Shown here: one piece after another, positions 1 through 64,000 of the stretch
How positions within the stretch are numbered: position 1 is the stretch's first letter
Layout of the letters: every line of letters begins with the position of its first letter
Assembly (NCBI RefSeq): GCF_000384335.2
Contig: NZ_KQ031382.1
Coordinates: 2,367,545 to 2,431,544, forward strand
Length of the DNA stretch: 64,000 nt
Direction: 5' to 3'
DNA from: Hyphomicrobium sp. 99
Lineage (GTDB): Bacteria; Pseudomonadota; Alphaproteobacteria; Rhizobiales; Hyphomicrobiaceae
Notes under the pieces: model-generated
Told to the model about the DNA's origin: nothing
What the model saw: only the letters and a program-made list of their open reading frames with translations
Databases searched by the model: none
Position numbers and translations under genes: made by a program

Positions 1-442
1 AATAAAGGGGCTGCCATGCGTCAGCGAGCTTTTTGAGCTCGGTGCCACGAGCGATGAGATTATCAGCTCGATTTTGCAAGACCTGCACGAAGTTCCGGTC
101 AAATTGACCGTCTTCCATGCGAGACATCATGTTCTCAATTCTTTCGCGGCGTCCTTCCGCCCGTGCACGGATCGCGTCCTCGACTGCTGGCCAGTACTGC
201 ATTTGATCGGGCCTTAGCTGCAAGGCAGTCCTCACAATATCGATCCGATTAGTGGTGACGTCATCCCTGCCTTGGGTTTGCCCTCTTTGCATCCCTTGCA
301 TTCCCTGCATCCGTTGCATCGGCTGCATGCCCTGCATCTCTTGCATTGGCATCCCTTGCATTGGCTGGGCTGTTTGCGCGATGGCGAGTGATGGAGCGGC
401 AGTTAGGAATGCCGCAAAGCCGTACGCAATACATCTCGACAT
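1..442 (-). CDS. Met/Gln-rich periplasmic LTXXQ (Spy/CpxP-like) protein, partial
   Basis: The reading frame starts at ATG 442 and runs off the window start, so the C-terminus is missing; about 147 residues are visible. A signal peptide (hydrophobic stretch to about residue 22, ending A-I-A-Q) is followed by a low-complexity segment of roughly 25 residues built from repeated M-Q-G-M and M-Q-x-M units, then a helical region with an L-R-P-D-Q motif. That motif and the Arg/Glu-rich helices resemble the LTXXQ family of Spy/CpxP periplasmic chaperones. Met-rich MxxM repeats are known in periplasmic copper-handling proteins, so a link to metal stress is possible but inferred. The opposite strand carries a Cys-rich frame here that is only the shadow of the Met codons. 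Confidence 0.75.
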   Translation of the reverse strand, partial: MSRCIAYGFAAFLTAAPSLAIAQTAQPMQGMPMQEMQGMQPMQRMQGMQGMQRGQTQGRDDVTTNRIDIVRTALQLRPDQMQYWPAVEDAIRARAEGRRERIENMMSRMEDGQFDRNFVQVLQNRADNLIARGTELKKLADAWQPLY

Positions 443-942
443 GTTGAACTCCTGTTTCTATCGCGATTGTTAGAAGCTACGGATAAGCCGGCTGCAGGTT
501 GGCCGATGCGTCGTCTTTATGGATCGATATCGAAGTTTGGAGTCTTGTCTCCGGCGAGGTGCCGATAGCAGTGTTTATGATCGCAGAGCTGTTTCTCTAA
601 TGTCTGTCGCGCTCACGGAAGACAACCAAGCGTCATCATCCGTTTTCACTGCGTGACGTTGGGGGGCTGCCCAAAATAGTGGAACGGGCAGTCATTCCCA
701 TCAGACCTGCGTCTTATCATCAGGCCAATGCATCGCTGCATAATATCCAACATGCCATCTCCCGGGTCAAATTACGATGACCGCCCATTTCGGAGATGAG
801 GAATTTTGTGAATGGCGAGAGCTGTAGGTTCATCGCAAACAAGCATAATAGTTTGGGTAATGTCTAAAAATGTTCTCCTCTACGTCTCAAACGCCAACAC
901 TCTTTCAATCCATCTTCACGGTGCGGCTCGCCAACACCCAAC
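443..942. other. Gene-free stretch
   Basis: These 500 bases lie between the start of the LTXXQ protein and the stop of the response regulator. I see no convincing reading frame, RNA gene or terminator. A 6-bp inverted repeat with a 13-base loop (667-672 and 686-691) is the only structure noted and has no T-run. The part just above 442 should carry the promoter of the LTXXQ gene. Confidence 0.5.
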
Positions 943-1599
943 CTAAACGCCCCCAGGCTCTGCGAGGGAAGCAACCAGACCCCGTCGCATGCAGAGATAG
1001 ACGAGCTCAATGTCGGACCGAACGCCGAGCTTGGATTTGATTTGGTAGTGGTAGTTCGCGACGGTCTTCGGACTGAGGTTGAAGGCCGCCGCAATTTCGT
1101 CGGCCGATTTGGCGTCCAAGATCATACGAAGGATTTCGAATTCCCGCGGCGAAAGCTGATCCACAACGGACACTTCCTCGCAGAGCGTGTTTTTGGCGAT
1201 GGCTTGATTGATCTCAGCGCAAAGTGCCGGGCGTCCAGCGAAGACTTCGCGGATTGCGCTCACCAATACGTCTGGCGGACTGCTTTTTGTAACGTATCCT
1301 CGCGCCCCGGCGCGAAAGGCCTGCTGCGCATAGCTCGCGCTGGCATGCATCGTGAAAATCAGCACGCGAGCAGCGGAATCCAATTGCCGTATCTGCCGAA
1401 CGAGATCGATCCCTCCCCGCCCGGGCATTGAAATATCGATGACGGCGACGTCCGGACTGCTTTTCTTGAACGCCTCATAGCCCGATGCGGCGTCATACGC
1501 TTCGGCGATGATCTCGATGCCTTGATGCTTCTCGATCAGCCTCCGATAGCCCTCGCGGACAACGGCATGATCATCGACCAGAAGGACTCGGATGACCAT
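943..1599 (-). CDS. NarL/FixJ-type response regulator
   Basis: 218 residues. The N-terminal receiver domain (about 3-120) has the acidic pair D9-D10, phosphorylation site D55 (in V-I-D-I-S-M-P) and K104 in the V-T-K-S-S motif. The C-terminal LuxR-type helix-turn-helix (about 148-210) contains L-S-P-R-E-F-E-I-L and L-S-P-K-T-V-A-N-Y. Architecture and length match the UvrY/GacA/NarL family. It follows the sensor kinase gene with only three bases between them, so the two form a cotranscribed two-component pair. The target genes cannot be told from sequence; the divergently placed secreted cupin is an obvious candidate. Confidence 0.92.
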   Translation of the reverse strand: MVIRVLLVDDHAVVREGYRRLIEKHQGIEIIAEAYDAASGYEAFKKSSPDVAVIDISMPGRGGIDLVRQIRQLDSAARVLIFTMHASASYAQQAFRAGARGYVTKSSPPDVLVSAIREVFAGRPALCAEINQAIAKNTLCEEVSVVDQLSPREFEILRMILDAKSADEIAAAFNLSPKTVANYHYQIKSKLGVRSDIELVYLCMRRGLVASLAEPGGV

Positions 1600-1602
1600 G
1601 TC

Positions 1603-2973
1603 TCAGGCTTCCCTCTGCGCGGTCGGGAATTCTACGTGCAGCCCGAAGCCGCCGCTGGGAAGTGGTCCAGCGGCAAACTTTCCACTGAGAGCCACCACGC
1701 GTTCGCGCATGCCGATCAGGCCCCATCCCGTCGCAAGCGAGACTCTGTCGTCGCTCGGCGAACCCGCTCCGTCATCGACGACCGAAAGCCTGACGCGTTC
1801 CTGCTCCGCATCGGCAAGCTGGTTTAACAGCACCGTTACATTGCGCGCATTGGCATGCTTCGACGCGTTGGTCAGGGCTTCCTGAATGATCCGGTAGACG
1901 TGAGCGCTGGTCTCGGCGCGTAGCTGCTCAACATCGCCAGTCGTTTCGAACGAAAATCTCGTGACTCCGTGGGCGATCTTGTTGTGCTGATCGATCAGCT
2001 CTTTGAGGCTTTGTATCAAACCCAGGTCGTCTATCTCCTGTGGTCTGAGGTAAGTGAGTGTCCGGCGCAACGATCTCATTGAGCCGGAAGCCATGTCTTC
2101 GAGCTGCCTCGCCTCGCCGACAAGTCCCGGTGCATCGCGTTGCGCGCCGGTACGAATGGATGCAGCAAGAGCGTTGAGCGCGGCAAGCTTCTGGCCAATC
2201 TCATCGTGAAGCTCGCGCGCGATATGGCGTCGCTCCTGCTCTTGGCTGTCCACAAGCCGACGCGCAAGCTCGGCCCGCTCTGATGTCACTTTGCCGAGTT
2301 CGTCCGTCAACGCATTGAAGACTTCGCTGATACGATTGAACTCGGCCAAACGGAACGCCGGCAAGCGGCACGCAAGGTCCCCGGTTGCTAAACGATTCAA
2401 CCCTGAAAGGATTTCCTTTGCTGGCAGAAGCGCTCGAGCGACGACGAGATATGTGACAAGACACAGCGTTGCGATCAGCACAGCCGATAAAAGCAGAAGC
2501 GGCGCGATCGTAGCCCACGCTTGCCCGGCTGTTGCGGCAGGGTCGAGAGACGCGGCCACCGTGCCATGCGATGCGCCTCGATAGGAAATCGGCCTGACAG
2601 CATCCAGACTCGGGCTGATGAATAACCGGTAGGCCTCGAAGAACCACGCTGGTGTCCTGATGGATGCGGTGTTCATGCCGCCACAGCTCGAACGCTGTGT
2701 CGTCCCATCGTCACCTCGCAATTCGACGCATTGGCCCGGCCGCAACGAGTACGTGGTGATGATGTCCCAATCCGGAAACCGCTTCGCAATGTCCGTCGAC
2801 CTATCAATGCGCGATAGCTGTAGCTCGAGTTGGCGAGCGACGAGTTCAGCAAGCTCCGTGTTCTGCTGCCTTGCCGCTCGCGCGGTCTCGTAAAGGACGA
2901 ATGCCGACCCGGCGAGGAAGCACGCGAGCGCCACCAGCGTGATCCGTCGAACCAAGAGCCACTTAAGATCCAT
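1603..2973 (-). CDS. NarX/UhpB-type membrane sensor histidine kinase
   Basis: 456 residues. A transmembrane helix near 9-28, a periplasmic sensing region to about 152, a second helix near 155-179, then a HAMP linker, a HisKA_3 dimerisation domain with phospho-acceptor H256 (R-E-L-H-D-E-I-G-Q) and an HATPase domain with the N-box E-A-L-T-N-A-S-K-H. Two periplasmic Cys (82 and 97) could form a disulfide. GAGGTGG just upstream of ATG 2973 is a good ribosome binding site. It is paired with the response regulator directly downstream. The stimulus is unknown. Confidence 0.92.
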   Translation of the reverse strand: MDLKWLLVRRITLVALACFLAGSAFVLYETARAARQQNTELAELVARQLELQLSRIDRSTDIAKRFPDWDIITTYSLRPGQCVELRGDDGTTQRSSCGGMNTASIRTPAWFFEAYRLFISPSLDAVRPISYRGASHGTVAASLDPAATAGQAWATIAPLLLLSAVLIATLCLVTYLVVARALLPAKEILSGLNRLATGDLACRLPAFRLAEFNRISEVFNALTDELGKVTSERAELARRLVDSQEQERRHIARELHDEIGQKLAALNALAASIRTGAQRDAPGLVGEARQLEDMASGSMRSLRRTLTYLRPQEIDDLGLIQSLKELIDQHNKIAHGVTRFSFETTGDVEQLRAETSAHVYRIIQEALTNASKHANARNVTVLLNQLADAEQERVRLSVVDDGAGSPSDDRVSLATGWGLIGMRERVVALSGKFAAGPLPSGGFGLHVEFPTAQREA

Positions 2974-3193
2974 GACGCCACCTCACTGCCGCCAAGCTAG
3001 AAGGCGCCGCCAAAGCTGTGAAGAGGCACAGCCGATGGCCAGGAAATTTGCCCAACGATCCTCGTGTGAACCGCCCTGTCGCGCCGGCAGGGCGCTTCGT
3101 ACTTTCCTGGCGAACGCTGAGCATTCCCCCCCGTGATTACGGCAGGCTTCATAACGCCTCTGACGAAAATCCCGCCAGCAATGGAGTGAACGA

Positions 3194-3661
3194 ATGATAT
3201 CAAAAGCTCTGATGGCCGCCGCGTTGATCGCGTTTACAAGTTCTGCGTTCGCGGAGGAGGCCACGCATCATGCAAAGGAATTGACCCCCGCCGACGTGAA
3301 GTTTGAAGACAACGCAGCGTTTCCGAAAGGCATCCGAACCGTGGTTCTTTACGGCGATCCGTCGAAGCCCGGATTGTTCATCCTACGGGTCAAGCTTCCG
3401 CCCCATTCGGTCATCGCGCCTCACACCCATCCAGTTTTCGAATCTGTTTCGATCATCACCGGCGCCATGGGCAGCGGCATGGGTGAGAAGGTCGACAAGT
3501 CGAAAGGGAAGGTACTCGAGGCCGGGGCCTTGCTCCTCCTGCCTGCCAACCATGCCCACTATGTGTGGTCTGAAGACCAGGAAACGATCCTTCAGGTCGC
3601 GGCCATCGGCCCGTTCGACCTGACCTACATCAATCCGAAAGACGATCCCCGAAAGAAATAG
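3194..3661 (+). CDS. Secreted single-domain cupin
   Basis: 155 residues with a signal peptide ending near A-F-A (residue 20). The mature part is one cupin barrel: P-H-S-V-I-A-P-H-T-H-P supplies metal-type His ligands, and a later L-P-A-N-H-A-H-Y segment is the second cupin motif. Periplasmic cupins of this size (DUF4437-like) often have no known substrate. It is divergent from the two-component operon across about 220 bases, which probably hold both promoters, so control by that system is plausible but not shown. Confidence 0.78.
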   Translation: MISKALMAAALIAFTSSAFAEEATHHAKELTPADVKFEDNAAFPKGIRTVVLYGDPSKPGLFILRVKLPPHSVIAPHTHPVFESVSIITGAMGSGMGEKVDKSKGKVLEAGALLLLPANHAHYVWSEDQETILQVAAIGPFDLTYINPKDDPRKK

Positions 3662-3927
3662 ATGAGGCCCCGATAGGGCAGTTCACACGCGCGTCGTAAC
3701 GGCCGCGGGCCTAGCGCTTGGCTGCTCCCAGCGTGAACCCCCGTCACTGCCTGCTCCGGAATCTTTAAAATGCAGCAAGACGCCGCTGACCGCTCGCAAA
3801 GCCTTGTCGGCGAACTCGTTAGCAAGTAAACGGTCGCATTCGGCCAAAACGCCGGACCCTTAGGGCGCCGGCGATCACTATTGGTTCGGCATGCAAATCG
3901 GACGTCATTGATCTCGCATGTTTCTTT

Positions 3928-4017
3928 GGAAGGGTGGCCGAGTGGTTTAAGGCACCGGTCTTGAAAACCGGCGTGGGCGCAAGTCCACCGTGGGTTCGAA
4001 TCCCACCCCTTCCGCCA
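3928..4017 (+). tRNA. tRNA-Ser (anticodon TGA)
   Basis: A 90-base class II tRNA. The 7-bp acceptor stem pairs 3928-3934 (GGAAGGG) with 4007-4013, followed by discriminator G and encoded CCA (4015-4017). The anticodon TGA is at 3962-3964 in the loop CTTGAAA. A long variable arm (about 3975-3995) and the T-loop TTCGAAT are present. All features agree with a serine tRNA reading UCA. No integrase or duplicated 3' end was found beside it. Confidence 0.97.
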
Positions 4018-4090
4018 GAGGCCCGAACATTCCAGGAGCAGCCGAACGCGTGGCGCCCCCCGGTCGCGTCTATCGGCAGATATTCGTTGT

Positions 4091-4116
4091 AAAAAAAAAA
4101 CGGGCCGAAAGCCCGT
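4091..4116 (-). terminator. Rho-independent terminator of the ABC ATPase/binding protein operon
   Basis: On the minus strand a 6-bp stem ACGGGC / GCCCGT (4116-4111 with 4105-4100), 5-base loop, is followed directly by ten T residues (4100-4091). It sits about 40 bases past the stop of the minus-strand ABC ATPase gene. Confidence 0.85.
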
Positions 4117-4156
4117 TATGTTTCTCCTACCTGCCGAGACTTCCAGCAACCCTAAA

Positions 4157-5248
4157 TCACACTGGCCTCTGCCCACTCATCCGCGCACCGGCCTCAGCAT
4201 CGAACATGGATATGCTGGAAGCAGGCGCGAACAGCGAGATGACGCTCCCCGGCTCCGGCATCGGCTCCCGCCAAGCCGTGACAGCGACCAAGCGGACCTT
4301 TCCTCCGACCGTTTCCAAATCGACAAGAAGCGATGCGCCGAGCGGCTGCAGGGCGACAACGGTCGCCGGAAAGCGAATGCCCTCACCATCCGAGGCTTCC
4401 AGTCGGATATCCTCCGGACGGCAGCCAAGAACGAATTTGGGACTAGTCGGCAACACGCAGCCGGCGCTGACGTCTGCCAGCGCACCGCCAACGGTTATGC
4501 CCGCGCCGTCACGTTTCAGGTCCAGGAGATTCATGCCCGGACTGCCGATGAAACGGGCGACAAAGGTGTTGGCAGGCGTCTTATAAACTTCGCGCGCCGT
4601 GCCGATCTGCTGGATCACGCCTTTGCGCATAATGACGATGCGCTGGGCCATCGTCATGGCCTCGACCTGATCATGGGTCACATAGATCACAGTCTTCTTC
4701 TGCTGTTCGTGGAAACGGATCAGCTCGGACCGCATTTCCTCGCGCATGCTCGCGTCGAGGTTCGACAGCGGCTCATCGAACAGGAAGACGTCCGGCTCTC
4801 GCACCATCGCCCGGCCAAGCGCCACACGCTGGCGCTGTCCGCCGGAGAGTTGCCTGGGCTTGCGATCGAGGAGGTCCGCGAGCCCGAGCAAACCGCTTAC
4901 CCGCGCCACCTGCCGCTCGCGCTCGACCTTGGGCATTCCTTTGACCCGCAGAGGAAAGGCCAAATTTTCCCCGACCGTCAAATGCGGGTAAAGAGCATAG
5001 CTCTGGAAGACCATCGCGATGTCGCGCTCGCTGGGACGCAAGCTCGTCACCGCGCGATCACCGATGAAAATTTCGCCGTGACTTGGATCCTCCAGTCCGG
5101 CGACCATGCGCAACAGCGTGGTCTTGCCGCAACCGGAGGGACCGAGAAGGACAGTGAATTCGCCGCTGCGAATCACAAGATCCAGCTCTGGAATAACATC
5201 CGTCGCACCAAAGCTTTTGGATACGCGGCGTAGAGAAACGTCGGCCAT
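4157..5248 (-). CDS. ABC transporter ATPase, UgpC/MalK-type
   Basis: 363 residues from ATG 5248. Walker A G-P-S-G-C-G-K-T-T, signature L-S-G-G-Q-R-Q-R, Walker B V-F-L-F-D-E-P-L-S-N-L-D and the H-loop are intact, followed by a C-terminal TOBE/MalK-like regulatory domain of about 130 residues. This is the CUT1 family that energises sugar, polyol and glycerol-phosphate importers. An ATG 33 bases upstream (5281) is also open but lies inside a GCCGGC hairpin; I chose 5248 because it places the conserved domain start normally. It follows the binding-protein gene by about 50 bases and works with the permeases on the other strand. Confidence 0.92.
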   Translation of the reverse strand: MADVSLRRVSKSFGATDVIPELDLVIRSGEFTVLLGPSGCGKTTLLRMVAGLEDPSHGEIFIGDRAVTSLRPSERDIAMVFQSYALYPHLTVGENLAFPLRVKGMPKVERERQVARVSGLLGLADLLDRKPRQLSGGQRQRVALGRAMVREPDVFLFDEPLSNLDASMREEMRSELIRFHEQQKKTVIYVTHDQVEAMTMAQRIVIMRKGVIQQIGTAREVYKTPANTFVARFIGSPGMNLLDLKRDGAGITVGGALADVSAGCVLPTSPKFVLGCRPEDIRLEASDGEGIRFPATVVALQPLGASLLVDLETVGGKVRLVAVTAWREPMPEPGSVISLFAPASSISMFDAEAGARMSGQRPV

Positions 5249-5297
5249 TAAAGTCTCACTGATGGTGGAGTGGGCCGGCATGAAGCCGGCCCTTTCA

Positions 5298-6614
5298 TTA
5301 CTTCTGATAACCGAGCGACTTCATCAGCTCGTCGAGATTTTTGTTGGCCGTGGTGATGGCTTCGCCGGACGAGGATTTTCCGACCCAAGCAGCAAACACT
5401 TGGTCGTAAACGGTCCGCTGCATCTCCACATACTCAGCAAGACCAGACGTCAGCGGCACAAGCACTTCGGTATCTTTGACCGGTTTCAGGAACGGAAATT
5501 TCTTCAGCCATTTATCCGTGTTGTAGATGTCGGCGCGATAGGCCCCTGAGGCACCGGCCTCAAGCATGATGTCTTGGCCTTCGGCACTCGTGACGAACGC
5601 GATGAACTGATAGGAAGCGTCCGGCTTCGGCGCATTGGCTGCAATGGCGATCTGGTAGCCGCCGATATAATCGGTCCGCTTTCCGTCGAGAGTCTCACGC
5701 GGAGGCAGCGCATAGGCGACCTTGCCGAGAACCTTGCTGGTTTCTGGATTTTCGATATCGGGGAAGAATCCGAACCAGTTGATGTACATTGCAGCGTTGC
5801 CCTGCATGTACGCATTGGTGGCTTCGGCGTAGCCCATCTCGTTGGCGCCAGGCGCAGTGAAAGGCCTGATTTCGAGATAGCGATCCAGCGCCTTCTTGCC
5901 GTTGCCGTCGTTCTCCAGCATCGGCTTGAAATTCTTGTCCCAGACGAACTGAGTGGAATTCGGCGGCATCGGAAGACTTGCGAGACGAACGGTCCATTCG
6001 GAATACCCGCCATCCTGCTCGCCCGGCATGCTCACGACGCCGTAGACGTTGTTGGTGGGATCGTTCAGCTTCTCTGCATAGGACTTGAATTCATCCCACG
6101 TCTTCGGCGGCTCCTTCAGGCCGGCCTTCTCGAAAAGATCGGTGCGGTATCCCATCACTTCAATGAAGAAATCGACGGGCGCAGCCCAACGCTTGCCGTC
6201 AATGACGTCGTAGGCATCCGCAATGCCCGGCAAGAAAGCGTTCCACTCGACTTTCTCTTTGGCTTTCTCCTCGAGGGGCTCGAACGGCTGAACCCACTTG
6301 TTCTTCACGAAAATTGGCAGCCAGATGCAGTCCAACACCATCATGTCGTATTCGTCGGACCCAGCGGTACCGAGCAAAACTTCTTTGTTGTAGGCATCCG
6401 AGTAAGGGAACTGGTCGACGGTGACTTTGATACCGGTCTTGGTTTCGAAAACCTTCGCAGCCGCCTTGAGGCCGAGACCGTAGGGCTCGCCAGTGGCAAT
6501 GATCCTGAGCTCTTCCGCTTTCGCGACAGAAAGCGTTCCGCCAAGAGCTGCAGCCAGCACCGAGCTTCCCAACAGCACCGCGCCAGCATGCTTCGCCAAA
6601 TTCCTAGAGCTCAT
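5298..6614 (-). CDS. Extracellular solute-binding protein family 1 (CUT1-type)
   Basis: 438 residues. Start ATG 6614 is preceded by AAGGGG at correct spacing; a longer frame to 6677 has no such site. The signal peptide ends near A-K-A (residue 33). The mature protein has the family 1 features E-E-L-R-I-I-A, a V-F-E-T-K-T-G-I-K-V segment and D-M-M-V-L-D. Ligand cannot be read from the sequence. Neighbours (CUT1 ATPase, two permeases, a choline-kinase-like phosphotransferase and two GlpA/B-like flavoproteins) suggest a small polyol, amino alcohol or glycerol derivative rather than an oligosaccharide. Confidence 0.92.
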   Translation of the reverse strand: MSSRNLAKHAGAVLLGSSVLAAALGGTLSVAKAEELRIIATGEPYGLGLKAAAKVFETKTGIKVTVDQFPYSDAYNKEVLLGTAGSDEYDMMVLDCIWLPIFVKNKWVQPFEPLEEKAKEKVEWNAFLPGIADAYDVIDGKRWAAPVDFFIEVMGYRTDLFEKAGLKEPPKTWDEFKSYAEKLNDPTNNVYGVVSMPGEQDGGYSEWTVRLASLPMPPNSTQFVWDKNFKPMLENDGNGKKALDRYLEIRPFTAPGANEMGYAEATNAYMQGNAAMYINWFGFFPDIENPETSKVLGKVAYALPPRETLDGKRTDYIGGYQIAIAANAPKPDASYQFIAFVTSAEGQDIMLEAGASGAYRADIYNTDKWLKKFPFLKPVKDTEVLVPLTSGLAEYVEMQRTVYDQVFAAWVGKSSSGEAITTANKNLDELMKSLGYQK

Positions 6615-6665
6615 CCCATCACCCCTTTTCAGGCCTGCACTTTCGTGACAGTAAAAGGAAATGAT

Positions 6666-6726
6666 CACAAAACGCAAATGATATGATTGATAGTGATTGT
6701 TTTGTGCGCACCTGATCGATTATAAT
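6666..6726 (+). promoter_or_regulatory. Divergent operator/promoter of the DeoR-controlled locus
   Basis: A perfect 8-bp inverted repeat CACAAAAC (6666-6673) and GTTTTGTG (6699-6706) with 25 bases between the arms lies between the divergent binding-protein and DeoR genes. A plausible sigma70 promoter towards the DeoR gene has TTGTTT (6698-6703), a 17-base spacer and a perfect TATAAT (6721-6726). The right arm of the repeat overlaps the -35 box, as expected for a repressor site. The predicted start of transcription falls at about 6733, the ATG itself. Confidence 0.6.
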
Positions 6727-6732
6727 GCGGCA

Positions 6733-7524
6733 ATGCAAAAATCGAAGCGAGCCCCCGGCGTGCGCCGGGCCGAAATCCGGCGCATCCTCCGCACGCAGCA
6801 ATCTGCGACGGTGGAAGAACTGTGCGCGCTTTTGAATGCCTCGCCTGCAACAATTCGGCGAGATCTCGCAGCTCTTGCTGACAATGATGAACTTGAGCGG
6901 AGCCACGGCGGCGCGGTCGCACCGCTTCTCCGCGAAGCCGAACAAAATTTCGCGCAGCGCGAATCCATCGACGCCGGAGAGAAGCAAGCAATCGCGGAAG
7001 CGATCCTTCCCCTGCTCACGCCCGGAAGCACGTTGTTCATGAACGACGGCTCGACCGTGATGGCGATTGCGAAACTGATCGTCGAGAGCGGGATAGAGTT
7101 GTTCGTCGCGACACCGGCCGTCAACGTCGCCGCCAAGCTCTCTGAGAGCCGCTCGATCACTGCGTGTTTGCTCGGCGGATTTGTGCGTCAGACCTCGTTG
7201 GCGACGTCCGGTCCTTTTGCTGAAGCCATGGCTGCCCAGATCAACGCCGATCTCGCAATCATTTCGCCCGATGGCCTGCATCCCGAACAGGGACTGACAT
7301 TCCTGAATGCGGAGGATGCCGCTCTTGCCCGAAGAATGGCGTCTCAATCGAAACGCGTTGCGGCAGTAGCGACCAAGGCAAAGCTCATGTCCGTCAAACG
7401 AGTCATCGGCGTCGCGATGTATGCGGTCGATCAACTGGTGTGCGGCTGCTCGCGCGCCGAAATCCCCTCGGCACTCATGGAGAGCGGCGTGAAAATTCTA
7501 TCGCGATCGAAGGAAAAAGCATGA
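6733..7524 (+). CDS. DeoR/GlpR-family transcriptional regulator
   Basis: 263 residues. An N-terminal winged helix-turn-helix (about 12-58; A-T-I-R-R-D-L is the recognition helix motif) precedes a DeoRC sugar-phosphate sensor domain. The family usually represses catabolic operons and is released by a phosphorylated intermediate, which fits the kinase encoded three genes downstream. The chosen ATG 6733 has no ribosome binding site but lies 7 bases after a TATAAT box, so the message may be leaderless. The stop overlaps the start of the next permease gene (ATGA). Confidence 0.9.
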   Translation: MQKSKRAPGVRRAEIRRILRTQQSATVEELCALLNASPATIRRDLAALADNDELERSHGGAVAPLLREAEQNFAQRESIDAGEKQAIAEAILPLLTPGSTLFMNDGSTVMAIAKLIVESGIELFVATPAVNVAAKLSESRSITACLLGGFVRQTSLATSGPFAEAMAAQINADLAIISPDGLHPEQGLTFLNAEDAALARRMASQSKRVAAVATKAKLMSVKRVIGVAMYAVDQLVCGCSRAEIPSALMESGVKILSRSKEKA

Positions 7525-8393
7525 AGGGGCCTAATGCGCGGGCGGCTCGTCAGGGCCTTTGGTTTTTTCTCCCCGCTGGTGTGTTTCTAACCGTCATCCT
7601 GATTTATCCGATGTTGTACTCGCTCTATGCGAGTCTAACGAACATGCGGCTGACGAGCCCAATCACGCGTTTTGTCGGGCTCGATACATATGCAGGCGTG
7701 CTGACGAACAGCGCGTTCGGCAGTTCGCTCGCTTTGACTTTGATTTTTCTTGTCGCTGCAATCTCGCTCGAATTCCTGATCGGTTTCGCTCTCGCGCTGT
7801 CCTTTAAATCGATGCGGCATACGCATCCGATCCTGCGCGCTCTGCTCATGCTGCCGTTGATGGCGACGCCGGTCAGCGTCGGCCTGGTCTGGAAGCTGAT
7901 GCTCAACAGTGACTTCGGAATCGTCCCCTATATCGGCCAACAGTTGGGCTTCGGTACGCTTCTCTGGCTCGCGGATCCCATTCTTTCGATGGTGTCAGTG
8001 ATCATCATGGACGTCTGGCAATGGACGCCTTTCATGTTTCTGATTCTGCTCGCTGGGCTCGAGGGTTTGCCGGAGGAGGTCTTCGAAGCGGCTGAAGTTG
8101 ACGGATCACGGTCATTCGACTTGCTGATCCACATCACGCTGCCACTAATGTCCCGGATCATTGCGGTGGCGCTGGCATTCCGCGTGATGTTTGCGATCGC
8201 GACATTTGACACTGTCTTCGTTCTGACGAAGGGCGGCCCCGCGCGCGCGACGGATCTCATCACGCTCCTCATTCAGCGCGAGGGACTGGTGAACCTCAAC
8301 GTGGCTCTGGCATCGGCGATGTCGTTCCTTGTGTTGCTGATGGTCACGGCGTTCAGCGCATTCACATTCAAGCGAGTGCTGGCCAATGGATAA
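7521..8393 (+). CDS. ABC transporter permease, MalF/UgpA-type
   Basis: 290 residues with six predicted membrane helices and the EAA loop E-A-A-E-V-D-G-S-R in the C-terminal half, typical of CUT1 permeases. ATG 7521 overlaps the DeoR stop by four bases (ATGA), so translation is coupled. It pairs with the next gene to form the heterodimeric channel and is presumably driven by the ATPase on the other strand. Confidence 0.93.
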   Translation: MKGPNARAARQGLWFFLPAGVFLTVILIYPMLYSLYASLTNMRLTSPITRFVGLDTYAGVLTNSAFGSSLALTLIFLVAAISLEFLIGFALALSFKSMRHTHPILRALLMLPLMATPVSVGLVWKLMLNSDFGIVPYIGQQLGFGTLLWLADPILSMVSVIIMDVWQWTPFMFLILLAGLEGLPEEVFEAAEVDGSRSFDLLIHITLPLMSRIIAVALAFRVMFAIATFDTVFVLTKGGPARATDLITLLIQREGLVNLNVALASAMSFLVLLMVTAFSAFTFKRVLANG

Positions 8394-9219
8394 AAGCCGT
8401 CGCAAGAGCTGGCTCGAAGCCGCGCATCTCGTCGCGAACATCATGATCGTGGCGCTGTTCCTGTTCCCCCTGGCGTGGATGATCCTCGGCGCCTTCAAGG
8501 CGCAAGCGGATCTCCTGTCTCCAAACCCCGTATGGTTTTTCACGCCGACGCTCGAGCATTGGCATTTCATTTTCGACAATTGGAATGTCGAACGGCATCT
8601 GGTGAACAGCGTCATCGTCAGCGTGGCAACGACGGCCCTCACGCTTCTGTTGGCTTTGCCTGCAGCCTATGGGCTTGCGCGATTTCCGATTAAAGGCAAA
8701 GACGCGATCACATTTGAGATCCTGAGTCTCAAGATGATCCCCCCGATCGCAGCGGTCGTCCCGCTGTTTATCTTGATGCGACAGGTCGGGCTCTACAATA
8801 CGCTGACGGTGCTCATCCTCCTCAACACAGCGTTCCAACTGCCTTTCGCCATTCTCGTTCTCAAATCTTTCGTTGAGGAAATCCCGCGCGAGATTGACGA
8901 GGCCGCGACGGTCGATGGTTGCCGCCCGTTTGGCGTGCTTTGGCGCGCCATCCTTCCGTTGTCTGTCCCGGGCCTGATTTGCTGCGCTGTGTTCGTATTC
9001 ATCTTCAGTTGGAACGAATTCATGATCGCCAATACACTCGTCGGTGGCGACTTGCGGCCGCTGCCGCCAATCGTCGGCTTGGCACTGACACATCGCGGAA
9101 TCCTCTGGGGACCAGCACTTGCGCTCGGCGTCGTTGTCCTGATTCCGGTCTTCGCTTTGACGTTCTCGCTATCGCGCTACATGGCGCGCGGGCTGACATT
9201 CGGAGCGGTCAAAGGATGA
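8386..9219 (+). CDS. ABC transporter permease, MalG/UgpE-type
   Basis: 277 residues, six membrane helices and an EAA loop (E-I-D-E-A-A-T-V-D-G) at about 165-175. The start at 8386 overlaps the stop of the previous permease by eight bases. It is the second channel subunit of the CUT1 importer. Its own stop overlaps the next gene by four bases. Confidence 0.93.
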   Translation: MDKSRRKSWLEAAHLVANIMIVALFLFPLAWMILGAFKAQADLLSPNPVWFFTPTLEHWHFIFDNWNVERHLVNSVIVSVATTALTLLLALPAAYGLARFPIKGKDAITFEILSLKMIPPIAAVVPLFILMRQVGLYNTLTVLILLNTAFQLPFAILVLKSFVEEIPREIDEAATVDGCRPFGVLWRAILPLSVPGLICCAVFVFIFSWNEFMIANTLVGGDLRPLPPIVGLALTHRGILWGPALALGVVVLIPVFALTFSLSRYMARGLTFGAVKG

Positions 9220-10031
9220 CAGAGGAGGAAACCCTCGCTGCGCTGCCGATCTGGCGCAGCACGCCGACCCTGGTGCCTTTGGAGAAAGGCCGAACCAACC
9301 GAAATTTCATCATCCGCCACGGCGATGACCGCTATTTCGGCCGCATGGGAATTGACTTGCCGCATCACGACGTGTCGCGCTCGAACGAGCAGGCATGTGC
9401 GAAAGTCGCGGCCGACTTAGGCGTCTCGCCGGACGTTCATTACGCCGACAACGGCATCCTGATCACCACCTTCGTCGATGGCGCCACCTTGTGCGCTGCC
9501 GATATGCATGACGGCGAAACGATTGACGCGATCGCCGCAGTTCTTCGCCGCCTTCATTCACGGCCCGCGCCTCGTGCGATCACGGCACGCTGCGGCGTTG
9601 CGATCTGCCGTAGCTATCTCGAAACGACGCCAGACGACGAGCTGCCCATACCGCGTGAGACGATCATCCGACGGTTGGGTGAGCCAAATGTCGATGGCGA
9701 TAGCCTCGTTCACACCGACATCATCCCAGAAAACTTGATGCGGACCACAAACGGTTTGATGCTGATCGACTGGGAATATTCCGGGCGCGGTGTCCCCGAA
9801 ATCGATCTCGCATCGGTCATCGCCAATGGCGATCTTACGCCGTCCGCAACACAGAGGCTGCTTGCCGCGTACGGGCCTCATCGCGCCGACGTGCTCGAAC
9901 AGCAGCGCGTAGCTCTCGTCGTACGCGAGGCCCTGTGGTGCCTTGCCCAACTCCGTCACGGCGGACCGCAGGGCGACATGGTCGCGTACACGAAGCACTG
10001 CCTCGACCGCATGCTGAGACTATTTTCATGA
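9216..10031 (+). CDS. Choline/ethanolamine-kinase-like (APH/LicA fold) phosphotransferase
   Basis: 271 residues. Brenner motif H166-T-D168-I-I-P-E-N173 and the metal-binding D185 in I-D-W-E-Y-S-G are intact; the W-E-Y-S-G and later P-E-I-D-L-A pattern is typical of the choline/ethanolamine kinase branch rather than of antibiotic kinases. ATG 9216 overlaps the permease stop (ATGA). Sitting between an importer and GlpA/B-like dehydrogenases, it probably phosphorylates the imported alcohol, a role glycerol kinase plays in glp operons. No FGGY kinase is present. The substrate is unknown. Confidence 0.82.
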   Translation: MTEEETLAALPIWRSTPTLVPLEKGRTNRNFIIRHGDDRYFGRMGIDLPHHDVSRSNEQACAKVAADLGVSPDVHYADNGILITTFVDGATLCAADMHDGETIDAIAAVLRRLHSRPAPRAITARCGVAICRSYLETTPDDELPIPRETIIRRLGEPNVDGDSLVHTDIIPENLMRTTNGLMLIDWEYSGRGVPEIDLASVIANGDLTPSATQRLLAAYGPHRADVLEQQRVALVVREALWCLAQLRHGGPQGDMVAYTKHCLDRMLRLFS

Positions 10032-11416
10032 GTGTACAGTTCGATATCGCGGTCATTGGCGCGGGAGTCGTCGGTTCGGCGATCGCCCGCGATCTATCCC
10101 GCTACGATTTGAAAGTCGTTCTCCTCGAAGCCAACACCGATCTTGGCGATGAGTCGAGCAAGGGCAACTCCGCGCTGATGACCGAGGGGCATGACACGCC
10201 TGCCGGCTCGCTCGAGCGCGATCTCGTCGTGCGCGGATACCAACGCTATATGACGGAAGCGCCGCAACTTGGCCTGCCGATGCGCAAGACCGGCGCCATC
10301 ATGCTGGCCTGGACAGACGAGCAGCGCGCGACCGTCGAGAAGCTTGTCGAGGAGGCCCACGGCGAAGGGTTTCACAACGTCCACTTGCTCGAAGGCGATG
10401 AAGTGGCGAGGCGTTGGCCACAGTTCCGCCCTGGCGTTCTTTGCGCGCAATGGATGCCGGATGAAATCATCGCCGATCCATTCTCGACGCCTTACGCCTA
10501 TGTTCTTGAGGCTGTCACCAACGGCGTAACGTTCTTGCGGCCGTGGCGCGTCTCGCGCGCCGAACGAAACGCTCATGGCTGGCGGTTGCGTAATGACCGA
10601 GGCGACGTTCTCGAAGCAGGTCTTGTCATCAATGCAGGCGGCATCCGCGCAGATATAGTCGAGGGCCTCGTTGGCCATTCCGATTTCGTGATGCGGCCGC
10701 GGCGCGGTCAGTACATTCTGCTCGACAAGCCGGCGCGCGCGATCCACGACATCATCGCGTATCCGACACCGACTCCGGCATCGCGCGGCATTCTGATATC
10801 GCCGACGATATTCGGCAACGTACTCGTCGGTCCGACAGCGGAAGAGGTCGAGGATCGCGACGACCGCGGAGTCACCGAAGTGGGGCTCCGAGCGTTACGG
10901 CAAGCAATCGACGACATGGTTCCCGCCCTGCGCGACATGCCGGTGAATACGATCTATGCCGGCATGCGGCCTGCGACGAACCACAGCGATTATCAAATCA
11001 TCCCGCGGTTCGGTGAGCGCTGGCTGACGGTTGCAGGAATTCGCTCGACAGGATTTTCAGGCGCCTTGGGTATCGCCGAATATGTGATGTCTCTCGTGTT
11101 CCCGAAAGTTTTCGATAAGCAGCCAACCAAGACCGTGCGCGGCGTACGCGTTCCGGATCTGTCGGAGACCAGCATTCGGCCGTGGGCCGATCCGGAGAAG
11201 ATCGCAACCGATCCGGCGTATGCGGATATGCTCTGCCATTGCGAACGGATCAGCGTCGGAGAAGTACGGGACGCACTCAACTCACCGGTCCCACCGGCAT
11301 CGATCAAAGCTCTAAAGCGACGTACGCGCGCAATGTTTGGCCGTTGCCAGGGATTCTATTGCGGCGCGCGCGTACAGGTCATGTTCGACGAAGCCAAGGT
11401 CAAACGCGATGCGTGA
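10028..11416 (+). CDS. GlpA-like FAD-dependent oxidoreductase with C-terminal BFD-type [2Fe-2S] domain
   Basis: 462 residues. A Rossmann motif G-A-G-V-V-G (about 11-16) opens a DAO-fold FAD domain similar to glycerol-3-phosphate and D-amino-acid dehydrogenases. The last 60 residues hold a BFD-like Fe-S domain with Cys pattern C-H-C-E-R-I and C-Q-G-F-Y-C-G. This DAO+BFD layout is that of anaerobic GlpA, though shorter than GlpA (about 540). ATG 10028 overlaps the kinase stop by four bases. Together with the next flavoprotein it probably forms a two-subunit dehydrogenase; a GlpC-type membrane anchor is absent. Confidence 0.85.
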   Translation: MSVQFDIAVIGAGVVGSAIARDLSRYDLKVVLLEANTDLGDESSKGNSALMTEGHDTPAGSLERDLVVRGYQRYMTEAPQLGLPMRKTGAIMLAWTDEQRATVEKLVEEAHGEGFHNVHLLEGDEVARRWPQFRPGVLCAQWMPDEIIADPFSTPYAYVLEAVTNGVTFLRPWRVSRAERNAHGWRLRNDRGDVLEAGLVINAGGIRADIVEGLVGHSDFVMRPRRGQYILLDKPARAIHDIIAYPTPTPASRGILISPTIFGNVLVGPTAEEVEDRDDRGVTEVGLRALRQAIDDMVPALRDMPVNTIYAGMRPATNHSDYQIIPRFGERWLTVAGIRSTGFSGALGIAEYVMSLVFPKVFDKQPTKTVRGVRVPDLSETSIRPWADPEKIATDPAYADMLCHCERISVGEVRDALNSPVPPASIKALKRRTRAMFGRCQGFYCGARVQVMFDEAKVKRDA

Positions 11417-12374
11417 TCCAGCGGTACTCATCGTCGGAGCTGGACCCGCAGGTCTGGCCGCGGCCGCCGAACTGATAAAACGCGGCGTGAACGACATCCT
11501 CGTCATCGATCGCGACGACGCGCCCGGCGGCCTGCCGCGCTTCTGCGCGCATCCCGGTTTCGGCATCGGCTATTCGGCAATTCCCCGATTTGGGCCTGAA
11601 TTTTCCTCGCGTCTCGTCCGCGCCGTCGAAGACAAAAACGTGCGCATCCTCTGCAGCACCACCATGACCGCCCTCGATAATGGTCCCGCTGTTTCGATCA
11701 CCGGGCCCGAATGCGGATATCGGATACTCAGGCCCCGCGCCGTCATTCTCGCCACCGGCATCCGCGAGGCAAACCGAGGCAACAGAATGGTGCCCGGAGA
11801 CCGACCGGAAGCTGGCGTTTTGACCACAGGGTTGCTTCAGCAGATGGTCGCGCGGAAGGTCCCGTTCCCCGCTGCAATGAAATCGATCGTCGTTGTAGGC
11901 ACCGAGCACGTATCGTTCTCGGCAATTTGGACCGCACGTCATGCCGGACTGAAAGTGCGCATGATGGTGGATGACCGCCCGCGGATCGGCTCTTTCCGTC
12001 CTGTTGGATGGCTCGCCCGAGCTATGGGCATCGATGTGCGCCTTGGCACGCGCGTCGCTGCGATCAAGGCGCGAAACAACCGCGTTTCAGGCGTCGTCAT
12101 CGATGGACCGCGCGGAACCGAAACGATCGCCTGTGATGGCGTCGTATTCACCGCCGGTTGGATCCCTGAAGTCGCTGCGGTCGCGACCGGCCCTGTCAAA
12201 GTCGATAGCCTCACCGGCGGTATCGCAGTCAACGGCAACGGACTGACGAACGTCGCCGGCGTCTTCGCCGCGGGCAATGTTCTTTATCCGCTCAAGGCAA
12301 GTGGCTCATGCGCGATACAGGGCCGGCACATTGGAGCAGCTGTCGCGAAGTATCTAAAATCTCAGACGGCATAG
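11409..12374 (+). CDS. GlpB/HcnB-like NAD(P)/FAD-dependent oxidoreductase
   Basis: 321 residues. FAD motif G-A-G-P-A-G-L-A-A-A-A near the N-terminus, a middle nucleotide-binding segment and the C-terminal G-V-F-A-A-G-N-V motif identify a pyridine nucleotide-disulfide-type flavoprotein without the redox C-x-x-C. Short forms like this act as the B subunit of GlpABC, opine and hydroxyproline dehydrogenases. The start overlaps the GlpA-like gene by eight bases. It is the last gene of the cassette and is followed by a strong hairpin. Confidence 0.82.
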   Translation: MRDPAVLIVGAGPAGLAAAAELIKRGVNDILVIDRDDAPGGLPRFCAHPGFGIGYSAIPRFGPEFSSRLVRAVEDKNVRILCSTTMTALDNGPAVSITGPECGYRILRPRAVILATGIREANRGNRMVPGDRPEAGVLTTGLLQQMVARKVPFPAAMKSIVVVGTEHVSFSAIWTARHAGLKVRMMVDDRPRIGSFRPVGWLARAMGIDVRLGTRVAAIKARNNRVSGVVIDGPRGTETIACDGVVFTAGWIPEVAAVATGPVKVDSLTGGIAVNGNGLTNVAGVFAAGNVLYPLKASGSCAIQGRHIGAAVAKYLKSQTA

Positions 12375-12410
12375 TACGCCGGACACGCGCGTGCCCGCCA
12401 AATACGAAAC

Positions 12411-12438
12411 GAGGCAAGTCTCAGCCGAGACTTGCCTC
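12411..12438. terminator. Bidirectional hairpin terminator
   Basis: A perfect 12-bp stem GAGGCAAGTCTC (12411-12422) / GAGACTTGCCTC (12427-12438) with a 4-base loop lies between the convergent flavoprotein and hupE genes. ATTCTT follows on the plus strand and GTTTCGTATTT on the minus strand, so it can serve both. Confidence 0.75.
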
Positions 12439-12454
12439 ATTCTTAAAGTCGGCC

Positions 12455-13078
12455 TCAGGACATCACGCCGAAAAGCAGTGACAAGCCCACCAATCCGCCG
12501 ATCACACCGGACACTCTCCTGAGCGTCAGCGCCATAGATGGTTTCAGCTGATCAACGTAGAGAGCCGAAACCATTCCCGTCACGTGCAGAAGCGAAGTCG
12601 CGGCAACGAACCCGACAGCATAGGGAAGAAAGGCGAAGCCCAGTCCAGCTCCCTCGTTCCCGTGGGCATGACCATGGAAAACCGCGAACAGTCCAACCAC
12701 AGCCATCGCCGCAACAGTCGGCAACCGAACGCCGATGGCCACCGCCGCACTCAAAGCAACGACGGACAAGCCGATCCCTTGTTCGACCATCGGCAGGGGC
12801 CATCCCTCGTAGCCGAGCAAACCACCAAACATCATCGCGGCGACGAAAGCCGTAGGCACAAGCCACCGTGCCGACCCGCCCATGTTGAACGCAAAGAATC
12901 CCACAGCCACCATCGCGATGATGTGGTCAATGCCGCTCATCGGATGCAGAAAACCCTGACTGAACGTATGAACGGCACCAATCCCGACGTGAGCCGAAGC
13001 GGGTAGCGCCGCCGCCAACATCAGGAGCGAGCCTGCGCCGAGGGCTTTTAGAACGTGCTGTGCGCGTGAAAATCTCAT
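12455..13078 (-). CDS. hupE: HupE/UreJ-family nickel permease
   Basis: 207 residues from ATG 13078, which has GGAG eight bases upstream. A signal-like first helix (ending A-S-A-H) is followed by about six membrane helices. Both family signatures are present: H-P-M-S-G-I-D-H in the first part and F-H-G-H-A-H-G-N-E in the middle, which bind Ni2+ in transit. HupE/UreJ proteins normally sit with hydrogenase or urease genes; here the gene is last in the guanidine-hydrolase operon, 12 bases after it, so it most likely supplies nickel to that enzyme. Confidence 0.9.
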   Translation of the reverse strand: MRFSRAQHVLKALGAGSLLMLAAALPASAHVGIGAVHTFSQGFLHPMSGIDHIIAMVAVGFFAFNMGGSARWLVPTAFVAAMMFGGLLGYEGWPLPMVEQGIGLSVVALSAAVAIGVRLPTVAAMAVVGLFAVFHGHAHGNEGAGLGFAFLPYAVGFVAATSLLHVTGMVSALYVDQLKPSMALTLRRVSGVIGGLVGLSLLFGVMS

Positions 13079-13089
13079 CGAATGCTCTC

Positions 13090-14319
13090 CTACTTCATGA
13101 CTCTGCTGCGATGGCCGAGCTTCCCGTTCGCCACCAGAGTTCCAAGCACATCGAGCACGACGCGGCATGCAAGCTGAGCCGTGTTGTCGTTGACGTCGTA
13201 CGGCGGCGACACCTCGACGACTTCCATGCCGCATAGGCCTTCCGCTGCAATCGTATGGATCATCTCGAATGCTTCGCGCGGCAGGAGACCGCCGGGCTCG
13301 GGCGAACCGGTTCCGGGAGCAAACCCCGGATCGATCGAGTCGATATCGAATGACAGGTAGACCGCCTTGCAGCCTTCCCATGCCATTTCGAGCGCGATTT
13401 CCGCAGCCTTCTTCGGACCAAAATGCTGCACGTCGTGCATCGTCAGCACGCTCGTTCCACGGCGCTTAGCGACAGCCGTTCCCGGGCGATTGCCGTACCA
13501 GCCGCCAATGCCGATCTGCACGAGATTTTTCGGATGGCAGTTCGGCAAGCCCACATCGTGCATGTGGCTATGGTCACGATGCGACGCGTGCGTCCCTTCG
13601 TTCGTCGTCCAGAACCAAGGCGTCGTGTGCATGCGCTCATCCATATCCTTCTCTTGAATATCGATGTGCCGGTCGATGTGAATGATGCCGACGTTGCCGT
13701 CGATATGCGGAGCAATGCCCCGCACGTTGGGGAAGCCCAAGCTATGATCGCCGCCGCAGATGATTGGGAAAACGCCCGACGTGTAGATGTGCGAAACGGC
13801 CTTTGTCACCTGGTCGAACGTCTTCTCGATATTGCCCGGAATGACAAAGATGTCCCCCGCATCGCAAAGATCGAGTTCTTCATAGATGTCGACGCCGCCA
13901 TCGAACCAGTAGCCGTCGTAAAGTGCCGATATCCGGCGAACAGCTTGCGGCCCAAAGCGTGTGCCGGGCCTGTAGGTCGTCGCCGAGTCGAATGGCGCGC
14001 CAACAAAAGCCGCCTCGTAGTTGCCGATCTTCCGAATGTCTTCGCAGTACGGCGCCTTCATGAAGGTGTTGATGCCCGCGAACGCCGGCTGGTGGCCACG
14101 GCTGAACAACGAGATATTGCGGTCGATGACGGAGTCAGCAGCTTCAAGCCCATATTGCAGTGATCGAGCGACTTCCTCGTCCTGCTTGGTCTGGGAGATG
14201 CGAGACAATGTCTCCATGCTCTTCGCACCATGCGTGTCTTCGCGCCGTACGCCGTGCGAATGGCCATGACGATGGGCGTGGGGAAAGTCGTGATCGTGAT
14301 CTTTAGGACTGCGCACCAT
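13090..14319 (-). CDS. gdmH: GdmH-type Ni-dependent guanidine hydrolase (arginase/ureohydrolase fold)
   Basis: 409 residues, longer than agmatinase (about 310) and like cyanobacterial GdmH (about 390). Ureohydrolase metal ligands are in place: H192 (G-G-D-H-S), D216-R-H218-I-D220 and F-D325-I-D327. The variant H-I-D-R-H-I-D (Arg where arginases have Ala), the following D-E-R-M-H-T-x-P-W-F and the E-P-G-G-L-L-P-R-E-A block match my recollection of Synechocystis GdmH rather than SpeB. Unusually there is a His-rich N-terminus (seven His in residues 8-22) and a second His-rich loop (His 244, 247, 250, 252, 254). GAGGTGA precedes ATG 14319. The enzyme should hydrolyse guanidine to urea and ammonia. 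Neighbouring importer and Ni permease genes support this; assignment is by motif, not by search. Confidence 0.85.
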   Translation of the reverse strand: MVRSPKDHDHDFPHAHRHGHSHGVRREDTHGAKSMETLSRISQTKQDEEVARSLQYGLEAADSVIDRNISLFSRGHQPAFAGINTFMKAPYCEDIRKIGNYEAAFVGAPFDSATTYRPGTRFGPQAVRRISALYDGYWFDGGVDIYEELDLCDAGDIFVIPGNIEKTFDQVTKAVSHIYTSGVFPIICGGDHSLGFPNVRGIAPHIDGNVGIIHIDRHIDIQEKDMDERMHTTPWFWTTNEGTHASHRDHSHMHDVGLPNCHPKNLVQIGIGGWYGNRPGTAVAKRRGTSVLTMHDVQHFGPKKAAEIALEMAWEGCKAVYLSFDIDSIDPGFAPGTGSPEPGGLLPREAFEMIHTIAAEGLCGMEVVEVSPPYDVNDNTAQLACRVVLDVLGTLVANGKLGHRSRVMK

Positions 14320-14382
14320 TTCGAAGTCACCTCTAATGTCAGATATCGAGTGAATTGCGGGAGTTCATGAGACCGGTGACCG

Positions 14383-15531
14383 CTATTGCGGGCCGAGTCT
14401 TCCGATCCATTTGTTCGAAGAGTATTTGGCCGCTAAGCCGTCAGCGGCGAGCGCGGAAAGAAGCGACGTATCGAACGCCTCGTTCGATTTGACTTTCTTT
14501 TGAGAAACCCCGGCCACGAAATACGTTTCGCTGAACAGATCCCAGGTCGACTCCGCGTAGCCTGCGACGCAATCGGGCCCGTTGAACAGTGAACCCCAAC
14601 CCTTGACGTCGGCCGGAGCGCGAGGAGCTTCTGCGGGCAGGCTTTCGCAGAGAGGCTTTCCACCCTCCAGGCCAAGCGCGCCCAAGTTCTGATTGATGTT
14701 GAGCATGATCGCGCCGTACTGGTTGAGCTTCACGTCGGCCACCGGCCACGAAAGACCGGCAGCGACGATCGCATCACCTTCCTCCGGATTCTCCTTCCAC
14801 CAATTGACCGCTTCGAACCACGCACGCAGCAGTTCCTTGGCAACCGCCGGTTTCTCGGCAAGCCACGCTTGGTTGCAGGCGATGGCATCGGAAATGAGCC
14901 CGCGCTCCCAAGTGCGGTCTGTAAGGCTCGATTTGAAGATCTTCGCCCCGTCGCGCTTCAACGACTGGGAGGCAAAGGGATCGTAATTGACGTCGATATC
15001 AATGCCGCCGCTCGCGAACGCAGCCGCGCTCTCCTGCGGAAGCATGACCGCGTGCTGCAGCTCCTTCACATCGATGCCCGCCCGCTTGAGCGTGAGCAGC
15101 ATCCACATATGGTTGAGGAACCCGTAGTCGGCGCCGAACTTCTTACCCTTGAAGTCCTCGACGGAATTGATGTCCTTCGTCACCACCATCTTGTCGAGGC
15201 CGTAGGACATATCCGAGAACGCAACGACCTTTACAGGAAGGTCTCCGGCACGCGCCAACACCATACTGTCCATGGTGTTGTTCATGCATTGAACCTGCCC
15301 CGACGTAATCGCGGCATTCTTTTCGGTGATGCCCTCGATGATCTTGACGTCGAGATTGATATTCTTGGCGAGGCCCTTCGCCTTGACGATGTACCATGGC
15401 GCATAGGGCGAAAACGATATGATAGCGACACTGACATTTTCGGCGGCGCTAACTCGATGTGCGGTGACCGGCGCCGAGACCGCCACCAAGCTGAGCGCAA
15501 GCAACGTGTTCGTGAACGACTTCTTTTTCAT
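14383..15531 (-). CDS. NitT/TauT-type periplasmic substrate-binding protein (putative guanidine-import component)
   Basis: 382 residues with a signal peptide (K-K-K at the N-terminus, cleavage near V-S-A, residue 29). The mature part belongs to the NMT1/TauA-SsuA group of binding proteins for nitrate, sulfonates, riboflavin and thiamine precursors. It is encoded 63 bases upstream of gdmH and downstream of its ATPase and permease, all on one strand. NitT/TauT-type importers are recurrent partners of guanidine genes, so guanidine or a guanidino compound is the likely ligand, an inference from context. Confidence 0.85.
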   Translation of the reverse strand: MKKKSFTNTLLALSLVAVSAPVTAHRVSAAENVSVAIISFSPYAPWYIVKAKGLAKNINLDVKIIEGITEKNAAITSGQVQCMNNTMDSMVLARAGDLPVKVVAFSDMSYGLDKMVVTKDINSVEDFKGKKFGADYGFLNHMWMLLTLKRAGIDVKELQHAVMLPQESAAAFASGGIDIDVNYDPFASQSLKRDGAKIFKSSLTDRTWERGLISDAIACNQAWLAEKPAVAKELLRAWFEAVNWWKENPEEGDAIVAAGLSWPVADVKLNQYGAIMLNINQNLGALGLEGGKPLCESLPAEAPRAPADVKGWGSLFNGPDCVAGYAESTWDLFSETYFVAGVSQKKVKSNEAFDTSLLSALAADGLAAKYSSNKWIGRLGPQ

Positions 15532-15590
15532 TTTTTGCCGTCTCCTGAACGATCTTCGATCCTTCGGTTCGTGTCGTCGAAGCGAATTGG

Positions 15591-16397
15591 CTATTTGATT
15601 TCCTCGCGCATCATCGCAAACAGCTGACGCTCGAGCTCCGCGTATCCGGGCAGATCCAGCAGCTCCTCTTTCTGCTTGATGCGCCGCCCGCCTTTGAACG
15701 TGAGTGGGATATCGGCTTTGATGCGGCCCGGCTGGCGACTGAAGAAGATGATCCGATCGGCCAGATAGATCGCTTCCTCGATATCGTGTGTGATTGCGAC
15801 GACCGTCTTCTTCTCACGCTCGATCAACTCGATCATGAGTTCCTGCATTTCCCAACGAACCTGAGCGTCCAACGCGCCGAACGGTTCATCCATCAGGATG
15901 ATCGCCGGATTTTGCGCCAGTGTTCGTGCGAGAGCGACACGCTGCTTCATGCCTCCGGACAAGCTACGCGGATAGGCGTCGGCAAAATTCTCGAGGTGCA
16001 CGAGCTTGAGAAAATTCATCGTGCGTTCACGCCGCTCTTCCGCCGGAACCTTGAGAATTTTCATCCCGTATTCGACGTTCTGCATGGCGGTCAGCCACGG
16101 AAACGATGTGTACGCCTGAAAAATCATCCCGCGATCAGGCCCCGGCCCCTGCACGTTCTTGCCGAACACTTCCAGCCGTCCGCGTGTGGGATATTCAAGA
16201 CCTGCAATGATGCGCAGCATGGTCGTCTTTCCACAGCCCGACGGACCAACGAAGGCTGTGATTTGATTTTCCTGCAGCTCGAACGATACGTCGTCGAGCG
16301 CCTTGAACGACCCGCCCAGATACTCCTTGCTGATGCGGGTTGCCTTGAGCGGGGGAACGTTTGTCACCGGCTTGAAATCCTTTGCGGCGATATTCAT
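15591..16397 (-). CDS. NitT/TauT-type ABC transporter ATPase
   Basis: 268 residues. Walker A G-P-S-G-C-G-K-T-T (about 51-59), Q-loop, signature L-S-G-G-M-K-Q-R and Walker B I-I-L-M-D-E-P-F-G-A-L-D are intact and match the SsuB/TauB/NrtD group. The gene starts one base after the permease stop and ends about 60 bases before the binding-protein gene. It powers the same importer. Confidence 0.93.
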   Translation of the reverse strand: MNIAAKDFKPVTNVPPLKATRISKEYLGGSFKALDDVSFELQENQITAFVGPSGCGKTTMLRIIAGLEYPTRGRLEVFGKNVQGPGPDRGMIFQAYTSFPWLTAMQNVEYGMKILKVPAEERRERTMNFLKLVHLENFADAYPRSLSGGMKQRVALARTLAQNPAIILMDEPFGALDAQVRWEMQELMIELIEREKKTVVAITHDIEEAIYLADRIIFFSRQPGRIKADIPLTFKGGRRIKQKEELLDLPGYAELERQLFAMMREEIK

Positions 16398-16398
16398 C

Positions 16399-17295
16399 TT
16401 ACGACCTCCGCTCGACGTTCCACGGGAACAGCGCGCGGCAAATGCCCCGGAAAATGAGGTCTGTCAGCAGACCCAACGCACCGATCGTGACAATGCCTGC
16501 CATGATCACGTCGACGTTGAGAAAACGTCCCGCACGCATCATCACGGCCCCGATCCCGTCCTGGGCACCAACGATTTCCGCAATGACAAGATAGGTCCAG
16601 CTCACCGCGATCATGTTGCGCATGGAGTCGAAGATCGCTGGAAGAGCCGCAGGGACGACGATTCCGCTCAGAATGACGCGGCGCGATGCGCCCATCGTCA
16701 ATCCAGCTTCCACAAACTCCTTCTGGATGGCCGTGGTGTTGTCCAGAACCAGTGAGATGAGGAAGAAGATGACGCCGATGAAGAGCAGCGCGATCTTTGC
16801 CTGGTCAGTGGGTCCAAACCAAACGAGCAGCAGCGGAATGAACGACGCCGCCGGCAGATATCGCCAGGCTGTCAATGTCGGATTGAAGAGCGCGCGAATG
16901 TTTCCGAAGCTTCCCATCAGAATGCCAATCGGCACAGCGATCGCGGAAGCCGCCAGGAAGCTGACGAAAATTCGCCAACAACTCACCGAGACGTCGTGGA
17001 GGAAGTTACGCTCGGCGAACAAGACGTAAAGCGCGGAGCCCACCTCACCGATCGAGGGAAAAAACTTGCGGGCTGATGCCGGCGTCAGATAGTGGCCGAG
17101 CTCCCACAAACCAAGGAACGCCATCGCTCCAACAAACGCCAGCACCGAAGCTCGCTGGGCACTCGGCTGCCTTCTGAACTCAAGAAATCTTTCTTTCGGC
17201 GGAATATAAATTGGCGCGGGTTCCATGGTCTCGCTTGGCAAATTTCCAAGCGAAACGAGAGAACCATCGCGCGATTTTGTGATCGCACCTTCCAA
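16399..17295 (-). CDS. NitT/TauT-type ABC transporter permease
   Basis: 298 residues from a TTG at 17295, chosen because GGGAGGT lies eight bases upstream; ATG 17226 further in has no such site and would remove the first 23 residues. About six membrane helices and the EAA-like loop (E-A-G-L-T-M-G-A-S) of SsuC/TauC permeases are present. First gene of the importer-gdmH-hupE operon, preceded by a LysR gene in the same direction. Confidence 0.9.
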   Translation of the reverse strand: MEGAITKSRDGSLVSLGNLPSETMEPAPIYIPPKERFLEFRRQPSAQRASVLAFVGAMAFLGLWELGHYLTPASARKFFPSIGEVGSALYVLFAERNFLHDVSVSCWRIFVSFLAASAIAVPIGILMGSFGNIRALFNPTLTAWRYLPAASFIPLLLVWFGPTDQAKIALLFIGVIFFLISLVLDNTTAIQKEFVEAGLTMGASRRVILSGIVVPAALPAIFDSMRNMIAVSWTYLVIAEIVGAQDGIGAVMMRAGRFLNVDVIMAGIVTIGALGLLTDLIFRGICRALFPWNVERRS

Positions 17296-17414
17296 GGCTC
17301 TACCTCCCGACAAAGACTGCAAAATCTAGCGTTTTGCTCGTTCTAAGTTGTCGTCATGAGGGTAGCGGCGCGGCCGTCTAATAAAACGCCCAAAATGGAA
17401 ATGGGAAGCATTGA

Positions 17415-17428
17415 CAGCATCTATGCTG
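17415..17428. promoter_or_regulatory. Candidate LysR-regulator dyad upstream of the guanidine operon
   Basis: CAGCAT-CT-ATGCTG is a perfect 6-bp dyad with 2-base centre, about 120 bases upstream of the permease start and just downstream of the LysR stop. Size and position suit a LysR-family binding site, but no binding evidence exists. Confidence 0.35.
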
Positions 17429-17537
17429 CGGCGCGAACGCGCCCGACAAACAGTTCTCTGATTGATTGCGCAAACGTGCGATGGCCATGCGCGGCGACGC
17501 GACCGCCTCAAATCCGGCAGATGATCTTGAGGTGTCG

Positions 17538-18506
17538 CTATTCCGTTGTGGCGTCAGCGCAGACGTGTCCGCGCACCCGCTTCGCTTCGGAGATAGTCGC
17601 TTTCAACTCTTCGATGAAGAAGATGTGTGCGAGGTGCAAAGGCCGGTCTGGATTGGAAATGATGAAAATTTCCATGGCTGGTGCATGGCGCTTTCCGAGC
17701 AACGGCCATAATCGGCCGGAAGAAACGTCCGGCGCTGCGTAGCCCTCGGGAAGAAAGCACACGCCGACACCGAGGATTGCCAGTCGGCGCGCTTCCTCCA
17801 AATGTTGGGAAATTCCAGAGACCTTCTGCCCAATTCCGTATTTCAAGCGGAAGTCTGAAAGTTGATCGGGCTCGTCGGCGCCTGTCAGGATGAACGCCTC
17901 TTGCGCCAGCGCCCTAGGATCGAGAAGTTTTTGACCATAGAGACGATGACCTCGCCCACAATAGGGACGATGCGTCTCGCGAAACAACGGATGATAGATG
18001 AGATCGGCGCGTTTGCTTCGCGAAGGTGCAACACCGATGTCAATCTCCTGCCGAAGCAGAGAATTGATGACATCCGACCAGCTCGCAACATCGACGATCA
18101 ATTCCGCATTCGGACACTTTCTGTGAAATGACAGGATTACATCGTCGAGAATTTCGCTGACGACATTGCTGATCATTTTGATGCGCACAGGCCCGCTGAC
18201 GATGTTGAGCGTGTTCGCCATTGCGTCCGGAATTCCACGGACCAGCGCCTTCAGCTTCATGCACGTGTCGGCAAGAGCCCGACCCTCGTCGGTCAGCTCA
18301 AAACCACTCGGGCCTCGTTCACACAGACGCACATTGAGGTGACCTTCGAGCCGCTGCAGCGCGAGACTTATTGAGGGTTGCTTGCGACGCAAAAGCTCCG
18401 CCGCCGCTGTGACGCCGCCCGTTTCGGCGATGATGCAGAAGACCTTGAATAGGTTCCAATCGAGATTCCTGATGAAATCATCGTGGCGAATGCTGTTCGA
18501 AGGCAT
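17538..18506 (-). CDS. LysR-family transcriptional regulator of the guanidine operon
   Basis: 322 residues. N-terminal LysR helix-turn-helix (about 15-75, with R-K-Q-P-S-I-S-L-A-L-Q-R-L-E) and a C-terminal LysR substrate-binding domain. It lies directly upstream of, and in the same direction as, the importer-gdmH-hupE operon, so it probably senses guanidine or a nitrogen signal. It shares long identical or near-identical blocks with the LysR protein at 22.7-23.6 kb (R-N-L-D-W-N-L, L-C-E-R-G-P, F-I-L-T-G-A-D-E), marking the two as recent paralogues. Confidence 0.9.
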   Translation of the reverse strand: MPSNSIRHDDFIRNLDWNLFKVFCIIAETGGVTAAAELLRRKQPSISLALQRLEGHLNVRLCERGPSGFELTDEGRALADTCMKLKALVRGIPDAMANTLNIVSGPVRIKMISNVVSEILDDVILSFHRKCPNAELIVDVASWSDVINSLLRQEIDIGVAPSRSKRADLIYHPLFRETHRPYCGRGHRLYGQKLLDPRALAQEAFILTGADEPDQLSDFRLKYGIGQKVSGISQHLEEARRLAILGVGVCFLPEGYAAPDVSSGRLWPLLGKRHAPAMEIFIISNPDRPLHLAHIFFIEELKATISEAKRVRGHVCADATTE

Positions 18507-18710
18507 GTTGCACCGCGGTGTTGACTCTTAAGGGATCGCGCACGGAAAGAAGCTCTTCCCGGGAGAACGTTAAGTGAGTTCAGCAGCGAGTTGCAAGCTT
18601 AGGCTGACGTTCGATAACGCGCAGACGGATGTAACGCTTAATACCATCGCGTGACGGATACACGAGCACAACCTAAGAAGCTCAAGTCCCGTAACGACCG
18701 CGAAACGCAA

Positions 18711-18728
18711 CGCACAATCAATTGTGCG
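18711..18728. promoter_or_regulatory. 18-bp palindrome, possible operator
   Basis: CGCACAAT-CA-ATTGTGCG has 8-bp perfect arms around a 2-base centre. It lies 35 bases past the folD stop and about 205 bases upstream of the LysR start, with no T-run on either strand, so it looks like a protein-binding site rather than a terminator. The target regulator is unknown. Confidence 0.4.
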
Positions 18729-18762
18729 CCTGCGCAGAGGATTTATGCCTCCACCATGGCGC

Positions 18763-19680
18763 TTAACTTAAATGCTCGGACGCAGCAACGAAGTCGGAGC
18801 TGATGAGCGTTTGCCGATTGCCAATAGAATTCAGCGAGCGCTCGGCAGAGTTGATCGTGTTGACGAGCAGCATCGTCACCGTCATCGGACCGACGCCGCC
18901 AGGAACGGGCGTGATCATGGACGCGCGCCGGCTCACACCTTCAAAGTCGCAGTCCCCAACCAGTTGACCGTTCGCTAAGCGATTGATGCCGACGTCGATC
19001 ACGACGGCACCGGACTTGACCATCGGCGCCGTGATCAGATTGGGATACCCGGCCGCCACGATCAGAATGTCCGCAAGGATCGTGAACTGAGCCAGATCTC
19101 GAGTCTTTGCGTGGCAAACCGAGACCGTTGCCTCCCGCTGCATCAACATCAGCGCCATCGGCTTACCGACAATGTTGCTGGCACCGACAACCACCGCGTT
19201 GCGACCGGCGACATCCACGCCCGCATGATCGAGAAGCAACATCACCCCGTACGGCGTACAGGGTGGGAACACCGTATCTCCGATGACCAATCCGCCGACG
19301 TTGTAGAGATGAAAACCGTCGACATCCTTCCCCTGATCGATGGCGCCGAGCACAGTCTTGACGTCAAAATGTTTCGGAAGCGGCAGCTGCACCAGGATTC
19401 CGTGGATCGACGGGTTGGCACTAAGTTCAGCAATTTTCTCGATGACGACTGACTGATCGACATCGGCAGGGAACAGGAACTTTCGAGAATCTATGCCGAC
19501 GTCGGCGCAGGCTTGAATTTTCTTTCGCACGTACACGGCCGAAGCCGGGTCTTCGCCGACCATGATCACGGCAAGGCCGGGCGACACACCAAATTGTTTT
19601 TTGAGAGCGTCAACCCGTTGTCGGCACTCACGACGAACACCGGCTGCAACGGCCTTACCGTCGATAATTTTGGCTGTCAT
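18763..19680 (-). CDS. folD: Bifunctional methylene-H4F dehydrogenase / methenyl-H4F cyclohydrolase
   Basis: 305 residues. Hallmarks of FolD are present: the Y-V-R-K-K catalytic Tyr/Lys segment, Q-L-P-L-P, K-D-V-D-G-F and the C-terminal P-G-G-V-G-P-M-T-V motif, plus the nucleotide-binding G-A-S-N-I-V-G-K-P. The enzyme interconverts methylene-, methenyl- and formyl-tetrahydrofolate with NADP. It follows ftfL by about 110 bases on the same strand. In methylotrophs this pair can replace MtdA/Fch in moving formate carbon into the methylene-H4F pool. A roughly 20-residue C-terminal tail beyond the family core is present. Confidence 0.96.
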   Translation of the reverse strand: MTAKIIDGKAVAAGVRRECRQRVDALKKQFGVSPGLAVIMVGEDPASAVYVRKKIQACADVGIDSRKFLFPADVDQSVVIEKIAELSANPSIHGILVQLPLPKHFDVKTVLGAIDQGKDVDGFHLYNVGGLVIGDTVFPPCTPYGVMLLLDHAGVDVAGRNAVVVGASNIVGKPMALMLMQREATVSVCHAKTRDLAQFTILADILIVAAGYPNLITAPMVKSGAVVIDVGINRLANGQLVGDCDFEGVSRRASMITPVPGGVGPMTVTMLLVNTINSAERSLNSIGNRQTLISSDFVAASEHLS

Positions 19681-19790
19681 TGCGTTACTCTCTGAAAGGC
19701 TGCAGCGCTCCGATGGGAACGCGGCAGCTCATCGACAGAATGATCGAGACGTTCCTGTGTGACCGGCGCAATGCCGGTGCGCTTTACGTT

Positions 19791-21467
19791 CTAGAACAGC
19801 CCCTGAATTTGGCCCTTGTCGTCGAGACGGATGGAATCGGCCGACGGCACCTTCGGCAAGCCCGGCATCGTCATGATCTCGCCGGTGACGACGACGATGA
19901 ACTCGGCGCCCGCGGACAGCCGAAGCTCACGAATGGGCACGATGTGGCCCGTCGGGGCCCCGCGCTTCGTCGGGTCGGTCGAGAACGAATACTGCGTCTT
20001 TGCCATGCAGACCGGGAAATGCCCGAAGCCCGCGGCCTCGAAATCCTTGAACTGCGTTTCAACGCTCGCATCGCACGAGATGTCGGCGGCGCGATAGATT
20101 TCCGTCGCGATCGTCTTCACCTTGTCCCGCAGTTTCATGTCGTCCGGATAGAGTGGCTTGAAGTTCGCCTTGCCTTCATCGATGACGTTGACGACGTGCT
20201 TGGCGAGCGCCTCCGTGCCCTTGCCGCCGTCGGCCCAGTGCGTGCACAGGAACGCCTTCGTGCCCATGCTTTCCGCCGCCTTCTGAACCTCGGCGATCTC
20301 GGCGTCGGTGTCGGTGATGAACTTGTTGACGGCGACGACGGCCGGCACGCCGAACTTGTTCACGTTTTCGATGTGGCGCTTCAGGTTTTCGCAGCCCTTA
20401 GCGACGGCCGCGGCGTTCTCATGCTTGAGGTCATCCTTGGCGACGCCGCCGTGCATCTTGAGCGCGCGCACGGTGGCGACGATGACGACGGCGGACGGCG
20501 AAATGCCGGCCTTGCGGCACTTGATGTCGAAGAACTTCTCCGCACCCAAATCGGCGCCGAAGCCGGCTTCGGTGACGACGTAATCGGCAAGCTTCATCGC
20601 CGTCTTCGTCGCCAGCACCGAGTTGCAGCCGTGCGCGATGTTCGCGAACGGACCGCCGTGGATGAAGACCGGGTTGTTCTCGAGCGTCTGCACCAGGTTC
20701 GGCTGCAGGGCGTCCTTCAGCAGCACCGTCATCGCGCCGTCGGCCTTGAGATCGCGGGCGCGGATCGGCTTCTTATCGCGCGTGTAGGCGACGATGATGT
20801 TGCCGAGACGGTTTTCAAGATCTTTCAGATCCTTCGACAGGCAGAGGATCGCCATGACTTCCGAGGCGACGGTGATGTCGAAGCCGTCCTCGCGCGGAAA
20901 GCCGTTCGAGACGCCGCCCAAGGAATTGACGATCGAGCGCAGCGCCCGATCGTTCATGTCGAGCACGCGCTTCCAACCGATGCGGCGCTGATCAATGCCG
21001 AGCGCGTTGCCCCAGTAGATGTGGTTGTCGATCAAGGCCGAGAGCAGATTGTGGGCGCTCGTGATGGCGTGGAAGTCGCCGGTGAAATGGAGATTGATGT
21101 CTTCCATCGGCACGACCTGGGCGTAGCCGCCGCCGGCCGCGCCGCCCTTCACGCCGAAGCAGGGCCCTAGCGAGGGTTCGCGCAGCGCCGCGATCGCCTT
21201 CTTGCCGATATAGTTAAGGCCATCGCTCAAGCCGACCGTCGTCGTCGTCTTGCCTTCGCCGGCCGGCGTCGGGCTAATGGCGGTGACGAGGATGACCTTG
21301 CCGTCACTGAAACTTTCAATGTCTTTCAGATAGTCGAACGAGATTTTTGCCTTGGTCCATCCGTAAGGAATGAGCGCGTGCGATGGCACACCGACCTTGG
21401 CTGCGACCTCCGCAATAGGTTTGAGCTTTGCTTCGCGGGCAATTTCGATGTCGGACTTGACGGACAT
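19791..21467 (-). CDS. ftfL: Formate-tetrahydrofolate ligase
   Basis: 558 residues from ATG 21467, which has GGGGAG at good spacing; a longer frame to 21497 has no support. Length matches the family (about 557). The P-loop [10 protein letters not shown] is at about 57-66 and conserved blocks such as [10 protein letters not shown] and F-V-C-M-A-K-T-Q-like (here [10 protein letters not shown]) are present. It makes 10-formyl-H4F from formate, ATP and H4F, the entry to assimilation in serine-cycle methylotrophs. Also called fhs. FolD, encoded next, takes the product onward. Confidence 0.97.
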
Positions 21468-21723
21468 TCTGATGCTCCCCTCAGGACGCGAGAACACGAC
21501 TCAATCCGCGCAGGCGACGGCCCGCTGTCCGTATTGGCGGCGATATTCGCGTCTCCACTTTCGGGCGAGTCTACTATCACGAAACTTTCGTTCCCTCCAA
21601 GCAACTTTCGAGGGATGGCTTCATTTTTACAGTGTCAGCGTCCTTTTCCGGTGCGCGCAGACAGCAGGACCAGCCCTGCCAAGAGGGCTTGGTCCTTGTT
21701 AAAATACGTGAATGTAAGGCGCG

Positions 21724-22587
21724 CTAGGCCGATCCGGAGAGAACGGCCGTCCCTACCGCGATCATCGCGACGGCGAGCCACTGCTGGTTGCTGACGGGCT
21801 CTTTCAGAATGAACCTAGCCAAAACAACAGTGACGACACTGAACGTCGAGGCGACCACCATTGTGATGTGTGGGCTCGCAGTCGTCGAGCCCGCGAGAAA
21901 TGCCATATAGCCGATCGTGTCGAGAAGACCTTGAGCGCCGACGAACGGAATCCAGCTACGCGGAATAGCTATGCTGCGGCGCTGCGCGGCAAGTATGATG
22001 CCGACCAACAAAAAACCACTCAAGCGGCCAAGCCACAACGTTTGCGGCTCGCCAATCCGCTGCGCCGACGCCTGCCCCGTCGTGACGAGGACGACGTAGG
22101 CGAGACAGGCGCCAAGTGCGATGGCAATCGTCTTGCGCAGCTCCTTGCCATCGGTCTTCGCAAATTGCGGATGCCCTTCAGCGCTTCGCGCGATGAGAAT
22201 GCCGCCGAAAATGATCACGGCCATCGCGACCCACTGGTAGACGGTAGGCCGAAGACCCATAGCGACGTTGACGACGAGTACAAGGGCCGGATGCGCCGCA
22301 ACGATCGGGGCGACGATCGCGACCGGGCCGCGCGCCAAACCCGCATAAAGAAGCATGCACATTGCGGCGACGCTTAAACCGTGCACGATGGCAAGACCAC
22401 ATCCGCCAGAGGTCCAGATGAGTCTCTCGCCACTGACGGCGATCCACGCTGACGATGTTATCACGCCGATCAACAGCACAACGGCGTACGTCAATGTCGC
22501 CCCGAGCGCGCGCGAGCTGAAGCGCGCCATGAAATCCGCAAGACCGAGGCTTGCCGAGGTGGCAAGGCCAAAGACGACTGAGATCAT
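21724..22587 (-). CDS. EamA/DMT-family membrane transporter
   Basis: 287 residues from ATG 22587. Ten predicted membrane helices in two EamA repeats, the second ending with the typical L-K-E-P-V-S-N-Q-Q-W-L pattern. The family exports or imports small metabolites; no substrate can be assigned. A GTG at 22623 is an alternative start. It is divergent from a LysR gene 111 bases away, the usual arrangement of a regulator and its target. Confidence 0.85.
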   Translation of the reverse strand: MISVVFGLATSASLGLADFMARFSSRALGATLTYAVVLLIGVITSSAWIAVSGERLIWTSGGCGLAIVHGLSVAAMCMLLYAGLARGPVAIVAPIVAAHPALVLVVNVAMGLRPTVYQWVAMAVIIFGGILIARSAEGHPQFAKTDGKELRKTIAIALGACLAYVVLVTTGQASAQRIGEPQTLWLGRLSGFLLVGIILAAQRRSIAIPRSWIPFVGAQGLLDTIGYMAFLAGSTTASPHITMVVASTFSVVTVVLARFILKEPVSNQQWLAVAMIAVGTAVLSGSA

Positions 22588-22698
22588 GGGCTGGCCCGCA
22601 CCGTTTCGCGGTTGCGCGCACACCTTCCCGCACAGTGCTTAGGCCACGCTGGCCACGCTCGGCCAATCAATTTGTTTTTCCGGAATGAGGACATGACT

Positions 22699-23616
22699 AT
22701 GGGCAAGGGCATTGCTTCCTTCTCGCGAAACCTGGACTGGAATCTTCTGAAGACGTTCCACGCGATTGTGCAGTCCGAAGGTCTCAGCCGCGCGAGCGGA
22801 ACGCTCGGCCGCAAGCAGCCCGCATTGAGCTTGGCGCTCAAACGGCTCGAACAGCAGCTTGGCGTCAAACTCTGCGAGCGGGGACCTGGCGGCTTCGCGC
22901 TGACGGACGAAGGCCTGCTCGTCGCCGACACCTGCGGATCGCTCAATGGGCTCGTGCAGCGGTTGCCCAAAAAGATCGCCAATGCCAGCGATGAGGTCGC
23001 CGGACGCGTCTCTATTCAGGTTGTTTCCTGTCTCGTATGCGACCGCCTCGACAGCGCAATTTCGCGCTTCCACGGCAGTCACCCGAAAGCCGAGATCATC
23101 ATCGATATCAAGACATGGGACTCGGTTGCTGGCGCGCTTCTGCGCGACGAGATCGACATCGGCGTGGCGCCCGCGAGTTCTCTGCGCGCCGATCTCAAAT
23201 ACGACTTTCTGTTTGACGAGGTACACCGGCCGTACGTAGGCCCGTCGCACCGCCTCTTCGGCCGGACGTTTGACGATCCGGGCGCTCTCGCGTCGGAAGC
23301 CTTCATTTTGACGGGCGCCGACGAGTCGGACGCTTTGACCGAGTTCAGAACGCGTCATGGTCTTGGCCGCGTAGTTGCCGGGCTGTCCGAACACCTCGAT
23401 GCGGCAAAGCGGTTGACCTTGTTGAACGTCGGCATTTGCTTCCTGCCCGAGAGATTTGCTGAGCCCGATGTACAGGCCGGACGGCTCTGGCCGGTCCTCG
23501 CAGAGAGCGAGCGGCCGTCGTCACCGATTTTCATCATCACCAACCCGCACGCGCCGAGAAAGCTCGCGCGGCAGCTGCTGCTATTGGAAATCAGCGAGTC
23601 GCTTGAGGCTCATTGA
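22699..23616 (+). CDS. LysR-family transcriptional regulator, paralogue of the guanidine-operon LysR
   Basis: 305 residues from ATG 22699, eight bases after TGAGG; ATG 22693 is too close to that site. Helix-turn-helix (about 9-65) and effector domain as in LysR. It keeps the blocks R-N-L-D-W-N-L, R-K-Q-P, L-C-E-R-G-P and F-I-L-T-G-A-D-E found in the regulator at 17.5-18.5 kb, and aligns with it over the full length. Divergent from the EamA transporter gene, which it probably controls. Confidence 0.9.
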   Translation: MGKGIASFSRNLDWNLLKTFHAIVQSEGLSRASGTLGRKQPALSLALKRLEQQLGVKLCERGPGGFALTDEGLLVADTCGSLNGLVQRLPKKIANASDEVAGRVSIQVVSCLVCDRLDSAISRFHGSHPKAEIIIDIKTWDSVAGALLRDEIDIGVAPASSLRADLKYDFLFDEVHRPYVGPSHRLFGRTFDDPGALASEAFILTGADESDALTEFRTRHGLGRVVAGLSEHLDAAKRLTLLNVGICFLPERFAEPDVQAGRLWPVLAESERPSSPIFIITNPHAPRKLARQLLLLEISESLEAH

Positions 23617-23778
23617 ACCTCAGCGCATCATTGCGTGCCTGCGCGAACGGGCGACTTGCCGTGCACTGCACCATTGATCTCGGCAATGTTCAGGATTGAG
23701 ATTTTGGGCCTTTTACGCGGCGGAGTCGGGCACGAATAGCGCCCACTCATGCGCCAATCTGGCCGTCCGCGATTGACA

Positions 23779-25443
23779 CTAAATCGCCGCGCTTGTGGTC
23801 TTCGCCGAAGCAAGAAACGCGTGCAAGGCCGCAACCACTTGCGCACCTTCACCCACGCCTGCCGCAACGCGCTTGATCGACCCTGCCCGAACGTCGCCGA
23901 TTGCGAAGACGCCTGGAACACTCGTTTCCAACGAATTGCATCCGTCACGCACGTCTGTGCCGGTCAACACGAAACCTTTCGCGTCGAGACCTACGCCAGA
24001 TCCCGAAAGCCAACCCGTCTCGGGGTCAGCCCCAATGAAAAGAAACAGGTGCCGAATGTTCCGGCGAACCACCTCGCCTGAGGCGGTGCGCCAACTGATG
24101 GCATCGAGAACGCCATCATCGCCTTCGAGGCTCGTAACCTCTGCCCCCGTTACGACTTCGACATTTGCGAGGCCCCGAATACGGTCCACCAGGTATTGCG
24201 ACATGCTCGACGCGATATCGCCACCACGAGCGAGAAGCCAAACTTTGGCGGCCTGGCTCGCCAAATAGACCGTGGCCTGTCCCGCAGAATTGCCTGCACC
24301 CACGAGAACGACTTCATTCTGGGCGCAGAGCTTTCCCTCCAGCGGAGAGGCCCAATAATGAACGCTGCTGCCTTCGAATTCGCTCACTCTATCAATGCCA
24401 AGACGCCGGTAGCGGACACCGCTCGCTATGACGACAGAATGCGTGTTGACGCGCTCATTATCGGCCAACAGCAAAGTGAATCCGCCACCCTCGCGCGTCT
24501 CCAAGCCGACAACCTGTGTTGGGATTGAAAATTCGGCGCCGAACTTCTGCGCCTGATTGAACGCTCGCGCCATCAGGGCCATCCCGGTAATTCCGGTTGG
24601 AAAACCGAGATAGTTCTCGATGCGCGCCGAGGCGCCTGCCTGCCCTCCGAATGATCGGCAATCGAGCACCAGAACGGATAGTCCCTCAGACGCAGCATAG
24701 ACAGCTGCCGCCATTCCGGCCGGTCCCGCGCCGACAATGGCAACATCATAGACCCGTGCTGGATCAATGGGCCCGACGAGGCCGATGCACCGCGCAAGCT
24801 TCATCTCACTCGGGTTCTGAAGAAGCTGGCCGCCCGGACAAAGAACAATAGGAAGCGCAGCAGGTTCGATGTGAAGCCGCTCGATGAGTGCCTTTGCATC
24901 AGGATCGCTTACTGGGTCGAGCCTGAGATGCGGATGCCCGTTTCGGGAAAGAAAGTTTTCAAGGCGCAGCACATCGCTGTTATCGGCGGCGCCGACAATG
25001 ACTGGCCCACCTCTGCCCGTCTCGAGCAAACCAACGCGGCGCAAAATGAGCGCGCGCATGATCCGCTCGCCGAGATCAGCCTCCGCAATCAACAACGAAC
25101 GAAGCTTCTGCGGAGCAATCACGAGCGCCTCGACGGCGGTCTTGGCATATGCGTCCACCAATGCAGGACGGCCGGAAAGCTGGGCCAGCTCTCCCATGAA
25201 GGAGCCCGGCCCGTGCGTGACGATGCGATTGCGACGTCCCGCCTGATCTCGTTGCGTGACCTCGACGTTGCCGCTCAGGATGATGATAAAGCCCGCGCCA
25301 ACTTTTCCGGATTCCGCGAGGACGTCGCCGGCCTCGAACCGCTTGATCTCGCCGAACCGCCGCACGCGATCGATTTCTTCCGGCCCTAGAATTGGAAACA
25401 TCTGGTCGTGGCGACTGGCGATGATGGATTGTGGTTCGGTCAC
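23779..25443 (-). CDS. Cyclic-nucleotide-binding/thioredoxin-reductase-like flavoprotein fusion
   Basis: 554 residues in three parts: a cNMP-binding domain (about 15-125, with G-S-F-M-G-E-L-A), a thioredoxin-like segment (about 145-210) and a pyridine-nucleotide oxidoreductase (about 230-554) with G-A-G-P-A-G-M-A-A and G-A-G-N-S-A-G-Q. The redox C-x-x-C of true thioredoxin reductase is replaced by Y-W-A-S, so it cannot reduce thioredoxin by the normal route. Such fusions are common in alphaproteobacteria but their substrate is not known. Upstream on the same strand of nothing obvious; the FMN reductase gene precedes it by 33 bases and may be cotranscribed. Confidence 0.85.
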   Translation of the reverse strand: MTEPQSIIASRHDQMFPILGPEEIDRVRRFGEIKRFEAGDVLAESGKVGAGFIIILSGNVEVTQRDQAGRRNRIVTHGPGSFMGELAQLSGRPALVDAYAKTAVEALVIAPQKLRSLLIAEADLGERIMRALILRRVGLLETGRGGPVIVGAADNSDVLRLENFLSRNGHPHLRLDPVSDPDAKALIERLHIEPAALPIVLCPGGQLLQNPSEMKLARCIGLVGPIDPARVYDVAIVGAGPAGMAAAVYAASEGLSVLVLDCRSFGGQAGASARIENYLGFPTGITGMALMARAFNQAQKFGAEFSIPTQVVGLETREGGGFTLLLADNERVNTHSVVIASGVRYRRLGIDRVSEFEGSSVHYWASPLEGKLCAQNEVVLVGAGNSAGQATVYLASQAAKVWLLARGGDIASSMSQYLVDRIRGLANVEVVTGAEVTSLEGDDGVLDAISWRTASGEVVRRNIRHLFLFIGADPETGWLSGSGVGLDAKGFVLTGTDVRDGCNSLETSVPGVFAIGDVRAGSIKRVAAGVGEGAQVVAALHAFLASAKTTSAAI

Positions 25444-25476
25444 CTTATCACCCTCAGCTCGTCCTACGGAAACCCG

Positions 25477-26067
25477 TCAGTATGGAGGTTGTTTCTTGGT
25501 GCGTTGATTTCTTCCAGCTTCTGTCCACCACGCAAGGTCGTCAGCAAAACGCGGAAAGGCTTTGCTGAGCGACGCTCCAAGTTCCCCGGTGGGCTTGCTG
25601 TTCGCGTCCAACGTTTGGGCGATTGGCCCGACGGCGAGTGTACTCGAAACAACGACCATTCCCATCTCGGATAAAGTGCCGTGCCACGTAAAGCTCGATC
25701 GCGCGCCGGATAGTCTTCCTGCAGAATAACTCGCAACCGCAGCGGGCCTCCAATACCATTCCTCGAGAAAATGATCGGCGAGGTTTTTGAGGCCCGGCTG
25801 CATCCCCCAATTGTATTCGCCAGTCACAAAAATGAAAGCGTGGGCGGCCTTTATCTTCGTCGCCAGCGCTTCCATTGCGGGAGGCGCCGTCCCAGCTGGA
25901 AATTCCTTGTACATCCGATCGAGCATCGGCAGGCCGACCGCCTTGGCATCAATGAGTTCCACGTCGGAGCCTCGAGTGCGCAGTTCTGAGACGATGAAGT
26001 TGGCAAGCCGGATGCCCAATCGATCGCTGCGATACGATCCGTAGAATACGAGGATCCGATCAGCCAT
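25477..26067 (-). CDS. NADPH-dependent FMN reductase-family flavoprotein
   Basis: 196 residues. The flavodoxin-like phosphate loop G-S-Y-R-S-D-R-L-G near the N-terminus and G-E-Y-N-W-G-M-Q-P-G-L-K-N-L-A-D in the middle are the signature of NADPH:FMN/quinone/azo reductases. It is transcribed toward the cNMP-flavoprotein gene with a 33-base gap, which suggests a joint redox function. Substrate unknown. Confidence 0.9.
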   Translation of the reverse strand: MADRILVFYGSYRSDRLGIRLANFIVSELRTRGSDVELIDAKAVGLPMLDRMYKEFPAGTAPPAMEALATKIKAAHAFIFVTGEYNWGMQPGLKNLADHFLEEWYWRPAAVASYSAGRLSGARSSFTWHGTLSEMGMVVVSSTLAVGPIAQTLDANSKPTGELGASLSKAFPRFADDLAWWTEAGRNQRTKKQPPY

Positions 26068-26149
26068 TCTGCAAACTCCTGAACACAGAACGCTAAAGAT
26101 ATAAAATGAATGCCCGATTGTTGCACCCAGTCAGCCCAAATGCAAAACT

Positions 26150-27094
26150 TCAGTGGTGCATGCCGATGTGATCGAGCAAAGCGGGCGGCATCGTTCCCAA
26201 AGCGGCGACGACGCATAAAATGAGCAGTCCGAATGCCGCTTCTATCAACGCGTTCCGCCGTAGCGTCGCAACTGTGCCGCTCTCGGAGAGACGCGGCGTA
26301 AGTGCGAACCGGTTCAGCGTCGCAATCATCACCATCACGAGAAAAATCGCCACCTTGATCGATAGCATCCGCCCATAGGCGCTATGCGTTAGCAGCTCGG
26401 CACTCCCGACAAGGTTCGAGGCATTGATGAGCCCGCTCGCGGCGATTGTCAGGACGGCGGCAATCCCCAGATTCGAAAACCGCCTCGTTATCACAGCAAT
26501 GTCAGCGATCGTTTCCGGGCGGCAATCTTCTGCCGGCGCCCAGAGATATAACGCGTAGGGCAGCAAGCCTCCGAGCCAGGCGCTTGCAGCAAAGATATGG
26601 ACGACATCCGCCGCAAGGTGAACATCTCCTTTCATCCCGGGCCCGCTTGCGGCGTGTCCGGCAAAAGCCAGCCCGCCGGCGAATATTGCCGACAACACCA
26701 GTTCTATCGTTAAGGCGAAAAAGCCATTCGCCTTCCAAAGGAGGACCACGGCGGCGAGCAATGCTCCGGCGACAAATCGGACGATCCACGCGTTGCCGAA
26801 TTGCGTATCCATGAGAACCGTCGAGCCGGTGCCATCAATAATCGACGACACCCATGAGGCATCGTCTATCGCGGCGGTGACGGCGCAAAACCACGCCACC
26901 CCCGACAAAAACGCAACGGCAAGGCTGCACCAGAAAAGCAACCGCAGCGAATATCCCAAGGAAGCCGGCAAACGTCCGCTCAAAATGAACGCACGAAAAA
27001 TCAGGACGCCTGCGACTTGTATCGTCGCAACGAAATGCAACGCTCGCCAGAAAATCAGTGTCGTGTCCACTGAGCGCCTCGGATCATTTCCCAA
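26150..27094 (-). CDS. copD: CopD-family copper resistance/transport membrane protein
   Basis: 314 residues with about eight membrane helices and the conserved His-containing segments of CopD (H-F-V-A near the N-terminus; D-V-V-H-I-F-A-A-S-A-W-L-G-G in the middle). The start at 27094 overlaps the end of copC by 11 bases, giving the classic copC-copD pair for copper uptake across the inner membrane. A short His pair (M-H-H) ends the protein. Confidence 0.9.
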   Translation of the reverse strand: MGNDPRRSVDTTLIFWRALHFVATIQVAGVLIFRAFILSGRLPASLGYSLRLLFWCSLAVAFLSGVAWFCAVTAAIDDASWVSSIIDGTGSTVLMDTQFGNAWIVRFVAGALLAAVVLLWKANGFFALTIELVLSAIFAGGLAFAGHAASGPGMKGDVHLAADVVHIFAASAWLGGLLPYALYLWAPAEDCRPETIADIAVITRRFSNLGIAAVLTIAASGLINASNLVGSAELLTHSAYGRMLSIKVAIFLVMVMIATLNRFALTPRLSESGTVATLRRNALIEAAFGLLILCVVAALGTMPPALLDHIGMHH

Positions 27095-27443
27095 CTTGGA
27101 ACGAGAAGCTTCCTTGCGTCTTGTGCGTGTCGACCGATAAGGCGTGCCAATTCACTGAGTAACTTCCAGGCTCGAGCGCTTTGACTCCGACGCTCATAGT
27201 ACTCCCCGATGCACTGCTGCCTGTGTCCACGCGTGCGCCCGCCGAGTTATGGACTGTCGCGCCACTAAATTTGGGCTCTAGCTGCTCGGTGAAATGCAGC
27301 GTCACTTGGCCCGGAGACGCGGCGACCGTGCTGCCGGCCGCTGGGCTCGCGCTATCGAGCCGTGCGTGAGCTTGAGCGACGGAAGGAATAGCAAACAGAA
27401 AAAAAGCAACAGCTGCGATTGCAAGATCGTGTGACCTGAACAT
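27084..27443 (-). CDS. copC: CopC periplasmic copper-binding protein
   Basis: 119 residues from ATG 27443, preceded by AAGGAGAG. The signal peptide ends A-Q-A so that the mature protein begins H-A-R-L-D, the N-terminal His brace of the CopC Cu(II) site; the second ligands D-T-H lie near the C-terminus (V-D-T-H-K-T-Q-G). No Met-rich Cu(I) loop is visible, so this is the Cu(II)-only type. Works with copD, whose gene it overlaps. Confidence 0.93.
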   Translation of the reverse strand: MFRSHDLAIAAVAFFLFAIPSVAQAHARLDSASPAAGSTVAASPGQVTLHFTEQLEPKFSGATVHNSAGARVDTGSSASGSTMSVGVKALEPGSYSVNWHALSVDTHKTQGSFSFQVGK

Positions 27444-27608
27444 CGAAGCTCTCCTTATTGATTTGAGGCGGCAAAAGCGGCTGCCCGTATGTTTTTGGGA
27501 AAATGTCATTCAGATACAAATACAGCTGGGCGATACGGCCAGCGCCATCTGGCGCGAGAGGCACTGCACACGGAAAAAGGCTAAAAACGAGCGCTGAATG
27601 GGTGCGCT

Positions 27609-28301
27609 CTAAGCAGCTTCTTTATTGCTCTTCCTGAAGCCAGCCAGCAGGAGACCTGTCAATATGCAAATGCCGATGAAAATGAGTAACGTCTTAAGGG
27701 GATTGAACGGAACACCGGCCCACTCGGGCAAAATGATCTCTCCCGTATTGAGAGGCGCTGCGCCGTTACTGCAAATCTGGAGCGCCGTGTTCTCCCGCAG
27801 CATGTCGGATTGAATTCGGGATGCTAGCTCATTTGCCTTCGCCGGATCCCCCGAGGAGCGCTGGAGCTGATCAAGCAGCGCTTTGCTTCCCGCAAGATAA
27901 GCGTGTGAACAACCATTGAAGGGATTGTCTTCGTTGGTGAGAGCCCCGGGGACCAGACCCCAAAGGCAATAGGCGAACTGGAGGTTGACAAAATTATAGA
28001 GCGTTCGGGTCTCGACATCCGGACTGACCTGCCGCGCAGCGAGATCGACGATCGCATTCCTGTATCGATCCATCACGTGCAACTGCCCGTGCGTCAGATT
28101 GGCGATGGGCAGACCCGATGTGTTGAGCGGCGCCCGTGAGTTGTGGGCATCTGCAGGTCCGGCGAACGATGCAGTAAAGACGCATAGCAGTAGCGCCAGA
28201 TTTCGCGGAACATCGCGAAGGCGCAAGTTAATGCCCCTTGCAAAGCTAAACCTTCGTGAACCCATAAGAATTGGCTGCGCCTCCCACGCCGTCGAGAACA
28301 T
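27609..28301 (-). CDS. Unknown periplasmic protein with C-terminal membrane anchor
   Basis: 230 residues (ATG 28301; ATG 28265 would remove 12). An N-terminal signal segment ends near A-D-A-H, a helical periplasmic domain follows with four Cys (three in the middle, Y-C-L-W and N-G-C-S-H, and I-C-S), and one membrane helix near the C-terminus ends in R-K-S-N-K. I do not recognise the family. It lies 165 bases upstream of copC in the same direction, so it may be part of a copper module. Confidence 0.7.
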   Translation of the reverse strand: MFSTAWEAQPILMGSRRFSFARGINLRLRDVPRNLALLLCVFTASFAGPADAHNSRAPLNTSGLPIANLTHGQLHVMDRYRNAIVDLAARQVSPDVETRTLYNFVNLQFAYCLWGLVPGALTNEDNPFNGCSHAYLAGSKALLDQLQRSSGDPAKANELASRIQSDMLRENTALQICSNGAAPLNTGEIILPEWAGVPFNPLKTLLIFIGICILTGLLLAGFRKSNKEAA

Positions 28302-28411
28302 AACTACGTTCTCGACGCGAAGCGCAAGCCGTCCAACGAAGCTTGAACTCGTTCTAGGCCTGAACGGGCGTTACTCGCCATTTCACTGAGATTAGGCAGG
28401 GGGCCGCTCGC

Positions 28412-28666
28412 CTACTTCCGGCGGCGGGCGCGTAGCTTCTGATTGAACCAACCATATTCAGCGCGCGGGTTGTTATAGTTTCTCAATCGCCCGGGATATC
28501 GGGACCCGGGAGACGAATCAGGGCCGGAAAAATTGCTGCTGCCAGGAGGCATCCGGACGATCGGAGGATCCATAGCCGAGGGATCGGCGCGGACCCTAAC
28601 CTGCGCATCAGCAGGCGACGCAAAAGCCATCGCAGCCATCAATAACAAAGCACCCTTGAGCATCAC
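28412..28666 (-). CDS. Small secreted basic protein
   Basis: 84 residues; ATG 28666 (or 28663) after GGGAGAGTGGAG. A signal peptide ends A-D-A-Q near residue 22. The mature 60 residues are rich in Pro, Ser, Asn and Arg with a C-terminal R-A-R-R-R-K. No family recognised. Confidence 0.6.
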   Translation of the reverse strand: MMLKGALLLMAAMAFASPADAQVRVRADPSAMDPPIVRMPPGSSNFSGPDSSPGSRYPGRLRNYNNPRAEYGWFNQKLRARRRK

Positions 28667-28904
28667 AATCGCTCCACTCTCCCTCCTCTTCGACCGAAGA
28701 TTTGCATATGGTACCGCTCGCAGCTAGCGGCAACCGAAAGCTTGGATCGTTGAGAATTCGCCGCATTCAGCGACAGAGGAAATCTCAACCGCATCTTGCA
28801 AGCGCAGCTTCAGCAAAGCCGACCCGAAAGATGAGCCCGACCGGTTGCGACGTACGCGTCACGTTTTTGCCGATCATTGGTCGTTCACCCACCTGTCGTG
28901 CCAT

Positions 28905-29402
28905 TCACGAGCGAAGCGTAACCTTTGCGTTGATGGTATCGTCCGGATGGGGTCGCTCCCCCTTGAGGTAGGCCTTCAGCCCTTCGAAAAGATATTTGAT
29001 GCCTTCGGCACTGCTGTTGTCCCAGTATTCGGCCGACTTCGGTAAGACGTGGATCAGCACCAGGTTCGGGTCATCTTTTCCGCCAGGAAACCAGACGCGC
29101 CAAGCCTCATTCCAAACCCGTTCGACCACCGCCCCGTCACGAACCACCGACGCCGTGCCGTACAACGTCGCAAACTCCGACGAGCTTTGGAACGTCACCA
29201 AGACCTCGGGATGAGCTTCAATTTCGGCGACTTTGGGGGACCTCCCGTCCGTCACGAAATACGCATCCGCGTCTGGCTTCAGTTCAGCGACGGCCATCGG
29301 CCTGGCATGCAGGGAATTGTCCGGCGTGCGCGACGCCAGCATGGCTGTCGAGAAGCCCGTGAGAAGGTCATAGAGATGCTTTTTCTGTTCGCTGGGGGTC
29401 AT
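28905..29402 (-). CDS. Pyridoxamine-5'-phosphate-oxidase-like FMN-binding protein (general stress type)
   Basis: 165 residues from ATG 29402, with GAGGAC upstream. The split-barrel features A-M-L-A-S-R-T, L-H-A-R-P-M-A-V and Y-F-V-T-D match general stress protein 26-like members of the PNPOx superfamily, which bind flavin but rarely oxidise pyridoxamine. Isolated gene; role unclear. Confidence 0.88.
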   Translation of the reverse strand: MTPSEQKKHLYDLLTGFSTAMLASRTPDNSLHARPMAVAELKPDADAYFVTDGRSPKVAEIEAHPEVLVTFQSSSEFATLYGTASVVRDGAVVERVWNEAWRVWFPGGKDDPNLVLIHVLPKSAEYWDNSSAEGIKYLFEGLKAYLKGERPHPDDTINAKVTLRS

Positions 29403-29681
29403 CGAAAAACGTCCTCGCTTATTCACTCCCGGCAAACACCCCCGGCGGTCGGATGTTCCCGGCCGCGGTGCGTCTCACGCAGGCAAATATAACGGACGAG
29501 TTCCGTGACGGATCTCCCGGCTTATCCATCCAATGAAGCCACCCTCTGTCACGATCCTTTAATCGGACTGGTTCATTCTCCGAACCGGCGACGGCATGAC
29601 GACCCTGCGGATGAAAATTTTCGACGCGGCGGAACATGCAGCGTCTTTCGACGTTGCCATGCCGACCTCCGGAGAATGACT

Positions 29682-29828
29682 ATGGGCTACGCTTTTTACG
29701 CTGTGCTGAATTCGCTGCCGCAGATCGCGGTTGCGGCCTTTATCCCCGTTGCGGCCACCATCGCGGTGAGCTTCGTCGTGAAGTCGCTGCGCCGGCGCTC
29801 GGGCGGCCAGCCCATCGGCATAGACTGA
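29682..29828 (+). CDS. Small single-pass membrane protein
   Basis: 48 residues. ATG 29682 is seven bases after GGAG. One long hydrophobic helix (about 5-30) is followed by K-S-L-R-R-R and a short polar tail, giving a likely cytoplasmic C-terminus. No family recognised. Confidence 0.5.
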   Translation: MGYAFYAVLNSLPQIAVAAFIPVAATIAVSFVVKSLRRRSGGQPIGID

Positions 29829-30072
29829 CCTCTGTCAATCATCCTGCCCTTACAACGCTCGGCCCAGGCCGGGTGATCACGCCGCGTTGTCTTCCAAGCC
29901 CAGACGTTGAACCGCACCTGAGGACGCTTGGGGCGGAAACATCCAGCTCCGAAACCAAAAGCGCGTCTACCCTAGCCCCGAACGGGAGGGTCTGCCGGCG
30001 TCATAAAATTGAACCACCGAGCTCCCACCACAGCTTAGCAATGATACCGGCTGCCTTAGAAAAGGAATTGCT

Positions 30073-30468
<396 letters not shown>

Positions 30469-30597
30469 CGGTGGCCAAGTCTCTGCCGAGCGAGACTGGG
30501 CTCTCTCAGAAAATTTCATAGCTTTTTTTAACGGGATCATCACACCGCAGGCCGCAGGATAGCCTCCGGACGGCTAAAACGAGTTGCGTGAGCATCG

Positions 30598-30717
30598 ATG
30601 ACGATCCAGCAGAATTTCAAATACCATCCTGACCGAGAGAAAAAGCACCTAGGCCTGACTCTCTTCGTCATATGTCTCATGACATTCGCTTGGATTGTAT
30701 TTGCTCTCGTCCATTGA
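30598..30717 (+). CDS. Possible 39-residue membrane protein
   Basis: ATG 30598 opens a 39-codon frame with a polar, Lys-rich N-terminus and one hydrophobic helix (L-F-V-I-C-L-M-T-F-A-W-I-V-F-A-L-V) at the C-terminus. The ribosome binding site is weak (GTGAG). Its stop touches the next ATG (TGAATG), which would allow coupled translation. Confidence 0.35.
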   Translation: MTIQQNFKYHPDREKKHLGLTLFVICLMTFAWIVFALVH

Positions 30718-31053
30718 ATGGCTAAGCGGGGACTATTTTCATCAATGAAGACGCTTATCGCTCTGGCGGCCTTTGCGGCCGCGAGCTTCACCTCATCGTT
30801 CGCGTCGGCGGCCGATTTCGGGGGCGGTTACGAGACAACGGACGACGCCTATTTGCTGGAGGTGCTACCTCCTCCCGTGCTCATAGCAACCCCGTACAAC
30901 GACCTGTACGAAGCCAACGGCGTTTACTACGCGCCGCCTTACCCGCTTCCCTACTTCGGCCTATTTCCGAATTGGCGACCGCGCTACGGTGCCCCCGAAG
31001 TCTATGCGCGCGCCCGCTGGGACGGACCCAGAGGGCACCGACACCGCCGCTAA
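30718..31053 (+). CDS. Small secreted Tyr/Pro-rich protein
   Basis: 111 residues from ATG 30718, or 102 from ATG 30745, which starts directly with the signal peptide (K-T-L-I-A-L...S-A-A-D). The mature part is rich in Tyr and Pro (P-P-Y-P-L-P-Y-F) and ends R-G-H-R-H-R-R. Typical of envelope-associated small proteins in Hyphomicrobiales; no known domain. Confidence 0.6.
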   Translation: MAKRGLFSSMKTLIALAAFAAASFTSSFASAADFGGGYETTDDAYLLEVLPPPVLIATPYNDLYEANGVYYAPPYPLPYFGLFPNWRPRYGAPEVYARARWDGPRGHRHRR

Positions 31054-31088
31054 GTTCGGGTGAGCGTAGCAACTGCTAAAAGCCGTTT

Positions 31089-32570
31089 CTAAGCGCGCTT
31101 TGCCAAAGCGCTGATGGCGTCCATGAACAGATCGATATCGGTCCGCGTCGTCCGATGATTGAAGACGGCGCAGCGGATCACCGTCTCGCCGTTGATCGTC
31201 GTCCAGGAAGGCGCCGCGATCCCGGATTCTTGAAGATCTAAGACGAGATCCCGGTTGACTGCGCCGCTCGCTCCTTTCACACCGAAACAGACAATATTGA
31301 GAGCGACCGGAGCCTTGAGCTCGAAGATGGCGCTCTCGCGCACCTTCTCCGCGAGATAGCCCGCAAGCTCGCACGTGTGGAGAATAGCGTCGCCAATCCG
31401 CGCCGTACCGAGCGTCTCGATCGTCATCCAGGTCTTGAATGCGCGGAAGCCGCGCGAGAGATCAGGGCCGAGATCGCATGGCCAAGTCTCGCCCGCCGCG
31501 AGCCCACGGTCAGCCCGCTGCAGATAAGCAGCCGCCGACGCGAATGCCTGCTTGTGAGCCGCGCCGTCTTTCACCAACAGAAACCCGGCATCATAGGGAA
31601 CATGTCCCCACTTGTGGAAATCGAGCGCGATGGAATCCGACATCTCGATCCCGGCCGTGAGGGGCTTGAGCGATCGCGAGAAAATCGACAGCGCCCCAAT
31701 CGCTCCATCGACATGAAACCAGAGATTTTCTTCGCGTGCGATCTGCGCGATCTCCGAGAGTAGATCAATCGCTCCGGTGTTCACCGTCCCGGCGGTCCCA
31801 ACGATAAGAAACGGAAGGAAACCCGCTGCTTTGTCGGCACGGATGCTGTCCTTCAAGGCATCGACTCGCATTCGACCCAGAGTGTCGGCGTCTATCTTCC
31901 TTAAATGCGCTGACCCGATACCCGACAGTTGCATCGCCTGCGAAACGCAGCTGTGAGCCTCGCTGGACGTATAAGCGACAAGTTGGCGGTCGGCGCGCTG
32001 CAATCCGGCTTCCCGGCTCTCCGCACCCGTCACGTTTGTCTTGGCGACGATGACAGCGAGAAAGTTCGCCATCGACGAACCCGTAAGGAACAATCCGCTG
32101 GCACCTTCCGGATAGCCGAAGGCCTCACTCATCCAACGAACGATCTGGCGTTCGACCTCGATGCCGATGTGGTCGCGGCCACCGCAATTCATGTTCAACC
32201 CGGCGGCGACCATTTCAGCGACCATACCGAATGGCGTCCCGGCGCCCTGCGCCCAACCCATGAAACGCGGATGCAAATTACCAGCGGCGAACGGCACGAC
32301 GTGCGCACGCACGTCATCAAGTACGTCGCCCAGCTCGCGGGCCTCTACAGGCAACGACCGCGCAAAACGCTGCCGCGTTTCGGCTGGCGGCTGCTGCCAG
32401 ACAGGCTTCTCTCGAATCGACTCAACATTTGAGATGACCTCGTCCAAAGCCGCATGCGCGAGCCTTCGAAATTCGGACCAGTCGGAAGGATCGAGATCGC
32501 GCGATCCCGTGGATGCCACGTCTTCGCCCTCCGAATCACTAACGCCGTTCGCGTCGGCGCAGGACATCAT
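31089..32570 (-). CDS. Group II PLP-dependent (aromatic-L-amino-acid type) decarboxylase
   Basis: 493 residues. PLP-binding K320 (D-F-H-K-W), the cofactor-stacking H206 and the pyridine-N partner D288 (H-V-D-G-A) are in place, with the substrate-pocket motif L-H-P-R-F-M-G. Members decarboxylate aromatic amino acids, glutamate or diaminobutyrate. The start overlaps the previous gene's stop (ATGA) and has GAAGG upstream. Last of the ATP-grasp/PLP/PLP cluster, so it may make or consume an amine used in that pathway. Confidence 0.9.
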   Translation of the reverse strand: MMSCADANGVSDSEGEDVASTGSRDLDPSDWSEFRRLAHAALDEVISNVESIREKPVWQQPPAETRQRFARSLPVEARELGDVLDDVRAHVVPFAAGNLHPRFMGWAQGAGTPFGMVAEMVAAGLNMNCGGRDHIGIEVERQIVRWMSEAFGYPEGASGLFLTGSSMANFLAVIVAKTNVTGAESREAGLQRADRQLVAYTSSEAHSCVSQAMQLSGIGSAHLRKIDADTLGRMRVDALKDSIRADKAAGFLPFLIVGTAGTVNTGAIDLLSEIAQIAREENLWFHVDGAIGALSIFSRSLKPLTAGIEMSDSIALDFHKWGHVPYDAGFLLVKDGAAHKQAFASAAAYLQRADRGLAAGETWPCDLGPDLSRGFRAFKTWMTIETLGTARIGDAILHTCELAGYLAEKVRESAIFELKAPVALNIVCFGVKGASGAVNRDLVLDLQESGIAAPSWTTINGETVIRCAVFNHRTTRTDIDLFMDAISALAKRA

Positions 32571-34111
32571 GAGCCTTCAAGATGCCGGTCGATCCCCGAC
32601 CACTTTGAGAAGACCGCATCTAGGTCGTTCTCGATCGGCTTGCATGCATCCTCGAGCGGCACGCCTTCGGCCATCCGAGCGGCAACACCAGCAATATCAA
32701 CCGCCGATGCACCGATCCGGAGAGCAACGCGAGGACCGATGCGCACCGCCTGGCCCACATGGCAAACGGGACCGCCAGCAGAACTCCTCAAGGCCTGTTG
32801 GATGCTCTGCGCTTCCTCGAACCTCGCGAAATCTCCGCGACTGTTGAGGACCGTCAGCGGAACGATGCCACGCGATGACAGATATTCGCCGTCGTCATCA
32901 GGATGCAACCCGACGCCCTTCACATCCCGCGCCCGGGCCAGCACTGCTTTGACGAAATGCCGCCTAATGCGAGCCTGAACCAATTCATCGACGCGCGCGT
33001 AAGGCGCGAGATTCGCCAGCGCGGCGACCCACCTGAGGCTGAGCCCGATATTCATCTCGGATTTGAACTTGAAGTCGTCGCGTGCACGAAGTGACTTTGG
33101 CCAGTCCTGTGCAGCCGTATATTCGGCGAGACCGGCCGGAACCTCACCGCACTGAGCAATCTCATCCGCCATGGCTGCCGGGATGAGCAAAGCGCCCGCG
33201 AACGGCGGACCCGCTACAAGCTTCGAACCGGTCACCGCTACGAGGAAACCATCGGCGAGGTCTCGTTGCAGCTGACTGAGCGGACAACGCAGCTGGCAAG
33301 CGTCGATAACGATCCGAACGCGACCGGGAGCAGCAGCGGCGAGCTGCCGGGCCGTCGCGCGCGTTACGCCTTCCAAGCCCGTCTTCGACGTATCGAGCAC
33401 GTGCACGAGAACGTCGCGTCCTCGTCTCAATTCCTGCTCGACCAGAGCAGCGACGTCGTAGTCGATCGCCTCCGGACGGCGCTGCGCGCCAGCATCATTT
33501 CGGATAGGAACCGTGCGAACATCAATCCGGCCAGGCGACAGGCCCTCAAGCAGTTCGCCGGAATCGACCATCCGGCCAAGCGCCGTCAGATTTGAGAAAT
33601 GACGTCCTGCAGCGGCAAGCGGTATGCCGTTTCCTGTCTCATCTGGCGCGATGAAAATGTTGGTGATCGGCCGCGGCGATAAAGCCGCAACGAGCGAGAG
33701 CGCCAGTATTTCTGCGTCCGTTCCCGACGCCGCCAATATGACTTTCGTCCCGCTCGCGCCGAGGAGCTGACGCACGCCGCCGCGAACTTCGTCAAACCAA
33801 TCATCATAATGAATCGCAGTGATGGAAGCCGTTCCGACGAGCCGCTTCAGCGCGTGGTCGGCCGCGGCAAAACCCGCTGCGGATATGTTGCTCGCCGTCG
33901 TGGACGAAAAAGATATTTCGTCGACGGCAGGCGTTACCAGCGTTCCGTAACGGTTGCGACCTGTGGAGGCTTCCGCCCAAATGCGTCTATCACCGCCGCT
34001 TGCTAGCAGCAGTGACACTGACGAAAGCGGTTGCTCGCGGTAAATCTCCGGAGGGCAATCCAAACCGGTGTTCGCAAACTCTTCGCGAACATTGAGTCGC
34101 GTCGCGACCAT
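32567..34111 (-). CDS. Unassigned fold-type I PLP-dependent enzyme
   Basis: 514 residues from ATG 34111 (GGAG upstream). A-S-G-T-D-A-E (about 128-134) resembles the phosphate-binding turn of class V aminotransferases, I-D270-A-C-Q would hold the pyridine nitrogen and T-G-S-K297-L the Schiff-base Lys. The whole differs from cysteine desulfurases, kynureninases and phosphoserine aminotransferases that I know, and is about 100 residues longer. It lies 25 bases after the ATP-grasp gene and overlaps the decarboxylase gene by four bases. Reaction unknown. Confidence 0.75.
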   Translation of the reverse strand: MVATRLNVREEFANTGLDCPPEIYREQPLSSVSLLLASGGDRRIWAEASTGRNRYGTLVTPAVDEISFSSTTASNISAAGFAAADHALKRLVGTASITAIHYDDWFDEVRGGVRQLLGASGTKVILAASGTDAEILALSLVAALSPRPITNIFIAPDETGNGIPLAAAGRHFSNLTALGRMVDSGELLEGLSPGRIDVRTVPIRNDAGAQRRPEAIDYDVAALVEQELRRGRDVLVHVLDTSKTGLEGVTRATARQLAAAAPGRVRIVIDACQLRCPLSQLQRDLADGFLVAVTGSKLVAGPPFAGALLIPAAMADEIAQCGEVPAGLAEYTAAQDWPKSLRARDDFKFKSEMNIGLSLRWVAALANLAPYARVDELVQARIRRHFVKAVLARARDVKGVGLHPDDDGEYLSSRGIVPLTVLNSRGDFARFEEAQSIQQALRSSAGGPVCHVGQAVRIGPRVALRIGASAVDIAGVAARMAEGVPLEDACKPIENDLDAVFSKWSGIDRHLEGS

Positions 34112-34136
34112 CAAAATCTCCGAAAGTGAAAGTCGC

Positions 34137-35399
34137 TCATGCCGCGCTGATCATCGGTTCGATACGCCGTTGCAATGCATCCTCGAATGCATCGAACAGC
34201 TTGCGCATCGCGTGCTTCTTGTAGGGAAACGTAACGTCTGAATCCATCGAGTGAACGATCATTGCGACGTCGGCTTCGAAGAGCAACAGGCGCCCATCAG
34301 GAAGCTCCGCGCAATCGATGGCGAAATAGTCCAAACCCAATCGGCGATGCAAAGCTTCGAATGCCGCCGCGTGCCGCACGGCGAAGTCGAAATCGAAATC
34401 CTGCATCCACGCGGCTTCTTCGGCGCGCCGGTCCGCATACTTCGCCATGCCAGCACTGAGGTAGTGCACCATCCAATGATCGGAAACGGCGAGATGACTG
34501 GCAAAGGCCTTCCCGTCAATGAATGCAATCCGCTGCTTGCGGAATTTGCCGTCCGGCCCGCTGTAATCGACGAAAGGAGAGAGATAATATTCGGACTCAC
34601 TCCGGCTCTCGAGGTATCGAACTAGCTCGGCTTCGTTCGATATCTTCTCCATCGAATGGCCCGCATGCGTACCGACCGGCCGCACGATGATCGGATAGTT
34701 TGCTCCGGCAATCACCGAACCAAGCGCAAGGTCATTCGCCGCCAACTTTGCGAGCGTCGCACGAGACACACTCACTGTCGAAGGCGCCAAGATCATCGGC
34801 TCGTCGGCAAACGTGTCAGACACCCCATCCCTTGTGAGACCCGCGATCCGCAGAGGCGCATTATTCATGACGGGCCCTGCCCACCCGGTCAAAAGCCCTT
34901 GCAGCGTCTGAAGGACCGGCCGGTTCGCGGGCGACTCACCAATCGCGACGAATGCTACGTCGTGTTGCGGAACGTTGGACAGATCGGTCGTTGCAGCATC
35001 GACATAATGCAGCAGAACGTTCGCGTCCGAGTTCTCCAAAAGAAACTCGATCGGCGTGTTGGCCATGAAATCGCCGGCCGTGACGAAAACCAGAACTCTC
35101 GGTCCCGTGCCTCGCCCATTTCGGATGTGGAAGGTTCGGCGAATGTCGAGAGCCGCCGTCTCGGCGAGCGCCGCTTTATCGGCGTGACCCAACGTACGTA
35201 AAATCGTTGAAAGATCCAGGAACGCCGCAGCATCGTGCGAGTCGGCCGAAACGCGCTCCATCAGCCCGTTCCATATGGCCGAGATATCTCGCCCCTCATA
35301 CAGATGCCGCACGAGCGGCGCCTTGCCGATGATGAGCGCCTGCTCGCTTTCGGCTGCGATCTCAGCAGTCGCTCTCTTCAGCATGTCGTAACTTGTCAC
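34137..35399 (-). CDS. ATP-grasp-like protein heading a PLP-enzyme cluster
   Basis: 420 residues from GTG 35399. The N-terminal 110 residues are helical (TPR-like); the rest resembles RimK/ATP-grasp ligases: P-I-I-V-R-P-V-G-T-H-A-G-H-S for the ATP-binding loop, the Y-Y-L-S-P-F-V-D strand and Y-F-A-I-D-C-A...L-L-F-E-A-D near the metal site. The ATP-grasp Lys is Arg and the usual E-x-N is E-A-D, so it may be an unusual member or partly degenerate. First gene of the three-gene cluster. Ligation of a carboxylate to an amine is the family reaction; substrates unknown. Confidence 0.72.
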   Translation of the reverse strand: MTSYDMLKRATAEIAAESEQALIIGKAPLVRHLYEGRDISAIWNGLMERVSADSHDAAAFLDLSTILRTLGHADKAALAETAALDIRRTFHIRNGRGTGPRVLVFVTAGDFMANTPIEFLLENSDANVLLHYVDAATTDLSNVPQHDVAFVAIGESPANRPVLQTLQGLLTGWAGPVMNNAPLRIAGLTRDGVSDTFADEPMILAPSTVSVSRATLAKLAANDLALGSVIAGANYPIIVRPVGTHAGHSMEKISNEAELVRYLESRSESEYYLSPFVDYSGPDGKFRKQRIAFIDGKAFASHLAVSDHWMVHYLSAGMAKYADRRAEEAAWMQDFDFDFAVRHAAAFEALHRRLGLDYFAIDCAELPDGRLLLFEADVAMIVHSMDSDVTFPYKKHAMRKLFDAFEDALQRRIEPMISAA

Positions 35400-35839
35400 G
35401 CGGGCTTACATCCCTCATTCCGCGCGAACGTCCAGAACGTTGCTGCGAGCGGCTCATTTCCAAGCGCCCAATGTCATGAGATGGCCTTGTGCCAATCTGA
35501 CTACGATCACGGAAACAGCGTTTTCGAAGCGCCGGCCAACTTACGAGCCACAGAAAGGCGCAATCCGATTCGCGATGACAGCCAAGCCGTCTAGGCCACT
35601 TGGCCTAAAACAACGTTCTCGGACCATCAGCACCTCTGAGTTCAATTCCGATGCCCGTGCAAATTGGCGAAGCTCATCTGCGCGCATTGCACCGAAGCCG
35701 CCACGACCGTGTCGAATTTGCACAGAATTGATGGGTCCATTGTGCAGATCGTCGAAGCCGCATGTCGCGCCTCTTTCACTTACGCTAGCGTCTGCCCACT
35801 GCGACTCGCACATAGACGAATGCTCAGGCGTGAAATTTG
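35400..35839. other. Gene-free stretch
   Basis: 440 bases between the divergent ATP-grasp gene and a small secreted protein gene. Open frames here have no ribosome binding site and no codon pattern like their neighbours. Promoters for both sides should lie within it; none is clear enough to place. Confidence 0.5.
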
Positions 35840-36241
35840 ATGCGAATCCTCCAACTGACGAGAGGTTTGGCACTAGCTGCCCTCACGGGGGCTGCCCTCA
35901 TTTCAGGGCTCGTCTGCGACGTCAGCAACGGCTGGGCCAAGCATTACAAGGCACCTGCATCGTCAGCTTCGAGCGATCCCTGCGCCGCGCCGACGGCCTT
36001 CGTCAAACAGCACATCGATCAAATACGGCAACTCAAAGAATCGCTCGAGTCAGGTTCCGACAACGTCGTCAGCTGGATCCAGCATCTCCAAGGGCAAAAA
36101 AGCGACGATCCGGACAAAGTCGCTAAGATTTCCGAACTCCACCGCGACGCCGACAGAGTGAACGACCTGCTTCGAGCAGGCGGATGCCCAACGGTCGATA
36201 TCGACCACGAAGTGAATTTACCCGCCGCCGACAATAAATGA
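35840..36241 (+). CDS. Unknown small secreted protein
   Basis: 133 residues from ATG 35840. A signal peptide of about 34 residues is followed by a helical region with D-P-C-A-A-P-T-A-F and a late C-P-T-V; the two Cys could pair. No family recognised. Upstream of the exopolysaccharide locus on the same strand but separated by about 210 bases. Confidence 0.65.
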   Translation: MRILQLTRGLALAALTGAALISGLVCDVSNGWAKHYKAPASSASSDPCAAPTAFVKQHIDQIRQLKESLESGSDNVVSWIQHLQGQKSDDPDKVAKISELHRDADRVNDLLRAGGCPTVDIDHEVNLPAADNK

Positions 36242-36449
36242 CGGCCGCAAGGTTCTGAGCCGTCACAGCAGATCCGTCGGTAGCCGAGGCAGGCCGGTTT
36301 AGAGCGGCCGGATATTACCGCCATCAGAACCTAAAGTTTCGAATGGCCTTGGCCCCTCTCCACCCAGCACGCACTGGCACCTAACGTGCATCGTCTGAGG
36401 TTCCTCGGTTCGCCGGGGCGCATCTTTCCCTCGGTTCGGATTTACTCTT

Positions 36450-37595
36450 TTGCCCGCCACCATCATTTCCGACATTTCAGTCGAAATCGCCTCATCTTGG
36501 GACGCCATTTCCGAGCGCTGGCAGGTGCTCGAGCTGGAGGCGTACGCATCACCGTTCCAAACGGCGCATTGGATCGGAAATTGGTACGAGACGCTTGGCA
36601 GCACCGACGCCGTCGAACCCCTCATCGTTTCCGTTGTAGAGAAAAGCTCGGGCCGCGACCTCATGATGATTCCGCTCGTGCGGCGATCTGAAAACGGCGT
36701 CAAGCACATTGAATTCGCAGATCTCTGGGTGACGGATTACAACGCACCCCTTCTGCGCTCAGGCTACAATTTCCATGGGCGGTTTGAGCGAGAGATTTGG
36801 CCCGCCATTCTTGCGGCGCTACCACCCGCAGATCTACTGACGCTCCGCAAGATGCCGGTATCACTCGGATCCGCGATGAACCCGCTGACCACGCTTTCGA
36901 GCGTCGCAAGCAGCGATCTGACCGGCCATATCGTGGATCTCGGCGAGGATTGGGAAGCATATCTATCGACGCTGAGCAAATCAGCCAGGAGAGAGTTGCG
37001 TCGTCGCGCCAACAAGTTTGCCAACGAACACGGTGGCAAACTTCACCGAATCACGACGCCGGATGAGGCGCTTGCGGCTTTGGACGTGTTGCAGACCCAG
37101 CAAAGTTCGCGGCTGGCTGCGCGCGGGGCCAAGCATGTATTCGATAATCCGATCTACCAGGAACTCTATCGCCGTCAGCTCTTGCGCGGACTGACCACAG
37201 GTCATGCGATCATGTTCGTTCTCATGGCTGAGACCGAAATCGTCGCGACATTCCTCGCCCTCAACAACAAGGGCCACTGCACGCTCGTACGAATGAGCCA
37301 ATCGCAGGACCTTACGTGGAAGCCGCTCGGACTGGGCAAGATGATCATCTATCAGGCCCTCGAAGCGCTTCATGTGGAAGGCTGCCGAACCTTTGACCTA
37401 TCGATCGGTTCGAACAGGTACAAAAGCGAGTTTGGCGTATCTCCCATCCCGATGGCCGAACTGACGGCTCAGCTGAGTTGGCGGGGTGCGCCCTTCATCG
37501 CTCGCAGAAAAGCCATCACCTATCTCTCGCGGAAACCGCGGCTCATGGCCTTCGCGCGTTCGATTGCCGGTAAGTTTCAAGGCCGCGCAGCTTAG
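36450..37595 (+). CDS. CelD/BcsL-type GNAT acetyltransferase
   Basis: 381 residues from TTG 36450 (start uncertain; no clear ribosome binding site). It matches the CelD group of long GNAT proteins found in exopolysaccharide and cellulose loci, with the C-terminal GNAT half containing F-L-A-L-N-N-K-G and I-G-S-N-R-Y-K-S-E-F-G. Such proteins probably add acyl groups to polysaccharide precursors. It opens the exopolysaccharide region. Confidence 0.82.
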   Translation: MPATIISDISVEIASSWDAISERWQVLELEAYASPFQTAHWIGNWYETLGSTDAVEPLIVSVVEKSSGRDLMMIPLVRRSENGVKHIEFADLWVTDYNAPLLRSGYNFHGRFEREIWPAILAALPPADLLTLRKMPVSLGSAMNPLTTLSSVASSDLTGHIVDLGEDWEAYLSTLSKSARRELRRRANKFANEHGGKLHRITTPDEALAALDVLQTQQSSRLAARGAKHVFDNPIYQELYRRQLLRGLTTGHAIMFVLMAETEIVATFLALNNKGHCTLVRMSQSQDLTWKPLGLGKMIIYQALEALHVEGCRTFDLSIGSNRYKSEFGVSPIPMAELTAQLSWRGAPFIARRKAITYLSRKPRLMAFARSIAGKFQGRAA

Positions 37596-37630
37596 CTTTC
37601 GACGATCCCCACTCTTACCATCGACTGTAA

Positions 37631-37653
37631 GCTGACGGCGAAAAGCCGTCAGC
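37631..37653. terminator. Hairpin between convergent genes
   Basis: GCTGACGGC (37631-37639) pairs perfectly with GCCGTCAGC (37645-37653) around a GAAAA loop. It overlaps the stop codon of the flavoprotein gene and follows the acetyltransferase stop by 35 bases. No T-run, so termination is plausible but not certain. Confidence 0.4.
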
Positions 37654-38839
37654 AGAACAGCGAAGCAAACGATGCCTCCATCACGTTGAAGCGCGATCGC
37701 AGAACCGTCTTGATGCGCCGGAGATCCCAGCTGAAGCTGCGATCCGTCGCAAACCGGCGCGCATAATTCGCCGCGTGCGTTGCTTGGGCATCGAGCGATG
37801 TCTTCAACGGATCATTGTAGAACGACGCGAGCTTTCCTTTGCTCATCAGAGGTGATGCGAGCCAGCCGTCAATATGCTCCGACAATCGGAGAACGTCATT
37901 CATGCAACGCGTTAATCCCGTGCCGGTCGCGGGACATGACGTCTGAAAGGCGTCGCCAATCAGAACGACTCCGTGCTGCAGGTAATTACGCACCTTGTCG
38001 AGATCCGCCATTCGTATGCGGACGTCATCGGTCTTCTCGAACGACCCCAAATATTTCTCAAGACCCGGCAGCGCGCGATAAAGCGCCGAAACGGGATCGT
38101 TCCGAACCTCCGCGACGAACGGGTCGTTGTAATCGTGATAGGTGAAGAGATTGGCCCGCATAATATCGCCCATCGGGAAGAGCGTTATGTAAGCGATCCG
38201 GCTCTCGAGACACTCGCTGTAATAAGTCAACGCCGGAAAATTGAATTTGTGTCCATCTTTCGGACGAAGCGAAAAGCCGACGCAGAGCGAATGCTGATCA
38301 TGGACGCAGTCACGCCCAATGCCGAGGTTTTGACGGACACCTTGTGCAAGCCCCGTCGCCAATACCACAAGCCTCGTCGAAAGAACTTCGCCACTCCCCA
38401 GCACGATCGTCTGCGTATCTTCGCTGTTGCGGATCTCCGAAACGCGCTCGTTGACAAACCGCACGTGTCCCGACAGGCTTGCCCGCAATGAATTGACAAG
38501 GTCCTGATAGCTGAATCCAATTTCGGTGGTTGTCTTCAGTTCCTCAATCTTGCCGGAGCGGACGACCAGCATCTGATCGACTCTGGTCCCGATCCGCTCA
38601 AAGACATCGAGAAGACCGAGCTGCTCGACGTATTCGAGCTGCTCATCGACGATCTTTTCGCATCGAAATTCCGCAGGATGCTTGGCCCGCATATCGACGA
38701 GCGTGACGGACACGCCCCGCCGCGCCAGCGCTATAGCGGCCATCGATCCCGCCGCGCCTGCGCCAACGATCGTGACGTCTGAAATTTGATTGCTGGAAGT
38801 CGTTCCCGGACGCGGTGAGACAGTGAGATTGGACTTCAT
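37649..38839 (-). CDS. FAD-dependent monooxygenase/geranylgeranyl-reductase-like flavoprotein
   Basis: 396 residues. FAD motif G-A-G-A-A-G-S at about 26-32, the second FAD motif G-D-A-F-Q-T-S-C-P-A-T-G-T-G at about 290-305. Related to group A flavoprotein hydroxylases, halogenases and geranylgeranyl reductases. It sits within the exopolysaccharide region facing the acetyltransferase, so a role in lipid-carrier or polymer tailoring is possible but unproven. Confidence 0.82.
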   Translation of the reverse strand: MKSNLTVSPRPGTTSSNQISDVTIVGAGAAGSMAAIALARRGVSVTLVDMRAKHPAEFRCEKIVDEQLEYVEQLGLLDVFERIGTRVDQMLVVRSGKIEELKTTTEIGFSYQDLVNSLRASLSGHVRFVNERVSEIRNSEDTQTIVLGSGEVLSTRLVVLATGLAQGVRQNLGIGRDCVHDQHSLCVGFSLRPKDGHKFNFPALTYYSECLESRIAYITLFPMGDIMRANLFTYHDYNDPFVAEVRNDPVSALYRALPGLEKYLGSFEKTDDVRIRMADLDKVRNYLQHGVVLIGDAFQTSCPATGTGLTRCMNDVLRLSEHIDGWLASPLMSKGKLASFYNDPLKTSLDAQATHAANYARRFATDRSFSWDLRRIKTVLRSRFNVMEASFASLFC

Positions 38840-39173
38840 AATTTAGTGCCGCCCCGAATTCGGCAGGTCCGTTCCAAAACGAAACGCGATCGTCGAAGAG
38901 TTGCCCCGCGCGATCGCGGGCTTTCTTCATTCAAAGCAAGGACAACGCCAACATCGATCGCTTGGCTCTTGGCCATTGGCCGCGCCCGATAATCCGTTCC
39001 AATGCCCAATTCACATCGTCATCAGGACCGCATCGTCCGCCCCGACGTTCGCGGGCCCAAATCATCGCCGCTAAAGTAACGTCACAGAACAGATCAGCTC
39101 CAACTGGCGGCAGGTTTGCAACGGCATGCGCCATAGGCCCGAAAACGATCATCGGGTTGAGGGAGCATCACCG
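38840..39173. other. Gene-free stretch between divergent genes
   Basis: 334 bases between the flavoprotein and glycosyltransferase genes. A 73-codon minus-strand frame (to 39152) is open but has no codon bias or ribosome binding site. No repeat or RNA seen. Confidence 0.45.
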
Positions 39174-40364
39174 TTGCAAAAGAACCGGTTTCATTTTGGG
39201 ACATCGCGCAAGCTTTCCCTAACCGAGAGGCTCGAGCTAGCTGGTGGGGGCGCTTATTCGCCAACCCGTAACCGGTACTTTGCAGGCATCCAGCGGCGCA
39301 AAACCTCCGTGTTGCAGCTCGTCCATAGCAACGAAGGCGGCGGCGTCGAAGCGCTGGCGGAGATGATTTCTGACGGCCTTCGGCAGAGCGGAGCCGACGT
39401 CGAGACGCGGTTCATCTACCCGAATATCAGTGCCACCACGGCACAGAAGCTGCGCGGCATCGCTAGCGCCATCTCGGCGATTGTACGAAAGCGGCCCGAC
39501 ACGCTCATCGCCTATCAATCGACGGCTTCCGTCTTGGTTGGCATCGTGGGTACCATCGTCGGCTGCAAGAAACGCATCGTACATCAGACCGCCATGCCCG
39601 GCGAAATTCACCCCGCAGTCCGCGCGATCGACACGGCTATGGGCTCAGCTGGGCTCTACAGCGTCAACATCGCAAACTCGGCGGCAACAGAACACGCATT
39701 CGGCCATTATCCGCGCGCCTACCGGAAATACCTTCGCAGGATCGACCACGGACTCGATGCGCCCGTAGCGCGCTATCCCCGTGCCGCCGTCCTCGCTCGA
39801 TACGCCATCCCCGACGACGGCCTGCTTTTGCTCAACGCTGGCAGGCTTTGCGATCAGAAAGGTCAGGATCAGATCATTCGCGCACTGCCGCATGTTCGCG
39901 CCGCGCGTCTCATCCTTGCCGGCGGCGGGCCAAACGAAGCTTCCCTCAGAGAATTGGCACGATCCCTTGGAGTTGCAGATCGAATCCACTTCCTCGGAGT
40001 TGTATCTCGCGATGCCCTGGGCGATCTGCTCGGCGCCGTCGACATGTTCGTGTTTCCCTCCAAATGGGAAACGTTCGGGCTTGCGGCAGTCGAAGCAGCG
40101 ATGGCTGGCGTTCCGATCGTGGCCGCGGATCTTCCGGTATTGCGCGAGGTCCTCTCTACCGGCGGCGAACAGCTTGTCGGATTCGTCGGAACCGATGATC
40201 CGCGGGCACTCGCCGAAGCGATCGAGAAACAGCGCGCACTCAACCGGACAAGCGACGCAATCCGCGATTTCACGCAATCGATCCGCGCCAAATATTCACG
40301 AAGCCGGATGCTCGAGTCGTACGCTGAACTGGTCACCGGCACCGAATATCGCCGCGCCGGATGA
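39174..40364 (+). CDS. GT4-family glycosyltransferase
   Basis: 396 residues from TTG 39174, nine bases after GAGGGAG. GT-B fold features: H-S-N-E-G-G-G-V-E near the N-terminus and the donor-binding E-x7-E motif (E-T-F-G-L-A-A-V-E) near 300. Transfers a sugar from a nucleotide donor to the growing repeat unit, at the cytoplasmic membrane face. The next gene is a convergent Wzx flippase. Confidence 0.9.
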   Translation: MQKNRFHFGTSRKLSLTERLELAGGGAYSPTRNRYFAGIQRRKTSVLQLVHSNEGGGVEALAEMISDGLRQSGADVETRFIYPNISATTAQKLRGIASAISAIVRKRPDTLIAYQSTASVLVGIVGTIVGCKKRIVHQTAMPGEIHPAVRAIDTAMGSAGLYSVNIANSAATEHAFGHYPRAYRKYLRRIDHGLDAPVARYPRAAVLARYAIPDDGLLLLNAGRLCDQKGQDQIIRALPHVRAARLILAGGGPNEASLRELARSLGVADRIHFLGVVSRDALGDLLGAVDMFVFPSKWETFGLAAVEAAMAGVPIVAADLPVLREVLSTGGEQLVGFVGTDDPRALAEAIEKQRALNRTSDAIRDFTQSIRAKYSRSRMLESYAELVTGTEYRRAG

Positions 40365-40376
40365 GCCCACAACCGA

Positions 40377-41810
40377 TTAAACGAGCCGCAGAGCGGAGAG
40401 CTTCCGAAATGTGAGCTTCTGGGTCCAAATCCCAAGGCCGAAGATGTCATAGGCCTTGATGATCAAGCACGCTCCGAGGCTGATCAAACCGAACCTCATA
40501 ACAACCAAAGTCACGTAGCCAACCGGTAGGAGAGCAGCGGCATCAGCTAGGAAAGCAGCGATAGCCGCAACGCCGGCTATTCCACAAAGATCGAGAACAG
40601 GAAGCGGCATAGCCCGCCACCGTCTAGCCGCCAAGGCAGCTACAAAACAGCCCGCAGCCTGAGCCGAGAGCACCGCGAGCGCCGCGCCGGTCGCCCCATA
40701 AAGTGGAATGAGCAACAGCGCCGCAACCGCACCCGCAGCCACCGTGGCTGTCGAGGCATAGAGTTCAGCAGATGAGCTTTCCAGAAAATAGATCGCCTGA
40801 CCGAAGTAGAACGCGCGGAAAACGTAAAATGCCGTTGCCAGCGTAAAGTACGGCACGAGAGATCCCGCAGCGTCCGCGTAATGCGCGCCAAACAAAATTT
40901 TCACGACGTCCGGAGCAAAGCACAGAATAAACGCCGATCCGAATGCCGTTATGAAGGCATATGCCCGGAACGCCTCGGTAAGGATGACTCGGGTTTGCGC
41001 GCTGTCGCCGTCGCTCGCGGCCCGCTTCGCATGTGGCATGTACGATCCGGCGACCGCCTCGGATACCACGACCAGGCTTTGCTTAATGAGATCGCCGACA
41101 GCGCCGTAAGGTCCGACGGCACCGACGCTATCTAATCTTCCCAGCAGCAATCGATCGCCACTTTGGCCGACGGCGTTGATGCCGAAAGCCAGGATCAACG
41201 GAGACCCATATTTTAGATACTGACGCGCGACGTCGGCCGAATACTTCGCCCAAATCCCTGACCATCCTTCACGGATCAGCGGCACGGCCGCCAAAATGTG
41301 AGCGGCAGCAACGCCTCCCGCGAGGCCTGTCGCGGTCCCCGTTAACGCGAATGCGGCAGCGCCACCAAGCGGGACGAAAAGCGCACGGAGCAGCACGGCT
41401 AAGCCGACCAATTCCACCTTCAGCCGCGCGCGCGAAATCTCGTAGAACGTTTCGAATACCGCGAGACCAATTGTCGGCATGATGGTGCCGGCGACGACAT
41501 CGGCGCTGTAAAGTCCTGCCCAAACAGTTAACGCCGCGATGAGAACGACCAGGCACACGAACAGGCACATCGTGCGAATGAACGTGCCAACAATCGAGAG
41601 CGAGTGATCCGCCGTATAGACTGCGAAGAACGACATCCGCAGCCATTGGATCGCGAAGCCGTAAATGATGTAGGCCGATGCGAGATAAAGCAGATAGGCG
41701 CCGAACGTCTCCGGTCCCGCGAGGCGCGCGAAGAGCGCTACCGACAACAGGTTGAGCGCGGCTGCGAACACCCGTGACCCGATATAAATCGCGGTGTGGC
41801 GCAAAATCAT
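40377..41810 (-). CDS. Wzx-type polysaccharide flippase (MOP superfamily)
   Basis: 477 residues with 12-14 predicted membrane helices and a C-terminal domain of the polysaccharide biosynthesis protein family. It moves the undecaprenyl-linked repeat unit to the periplasm for polymerisation by the Wzy protein encoded at 44-45.3 kb. The gene is divergent from the next glycosyltransferase. Confidence 0.88.
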   Translation of the reverse strand: MILRHTAIYIGSRVFAAALNLLSVALFARLAGPETFGAYLLYLASAYIIYGFAIQWLRMSFFAVYTADHSLSIVGTFIRTMCLFVCLVVLIAALTVWAGLYSADVVAGTIMPTIGLAVFETFYEISRARLKVELVGLAVLLRALFVPLGGAAAFALTGTATGLAGGVAAAHILAAVPLIREGWSGIWAKYSADVARQYLKYGSPLILAFGINAVGQSGDRLLLGRLDSVGAVGPYGAVGDLIKQSLVVVSEAVAGSYMPHAKRAASDGDSAQTRVILTEAFRAYAFITAFGSAFILCFAPDVVKILFGAHYADAAGSLVPYFTLATAFYVFRAFYFGQAIYFLESSSAELYASTATVAAGAVAALLLIPLYGATGAALAVLSAQAAGCFVAALAARRWRAMPLPVLDLCGIAGVAAIAAFLADAAALLPVGYVTLVVMRFGLISLGACLIIKAYDIFGLGIWTQKLTFRKLSALRLV

Positions 41811-41930
41811 TCCGGGAATGCCTTACACAGGCTGCATTGCTCGATTTTGGGACGCGTTGTCATTTTCACTTTCGCGGAAGGGCAGCGGATAGGTGCCGAT
41901 TTAGGCATGCTTTTGGCATGGGTCGGTCCC

Positions 41931-43142
41931 ATGATGCTTCACGAGACAAACCTGAAATCCACTTTCCATGCCAAGCTCGACAGAGACATTGGCGGCGCGT
42001 CGGACATCGCCCGGATCGCTCGTGCTGACTCCGAGCCGCGTCAGCCGCACGTCGCATTTTTCATTCGCGCCCTTGATGGCGGAGGCGCTCAGCGCGACGC
42101 AATTCTGCTCGCAAACAGTCTCTCCGAGACCGGCATGAAGGTCAGTATTCTGACCCTCGTTCCCGAAGGTAGGCTGAGACGCCTCGTGACCGACGGCGTG
42201 GCCATTCATCACGTTCCGGCGAAACGCCTCGCAACGGCAGTCAGCGCTCTGAGCAACGCGATACGTCAGCTGAGACCAACTGAGCTCCTGAGCTCCGAAG
42301 CAGCGGCCAATTTGGCGGCCTTCGCCGCGGTCCGATTGCTGGCATCGAAAATCCGCCCCCGCCTCGTGCTGCGAGAAGTGACAGCACCTTCGATCGCGAA
42401 AAGACTGGATCCCTACTTTCAAAATCGCCTCGCGTTCCGCCTCGCCGCATACGTCTACAGTCGGGCAGATCGTGTCCTCACGCTGACGGACGGCGCCCGC
42501 CGCGATCTCATTTCGAACTTCGGCGTGCCGGCCGAGCGGATCACCGTAATGAGGTCGAACGCCGTCATCGATCCGCAAACGGTCGAGCGTTTGGCCCTCA
42601 CTGAAGCAACCGACGAAACTCGTGAAAAAGGCCTGCTCGTTGCTATCGGTCGTCTTTCGCCGGAGAAAGACCATCTGACTTTGATCGAAGCGTTCGCTCT
42701 TCTTAGCGCACGCGTCCCCGCTCACCTCGTCATCGTTGGCGAGGGTCCGATGCGCCCGGCGCTCGAAGACGCCATCGCACGTCTCGGCCTCAAAGATAGC
42801 GTCACCCTGGCCGGCGCGACGAACGATCCCTTCGAATGGCTCCTCAAAGCAGAAGTACTCGTCAGTTCGTCGAAGTTTGAAGGGCTCGGCAACGTGCTGA
42901 TTGAAGCACTTGCCTGCGGTACCGCCGTTGTTTCCACCGATTGTCCGTATGGGCCTCGCGAAGTTTTGGAAGACGGCCGGCTGGGCCGTCTCGTTCCGGT
43001 GGGAAATTCAAAGGCGCTCTCAGAGGCGATCGAGCAGGCATTAATAACGCCGACAGACCGTCCTTTACTGAAACTCGCCGCCGAACGACATACAGCGCGG
43101 CAAGCAGCCCGCTGCCTCATTGCCAACCTGCAACTCGGGTGA
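41931..43142 (+). CDS. GT4-family glycosyltransferase (PglJ-like)
   Basis: 403 residues from ATG 41931; ATG 41907 is an alternative, and starts further upstream would run into the divergent flippase gene. G-G-G-A-Q-R-D at the N-terminal glycine-rich loop and the E-x7-E motif (E-G-L-G-N-V-L-I-E) are typical of GalNAc/Glc transferases of the GT4 family. Its stop is four bases before the deacetylase start, so the two are cotranscribed. Confidence 0.88.
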   Translation: MMLHETNLKSTFHAKLDRDIGGASDIARIARADSEPRQPHVAFFIRALDGGGAQRDAILLANSLSETGMKVSILTLVPEGRLRRLVTDGVAIHHVPAKRLATAVSALSNAIRQLRPTELLSSEAAANLAAFAAVRLLASKIRPRLVLREVTAPSIAKRLDPYFQNRLAFRLAAYVYSRADRVLTLTDGARRDLISNFGVPAERITVMRSNAVIDPQTVERLALTEATDETREKGLLVAIGRLSPEKDHLTLIEAFALLSARVPAHLVIVGEGPMRPALEDAIARLGLKDSVTLAGATNDPFEWLLKAEVLVSSSKFEGLGNVLIEALACGTAVVSTDCPYGPREVLEDGRLGRLVPVGNSKALSEAIEQALITPTDRPLLKLAAERHTARQAARCLIANLQLG

Positions 43143-43146
43143 GACC

Positions 43147-43959
43147 ATGAACAGCATCACGGCGAACAGTGAATGGGTTGGCGCAAGAGGCTCAGAGCGG
43201 GCGCCGAAGCGACTGACAGGACTTTGCGCAAGTGGCTCGCGCTATCTCGCGCGTATCGTGCCGACCAAGCCTGTTCGCGCGAAAAATGCACACCCCATCG
43301 TAAGTTTCACATTCGATGATGTTCCAGATTCTGCGCGAACGAACGGCGCCCGCATTCTGGATCGGCATGGCGTGCGTGGAACCTTCTACGTCGCGCCCGG
43401 AATCTGCGGAACGCAAGACGAGCATTGGACCGTCATCGACATGCGTGGTGTGGCGGACCTGGCTCGTTCAGGGCACGAGATCGGTTGTCACACTTACAGT
43501 CACGTCAAGGTTCAGAGCCTCACGCAATCGGATCTCGCGCGCGAAACACAACGATGCTTCGAGGCGCTGCGTGACGTTGGCGGAAGTGCAGTCAGCAAGA
43601 ATTTCGCTTATCCGTTCGGCAATGTTTCTTTTCCGCGGAAGTTCCAGCTCGACGCGCAGTTCACCAGCTGCCGCAGCATCTACACGGGACTGAACTCCGG
43701 CCTCATCGATCTCGCGATGTTGCGCTCGGTCGAGCTTTACGACCGCACAAGCACCGAGAAATCGATCAACGCCATTCTCGATCACGCAATCGCAACGAAC
43801 GCCTGGGTCATCTTCTATACGCATGACGTCACGCCGAACCCAAGCTGGATCGGCGCCTCACCCACGCATCTCGATATGGCAGTGAGGGCCGCGAAAGCCC
43901 GCGGAATTCAGTGTCTGGCTGTGGACGAAGCACTCACCGCCATCGGCGTTCGCGCCTAG
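43147..43959 (+). CDS. NodB-type polysaccharide deacetylase
   Basis: 270 residues. Catalytic motif 1 T-F-D-D-V-P and motif 2 H-T-Y-S-H hold the base Asp and metal ligands (Asp, His, His) of carbohydrate esterase family 4. No signal peptide, so it probably acts on a cytoplasmic lipid-linked or precursor sugar. Follows the glycosyltransferase by four bases. Its stop codon overlaps the stop of the convergent Wzy gene inside the palindrome CTAG. Confidence 0.9.
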   Translation: MNSITANSEWVGARGSERAPKRLTGLCASGSRYLARIVPTKPVRAKNAHPIVSFTFDDVPDSARTNGARILDRHGVRGTFYVAPGICGTQDEHWTVIDMRGVADLARSGHEIGCHTYSHVKVQSLTQSDLARETQRCFEALRDVGGSAVSKNFAYPFGNVSFPRKFQLDAQFTSCRSIYTGLNSGLIDLAMLRSVELYDRTSTEKSINAILDHAIATNAWVIFYTHDVTPNPSWIGASPTHLDMAVRAAKARGIQCLAVDEALTAIGVRA

Positions 43960-45332
43960 GAGGAGCGATCCTCTTCGGCGACCGGGAAGCGCGCCAGCAA
44001 ATGCATCCCGACAATGGCCATCAGGGCCATGAACCAGACCGGATTGTTGCGCGAGACCAGCACCGTCTCCAGCGATGCTGTGTAAAGCACGTAAATCCAT
44101 AGTCTCAGGAAATAACGGACAAGCGCCGGACTGTTTGAAACCCGGAGCGCCGTTCCGAAGTCGCGCATCGGCTGATAGATCACGGCAAGCAGCAGCAATA
44201 CCAAGCCGGGGATGCCGAACTGCAGTGCGGCTTCAAGATAGCTGTTGTGGGAGTCCGTTCCGAGTTCCTCCACCCACCCGGAGATATCCTCCGGCTCAGC
44301 GGGAAGCTTGTCGCGGTACATGAGTTCGTTCGTACGCCAAGGGCCCGTGAGCCCATATCCGAAGATCGGATGCTCGGCCGTCTGCTCCATCGAGAAGCGC
44401 CAGAGATCTGTCCGTCCAGTGAAGCTCGCATCCGGCAGAACGAGCGCAACGAGCGACCGGACAGGGCCTGGCCAACTCGATCCGACGGTCGCCACATTGA
44501 GAAGGACGAGCGGCAGAAGGATGAGCACTGCCCTTAGCCAACCGCTACGCGCCCGATAAACCAATGCCGCCAGCGCAAGCGTGAACGGGACGAGAGCAAT
44601 CGAGGTCTTCGATACCGAGAACAGAAGAAATACCGATGCGAGGCCGACGATCAGCCAGCCCGCCCATTTCTTCCCGGCATCTTTGATGAACAAGCCGGTG
44701 AAGATAAGCACAACCATCATCGCGCCGGCTTCATTCTTATGATTGAAAAAGCCGCGCCAATTTCCGGCGAGTTCCTTCTCCAAGGTGTCGCCCGTCGAAT
44801 GGATTGAAAGCGACGGCAAGAACGCAACGCCGAAGTAACAAAGGGCGAGGACGGCGAGCGCTGCAATTGCCAACTGATTGGCGAACTGACGGGGACTTTG
44901 CGGCAGCCCGACAGCCATCGCTGCAATCGTCATGGAAATGATTTCGAACAGACCCCGCTTTAGGCCTGTTGCCGGATCGGCCGAAACGACATTCGTGATC
45001 AGCAGCCAAATCATGAACGCAACGAACGGCAACGCGGCAACATTGCGAAAATGCGCCGGCTTCGTCGCCAGCGTGAAGCCGGCCAAAATCACGAATAGCA
45101 ACGGGAATACGATCTGATTGGCGATGTTGCCGCCTCCGAGCGGACCGGCAAGATCGGCGCCGGAACGGTCATGGAACGGCTCGAACGAAATCCAATAGAC
45201 GAGCAGCACGATCAGCAAGAGGAACGGACGAACCGCACTTGCCAGATCGCTTTCGCTCTGCGCGCCGGGTTGCCCTATCGCTTTCGTCGAAATCATATCT
45301 GCCGACCCTCGGGTTAAGTCTGAGGCCGCCAT
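43956..45332 (-). CDS. Wzy-type O-antigen/exopolysaccharide polymerase or ligase
   Basis: 458 residues with about 11 membrane helices and a large periplasmic loop in the C-terminal half (about 290-390) containing the Wzy_C/O-antigen ligase signature G-T-D-S-H-N-S-Y-L-E. Polymerises repeat units or ligates the chain. The start overlaps the GH5 gene by 19 bases, so the three genes Wzc-GH5-Wzy form an operon. Confidence 0.87.
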   Translation of the reverse strand: MAASDLTRGSADMISTKAIGQPGAQSESDLASAVRPFLLLIVLLVYWISFEPFHDRSGADLAGPLGGGNIANQIVFPLLFVILAGFTLATKPAHFRNVAALPFVAFMIWLLITNVVSADPATGLKRGLFEIISMTIAAMAVGLPQSPRQFANQLAIAALAVLALCYFGVAFLPSLSIHSTGDTLEKELAGNWRGFFNHKNEAGAMMVVLIFTGLFIKDAGKKWAGWLIVGLASVFLLFSVSKTSIALVPFTLALAALVYRARSGWLRAVLILLPLVLLNVATVGSSWPGPVRSLVALVLPDASFTGRTDLWRFSMEQTAEHPIFGYGLTGPWRTNELMYRDKLPAEPEDISGWVEELGTDSHNSYLEAALQFGIPGLVLLLLAVIYQPMRDFGTALRVSNSPALVRYFLRLWIYVLYTASLETVLVSRNNPVWFMALMAIVGMHLLARFPVAEEDRSS

Positions 45333-46369
45333 GAATGTGCCAGATAGTCTTTAACGAACGCACCATACTCAGACGGCGTTACATCATCCGGTGCGAGCAA
45401 TCGCGGTGTCGCGCCCGAACTGAAGCACCATGCCATTGAGTGGAGCTTGAGCGGCTCTAGAACATCGCGGGTGAACGGAATGCCGAAGTTTTCTGGCGTT
45501 CCCCGGATCGCATCGTCACCCTCTCTGGTGAAACCCCATTCGGTCACGACCACCGGTTTGACAGCCGGAAGGCCGCCGAGACTGTCGAGCCAGCGCGAAG
45601 CGACTCCCCGATCCTCATTGGGATAGCAATGCCAGGAATAGATGACGCGCGGATCATCGATCAGATCATTCGCGACGCCCTTGAGATCGTGAGCCCATCG
45701 CCCACCGGCTACGATGATGATCGCATCCGACCGCGATCTGATTTCAGCGATCAGACGGATCCAAAGGGCCTTGAGGAATGGCCAATGCTCGCCCGTGCTC
45801 CGCCACAGCTTCCCGTCATAAACCGGCTCATTCCAGAGTTCGAAAAGGATTCCTGTGTCCCCACCAAACCGCGTGGATATTCTGCGCCAGAAATCGAGCG
45901 CCAACGCTTCATCGGAAGCGAAGGCATCGAGAGGCAAACCCCAACTCGGATCCACGGGCTCCGCATAGCGGCCTGGAAAACCGATCGCGTGCCAATCAAC
46001 GATGACGAAAAGACTCGCCGCGCGGGCTGCTGAAACATCACGCTCGAGCAGCGCAAAGGCATGGTCTGGGTCGTGACGCCAATGTCCCGGATGAATGCTG
46101 ATCCGAACCGCTGAACACTGCCAGTCCCGCACCAGAACTTCGTAATCACTAAGCGGCCGCCCGCTGCGAACGTACACCGGATCGCCAACTCCGACGCCCA
46201 TCAAGCGGATCGGCCGGCCACCAAAATGCAGCTCGTTGCCGACGACGTCGAACTTCAATCGCTCGTCTGCGCTGCCACGCTTCGAAGCCAGCAAAACGCC
46301 AGCGGCAGCCGTCAAAGTCAGCACTTTCCGGCGGCTGAGTTCAGACGGCATGTGCAGCGATTGCCGCAT
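45314..46369 (-). CDS. Tat-exported GH5-type glycoside hydrolase
   Basis: 351 residues from ATG 46369 (ATG 46351 gives a shorter n-region). S-R-R-K-V-L followed by a hydrophobic segment is a twin-arginine signal. Catalytic acid/base E in L-W-N-E-P and nucleophile E in V-T-E-W-G-F identify a (beta/alpha)8 family 5 cellulase-like enzyme. It overlaps the Wzc and Wzy genes. Periplasmic hydrolases in such operons trim chains or release misassembled polymer. Confidence 0.88.
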   Translation of the reverse strand: MRQSLHMPSELSRRKVLTLTAAAGVLLASKRGSADERLKFDVVGNELHFGGRPIRLMGVGVGDPVYVRSGRPLSDYEVLVRDWQCSAVRISIHPGHWRHDPDHAFALLERDVSAARAASLFVIVDWHAIGFPGRYAEPVDPSWGLPLDAFASDEALALDFWRRISTRFGGDTGILFELWNEPVYDGKLWRSTGEHWPFLKALWIRLIAEIRSRSDAIIIVAGGRWAHDLKGVANDLIDDPRVIYSWHCYPNEDRGVASRWLDSLGGLPAVKPVVVTEWGFTREGDDAIRGTPENFGIPFTRDVLEPLKLHSMAWCFSSGATPRLLAPDDVTPSEYGAFVKDYLAHSWRPQT

Positions 46370-48857
46370 GCGAACTCGTAAGCCCCTTGGCGGTCAGAAT
46401 GGTTCCGCAAAGCCGCGGAATGTCTTTCGTCAGAGCGTCGACGCCGAAATCCGAAACCGATTCGTTGGGACGATTGGATGAAACGAAGAGAACGGAGTTC
46501 GCCGCACCGAGATCTGCAGAGAGCGCTTCAACCCGCGTATCGACGACGATAATTTCATAGATTTCTTTTGCCGCCTCAAGCGCGGCTAGGAGCGAAGAAG
46601 CCTGGGGATCGCTGACGATCAGCACGTCGAGGTTCGGCTCGCGCGTCTTGTTGATCCGTCCCCTCGCCTCCTGCGCATCGCGCGCAGTCAATTCACCGTC
46701 CGCAACCAGCAAACGCGTGAGCCCTGGTGTCCGCACATCACCGTCGACGATCAAAACCTTTTTGCCTTCCGCAGCGATTGTGTGAGCGTAGGCCAGCGCG
46801 ATGACCGGCTTGATAGGCACACTATGATTGGCGACGAACCAAACGATCCGGCCCGAGATACCGCCATTACCGCCGCCATTTACGTATGCTTGCAGCGATC
46901 GAATGTGATCTGCGAAAGCCGTATCGGAAGACTTCGCGGCACTGCGTGCCAGCAACCCCATCGCCGAAGTTCCTTCACGCAGCCAAATGCTCTGCGCCGC
47001 ACGAGATGCCGCGCGCATGTCGCTGACCAACCGGCGCGATGCAAGCGGGATAACCTCGCTCTCCTCCGATACCTCGGCGTCCGCTTGCGCGAGAGGCCCC
47101 GCTGTGTCGACCGCCGTCTTCCGCCCCGATAAATGAGCTGCCTGCACAATCTCCACCGAGCTGACCAAAGCGTTCGGATGAACAGTTTCGCTCGTGACCG
47201 AATTGCCTTCTGATACATTCGCATTGGTGGAATTTTTCGAGGGCGCTTCAACCGTCCGCCTTAGATGTTCGGAAGAAAACGTTGGCGAAATCGCAGCAGA
47301 CGCCTCGCCCGCGGTCCCTTCAACTTTCTCACGCTGTGGCTGACCGCCAGTGCGCGCGCTTGCGCTCCGCGGAGCAGGAGCATCAACGGGGACATGCGAT
47401 CCGATAAGGCCGCGAACAAGCGGAAGCACCGCAGTCACGGCGCCGAGGGCCACCCCGATCAAGAAGCCGAGAGCGGCCAAAATGACGCCGCGAGGCGGAA
47501 ACACGCGCGCCGACAGCGGCATCGCCGAAGAGATGATCCTCACGTTCGTGGTGTTCAGTCGGGACTGCTCCCGCGTCTCGCGCGAACGCGCGACCGACTG
47601 CTGGTAAAGCGTCTGCGTAACCTCAAAGTTGCGCTCCAACTCGCGCAGTTCGATTTGCGCCTTCGCGGCCTCGTTCATCTGGCCATTGAGACGCGCCACC
47701 GAATCCAACAGCGATTGCTCGTTGGCTTTCGCTCGTTCGTAGTCGTGGCGGATGCTTTGCAGAACGCGAGCGATCTCGCGATCCATCTCTGACCTGACCG
47801 CCCGCTCCTGCTGAGCCATCGTCACCATGACGGGATGCTTCGGCATCAATTGAGCGCCAAATCTCGCCCGTTCCGCGGAAACGGTAGCAAGTTGCTTCTT
47901 CAGATTGATCAGTGTCTGCGACGCCATGATTTCCGGCATGGATTCAGGCGTGGCGCGCGATCTCTCGATATCGTCGATCTGCGCCTTGATGCGGTCGGTA
48001 TTGGCTCGGGCCAGTGCGAGCTGATTATTCGCATCGGAGAGCTGCTGTTCGACGACGAGCTTGCCGCTCGCAAGTCCTAGATTATGCGCAGCTTTGTAAG
48101 ACGCGATTTTTTCTTCCGCAGCGTTGACCTGGTCCTGCATGGCCTTGAGGCCGGAATCGAGCGCCTCGGCCGCGCCCTCGTTGCTGGATGACCGGTATTG
48201 CGCTTGATCTTCCAGATAGGCCGCAATGATGGCGTCGCCGATGCGCACCGACTTATTCGGATCGTTAGAGCTGACGGACAACTCGATCACAAACGTGCGC
48301 TCGGGACGCTTGACACCGATCCGCTGCTGCAGCGTCTGCAGGGCCGCCAATTCCAAATCGCCCGTCTGCGCGGAACTCGATTGCCCCGTCAGACGGGAAA
48401 TCGCAGCCGACAAAGCGTTGCTCGCAGTCCCGTTGAATTCCGGATCATTCTGGAGCCCCAATTTTGCAATGGCTCGTTTTAGAACACTGTTCGACGAGAG
48501 CACCTGAACTTGGCTCTCGACGACCGTGATGCCGGAATCGGACTCCCCGGCGCGCGGCATCACCTCTTTGTCGAGCAGACGGAGGTCGCGCGGATCAACG
48601 AGCAGTTCGGCTGTCGCGACATACCGATGCGGAACGAACTTGGCAGCCGTGACGGCCAACCCCGCGCCTAACACACCGCAAATCAGCAGGAAAAAGCGAC
48701 GACGCCACAGAGTTGCCAAAACCGCTGCCACATCGAAATCACTCGGCGCCGGTGAGGAAGCTGCCCGTTCACGAACGGCCTCTGCGTGGGGTTTATCCAA
48801 AAACACGTCTGTCTCCGCCCGCATCTCGATAGGAAAAAACCGATGATCCAGCCCCAT
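46341..48857 (-). CDS. Wzc/GumC-like polysaccharide co-polymerase with degenerate kinase domain
   Basis: 838 residues. A Wzz domain with a first membrane helix near 55-77, a long periplasmic coiled-coil region (about 230-430) and a second helix near 455-480 are followed by a cytoplasmic linker and a C-terminal P-loop-like domain. The Walker A site (about 677-690) lacks G-K-S/T and instead reads S-V-P-I-K-P-V; the A' motif V-L-I-V-D-G-D at 701-707 remains. No tyrosine tail. Likely a chain-length regulator that no longer has kinase activity. The first gene of the Wzc-GH5-Wzy operon. Confidence 0.88.
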   Translation of the reverse strand: MGLDHRFFPIEMRAETDVFLDKPHAEAVRERAASSPAPSDFDVAAVLATLWRRRFFLLICGVLGAGLAVTAAKFVPHRYVATAELLVDPRDLRLLDKEVMPRAGESDSGITVVESQVQVLSSNSVLKRAIAKLGLQNDPEFNGTASNALSAAISRLTGQSSSAQTGDLELAALQTLQQRIGVKRPERTFVIELSVSSNDPNKSVRIGDAIIAAYLEDQAQYRSSSNEGAAEALDSGLKAMQDQVNAAEEKIASYKAAHNLGLASGKLVVEQQLSDANNQLALARANTDRIKAQIDDIERSRATPESMPEIMASQTLINLKKQLATVSAERARFGAQLMPKHPVMVTMAQQERAVRSEMDREIARVLQSIRHDYERAKANEQSLLDSVARLNGQMNEAAKAQIELRELERNFEVTQTLYQQSVARSRETREQSRLNTTNVRIISSAMPLSARVFPPRGVILAALGFLIGVALGAVTAVLPLVRGLIGSHVPVDAPAPRSASARTGGQPQREKVEGTAGEASAAISPTFSSEHLRRTVEAPSKNSTNANVSEGNSVTSETVHPNALVSSVEIVQAAHLSGRKTAVDTAGPLAQADAEVSEESEVIPLASRRLVSDMRAASRAAQSIWLREGTSAMGLLARSAAKSSDTAFADHIRSLQAYVNGGGNGGISGRIVWFVANHSVPIKPVIALAYAHTIAAEGKKVLIVDGDVRTPGLTRLLVADGELTARDAQEARGRINKTREPNLDVLIVSDPQASSLLAALEAAKEIYEIIVVDTRVEALSADLGAANSVLFVSSNRPNESVSDFGVDALTKDIPRLCGTILTAKGLTSSHAAIAAHAV

Positions 48858-48957
48858 CAGGCGAAGGGCCAGTTGCCTATCACGAGCAAACGACGTGCCA
48901 CCCCAGTTATTGGTTAATATCGATTAAGACTTGGAGACGCGAGGCCCCGCGCCGATC

Positions 48958-48986
48958 AGAAAAAAGGCCCCGAAAATCGGGGCCTT
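48958..48986 (-). terminator. Rho-independent terminator
   Basis: On the minus strand a 10-bp stem (48986-48977 with 48973-48964; AAGGCCCCGA on the plus strand) with a 3-base loop is followed by a T-run (48965-48960). It ends the small secreted protein gene at 48995. Confidence 0.9.
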
Positions 48987-48994
48987 GAAGCAGA

Positions 48995-49294
48995 TTACTT
49001 CGAAGTATCGCCGGGCTTCTTGTTGGACGGACCGTTGGTGCTGTCTTGCGCACCCTTCACACCGGTCGCATCCTGAGAGGGGGACATGCCCTGATCGCCG
49101 GTGCTCGCGCCACTGGTCCCCGCTGGACCGTTAGCATCCATGGCGGGACCGTTCTTACTACCCGGCGCGCCCTTCACGCCAGGTCCAGAACTTGTCTCGG
49201 AAGCCGGCTTATTATCGCTCGAATAGTCGGCTGCGAGCACAGGGGCGATACCAAACAGAGTCGCGATAGCACAGGCCGCAATGATCTTCTTCAT
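48995..49294 (-). CDS. Small secreted Gly/Ser/Pro-rich protein
   Basis: 99 residues from ATG 49294 with AGAGGA upstream. The signal peptide ends V-L-A-A near residue 22. The mature part is low-complexity with three variants of the unit G-V/A-K-G-A-x-x-S/T-x-N-G-P. No known domain. A strong terminator follows eight bases after the stop, so it is a single-gene unit. Confidence 0.7.
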   Translation of the reverse strand: MKKIIAACAIATLFGIAPVLAADYSSDNKPASETSSGPGVKGAPGSKNGPAMDANGPAGTSGASTGDQGMSPSQDATGVKGAQDSTNGPSNKKPGDTSK

Positions 49295-49394
49295 GGCGTT
49301 TCCATCCTCTTTGTCTTGTTGACTTGCGAGGTTGGAACGCACCCGCGATTGCAGCGTTCCGCTGCTGCAGCTCACTTCGCGATCACATTCCTGA

Positions 49395-49703
49395 TCAGTT
49401 TGCTTTGCGCATTAACCGCATCGCGCCGCGGTATAGAAGCCACACGGCAAAGAACGGAGCGAAAAGAAGAAGGACCAGCAGATCCGACATCAATCCGATG
49501 CCGCGCCGGATCAGCGCCACCGCTTTTGATTTCGGAGGCTCTGGATATTCGCCCGGAATGTATTCTCGAACTTGTCGAGGCTCCACGGGAAGCTCGACGC
49601 TTCGCAGCGTTACGCGGCGTTGCATCCAAGCGCGACGCCGATAACGGTCAATCTTCCGGGCACGATCAGCCCTGCCCAGAATTACTGATTTTGTCTGACG
49701 CAT
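49395..49703 (-). CDS. Small membrane protein of unknown function
   Basis: 102 residues from ATG 49703, six bases after GGGAG. A basic N-terminal half (R-A-R-K-I-D-R-Y-R-R-R) is followed by one hydrophobic helix (L-L-V-L-L-L-F-A-P-F-F) close to the C-terminus. No family recognised. Confidence 0.6.
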   Translation of the reverse strand: MRQTKSVILGRADRARKIDRYRRRAWMQRRVTLRSVELPVEPRQVREYIPGEYPEPPKSKAVALIRRGIGLMSDLLVLLLFAPFFAVWLLYRGAMRLMRKAN

Positions 49704-49848
49704 AACACTCCCGTTCATACGAACGGAACGCACGGAACGCTCTGGCGTTCCGGCGTCACAATACCGCGAGGTAGCGTTAGAAAACCTCCAACAAAGGCCA
49801 CATTCTACTGGCGTTTCAGCCAGCACGCCCCTGATGGCCGAACTCGTC

Positions 49849-51198
<1,350 letters not shown>

Positions 51199-51393
51199 TT
51201 ATTAAACCCTATTGTCAGTGCCGCAAAGTCCCGGCGGGCGGGGTTGCGCCTACCCTATCGGTCAGATCATGCTCGAGACGAGTGGATTGGGTCAGTTTGT
51301 TCCTGCAATAGAGGAGAAACCCGCCCAAGATGCCTGGGTTGCGCTAAAAAGGCGCTGACCGGGCGCTCGTTCACGCGATGAGCCGAATCAACA

Positions 51394-52143
51394 GTGATTT
51401 TAGGAAAGAACGTTCACACCGTGCCGGAATCTTCTGCTCTAGTTCTCTTTTCGGGTGGCCAGGACTCGACTGTATGTCTGGCATGGGCGCTTGACCGCTA
51501 TGACCGCGTCGAGACGGTCGGATTCAGGTATGGCCAGCGCCACGGTGTTGAACTCGAGCAGCGCGACGTCATTCGCTCGAAACTTCCGCGCCTCGGCCCC
51601 TATGGACATCGCTTGGGCGGCGATGCCCTCCTCGACTTGCCCGCGCTCCAAAGCATCAGCGATACGGCGTTGACGCGCGAGACCGAAATCACGTTCGCGG
51701 CGACCGGCTTGCCGACGACTTTCGTCCCAGGTCGCAATCTTCTCTTTCTCACCTACGCGGCAGCCCTCGGCTATCGGCGCGGTATCGGCACGCTCGTCGG
51801 CGGCATGTGCGAAACGGATTTTTCCGGCTATCCGGATTGCCGGAACGACACGATCCAGGCAATGGCCCAAGCCCTGTCATTGGGATTGGCATCGCCCGTC
51901 ACCATCGAAACACCGCTGATGTTCATCGACAAAGCCGCGACGTGGGAACTCGCCTCGAAACTCGGCGGCGAAGAGCTTATTAAAATCATTCTGGAAGACA
52001 CCCACACCTGCTATATGGGAGACAGAACCCATCGCCACGAGTGGGGCTACGGCTGCGGCAAGTGCCCCGCCTGCGATCTTCGCGCCAAAGGTTGGACGGA
52101 ATGGCATACCCGAACCGGCGATATCGCTGAGGCTGAACATTAA
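51394..52143 (+). CDS. queC: 7-cyano-7-deazaguanine synthase
   Basis: 249 residues from GTG 51394; GTG 51421 is an alternative. PP-loop S-G-G-Q-D-S-T near residue 20 binds ATP and the C-terminal Zn motif C-x2-C-x2-C (G-C-G-K-C-P-A-C) is present. Makes preQ0 from carboxy-deazaguanine and ammonia. The remaining pathway genes queE, queD and queF lie about 0.7 kb on, separated by a thioesterase gene on the other strand. Confidence 0.95.
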
Positions 52144-52183
52144 ACTTTGCCACCTTCGGCAGTGGCCCGAGGATGACCAGTTC

Positions 52184-52669
52184 CTAAAAAGGAAAGACCA
52201 GACACGTCGTCGTTGCGTGCGCGATCAGCCGGCCTTTGCTGTCCGTCAATCGCCCTTCCGCCGTCGCGCCGCGCCGGCCGCGCGCGAGCAGCGTACCTTC
52301 GGCTCGCACGGTTCCTGTGTCTTTCGTCATCGGCCGAAGCAGCGAAACCTTGAACTCCATCGTCGTGAAGCCCGTGCCCTTGGGCAACGTCGAAAGCACC
52401 GCGCAAGCCATGCAGGAATCGAGCAGCGTCGCAGTATAACCCGCGTGCACCGTTCGAATGGGGTTGTAGTGGTCTTCGCGCGGCTCGGAGATGAACACCG
52501 TCCGCCCCTGCTCTACCGCGGTCATCTGGAAGCCAAGCAGCTTGGCTATCGGCGGCGCAGGCAGATCTCCCCGCAACATTCCGTTGAGAAACTCCAGCCC
52601 GCTCATTGAGGTCAGCGTCTCGAGATCGACGATGCCGAAATTGTCGGTCGCGGATGAGCTTGGCTGCAT
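52184..52669 (-). CDS. PaaI-type hotdog thioesterase
   Basis: 161 residues. The hotdog core has the conserved H-A-G-Y-T-A-T-L-L-D helix and the N-P-I-R-T-V-H-A-G substrate loop of PaaI/YdiI thioesterases. It hydrolyses acyl-CoA; the acyl group is unknown. Inserted between queC and queE on the opposite strand. Confidence 0.88.
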   Translation of the reverse strand: MQPSSSATDNFGIVDLETLTSMSGLEFLNGMLRGDLPAPPIAKLLGFQMTAVEQGRTVFISEPREDHYNPIRTVHAGYTATLLDSCMACAVLSTLPKGTGFTTMEFKVSLLRPMTKDTGTVRAEGTLLARGRRGATAEGRLTDSKGRLIAHATTTCLVFPF

Positions 52670-52827
52670 GGTGAAATCCCATTTCAGGCGTTTCGCAACG
52701 TTGATCGCGAGGAGGAACGACGGCGAACGCGACCATTACGAGGTTGAAATTGCGGTATGAACGCGCGCCGGTCACCATTGCCGTCCGTCGGACTTGACTT
52801 GGCCGTCCCGCTTCGTAGGTATCCGGC

Positions 52828-53457
52828 ATGTACGCGATCAAGGAGATTTTCTACACGCTTCAAGGCGAAGGCGCTAATGCCGGCACGCCCGCCGTATTTT
52901 GCCGTTTTGCAGGCTGCAACCTCTGGAGCGGCCGCGAACAGGACCGCGCCAAGGCTGTCTGCCAGTTTTGCGACACCGATTTTGTCGGCATCGACGGAGA
53001 AGGTGGCGGCCGCTTCGAGACGGCTGATGCTCTCGCAGACGCCTGCCGCTCCGCCGCACCACAATCCAATCACTCCGCACTCATCGTTCTGACCGGCGGC
53101 GAGCCGATGCTGCAAGTCGATCAGGAACTGGTCGACGCCCTGCATGCCCGCGGTTTTCGCATCGCCATCGAAACCAACGGTACCCTGCCTGTGCTCGACA
53201 CCATCGATTGGATCTGTGTCTCGCCGAAGGCCGGAGCAGACCTGAAGCAGCGCCACGGCAACGAGCTCAAGCTCGTCTTTCCGCAAGAAGGCAGCGACCC
53301 GGCCCGCTTTCTTGAACTCGACTTCGAGGAACGCTTCCTCCAGCCGATGGATGGACCCGAGCAGCACGCCAACACCCTGGCCGCCATCGCCTACTGCAAA
53401 GCCAATCCGGCATGGCGTTTATCCGTACAAACCCATAAAATCCTGGGAATTCCTTAA
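52828..53457 (+). CDS. queE: 7-carboxy-7-deazaguanine synthase (radical SAM), C-x14-C-x2-C type
   Basis: 209 residues. The Fe-S motif is C-N-L-W-S-G-R-E-Q...V-C-Q-F-C, that is C-x14-C-x2-C, the variant known from Burkholderia QueE rather than the classic C-x3-C-x2-C. T-G-G-E-P is the SAM-binding GGE motif. Converts carboxy-tetrahydropterin, the QueD product, to carboxy-deazaguanine. The next gene is queD, 87 bases on. Confidence 0.96.
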   Translation: MYAIKEIFYTLQGEGANAGTPAVFCRFAGCNLWSGREQDRAKAVCQFCDTDFVGIDGEGGGRFETADALADACRSAAPQSNHSALIVLTGGEPMLQVDQELVDALHARGFRIAIETNGTLPVLDTIDWICVSPKAGADLKQRHGNELKLVFPQEGSDPARFLELDFEERFLQPMDGPEQHANTLAAIAYCKANPAWRLSVQTHKILGIP

Positions 53458-53544
53458 CGGAAACGCGCCTCCGCGCCCGTTTGGCGCGGTTTGAGCCCGG
53501 AGGCGGGGGTGGCGCCTCAGGTCGAAATCCCTTATTGAGCGGCC

Positions 53545-53934
53545 ATGCAAATTTACAAGGAATTCAGGTTCGAGGCGGCCCATTTCCTGCCGTCGGCAGC
53601 CCCCGGCACACCGAATGCGCGCGTGCACGGTCACTCGTTCCGCGCGCGCATCGTCGTCGAAGGCGAGCCGAGCGAAGCGACTGGCTACATCTTCCATTTC
53701 GATGAACTCGCAGCGGCAATCCGCGAGACGGAAGACGCGCTCGACCATCGCATGCTCAACGATATCGACGGCCTCGCCGCGCCGACGCTCGAACGCATCT
53801 CGATGTGGATTTGGAACCGGCTGTCGAACCGCATACCTGGCCTTGTTCAAGTCGAGGTCCATCGCGACAGCTGCAGTGAAGGTTGTATCTATCGCGGCCC
53901 TTCCCCGGACGCTCGTCGTCTGGCGGCGGAGTAG
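53545..53934 (+). CDS. queD: 6-carboxytetrahydropterin synthase-like protein (QueD) lacking the catalytic Cys
   Basis: 129 residues. Zn ligands of the family are present (F-E-A-A-H-F and V-H-G-H-S) and the C-terminus C-S-E-G-C-I-Y-R-G aligns with E. coli QueD. At the position of the catalytic Cys, four residues before H-G-H, this protein has Asn (P-N-A-R-V-H-G-H). The gene sits between queE and queF, so a QueD function is expected despite this. Either another residue takes over or a second QueD exists elsewhere. Confidence 0.88.
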   Translation: MQIYKEFRFEAAHFLPSAAPGTPNARVHGHSFRARIVVEGEPSEATGYIFHFDELAAAIRETEDALDHRMLNDIDGLAAPTLERISMWIWNRLSNRIPGLVQVEVHRDSCSEGCIYRGPSPDARRLAAE

Positions 53935-53940
53935 CGTGCG

Positions 53941-54402
53941 ATGACAGCGGGAAAGCCGGGCGTAACTCAACTCGGCAAGCAAGTCGGCATACCGGACAGC
54001 CCCGAAGCCGCCGAGCTTGAACGCGTCGCCAACCCACACGCCGATACAGATTATGTGGCCCGCTTCACCGCGCCCGAGTTCACGTCACTCTGCCCCGTGA
54101 CGGGTCAGCCCGATTTCGCGCACCTCGTCATCGACTACGTGCCGGGCCAATGGCTGCTCGAAAGCAAATCTCTGAAGCTTTATCTGGCGTCGTTTCGCAA
54201 CCATGGCGCATTCCACGAGGATTGCACCGTTGCGATCGGCAAACGCATCGCCGGCCTCATCGAACCGAAGTTCCTGCGGATCGGCGGCTACTGGTACCCG
54301 CGCGGCGGTATCCCGATTGACGTCTTCTGGCAGACGGGCACGCTCCCCAACGACGTCTGGCTACCCGACCAAGGCGTGCAGCCTTACAGAGGACGAGGCT
54401 AA
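53941..54402 (+). CDS. queF: NADPH-dependent 7-cyano-7-deazaguanine reductase (unimodal)
   Basis: 153 residues, the short unimodal form. Catalytic Cys in S-L-C-P-V-T-G-Q, the substrate-binding E-S-K-S-L-K-L-Y and F-H-E-D are intact. Reduces preQ0 to preQ1, the base inserted into tRNA by Tgt. Starts seven bases after queD. Confidence 0.96.
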
Positions 54403-54451
54403 GCCCCGCCCCCTGTAGCGATTTCCGTTCAACCTCATACGGCTGAGCGAA

Positions 54452-54727
54452 TTACCAGTGACGGCGGTGGTGGTGCCGCCAGTAACGGTGGTGGCGATAG
54501 GGACGATAGTAGCCATACCCGTAATACGGACGGTAATAGGGGCGTCCGTAATAGTGGTGACGATGTCGCCAACGGCGATAATGCGTCTTCTCCACGACAC
54601 TGTTGCCGCTCTTCGCAACCGATTCAACAGCAGCAAGATTGCCACTGCCAATTGCAGCGGCCTGAGCTCCGGTCGCGGCAAAGCCGATCCCGAGTCCCAG
54701 CGCCACCGCTAAAAGTAGATTTCGCAT
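54452..54727 (-). CDS. Secreted His/Tyr/Arg-rich protein
   Basis: 91 residues. A signal peptide ends near A-Q-A-A (residue 24). The last 40 residues are almost only His, Tyr, Arg, Trp and Gly (for example H-R-H-H-Y-Y-G-R-P-Y-Y and R-H-H-H-R-R-H-W). Similar small proteins occur widely in Hyphomicrobiales; their role is unknown, metal binding being possible. Confidence 0.75.
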   Translation of the reverse strand: MRNLLLAVALGLGIGFAATGAQAAAIGSGNLAAVESVAKSGNSVVEKTHYRRWRHRHHYYGRPYYRPYYGYGYYRPYRHHRYWRHHHRRHW

Positions 54728-54924
54728 TTCGGTCTCCCAAGCTTATTGCCTCCCAGCAATTCCCAATTGCTGGTTCCGGCTTTTGAAAGTTTAGGAGCCC
54801 TTGACTGAACGGAAGCTGTACGGCGCGCACAATCTCCAGGCGAATTGGACTGAATGGAATTTGGCCTTGGCGGCCGGCTCTCCGAAGGTGAGTCGCCAAG
54901 GCCACGCAAAAGACGAAATCAGGA

Positions 54925-55857
54925 TTAGCGGTTCTCGGGCAACGGAATAAATTCCGTTTCATCGCCGGGCACGATTGCAAAACGGCCCTGTCGCCAATCT
55001 TCTTTGGCGCTATCAATTCGCTCTTGCGAACTCGATACGAAATTCCACCAGATGTGACGCGGTCCGTCCATCGGTTCGCCACCGAGCAACATCAATCGCG
55101 CGTTCGTCTCCGCGAGAATTGAAATGCGATCACCGGGCTTGAAAAACAGAAGCTGACCACCCTCGAAAGTCTGCCCGGCGATATCAATGCGACCCGAGGC
55201 GAGATACACGGCGCGTTCCTCATAATCCGGATCGAGAGGCAGCACCGCACCCGGCGCGAGAACGGCCTCGGCATAGAAGCAGGCATGCGGAAATGCCGCC
55301 GGCGATGTCTCACCGTAAAGGCTTCCGACGATGAGCCGAACGCGTTTCCCCTCACCCTCCAATCTCGGCAACGCACTCACATCATGATGCGCAAATTCCG
55401 GTGCGCTCTCTTCATGCGATTTCGGAAGCGCCATCCACGCCTGGATTCCGAACATATCCTGACCGGACAGTCTCATCTCCGGAGCCGTTCGCTCCGAATG
55501 AACGATGCCACGTCCGGCCGTCATCAGATTGACCTCGCCCGGCCGGATCGCGAGAGATGACCCGAGGCTGTCCCGATGCATCATCTCGCCTTCAAAGAGA
55601 TAGGTGACGGTCGCGAGTCCGATGTGGGGATGCGGCCTCACATCGATGCCTTGTCCCGATAAAAATTGCGCTGGTCCCATTTGATCGAAAAAAATGAACG
55701 GCCCGATCATCTGCCGCTGCGCCGATGGCAGAGCGCGACGCACCTCGAAACCGCCGAGATCACGCGCGCGAGGCACGATGACCTGCTCGATCGCATCGCA
55801 GGATTGTCGATCGCCCGGAATGGGATCGTTATCTTTGAGCCAACTCATCGATCGCAT
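54925..55857 (-). CDS. Pirin-family bicupin protein
   Basis: 310 residues from ATG 55857 (ATG 55848 also possible). Pirin motif with R-P-H-P-H-I-G-L-A and the later E-G-E-M-M-H-R-D supplies the metal site; a second cupin-like half follows. Members have quercetinase or transcription-related activities; the function here is unknown. The DCC-family gene lies upstream on the same strand, 42 bases away. Confidence 0.92.
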
Positions 55858-55899
55858 CCTCCGCTTCTGACATCATCGGGGCCACACCGTCAGCACGAG

Positions 55900-56358
55900 C
55901 TAGACGACAAGAAATCTCGACGCCTCGGCAGTACTCGGACGCCGGCACACATCCCGCCGGCCGAACCAGCTTATTCGGTTGCGTTGAACCCAATCGTAAA
56001 TTCGGTCCCCGATAACGCCCGGTATAAATCGGCCCACGAACCCCAGGCCTCGCCACGGTTGCGGCATGGTCCGCGCCGCGGCCATCACGCCAGCCCACCT
56101 CGTGTAAGGCAAACCATCGCGCAAAACCATGAAGGTGTCGAACGCGTCTGCGTCGAGATTGTAATGCCCGTAAAGGGCCTTCGGCAGCGGATCCTGGATC
56201 GCTGCAAATTGGCTCCGGCCAGCCGGGTCACGATCGAGCATCCACTGCACACCACTCGAACAGAGAACGCAAAGTCCGTCGAAAATGATCAACGGCCGAG
56301 TGTCGTCGAAACTCGGAACTGACGGATCATCGCGGTAGCTATAGGCCGTGAATGGCAT
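55900..56358 (-). CDS. DCC-family (DUF393) thiol-disulfide oxidoreductase
   Basis: 152 residues. The family motif F-D-G-L-C-V-L-C lies near residue 30, a variant of D-x-x-C-x-x-C typical of DUF393 proteins; R-W-A-G-V follows in the middle. Probable redox role. In line with the pirin gene. Confidence 0.88.
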   Translation of the reverse strand: MPFTAYSYRDDPSVPSFDDTRPLIIFDGLCVLCSSGVQWMLDRDPAGRSQFAAIQDPLPKALYGHYNLDADAFDTFMVLRDGLPYTRWAGVMAAARTMPQPWRGLGFVGRFIPGVIGDRIYDWVQRNRISWFGRRDVCRRPSTAEASRFLVV

Positions 56359-56522
56359 CGCGACTCATTTCCTGTCTCAAAGCGGTAGACCTGGCGCTAT
56401 CATGCTGCAAATTATGCTTCCGTCCCAATTCCGAAATATACCGGATAAAGCCTACCGGCGGCGGCGTCCGCCGCGTAGAAATTTGCGCACGTCATTCTCA
56501 GCGCCTCTTGGAGTCCAGATCG

Positions 56523-56948
56523 ATGATCCGCCGCGCAGCACACGTACCGTGCCTTCTCCTCTATCTCGGCCTTGCAAATGTATGGACCACCGGACCCGCG
56601 CGCGCCGAGATCGATTGCGCCAATGCAGTCTCAACAGTCGAAATGAACTTCTGCGCTGACAAAGACTATCAAGCAGCAGACAAGGCACTCAATGCCGCAT
56701 ACGCGAATGCGGTTGCTTCCATCCGAACGGGCGGCGACCAGGAAAAACCGTACGACGTAGCTTCCTTCTTAGAAGCGATGCGCAAGGCCCAACGAGCCTG
56801 GGTCGCGTACCGGGATGCCGACTGCAAAGAGCTGGTGGCGCAGGAGTGGTCAGGCGGCAGCGGAACGTCGTCTGCAATCCTCGGATGCATGACCGAAAAG
56901 ACGATCCAACGCACCAAAGAGCTGAGAGAACGATATCGGCAGCAGTGA
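56523..56948 (+). CDS. LprI-like (DUF1311) secreted protein
   Basis: 141 residues from ATG 56523, nine bases after GGAG. Signal peptide ends A-R-A-E near residue 28; the LprI pattern D-C-x8-M-N-x-C-A, then A-L-N-A-A-Y and W-V-A-Y-R-D-A-D-C, is complete. LprI proteins inhibit lysozyme in some bacteria. Four Cys probably form two disulfides. Confidence 0.88.
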   Translation: MIRRAAHVPCLLLYLGLANVWTTGPARAEIDCANAVSTVEMNFCADKDYQAADKALNAAYANAVASIRTGGDQEKPYDVASFLEAMRKAQRAWVAYRDADCKELVAQEWSGGSGTSSAILGCMTEKTIQRTKELRERYRQQ

Positions 56949-57131
56949 ACGGCGCCTTCAACCATCCCAAGTTAACCCTGTGGCCATTGGCAACTGCCAC
57001 CGAACCGTCGTTTTGGGGCATTAATTCTCGCCGCTGCACGAAGTCGGAACTCAACAAAGGTGCTGAGTTTTGCTCGCCGTGCACGAGCCCGGAAGTGACC
57101 GCGCACGAAAGTCGACGTCAGGAGAAAGAAC

Positions 57132-57626
57132 ATGATTTCACGAATTAGCATCCGCGCATTAGCCGGATGTGCAGCACTCGTCGCGGCAGCCGCTGCGCAG
57201 ATCTCGTCCGCAATGGCCGATACGCCGAAAATCGCAATCGGCACCCTGACGTGTTACGGCAAGGGCGGCGTTGGGCTCATTTTCGGATCGAAGCAAAACC
57301 TGCGTTGCAACTTTGAAACCCCCATCAGCGGACGCACCTATCGTTACGCCGCAACGATCACCAAGGTCGGCGTCGACATTGGCGTCAAAGGCGACAGCAC
57401 GCTGATTTGGACAGTGCTTGGACCGACGACTAACATCCCGAGCGAAGCACTCGAAGGAAATTACGGCGGCGTCACTGCCGGAGCGGCCGTCGGAATTGGC
57501 GCCAACGCCAACGCGCTGCTCGGCGGCTCGGGTAGCTCGATCATTTTGCAGCCCGTGAGTGTCGAAGGACAGACGGGATTGAACCTCTCCGCGGGCGTCG
57601 CGGGACTGACGATTTTCAAACCATAA
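57132..57626 (+). CDS. DUF992 secreted protein
   Basis: 164 residues with AGGAG upstream. Signal peptide to about residue 29, then G-T-L-T-C and N-L-R-C, the two conserved Cys of DUF992, and a Gly/Ala-rich C-terminal half. Typical of Hyphomicrobiales; function unknown. Confidence 0.85.
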   Translation: MISRISIRALAGCAALVAAAAAQISSAMADTPKIAIGTLTCYGKGGVGLIFGSKQNLRCNFETPISGRTYRYAATITKVGVDIGVKGDSTLIWTVLGPTTNIPSEALEGNYGGVTAGAAVGIGANANALLGGSGSSIILQPVSVEGQTGLNLSAGVAGLTIFKP

Positions 57627-57648
57627 GTCACTAAGGGCACTACCCGGC

Positions 57649-57678
57649 GGCGCGTTGCGGACAAAAACGCAGCGCGCC
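57649..57678 (+). terminator. Hairpin terminator after the DUF992 gene
   Basis: GGCGCGxTGCG (57649-57659) pairs with CGCAxCGCGCC (57668-57678) with one mismatch and an 8-base loop; GATTTTC follows. It lies 22 bases past the DUF992 stop. Confidence 0.45.
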
Positions 57679-57831
57679 GATTTTCATTCCATAGTGTCAC
57701 CTGACCCATAATTCAGATCACCAAACTTCCTCACTCACGCGCCGCCTACCGCATCTTCCGAGCATAACGGCATCACTTTTTAGCCATGAGAATCGCACGC
57801 TATTGACGCTCTAGCCGCGAGGAGAAGAACA

Positions 57832-58221
57832 ATGGCCGCACTATCGAAAAACGTCGAAGAAATGCTCATTCGCCTTGCGGAAAATGCGCGCACAGAACAG
57901 GACTTTGTCCTGACCCTCTCCGACGCAATCCGCAGAGTGGACGAACAGTTGCTCCGCGATGTTCGCAACGTCGCGCTTCAGCATGAATTGAGACGCGAAG
58001 CGATCCTCGGCGAACTGCAGGACCTCGCAGGACGGCTCTGCGCACTTCCTGCACGCGCTCCAGCGCAACCCGTTACCGCGATCGATCAGCAGCAGGACCA
58101 CCAGGCAAGAGCAGAAATCGAGGCTGCCCTAAACGGTCAAGCTGGCGATTGGCGTCAAGCTGCGCAAAACATGCACGATGAGTTTGAATTCACTTTCAAC
58201 GGCCAACCGCGGCAACACTAA
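57832..58221 (+). CDS. Unknown helical cytoplasmic protein
   Basis: 129 residues with GAGGAGAA upstream. Entirely helical pattern with heptad-like Leu/Ala spacing in the first 75 residues (probable coiled coil), then Gln-rich segment. No membrane segment. No family recognised. Confidence 0.7.
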   Translation: MAALSKNVEEMLIRLAENARTEQDFVLTLSDAIRRVDEQLLRDVRNVALQHELRREAILGELQDLAGRLCALPARAPAQPVTAIDQQQDHQARAEIEAALNGQAGDWRQAAQNMHDEFEFTFNGQPRQH

Positions 58222-58236
58222 ACGAAGGCGACGCTA

Positions 58237-58947
58237 TCACCGCCCGATATATCCGGGCATCCGCGTCGCCTCTTGCGAGCGGGCAAGCCACATGGCGCGA
58301 TCATGCGCATATTCGAAATCACGCCGCACGGTCGATCGCGGAATGCGCGTCCTGAAGAAATCGGCCCAGCGAAATTCTGCGAACGGCTTGCCGGACTTCG
58401 CGAAGCCGCCCGCCTCGCGAACCGACCACGCGAGATCGCGATAAGGATCGGCGCGCAGATCTTTCAACGACTCGGGCAGTTTGGTCGGACAGACCGGCTG
58501 CCCACGCCCATCATAAGCGTGCAACAGACCGAGCGTCGTCATGCGGCGAAGGAACTGCTTCCGTGGAAGAAGCGAAAGATCGGCAACCACGTCAACGAAG
58601 GCTTCCTCCACGTCGCTCTTCAACAGCGCGAGGCTCAGGTGATGGTGATCGATGATGAAGAAGTCATCGCCCGGCCCAAGCACAGCCGGTATCGGACGCG
58701 CTTCGAGATAGCGTCTGAGCTTTCGCCGGCTCCGCACGCGCCGCTCGACTTTCTCACGCTTGGCCGCGACGGCCCGCATGCCGACCGCCATTTGCGTGGG
58801 ACGTAAATCTTCGAGTGGAACCGTTTCGAGCTTTTGCTCCCCACGGAGCCCAGGCCGCGCAGTCGACAAATAATTTTCTATTGAAAGAGAACCGGCCACC
58901 GGCTCACGCCAAACATCAAGCAGCGGCATGACTTCCCACAAAGCCAA
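58237..58947 (-). CDS. ParB-like nuclease-domain protein
   Basis: 236 residues from ATG 58947 (ATG 58929 alternative). The ParBc_2-type core has P-L-E-D-L-R-P-T-Q, then F-F-I-I-D-H-H-H, a degenerate G-x-H-R-x-x-A motif. These are putative ParB-like proteins unconnected to chromosome segregation, with no ParA gene beside it. Function unknown. Confidence 0.75.
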   Translation of the reverse strand: MALWEVMPLLDVWREPVAGSLSIENYLSTARPGLRGEQKLETVPLEDLRPTQMAVGMRAVAAKREKVERRVRSRRKLRRYLEARPIPAVLGPGDDFFIIDHHHLSLALLKSDVEEAFVDVVADLSLLPRKQFLRRMTTLGLLHAYDGRGQPVCPTKLPESLKDLRADPYRDLAWSVREAGGFAKSGKPFAEFRWADFFRTRIPRSTVRRDFEYAHDRAMWLARSQEATRMPGYIGR

Positions 58948-59019
58948 TTGAACACCGCTTAACGATTTGGCCTTTATGGTTAAGATTAGGTTTAACGCCG
59001 CCCCAACCCGTCGGAAATC

Positions 59020-59331
59020 TTACTTCGCAGCCGTCATCGAACCGCCGCGCCGGCGCGAAACCTCTGCAACAGAAACTTCGCCCGCAGCGATCAACGCATC
59101 GACGCAGCCTTTCGAAAGACTGAGGCCGACCGCGCGCATGCACGATCTCACCTGCGGGCTGCTCGGGCTGTACGCGCTGCAGTGCGCATAATAATCGCTC
59201 GCGCACGCGATCTGCACGCGCAGGCTGACGGCATGGGCATTGCCCGCCATCAGCGTGGCGCCGGTGAGCGCTACGATCGACGCGTATACGGCGCGGGCAG
59301 CATTCCGGTGGATCGCAACAAAGTCAGTCAT
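59020..59331 (-). CDS. Small secreted Cys-containing protein of a Hyphomicrobiales family
   Basis: 103 residues from ATG 59331, with GGAG eight bases upstream. Signal peptide ends N-A-H-A near residue 35; the mature part has four Cys in C-A-S-D-Y-Y-A-H-C, V-R-S-C-M and G-C-V-D-A-L, likely two disulfides. Similar proteins with C-x-x-D-x-x-x-x-C are common in this order. Role unknown. Confidence 0.7.
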   Translation of the reverse strand: MTDFVAIHRNAARAVYASIVALTGATLMAGNAHAVSLRVQIACASDYYAHCSAYSPSSPQVRSCMRAVGLSLSKGCVDALIAAGEVSVAEVSRRRGGSMTAAK

Positions 59332-59461
59332 TGCAGGTCTCCATCTCTTCTGGCGATGCAAGCCCGTCTCGGGCAGTTGTTGCCGGAAGAAATAACCTCA
59401 CCCGAATGCTTCCCGCTGTTCCGGCGGGAACTGGACCTTGGGCATCGCGACCGGTGTTACG

Positions 59462-60487
59462 TCACGATGCTCTTTGCCCATGTCCTATCCGGGAAGAATA
59501 GGAAAGCGATCGCGCGCCATTCATTCGCGCAACACGGCAAGCCTGCTCATAAACCACAGTCGCCGCCGCAAGCGCCGTGATGCCCGCCTGATCATAAGCA
59601 GGCGCGACTTCAACGACGTCGCATCCGACGATCCGAAGTCCATCGAGGCCGCGCAGCATCGCCAGCAGCTCTCGCGGCGTCAGCCCGCCCATCACCGGCG
59701 TACCCGTACCCGGCGCAAATGCCGGATCGAGACAATCGATATCGACTGTCAGGTAGCACGGAGCATCCCCCGCAAGCGCTTTCACCATGGCGATGATCTG
59801 AGCGGGGCCTTTCTCGGCAACCGCCATGCTGTCGAAAATGTTCATCCCCATCGGATCATCGACCCACGTCCGGATACCGATCTGCGACGATAGCCTCGGA
59901 TCGATCAGACCATCGCGAATAGCTTGCGCGAACATCGTGCCGTGATTGATTTCGACTTCACCGCCGGGGCCGGTGCGCGGCGTCCACGTGTCAGGATGCG
60001 CATCGAAATGGATGAGCGCCAGCGGCCCGTACTTTCGCGCGTGTGCTTTGAGCAGCGGATAGCTGACGAAATGATCACCACCGAGCGCGCATAGAAACGC
60101 ACCGGCAGAAACGACATCGAACGCGGCCTCCTCGATCGCTGCGGGGATTGTATGCGGAAATCCAAAGTCGAGCAGCGCATCGCCGAGATCCACGATCCGG
60201 ACATGCGAAAGCGGATCGAAACCGCCAGGATAAGACTTGAGCTCAGCGAGTTGAGCGGAAGCGGTCCTCACCGCATCAGGGCCCATCCGCGCCCCAGGCC
60301 GGTTCGACGTCGCAATGTCGAGCGGTACCCCGAGAACTGCGAAATCGCCCGCCCGCGCCCGAGCGACGCGCGGCGTCCGCAAAAAAGTATGCGTACCCGA
60401 ATAGGTTTGTTCGGAAGCGATGGAAGAAGGAGAAAGCGCACTGCACCTATGTTGCGCATGCACGCCCGTTGTGGGGCCGGAAAGCAT
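59462..60487 (-). CDS. speB: Agmatinase-type ureohydrolase
   Basis: 341 residues. Metal ligands in G-G-D-H-F, H-F-D-A-H-P-D and D-I-D-C-L-D-P-A-F-A are complete; H-F-D-A-H-P-D-T-W is the agmatinase form, unlike the H-I-D-R-H-I-D of the guanidine hydrolase at 13-14 kb. GAGGT precedes the ATG. It should act on agmatine or a related guanidino compound, giving urea; SpeB-like proteins vary in substrate, so this is the main uncertainty. Alone, not in an operon. Confidence 0.87.
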   Translation of the reverse strand: MLSGPTTGVHAQHRCSALSPSSIASEQTYSGTHTFLRTPRVARARAGDFAVLGVPLDIATSNRPGARMGPDAVRTASAQLAELKSYPGGFDPLSHVRIVDLGDALLDFGFPHTIPAAIEEAAFDVVSAGAFLCALGGDHFVSYPLLKAHARKYGPLALIHFDAHPDTWTPRTGPGGEVEINHGTMFAQAIRDGLIDPRLSSQIGIRTWVDDPMGMNIFDSMAVAEKGPAQIIAMVKALAGDAPCYLTVDIDCLDPAFAPGTGTPVMGGLTPRELLAMLRGLDGLRIVGCDVVEVAPAYDQAGITALAAATVVYEQACRVARMNGARSLSYSSRIGHGQRAS

Positions 60488-60689
60488 GACGACCTCGATT
60501 GTTGCGATGTCGTCCGGCCGACACCTTCACAATCAACCGGGCAATCCCGGTGCCTCCGTTTCGCGGCAACACCAAGCATGCCTAACCAATTACGACAGTC
60601 AAGCCCCGGATAGCTTGCCGCAATGCAGCGGTGAACCCGGACCCCGTCCCGCGCGTTACCAAGCTCGACACCCACAAATTGGCTTGAAC

Positions 60690-60983
60690 ATGTCAAACCT
60701 GGTAAAACTCGCGACTGAAAAGGCCGCTCGATCCGAAAGAAACGCAGAGCTGATCCGCGAAGACTTATTTGAAAAATGCACCGAAGCGGTCGCCGGTCTG
60801 GGCGGCGACGTTGTCGGATATGCGCTGGTCGTCTGGGGAAAGGGAGGCGATATGCGAACAGCATACAACGCCGCTCAAGGTCCGATCGGACCGGCACTCG
60901 TTCCAACACTTGCCGCTGATGCTTTGAACCGCCATGTCGCGGTGATGCTGGCGCAAAAGGAAGATCCCGACGTCCCCGGCTGA
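60690..60983 (+). CDS. Unknown small protein
   Basis: 97 residues from ATG 60690. Helical N-terminal half, then G-Y-A-L-V-V-W-G-K-G-G. No membrane segment or known motif. Confidence 0.6.
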   Translation: MSNLVKLATEKAARSERNAELIREDLFEKCTEAVAGLGGDVVGYALVVWGKGGDMRTAYNAAQGPIGPALVPTLAADALNRHVAVMLAQKEDPDVPG

Positions 60984-61007
60984 TCACGACCGCCGGATCG
61001 AAACAGA

Positions 61008-61040
61008 AAACCCAGAGCTGATGCTCTGGGTTTGCGTTTT
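61008..61040. terminator. Bidirectional rho-independent terminator
   Basis: AAACCCAGAGC (61008-61018) and GCTCTGGGTTT (61023-61033) form a perfect 11-bp stem with a 4-base loop; GCGTTTT follows on the plus strand and TTCTGTTT on the minus strand. It ends the gene at 60690-60983 and the minus-strand small protein gene that stops at 61043. Confidence 0.85.
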
Positions 61041-61042
61041 GA

Positions 61043-61126
61043 TTAGTGCAAGAAGCCGAACAGATGCAGCCCGATGATTACGACGAGCGGAACGCCTGCC
61101 AGCCAAAGAATTACGTCGCGTGCCAT
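61043..61126 (-). CDS. 27-residue hydrophobic membrane peptide
   Basis: ATG 61126 has a near-perfect GAGGAG seven bases upstream. The 27 residues start M-A-R-D and are one hydrophobic helix (W-L-A-G-V-P-L-V-V-I-I-G-L) ending in L-H. A terminator follows at once. It lies 10 bases after the 81-residue gene on the same strand. Confidence 0.6.
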   Translation of the reverse strand: MARDVILWLAGVPLVVIIGLHLFGFLH

Positions 61127-61136
61127 GGTGATCTCC

Positions 61137-61382
61137 TCAATGTTGAATTGTCGGTGGGATGCCGGAGTCGGCTGTCGGTTCGGAGCCACTCTCGTTTGCC
61201 GCATCGGACGAACGAACAAGGCTCAGAAGTTCATCGAGATGTTGCCGCGCTTCGGCCAAGTGCTGCTTGGCCTCCTCGCGTCGAAGAACAACACTGTTGC
61301 GCGCAGCGTCACGTAATTCGTTTTCAAGATCCCAAAGGGTCTTTAAAACCTTCGGAACTGTCTCTCTGATGTTTTCGGACAT
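61137..61382 (-). CDS. Unknown small coiled-coil protein
   Basis: 81 residues with GAGG upstream of ATG 61382. A helical middle (A-R-Q-H-L-D-E-L-L-S-L) with heptad pattern and a short Ser/Pro tail. Cotranscribed with the 27-residue membrane peptide. No family recognised. Confidence 0.65.
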   Translation of the reverse strand: MSENIRETVPKVLKTLWDLENELRDAARNSVVLRREEAKQHLAEARQHLDELLSLVRSSDAANESGSEPTADSGIPPTIQH

Positions 61383-61518
61383 CCGAGCCTCGCCAGTTTG
61401 AACTGTCTCCTGAACGCATCTCGTTGATTTCCGGTTCCGCTTCTGCGTTTGGCCGTAAGGGACAATTCTGCGAGGACTGCGTTACTGTCGGCACAACAAA
61501 ATCGGACCTTCAAGCCAC

Positions 61519-61866
61519 ATGATCCCAAAAGCAGTATTGCCCATCGTCCTCCTGACGATGTCGAACGTCTTCATGACATTCGCCTGGTACGGCCATCTCA
61601 AATTCACCAACAAGCCGCTTTGGCTCGTCGTAATCGTCAGTTGGGGAATTGCCTTTTTTGAATACTGCCTGGCAGTCCCGGCAAATCGCTACGGCGTCGC
61701 GGTTTATTCGCCGGCTGAATTAAAGACGATGCAAGAGGTCATAACGCTGAGCGTATTCGCGATCTTTTCCGCGACTTATCTTGGCGAACAGCTCACCATC
61801 AACCAAGGCGTCGGCTTCGCCTTCATCGCGCTCGGCGCGTTTTTCGTATTCAAGGGGCCGCTGTAA
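61519..61866 (+). CDS. DUF486 (DMT-superfamily) small membrane protein
   Basis: 115 residues with four membrane helices; F-M-T-F-A-W-Y-G-H-L-K and E-Y-C-L-A-V-P-A-N-R-Y-G are DUF486 signatures. Half-size relatives of drug/metabolite transporters. Substrate unknown. Confidence 0.92.
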   Translation: MIPKAVLPIVLLTMSNVFMTFAWYGHLKFTNKPLWLVVIVSWGIAFFEYCLAVPANRYGVAVYSPAELKTMQEVITLSVFAIFSATYLGEQLTINQGVGFAFIALGAFFVFKGPL

Positions 61867-61879
61867 AAACGGCGCGCCG

Positions 61880-62878
61880 TCACCTGAGCGGCACGCTCAG
61901 CTGAAATTTGCTGCTAAGGCTTTGCGGCTCGGTTGACGCGCCAAGATTGTCGACGTCGGCTGTCACGCTCAGCGAATAGGCGTCGGGCTTCGTGTAGGTA
62001 ACGCCCGCGCCCGCTGACGTTGTGTCGAAGGACGTATCCGCCGCCTCTTTGCGGCTCGTCGACAAATCGAATGCCCGCTTGTAGGTGACGAACGGCTCGA
62101 GCGTCGTACCCCCTTCGAGGGAGAAGGAATGATTGACCTTCGGCGCGAGAATGATCGCGCTCTTGTCGGACGTCCCCGTACTTGAGGCAGAACCGCCGTT
62201 AGCTTCCCATTCAGTGCGCGCGTCGATAGAGAACATCGGCGCCGCTTGCAGCGTCACGTACGCGGCCGCCTTTTGATCTTGCGCCACACCCGATGTCGAA
62301 GACGACCGCGCGTCACCTCGTTCGAGCGAAAGCCCAACGCTCGCCTTTCGACTGATCTTATAATCTGCTCCAAAGCCGACGCGGCTCGACTGACCGGAAG
62401 AACCGTTCAAGCCGTTCAGATCGATGTTGCTCCAAACGTCGACCGGAGTGGTTGGCGCGGATGCAGCCTTCGGCAGCTTGATCGTGTAGGGATCGGCGAC
62501 GGCATATTCAGGTCTCTGCACGGATACCGTCTGCGAATTGTAATCACGCAATGTACCCAAGCTCGTGCGCACCGACACACTGCCGTCGTTGGCGTTGAAC
62601 TTCGAGGGCACGGTACCTTTGCTCAGCGCGATCCACGGCAACCCATCCGTCGGAGCTGCCGTTGCGGCAGGTACGCTCTGTTCTGCAAGCGCCGCATCCA
62701 AGTCGAACTGGATCTCTTGATCGCAGCCCATGAAGTCGGGCTCTGCTGTGCTCGACTGAACGTCAACACAATCCTCGGCCCGGACGCCGGACGCGACGCA
62801 GAAAAGAACCGCCAGACTGGCAATACTCGCACGCGTGACGCCGCGATCGCAGATAAAACGGATTTTTCGAATGAACAT
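61880..62878 (-). CDS. Outer-membrane beta-barrel-like protein
   Basis: 332 residues. A signal peptide ends V-R-A near residue 34. The N-terminal half is polar; the second half (about 165-332) shows alternating strands such as Y-K-I-S-R-K-A-S-V-G-L-S-L and ends with F-Q-L-S-V-P-L-R, typical of barrel strands, though the last residue is Arg rather than Phe. No exact family assigned. Convergent with the DUF486 gene. Confidence 0.72.
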   Translation of the reverse strand: MFIRKIRFICDRGVTRASIASLAVLFCVASGVRAEDCVDVQSSTAEPDFMGCDQEIQFDLDAALAEQSVPAATAAPTDGLPWIALSKGTVPSKFNANDGSVSVRTSLGTLRDYNSQTVSVQRPEYAVADPYTIKLPKAASAPTTPVDVWSNIDLNGLNGSSGQSSRVGFGADYKISRKASVGLSLERGDARSSSTSGVAQDQKAAAYVTLQAAPMFSIDARTEWEANGGSASSTGTSDKSAIILAPKVNHSFSLEGGTTLEPFVTYKRAFDLSTSRKEAADTSFDTTSAGAGVTYTKPDAYSLSVTADVDNLGASTEPQSLSSKFQLSVPLR

Positions 62879-63157
62879 AAGCGCCTGTTAGCCTTGAACT
62901 TTGATCATCATGTGGCGATTGCATGAAACGCGCCGAGCGTGACCCACCTATGCAGTTAGCCAAAACCTAGATTCACCGGCCCGCATTTACGGCGTTGTCG
63001 CTGAAGCCTAGTATCTCTCCACCCGATTTCGCGCGGACTCTGCCCACTCACTGGCTGAGTTTCGTGCAACATGGGTGACGCCCGCACGCCGCGGTCGCCC
63101 TAGATGCCGGTCAAAAGCAATCACGCTGATGACGAGCCGAACAGAGAAGGGCAGAGC

Positions 63158-63547
63158 ATGAGCTGGAGCGATACACTCAAGGGGGTCGTGGGCAAAATTG
63201 TCGGTCAGGCCGAGGAAGGAGCCTTGCCGGATCTTCTGAAGGGTGTCCTCGGAACCGAAGGTCTGCAAGCGATCCTCACCAAGCTCCAGGACGCAGGCTT
63301 TGGATCGCAAGTGTCTTCGTGGCTCGACAAGAACAAGAGCAATCTGCCGATCACACCTGAGCAGATCCAAGCCGCGCTCGGCGACGAACACGTTCAGCAG
63401 ATCGCCAAGACGCTTGGCATTCCGGTGGATTCAATTCTCGCCGCGTTGGCGAAAATGCTTCCCGAACTGGCGAACGCAGCTGGCCCCGCCGCCGATCCTC
63501 AGAAAGTGCCGCCGGCGCCTGCGCCTTCCGACCCCAAAGCCAGCTGA
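63158..63547 (+). CDS. YidB-family (DUF937-like) protein
   Basis: 129 residues from ATG 63158 with GAAGG seven bases upstream. M-S-W-S-D-T-L start, then L-L-x-G-x-L-G and the I-x-x-A-L-G-D...I-A-x-x-L-G-I motif of YidB; a Pro/Ala tail. Function unknown. Convergent with an acyl-CoA dehydrogenase gene. Confidence 0.88.
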   Translation: MSWSDTLKGVVGKIVGQAEEGALPDLLKGVLGTEGLQAILTKLQDAGFGSQVSSWLDKNKSNLPITPEQIQAALGDEHVQQIAKTLGIPVDSILAALAKMLPELANAAGPAADPQKVPPAPAPSDPKAS

Positions 63548-63570
63548 CCGCGGGGTCTTGTCCAAAGGTA

Positions 63571-64000
63571 TCAATTCAACGTTGGAGCGGCGCGGTCGAT
63601 GATCGCTCGCGCGTTCGTGCCTCCTGGAAGAAGCCCGAATGCTCCGCCATCGCCCGATAATCGCGTGGCGCAAAACGCGTCCGCTACATCCGTCGTCGCA
63701 TGGCGGATCAACAATGCAGCCTGTAACCCAACGACCAGATCACTGACGAACGAACGCGCCTGAAACTCGTCGAGTTGCTTCGATCTCTCGTGCAGTTTCA
63801 GAACGTGCGCGCAAAGCCGCTGGTCGGCCTTGGAAGGCTCATTCATCTCGTCCAAAAGCATGTCGATTGCAGCGGGCGTTCTCCCCAACGCACGCAGAAC
63901 ATCAAGACACATGACATTGCCTGAGCCCTCCCAAATCGAATTCAGCGGCATTTCCCTGTAAATACGCGCCAGATCGAACTCTTCGACATAGCCATTCCCA
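63571..64000 (-). CDS. Acyl-CoA dehydrogenase (AidB-like), C-terminal part
   Basis: Cut by the window end; about 142 C-terminal residues are visible. I-Y-R-E-M-P-L-N-S-I-W-E-G-S-G-N-V is the substrate-binding/catalytic segment of acyl-CoA dehydrogenases of the AidB/isovaleryl branch, followed by a helical tail (V-L-R-A-L-G-R). AidB is linked to alkylation repair; the family also includes ordinary acyl-CoA dehydrogenases, and the start is needed to decide. Confidence 0.88.
   Translation of the reverse strand, partial: GNGYVEEFDLARIYREMPLNSIWEGSGNVMCLDVLRALGRTPAAIDMLLDEMNEPSKADQRLCAHVLKLHERSKQLDEFQARSFVSDLVVGLQAALLIRHATTDVADAFCATRLSGDGGAFGLLPGGTNARAIIDRAAPTLN

Follow-up and report, generated by a model that had tools for sequence, protein, structure and literature searches.

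Within a 64,000-nucleotide stretch of the Hyphomicrobium sp. 99 genome (the window), an operon combines a guanidinase-like ureohydrolase with an ABC importer and a putative nickel permease, raising the question of which compound this system takes up and cleaves. A preliminary description had proposed guanidine. We see an even chance that the operon instead encodes a nickel-dependent methylguanidinase system, which would convert methylguanidine to methylamine and urea.

Organization of the operon

All five genes were found intact and closely packed on the minus strand, with small gaps, as expected of the single operon first described. They encode an ABC importer permease (16399..17322; PF00528, 74.5 bits; a TTG ORF whose first inner ATG is at 17226), an ATPase (15591..16397; PF00005, 112.2 bits), an NMT1/SsuA-type substrate-binding protein (14383..15531; PF09084), a 409-aa GdmH-family ureohydrolase (13090..14319; PF00491, 250.7 bits) and a HupE/UreJ permease (12455..13078; PF04955, 164 bits against a cut-off of 23). 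The permease, ATPase and binding protein bear out the earlier claim of a dedicated importer. The listed HupE ORF (12455-13381) overlaps the ureohydrolase gene; the start is likely the ATG at 13078, giving a 207-aa protein 11 bases from the ureohydrolase gene. The next same-strand gene upstream (17538..18506, minus strand) encodes a LysR-family protein (PF03466/PF00126) that is likely the regulator of the operon. PF00491 has three matches in the genome, no two of them adjacent, so the ureohydrolase of the operon is a single gene and not part of an alpha/beta tandem; a second ureohydrolase in the window lies at 59462-60487.

The ureohydrolase lies outside the characterized guanidinases

The best solved relatives of the 409-aa enzyme are two guanidinases, 9fek from N. 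inopinata (443.7 bits) and 7esr, Synechocystis GdmH (439.9 bits), with the next match at 160.1 bits; its placement in a GdmH-like family therefore stands. The enzyme scored below the curated thresholds of four NCBIfam models, TIGR01230 (153 bits versus 174.3), NF002564 (195.9 versus 302), TIGR01227 (128.8 versus 229.15) and TIGR01229 (106.2 versus 227.6), and by these models is not an agmatinase, formimidoylglutamase or arginase. The H-x-D-R-H-x-D motif noted earlier is present (H214 to D220), but it is not the mark of GdmH that it was taken for: its fixed residues are invariant across a 43-row alignment (A2), whether or not the protein has the guanidinase Trp discussed below, and thus do not identify a guanidinase. 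The equivalents of the MefH metal ligands, used as the reference for a two-metal site (PMC11399263), are H192, D216, H218, D220, D325 and D327, and these are likewise invariant in the 43 rows.

Guanidinase is reported to require Thr105, His222 and Trp313 in N. inopinata numbering (PMC11410670). Alignment to 9fek and 7esr shows that the window enzyme retains the Thr and the His, while the Trp (Trp305/Trp313 in the characterized guanidinases) is replaced by Ser339 (codon 13303..13305, minus strand). Proteins with Trp and those with Ser or Thr at this position differ at twelve more alignment columns, and the change in the pocket may therefore extend beyond this residue.

Additional evidence came from a tree in which all 48 Trp rows, the two characterized guanidinases among them, formed one group (support 90/99), whereas the window enzyme fell in a separate Ser/Thr clade of 29 rows (100/100). 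With midpoint rooting and long branches to the eight outgroup rows, this clade is placed as the sister group of the characterized guanidinases. Five of the eight outgroup rows have Thr at the Trp position, and the remaining three do not fit the pattern. On both alignment and tree, the initial identification as a guanidine hydrolase is not supported.

Evidence for and against guanidine as the substrate

In raw counts, which here as for all loci and genomes below ignore relatedness, 41 of 48 Trp loci had a guanidine-I riboswitch nearby, against 0 of 37 Ser/Thr loci, although this element is a usual rather than a universal criterion for guanidinases. None was found in the window or in five wider or second-copy regions. 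The guanidine-I class is reported to discriminate against methylguanidine, whereas class II does not (PMC12508155), and two Hyphomicrobium genomes have class II candidates ahead of a second copy of the Ser-type gene.

The importer shows a similar division. The binding-protein type of the operon was found only beside Ser/Thr-type enzymes (10/34 loci versus 0/46 Trp loci), and the type encoded in a separate guanidine-carboxylase operon of the host, which lies elsewhere under guanidine-I and -II riboswitches, occurs at 20/46 Trp loci versus 0/34 Ser/Thr loci. The two host proteins share 26% identity over 222 aligned positions. Judged by the binding-protein type of the host guanidine operon, the window importer does not resemble a guanidine ABC importer, and its binding protein differs in type from those of the compared Trp loci. 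A related ABC importer is found in a dimethylguanidine/metformin-type operon of Methyloceanibacter (L161; permease 52%, ATPase 49%). Relatives of the LysR protein (at least 38% identity over half the length) occur at 11 of 34 Ser/Thr loci versus none of 46 Trp loci.

These observations bear on the rather unlikely alternative that the enzyme hydrolyzes guanidine despite the lost Trp, yielding ammonium under LysR instead of riboswitch control. The 443.7-bit match to a characterized guanidinase and the retained Thr and His argue for this alternative, and the class II candidates would fit it, since they sense guanidine too. The Ser-type gene of Actinomycetospora has a guanidine-III riboswitch and an SMR gene as neighbors, an arrangement also compatible with guanidine. 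Of six Hyphomicrobium genomes with a Ser-type enzyme, three give strong urease matches, which favors guanidine and counts against methylguanidine. However, the gating Trp is missing, the enzyme belongs to a separate clade, 0 of 37 Ser/Thr loci have a guanidine-I riboswitch, the binding protein is of another type, and the host is already equipped with the carboxylase route. Moreover, given that no host urease scored over the cut-off, stoichiometry would let only one third of the guanidine nitrogens be gained. Guanidine as substrate and nitrogen source, as first suggested, is thus not supported.

A possible link to methylamine metabolism

Evidence in support of methylguanidine comes from the metabolic context. 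The host, a Hyphomicrobium-like bacterium at 98% to H. facile, carries gmaS-mgsC-mgsB-mgsA with soxA, and the presence of these methylamine-pathway genes agrees with its earlier description as a methylotroph; GmaS acts in methylamine metabolism (PMC7948447). In Hongsoonwoonella, the Thr-type gene is divergent and lies beside soxBDAG-type and mgsABC-gmaS genes, and in Defluviimonas, mgsABC-gmaS are on the Ser-type contig, about 8 to 12.5 kb off. Within the retrieved extent of each locus, queries for gmaS, mgs and sox matched at one or two of 34 Ser/Thr loci versus none or one of the 46 Trp loci (p 0.43 to 1); as these counts are not significant, the neighborhood link rests on single loci.

A GlnT-like neighbor is present at 7 of 34 Ser/Thr loci versus 2 of 46 Trp loci (p 0.033), and its best solved match is 9qur (322 bits), labelled glutamate--methylamine ligase. 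This gene was rejected as proof of a methylamine ligase because the gmaS product of locus L144, which scores 616 bits against the proven GmaS 7cql, has a similar score against 9qur (333 bits), and because GlnT-like genes also lie beside creatininase-like genes elsewhere. The GlnT-like neighbor may be no methylamine ligase. The presence of a GlnT-like gene in 11 of 18 Ser/Thr genomes at E 1e-90 was given no weight, the search having covered Ser/Thr genomes only.

The proposed reaction is that of methylguanidinase (EC 3.5.3.16), which is not known to act on guanidine. To our knowledge, the Alcaligenes activity of this kind has no known sequence, and no gene assignment for methylguanidinase was found in the open literature, surveyed mainly from listings. 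The enzyme is on record as methylguanidine amidinohydrolase, and in Alcaligenes it is reported to convert methylguanidine to methylamine and urea (PMC11764249); it is likened to the window system by reaction alone. MgdH/MgdL of Vreelandella boliviensis also serve the use of methylguanidine as a nitrogen source but, unlike the hydrolysis proposed here, are described as demethylating it oxidatively to guanidine and formaldehyde, followed by a carboxylase (PMC12508155). The same source describes the abundance of free methylguanidine in nature as poorly known.

The DmgH/MefH operons likewise combine nickel-ureohydrolase genes with hupE and are aimed at methylated guanidines. DmgH and MefH, both reported to be inactive on methylguanidine (PMC11399263), are alpha-beta heteromers accompanied by hypAB. 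The window enzyme has a single gene and scores 130 bits against MefH beta and about 101 to 107 bits against alpha. At one locus (L045), tandem DmgH/MefH-type genes directly precede a Ser-type gene, and relatives of DmgH-alpha scoring above 560 bits were found in 4 of 21 Ser/Thr genomes versus 0 of 21 Trp genomes.

It is unlikely that the enzyme cleaves some other substituted guanidine (for example N,N-dimethylguanidine, creatine or a guanidino acid), releasing urea together with dimethylamine, sarcosine or an amino acid. The DmgH neighbors in L045 and a creatininase-like gene in L070 would suit such substrates, as would the outgroup Thr residues and the twelve further columns at which the pocket may differ. 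However, dimethylguanidine is already served by the heteromeric DmgH, adjoining the Ser-type gene in L045, and while the soxBDAG-type genes by the Thr-type gene could encode sarcosine oxidase, in Hongsoonwoonella this set is adjoined by mgsABC-gmaS, of methylamine metabolism.

Nickel supply and the His-rich segments

The PF04955 match supports the HupE-type nickel partner described earlier, with transport predicted. Directly downstream of the ureohydrolase gene, 13 of 33 Ser/Thr loci have a HupE or NicO-like permease. The pairing had been presented as new, but HupE next to GdmH-like or metformin-type ureohydrolases is already known: a published account places hupE downstream of the genes for metformin hydrolase (PMC11399263), and HupE relatives are present inside 14 of 46 Trp loci. 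No work joining HupE with guanidinase was found by title or abstract. Additional HupE-type genes are present elsewhere in the host genome.

The contrast drawn earlier with HypA/HypB-dependent maturation was confirmed, as the operon has no hypA or hypB, and a search of the host genome found no HypA, urease or NiFe hydrogenase over the cut-off. The enzyme has two His-rich segments. The first (residues 8-23, HDHDFPHAHRHGHSHG; 14251..14298, minus strand) precedes the region matched by 9fek and 7esr, which starts at residues 34 and 39, respectively; a GAGGTGA motif precedes the first ATG of the gene. The second is an insert (residues 246-257, SHRDHSHMHDVG; 13549..13584, minus strand) shortly past the HTTPW active-site stretch, in a region that is a gap in 9fek and 7esr; its pattern is found in 32 of 43 Ser/Thr proteins versus 0 of 48 Trp proteins. 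The two segments may load metal. A small His-rich neighbor of Trp-type genes was considered as HypB and rejected, having no Pfam or NCBIfam match and no alignment to the HypB-like protein of L045; that label is wrong, and the neighbor is an unnamed His-rich protein.

The use of Mn or another metal, with HupE meeting a different cellular nickel need, is improbable: Mn is reported as the commoner metal in the ureohydrolase family (PMC11399263), the N. inopinata guanidinase as holding one Ni and one Mn (PMC11410670), and the genome has HupE-type genes beyond the operon, but the permease directly downstream at 13 of 33 Ser/Thr loci, and a host genome that yielded no urease, HypA or NiFe hydrogenase over the cut-off, argue against it.

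The window system thus shares with Synechocystis GdmH (7esr/7oi1) and the N. inopinata guanidinase the fold family, metal ligands and Thr/His signature residues, and with the former an adjoining ABC importer. It differs from guanidinases in that Ser takes the place of the gating Trp, in its two His-rich segments and LysR gene, and in having neither a guanidine-I riboswitch nor hypAB in the operon.

Proposed function of the operon

From the computed gene content, clade, absent Trp, absent guanidine-I riboswitch and host pathway genes, we infer a substrate, metal, transport direction, mode of regulation and role for the His-rich segments. The operon, probably under LysR control, would serve the use of a small N-alkylated guanidine, with N-methylguanidine the likeliest candidate. 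The ABC importer would take up the cation and HupE would import nickel, which the His-rich tail and loop, instead of HypA/HypB, may gather for the active site. With the gating Trp lost, the active-site mouth of the two-metal Ser-type ureohydrolase would be open, allowing the enzyme to split methylguanidine into methylamine and urea. Methylamine would then enter the N-methylglutamate pathway, yielding methylene-tetrahydrofolate, energy and ammonium, while urea would be largely lost or a by-product in a host without detected urease.

More tentatively, and with the balance somewhat against it, the Ser/Thr clade as a whole could be the missing bacterial methylguanidinase family: single-subunit nickel enzymes whose own His-rich loading tail and active-site-edge loop replace HypA/HypB, feeding the carbon and nitrogen of methylated guanidines into methylotrophy via the N-methylglutamate pathway. 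If so, a protein group that simple homology names guanidinase would have another function, and a reported activity would gain its gene. The Trp versus Ser/Thr position offers a direct test site for guanidine versus methylguanidine. A nickel enzyme may then be filled without dedicated chaperones, and methylated guanidines, one of them reported as a product of creatinine breakdown, would be tied to methylamine and urea cycling.

The operon and its enzyme

Gene calls and domain matches bear out the minus-strand operon of the preliminary description, which runs from the permease (16399-17322) through the ATPase (15591-16397), the binding protein (14383-15531) and the ureohydrolase (13090-14319) to HupE (12455-13078). 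A LysR gene on the same strand (17538-18506, minus) lies directly before it. The listed HupE ORF has its start set too far upstream, where it overlaps the gene for the enzyme; an ATG at 13078 leaves an 11-base gap between the two. Because a GAGGTGA motif precedes the first ATG of the enzyme gene and none such was seen before the inner Met35, the His-rich N-terminus is probably translated. Converging on the operon, at 7440-12374 (plus), are ABC permease genes, the first matching PF00528, together with genes for a Pyr_redox_2 protein and for an FAD oxidoreductase that has a 2Fe-2S domain of BFD type; the second permease gene and a kinase-like ORF there were assigned by eye. The 4.1 Mb genome has three arginase-family genes. 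One other in the window (59462-60487, minus) encodes a 341-residue protein with Thr at the Trp position, which the tree places on a very long branch with agmatinase-like outgroup rows.

Among solved structures, the 409-residue enzyme matches 9fek (443.7 bits) and 7esr/7oi1 (439.9 bits), followed by guanidinobutyrase (160.1 bits), so its earlier placement in the GdmH-like family was right. We take 7esr/7oi1 to be Synechocystis GdmH and 9fek to be the Nitrospira inopinata guanidinase, the PDB titles reading “agmatinase 2”. This assignment is consistent with the positions in PMC11410670 (in excerpt) at an offset of 2. Metformin hydrolase (MefH) has six named metal ligands, two His and four Asp (PMC11399263, in excerpt); their equivalents here, H192, D216, H218, D220, D325 and D327, are invariant in all 43 rows of the protein alignment. 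Guanidinase is described as requiring Thr105, His222 and Trp313, and Trp313/Trp305 allows or bars entry to the active site (PMC11410670, in excerpt). In the window enzyme the alignment retains Thr115 and His231 of this signature, and the Trp is replaced by Ser339.

Two groups of relatives

Scanning the genome_contigs collection, in which each of 84,980 species is represented by a single genome, gave at least 429 confirmed relatives. The best 80, with the 11 best of 30 host-family loci (L004-L014), form a set of 91 that includes same-genome duplicates (the window itself is L004, and the pairs L005/L039 and L009/L040 are apparently identical). Of these best relatives, 43 have Ser or Thr at the specificity position and the other 48 have Trp. 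Close copies of the window enzyme (97-98%) occur within its genus, including H. facile. A midpoint-rooted tree of 96 rows, in which the outgroup branches are long, needs a single change for the 48 Trp rows, both characterised enzymes among them (support 90/99, below the tool's star), and puts the window within one clade of 29 proteobacterial Ser/Thr rows (100/100). It leaves 11 more Ser rows, most of them from actinobacteria, unresolved at the base.

Other features follow the same division. An insert ending HMHD-GL after the HTTPW stretch marks the proteobacterial Ser/Thr proteins (32/43 of all Ser/Thr proteins, the 11 lacking it being the basal rows) and is present in 0/48 Trp proteins. An N-terminal segment with at least five His within 20 residues is found in 15/43 Ser/Thr proteins (duplicates counted), and 4/48 Trp proteins barely reach five. 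Twelve further alignment columns separate the groups at 85% or more. Two records titled as Bifidobacterium breve MAGs (L065, L069) hold Ser-type genes closely similar to those of other Actinomycetota MAGs, and the label is probably wrong.

Transport and guanidine riboswitches

Neighbouring genes were counted in 34 Ser/Thr and 46 Trp loci (L039-L118), which are related sequences. The window's type of binding protein occurs in 10/34 Ser/Thr and 0/46 Trp loci, and that of the host guanidine operon in 20/46 Trp and 0/34 Ser/Thr loci; the two host proteins differ strongly (26% over 222 positions). The ABC importer is replaced by an amino-acid-permease-type transporter in Aminobacter (L044) and in second Hyphomicrobium copies, and by a different APC-like gene in Actinomycetospora.

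A guanidine-I model made from six Rfam hits found the riboswitch in 41/48 Trp loci, of which four had supplied training sequences and one (L110) matched weakly (34 bits). The length of upstream sequence bears on these counts: among the seven without it, L013, L014, L073, L086, L107 and L112 have at most 2.1 kb, and L113 is a true exception. The same model found none in 37 Ser/Thr loci (L010-L012, L039-L071, L074), six of which (L048, L059, L060, L065, L070, L074) have under 3 kb upstream of the gene; L010-L012, with 1.5 kb flanks, were searched again as L129-L131. It was likewise absent from the window and from five wider or second-copy regions (L127-L131). In complete Rfam scans of the window and 21 Ser/Thr loci, the sole guanidine signal was a guanidine-III riboswitch (46 bits, cut-off 36) in Actinomycetospora (L063:10121-10518, minus). 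The SMR gene (PF00893) that follows it and the Ser-type gene there converge. Guanidine-II candidates of 32.5 and 32.9 bits (cut-off 32) lie at L127:13074-13123 (minus) and L128:6142-6191 (plus) in two Hyphomicrobium genomes, about 210 bases before LysR genes heading LysR-APC-enzyme sets, which are second Ser-type copies.

Nickel supply

HupE beside the enzyme in place of HypAB had been considered new. This is not borne out, since HupE is found downstream of metformin-hydrolase genes (PMC11399263, in excerpt) and comammox guanidinase regions are described without nickel chaperones (PMC11410670, in excerpt). With HupE or NicO-like permease genes within 900 bases downstream in 13/33 Ser/Thr and 11/43 Trp loci (four too-short loci excluded; NicO is a weak assignment, scoring 19.6 bits where Pfam sets the cut-off at 27.7), a permease in the absence of HypAB is more widespread. 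Distinctive here are the two His-rich segments inside the enzyme itself.

A small His-rich protein (L082:10243-10758 and relatives), with no Pfam or NCBIfam match, adjoins Trp-type guanidinase genes in 30/46 loci and Ser/Thr genes in 0/34; it may serve the guanidinases of alphaproteobacteria as a nickel chaperone or store. A dimethylguanidine-hydrolase-type set in Methyloceanibacter (L161:282-9801) comprises HupE (other strand), GlnT-like and HypB-like genes, the alpha and beta subunits of dimethylguanidine hydrolase (DmgH), and HypA (PF01155, 95.8 bits); its ABC parts are 52% and 49% like those of the window.

Substrate of the window enzyme

Guanidine, the substrate first proposed, is probably wrong given Ser339 in place of the required Trp, guanidine-I in 0/37 Ser/Thr loci and the other type of binding protein. 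Judged by gene content, the host already owns a guanidine route. Its guanidine-carboxylase operon (G000:C3:2150000-2168000) encodes a binding protein, permease and ATPase, an amidase bearing an allophanate-hydrolase C-terminal domain, two proteins of DUF1989/PF09347, the family of carboxyguanidine deiminase CgdA/CgdB (PMC11410670, in excerpt), and a 1226-residue carboxylase above the TIGR02712 cut-off. The operon carries riboswitches of the guanidine-I (76.6 bits) and guanidine-II (38.9 bits) classes. In the carboxylase, Asp takes the place of the Asn of the K. lactis urea enzyme (position 1330, hand-counted on the alignment), and the second Asp is kept as far as visible in the partial alignment; these two Asp are the rule for guanidine carboxylases (PMC11410670, in excerpt).

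Profile searches of the host genome found neither HypA nor NiFe hydrogenase, and no urease alpha subunit above the cut-off (one match, 22.4 bits, cut-off 23). Among six Ser-type Hyphomicrobium genomes (G000, G043, G047, G054, G056, G060), G043, G047 and G060 have strong urease matches (169 to 172 bits), G047 alone has HypA, and the partial urease matches of G054 and G056 (24.5 and 23.2 bits, barely above the cut-off) are taken as other amidohydrolases. Both these urease-bearing carriers and the actinobacterial guanidine-III case would fit guanidine too, which we consider a less probable alternative to methylguanidine. Another substituted guanidine is slightly less probable still.

Methylguanidine is favoured, with about an even chance of being what the enzyme would hydrolyse. 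One line of evidence comes from gene content and gene neighbourhoods. In Hongsoonwoonella zoysiae (L053, L144), a Thr-type gene adjoins, in divergent orientation, a set of soxB-D-A-G type (TIGR01373 and TIGR01372 above their cut-offs, TIGR01374 and TIGR01375 below), an XRE regulator, mgsA, mgsB and mgsC (names assigned by resemblance) and gmaS, whose product scores 616 bits to 7cql, the GmaS of PMC7948447 (in excerpt). Defluviimonas aestuarii has mgsA (63%), mgsB (67%), mgsC (87%) and gmaS (73%) on the contig of its Ser-type gene, about 8 to 12.5 kb off and separated from it by transposase-like genes (by eye). The host has its own row (L149) of gmaS (73% to that of Hongsoonwoonella), mgsC (83%), mgsB (73%), mgsA (64%) and a soxA-type gene (54%). 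At L045, a HypB-like gene (PF02492) and DmgH/MefH alpha (652.6 bits to 8ryi_B) and beta (616.9 bits to 8ryi_C) genes directly precede the Ser-type gene. Across genomes, DmgH-alpha relatives above 560 bits occur in 4/21 Ser/Thr and 0/21 Trp genomes (42 of the best 80 loci searched), and one further Ser genome has a 274-bit relative.

Further support comes from known activities: methylguanidine is not attacked by MefH or DmgH (PMC11399263, in excerpt) and is no substrate of the N. inopinata guanidinase (PMC11410670, in excerpt, which prints “methylguanine”), and a methylguanidine amidinohydrolase (EC 3.5.3.16) is on record, certain Alcaligenes converting methylguanidine to methylamine and urea (PMC11764249, in excerpt). 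Just upstream of the operon, at 18763-21497, are genes for FolD (PF02882, PF00763) and formate-tetrahydrofolate ligase (PF01268), by Pfam; relatives occur in 3/34 and 2/34 Ser/Thr loci, respectively, and both in 0/46 Trp loci.

The Hongsoonwoonella, Defluviimonas and L045 associations are single loci each. Wider neighbourhoods (over 9 kb) were viewed at L053, L058 and L061, with no mgs/gmaS genes at L058. Enrichment of gmaS, mgs and sox genes is not significant (1 or 2/34 Ser/Thr loci, mgsC 0, versus 0 or 1/46 Trp; p 0.43 to 1), the gmaS counts including GlnT-like matches at 39% (L045 and the Trp locus L114). GlnT-like neighbours, which may be other ligases, occur in 7/34 Ser/Thr versus 2/46 Trp loci (p 0.033, uncorrected). 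Elsewhere in the host, L148:4745-8850 (plus) holds, by eye, consecutive genes for an ABC importer, a GlnT-like ligase and a creatininase-like protein; the Trp-type genes of L113 and L114 likewise have creatininase-like and GlnT-like genes in their vicinity.

The class II riboswitch does not tell guanidine and methylguanidine apart, and class I is guanidine-specific (PMC12508155, in excerpt). Because a guanidine-III riboswitch and guanidine-II candidates lie near some Ser-type genes and guanidine-I was found in none of the Ser/Thr loci searched, the Ser/Thr system is part of guanidino-compound biology, outside guanidine-only riboswitch control.
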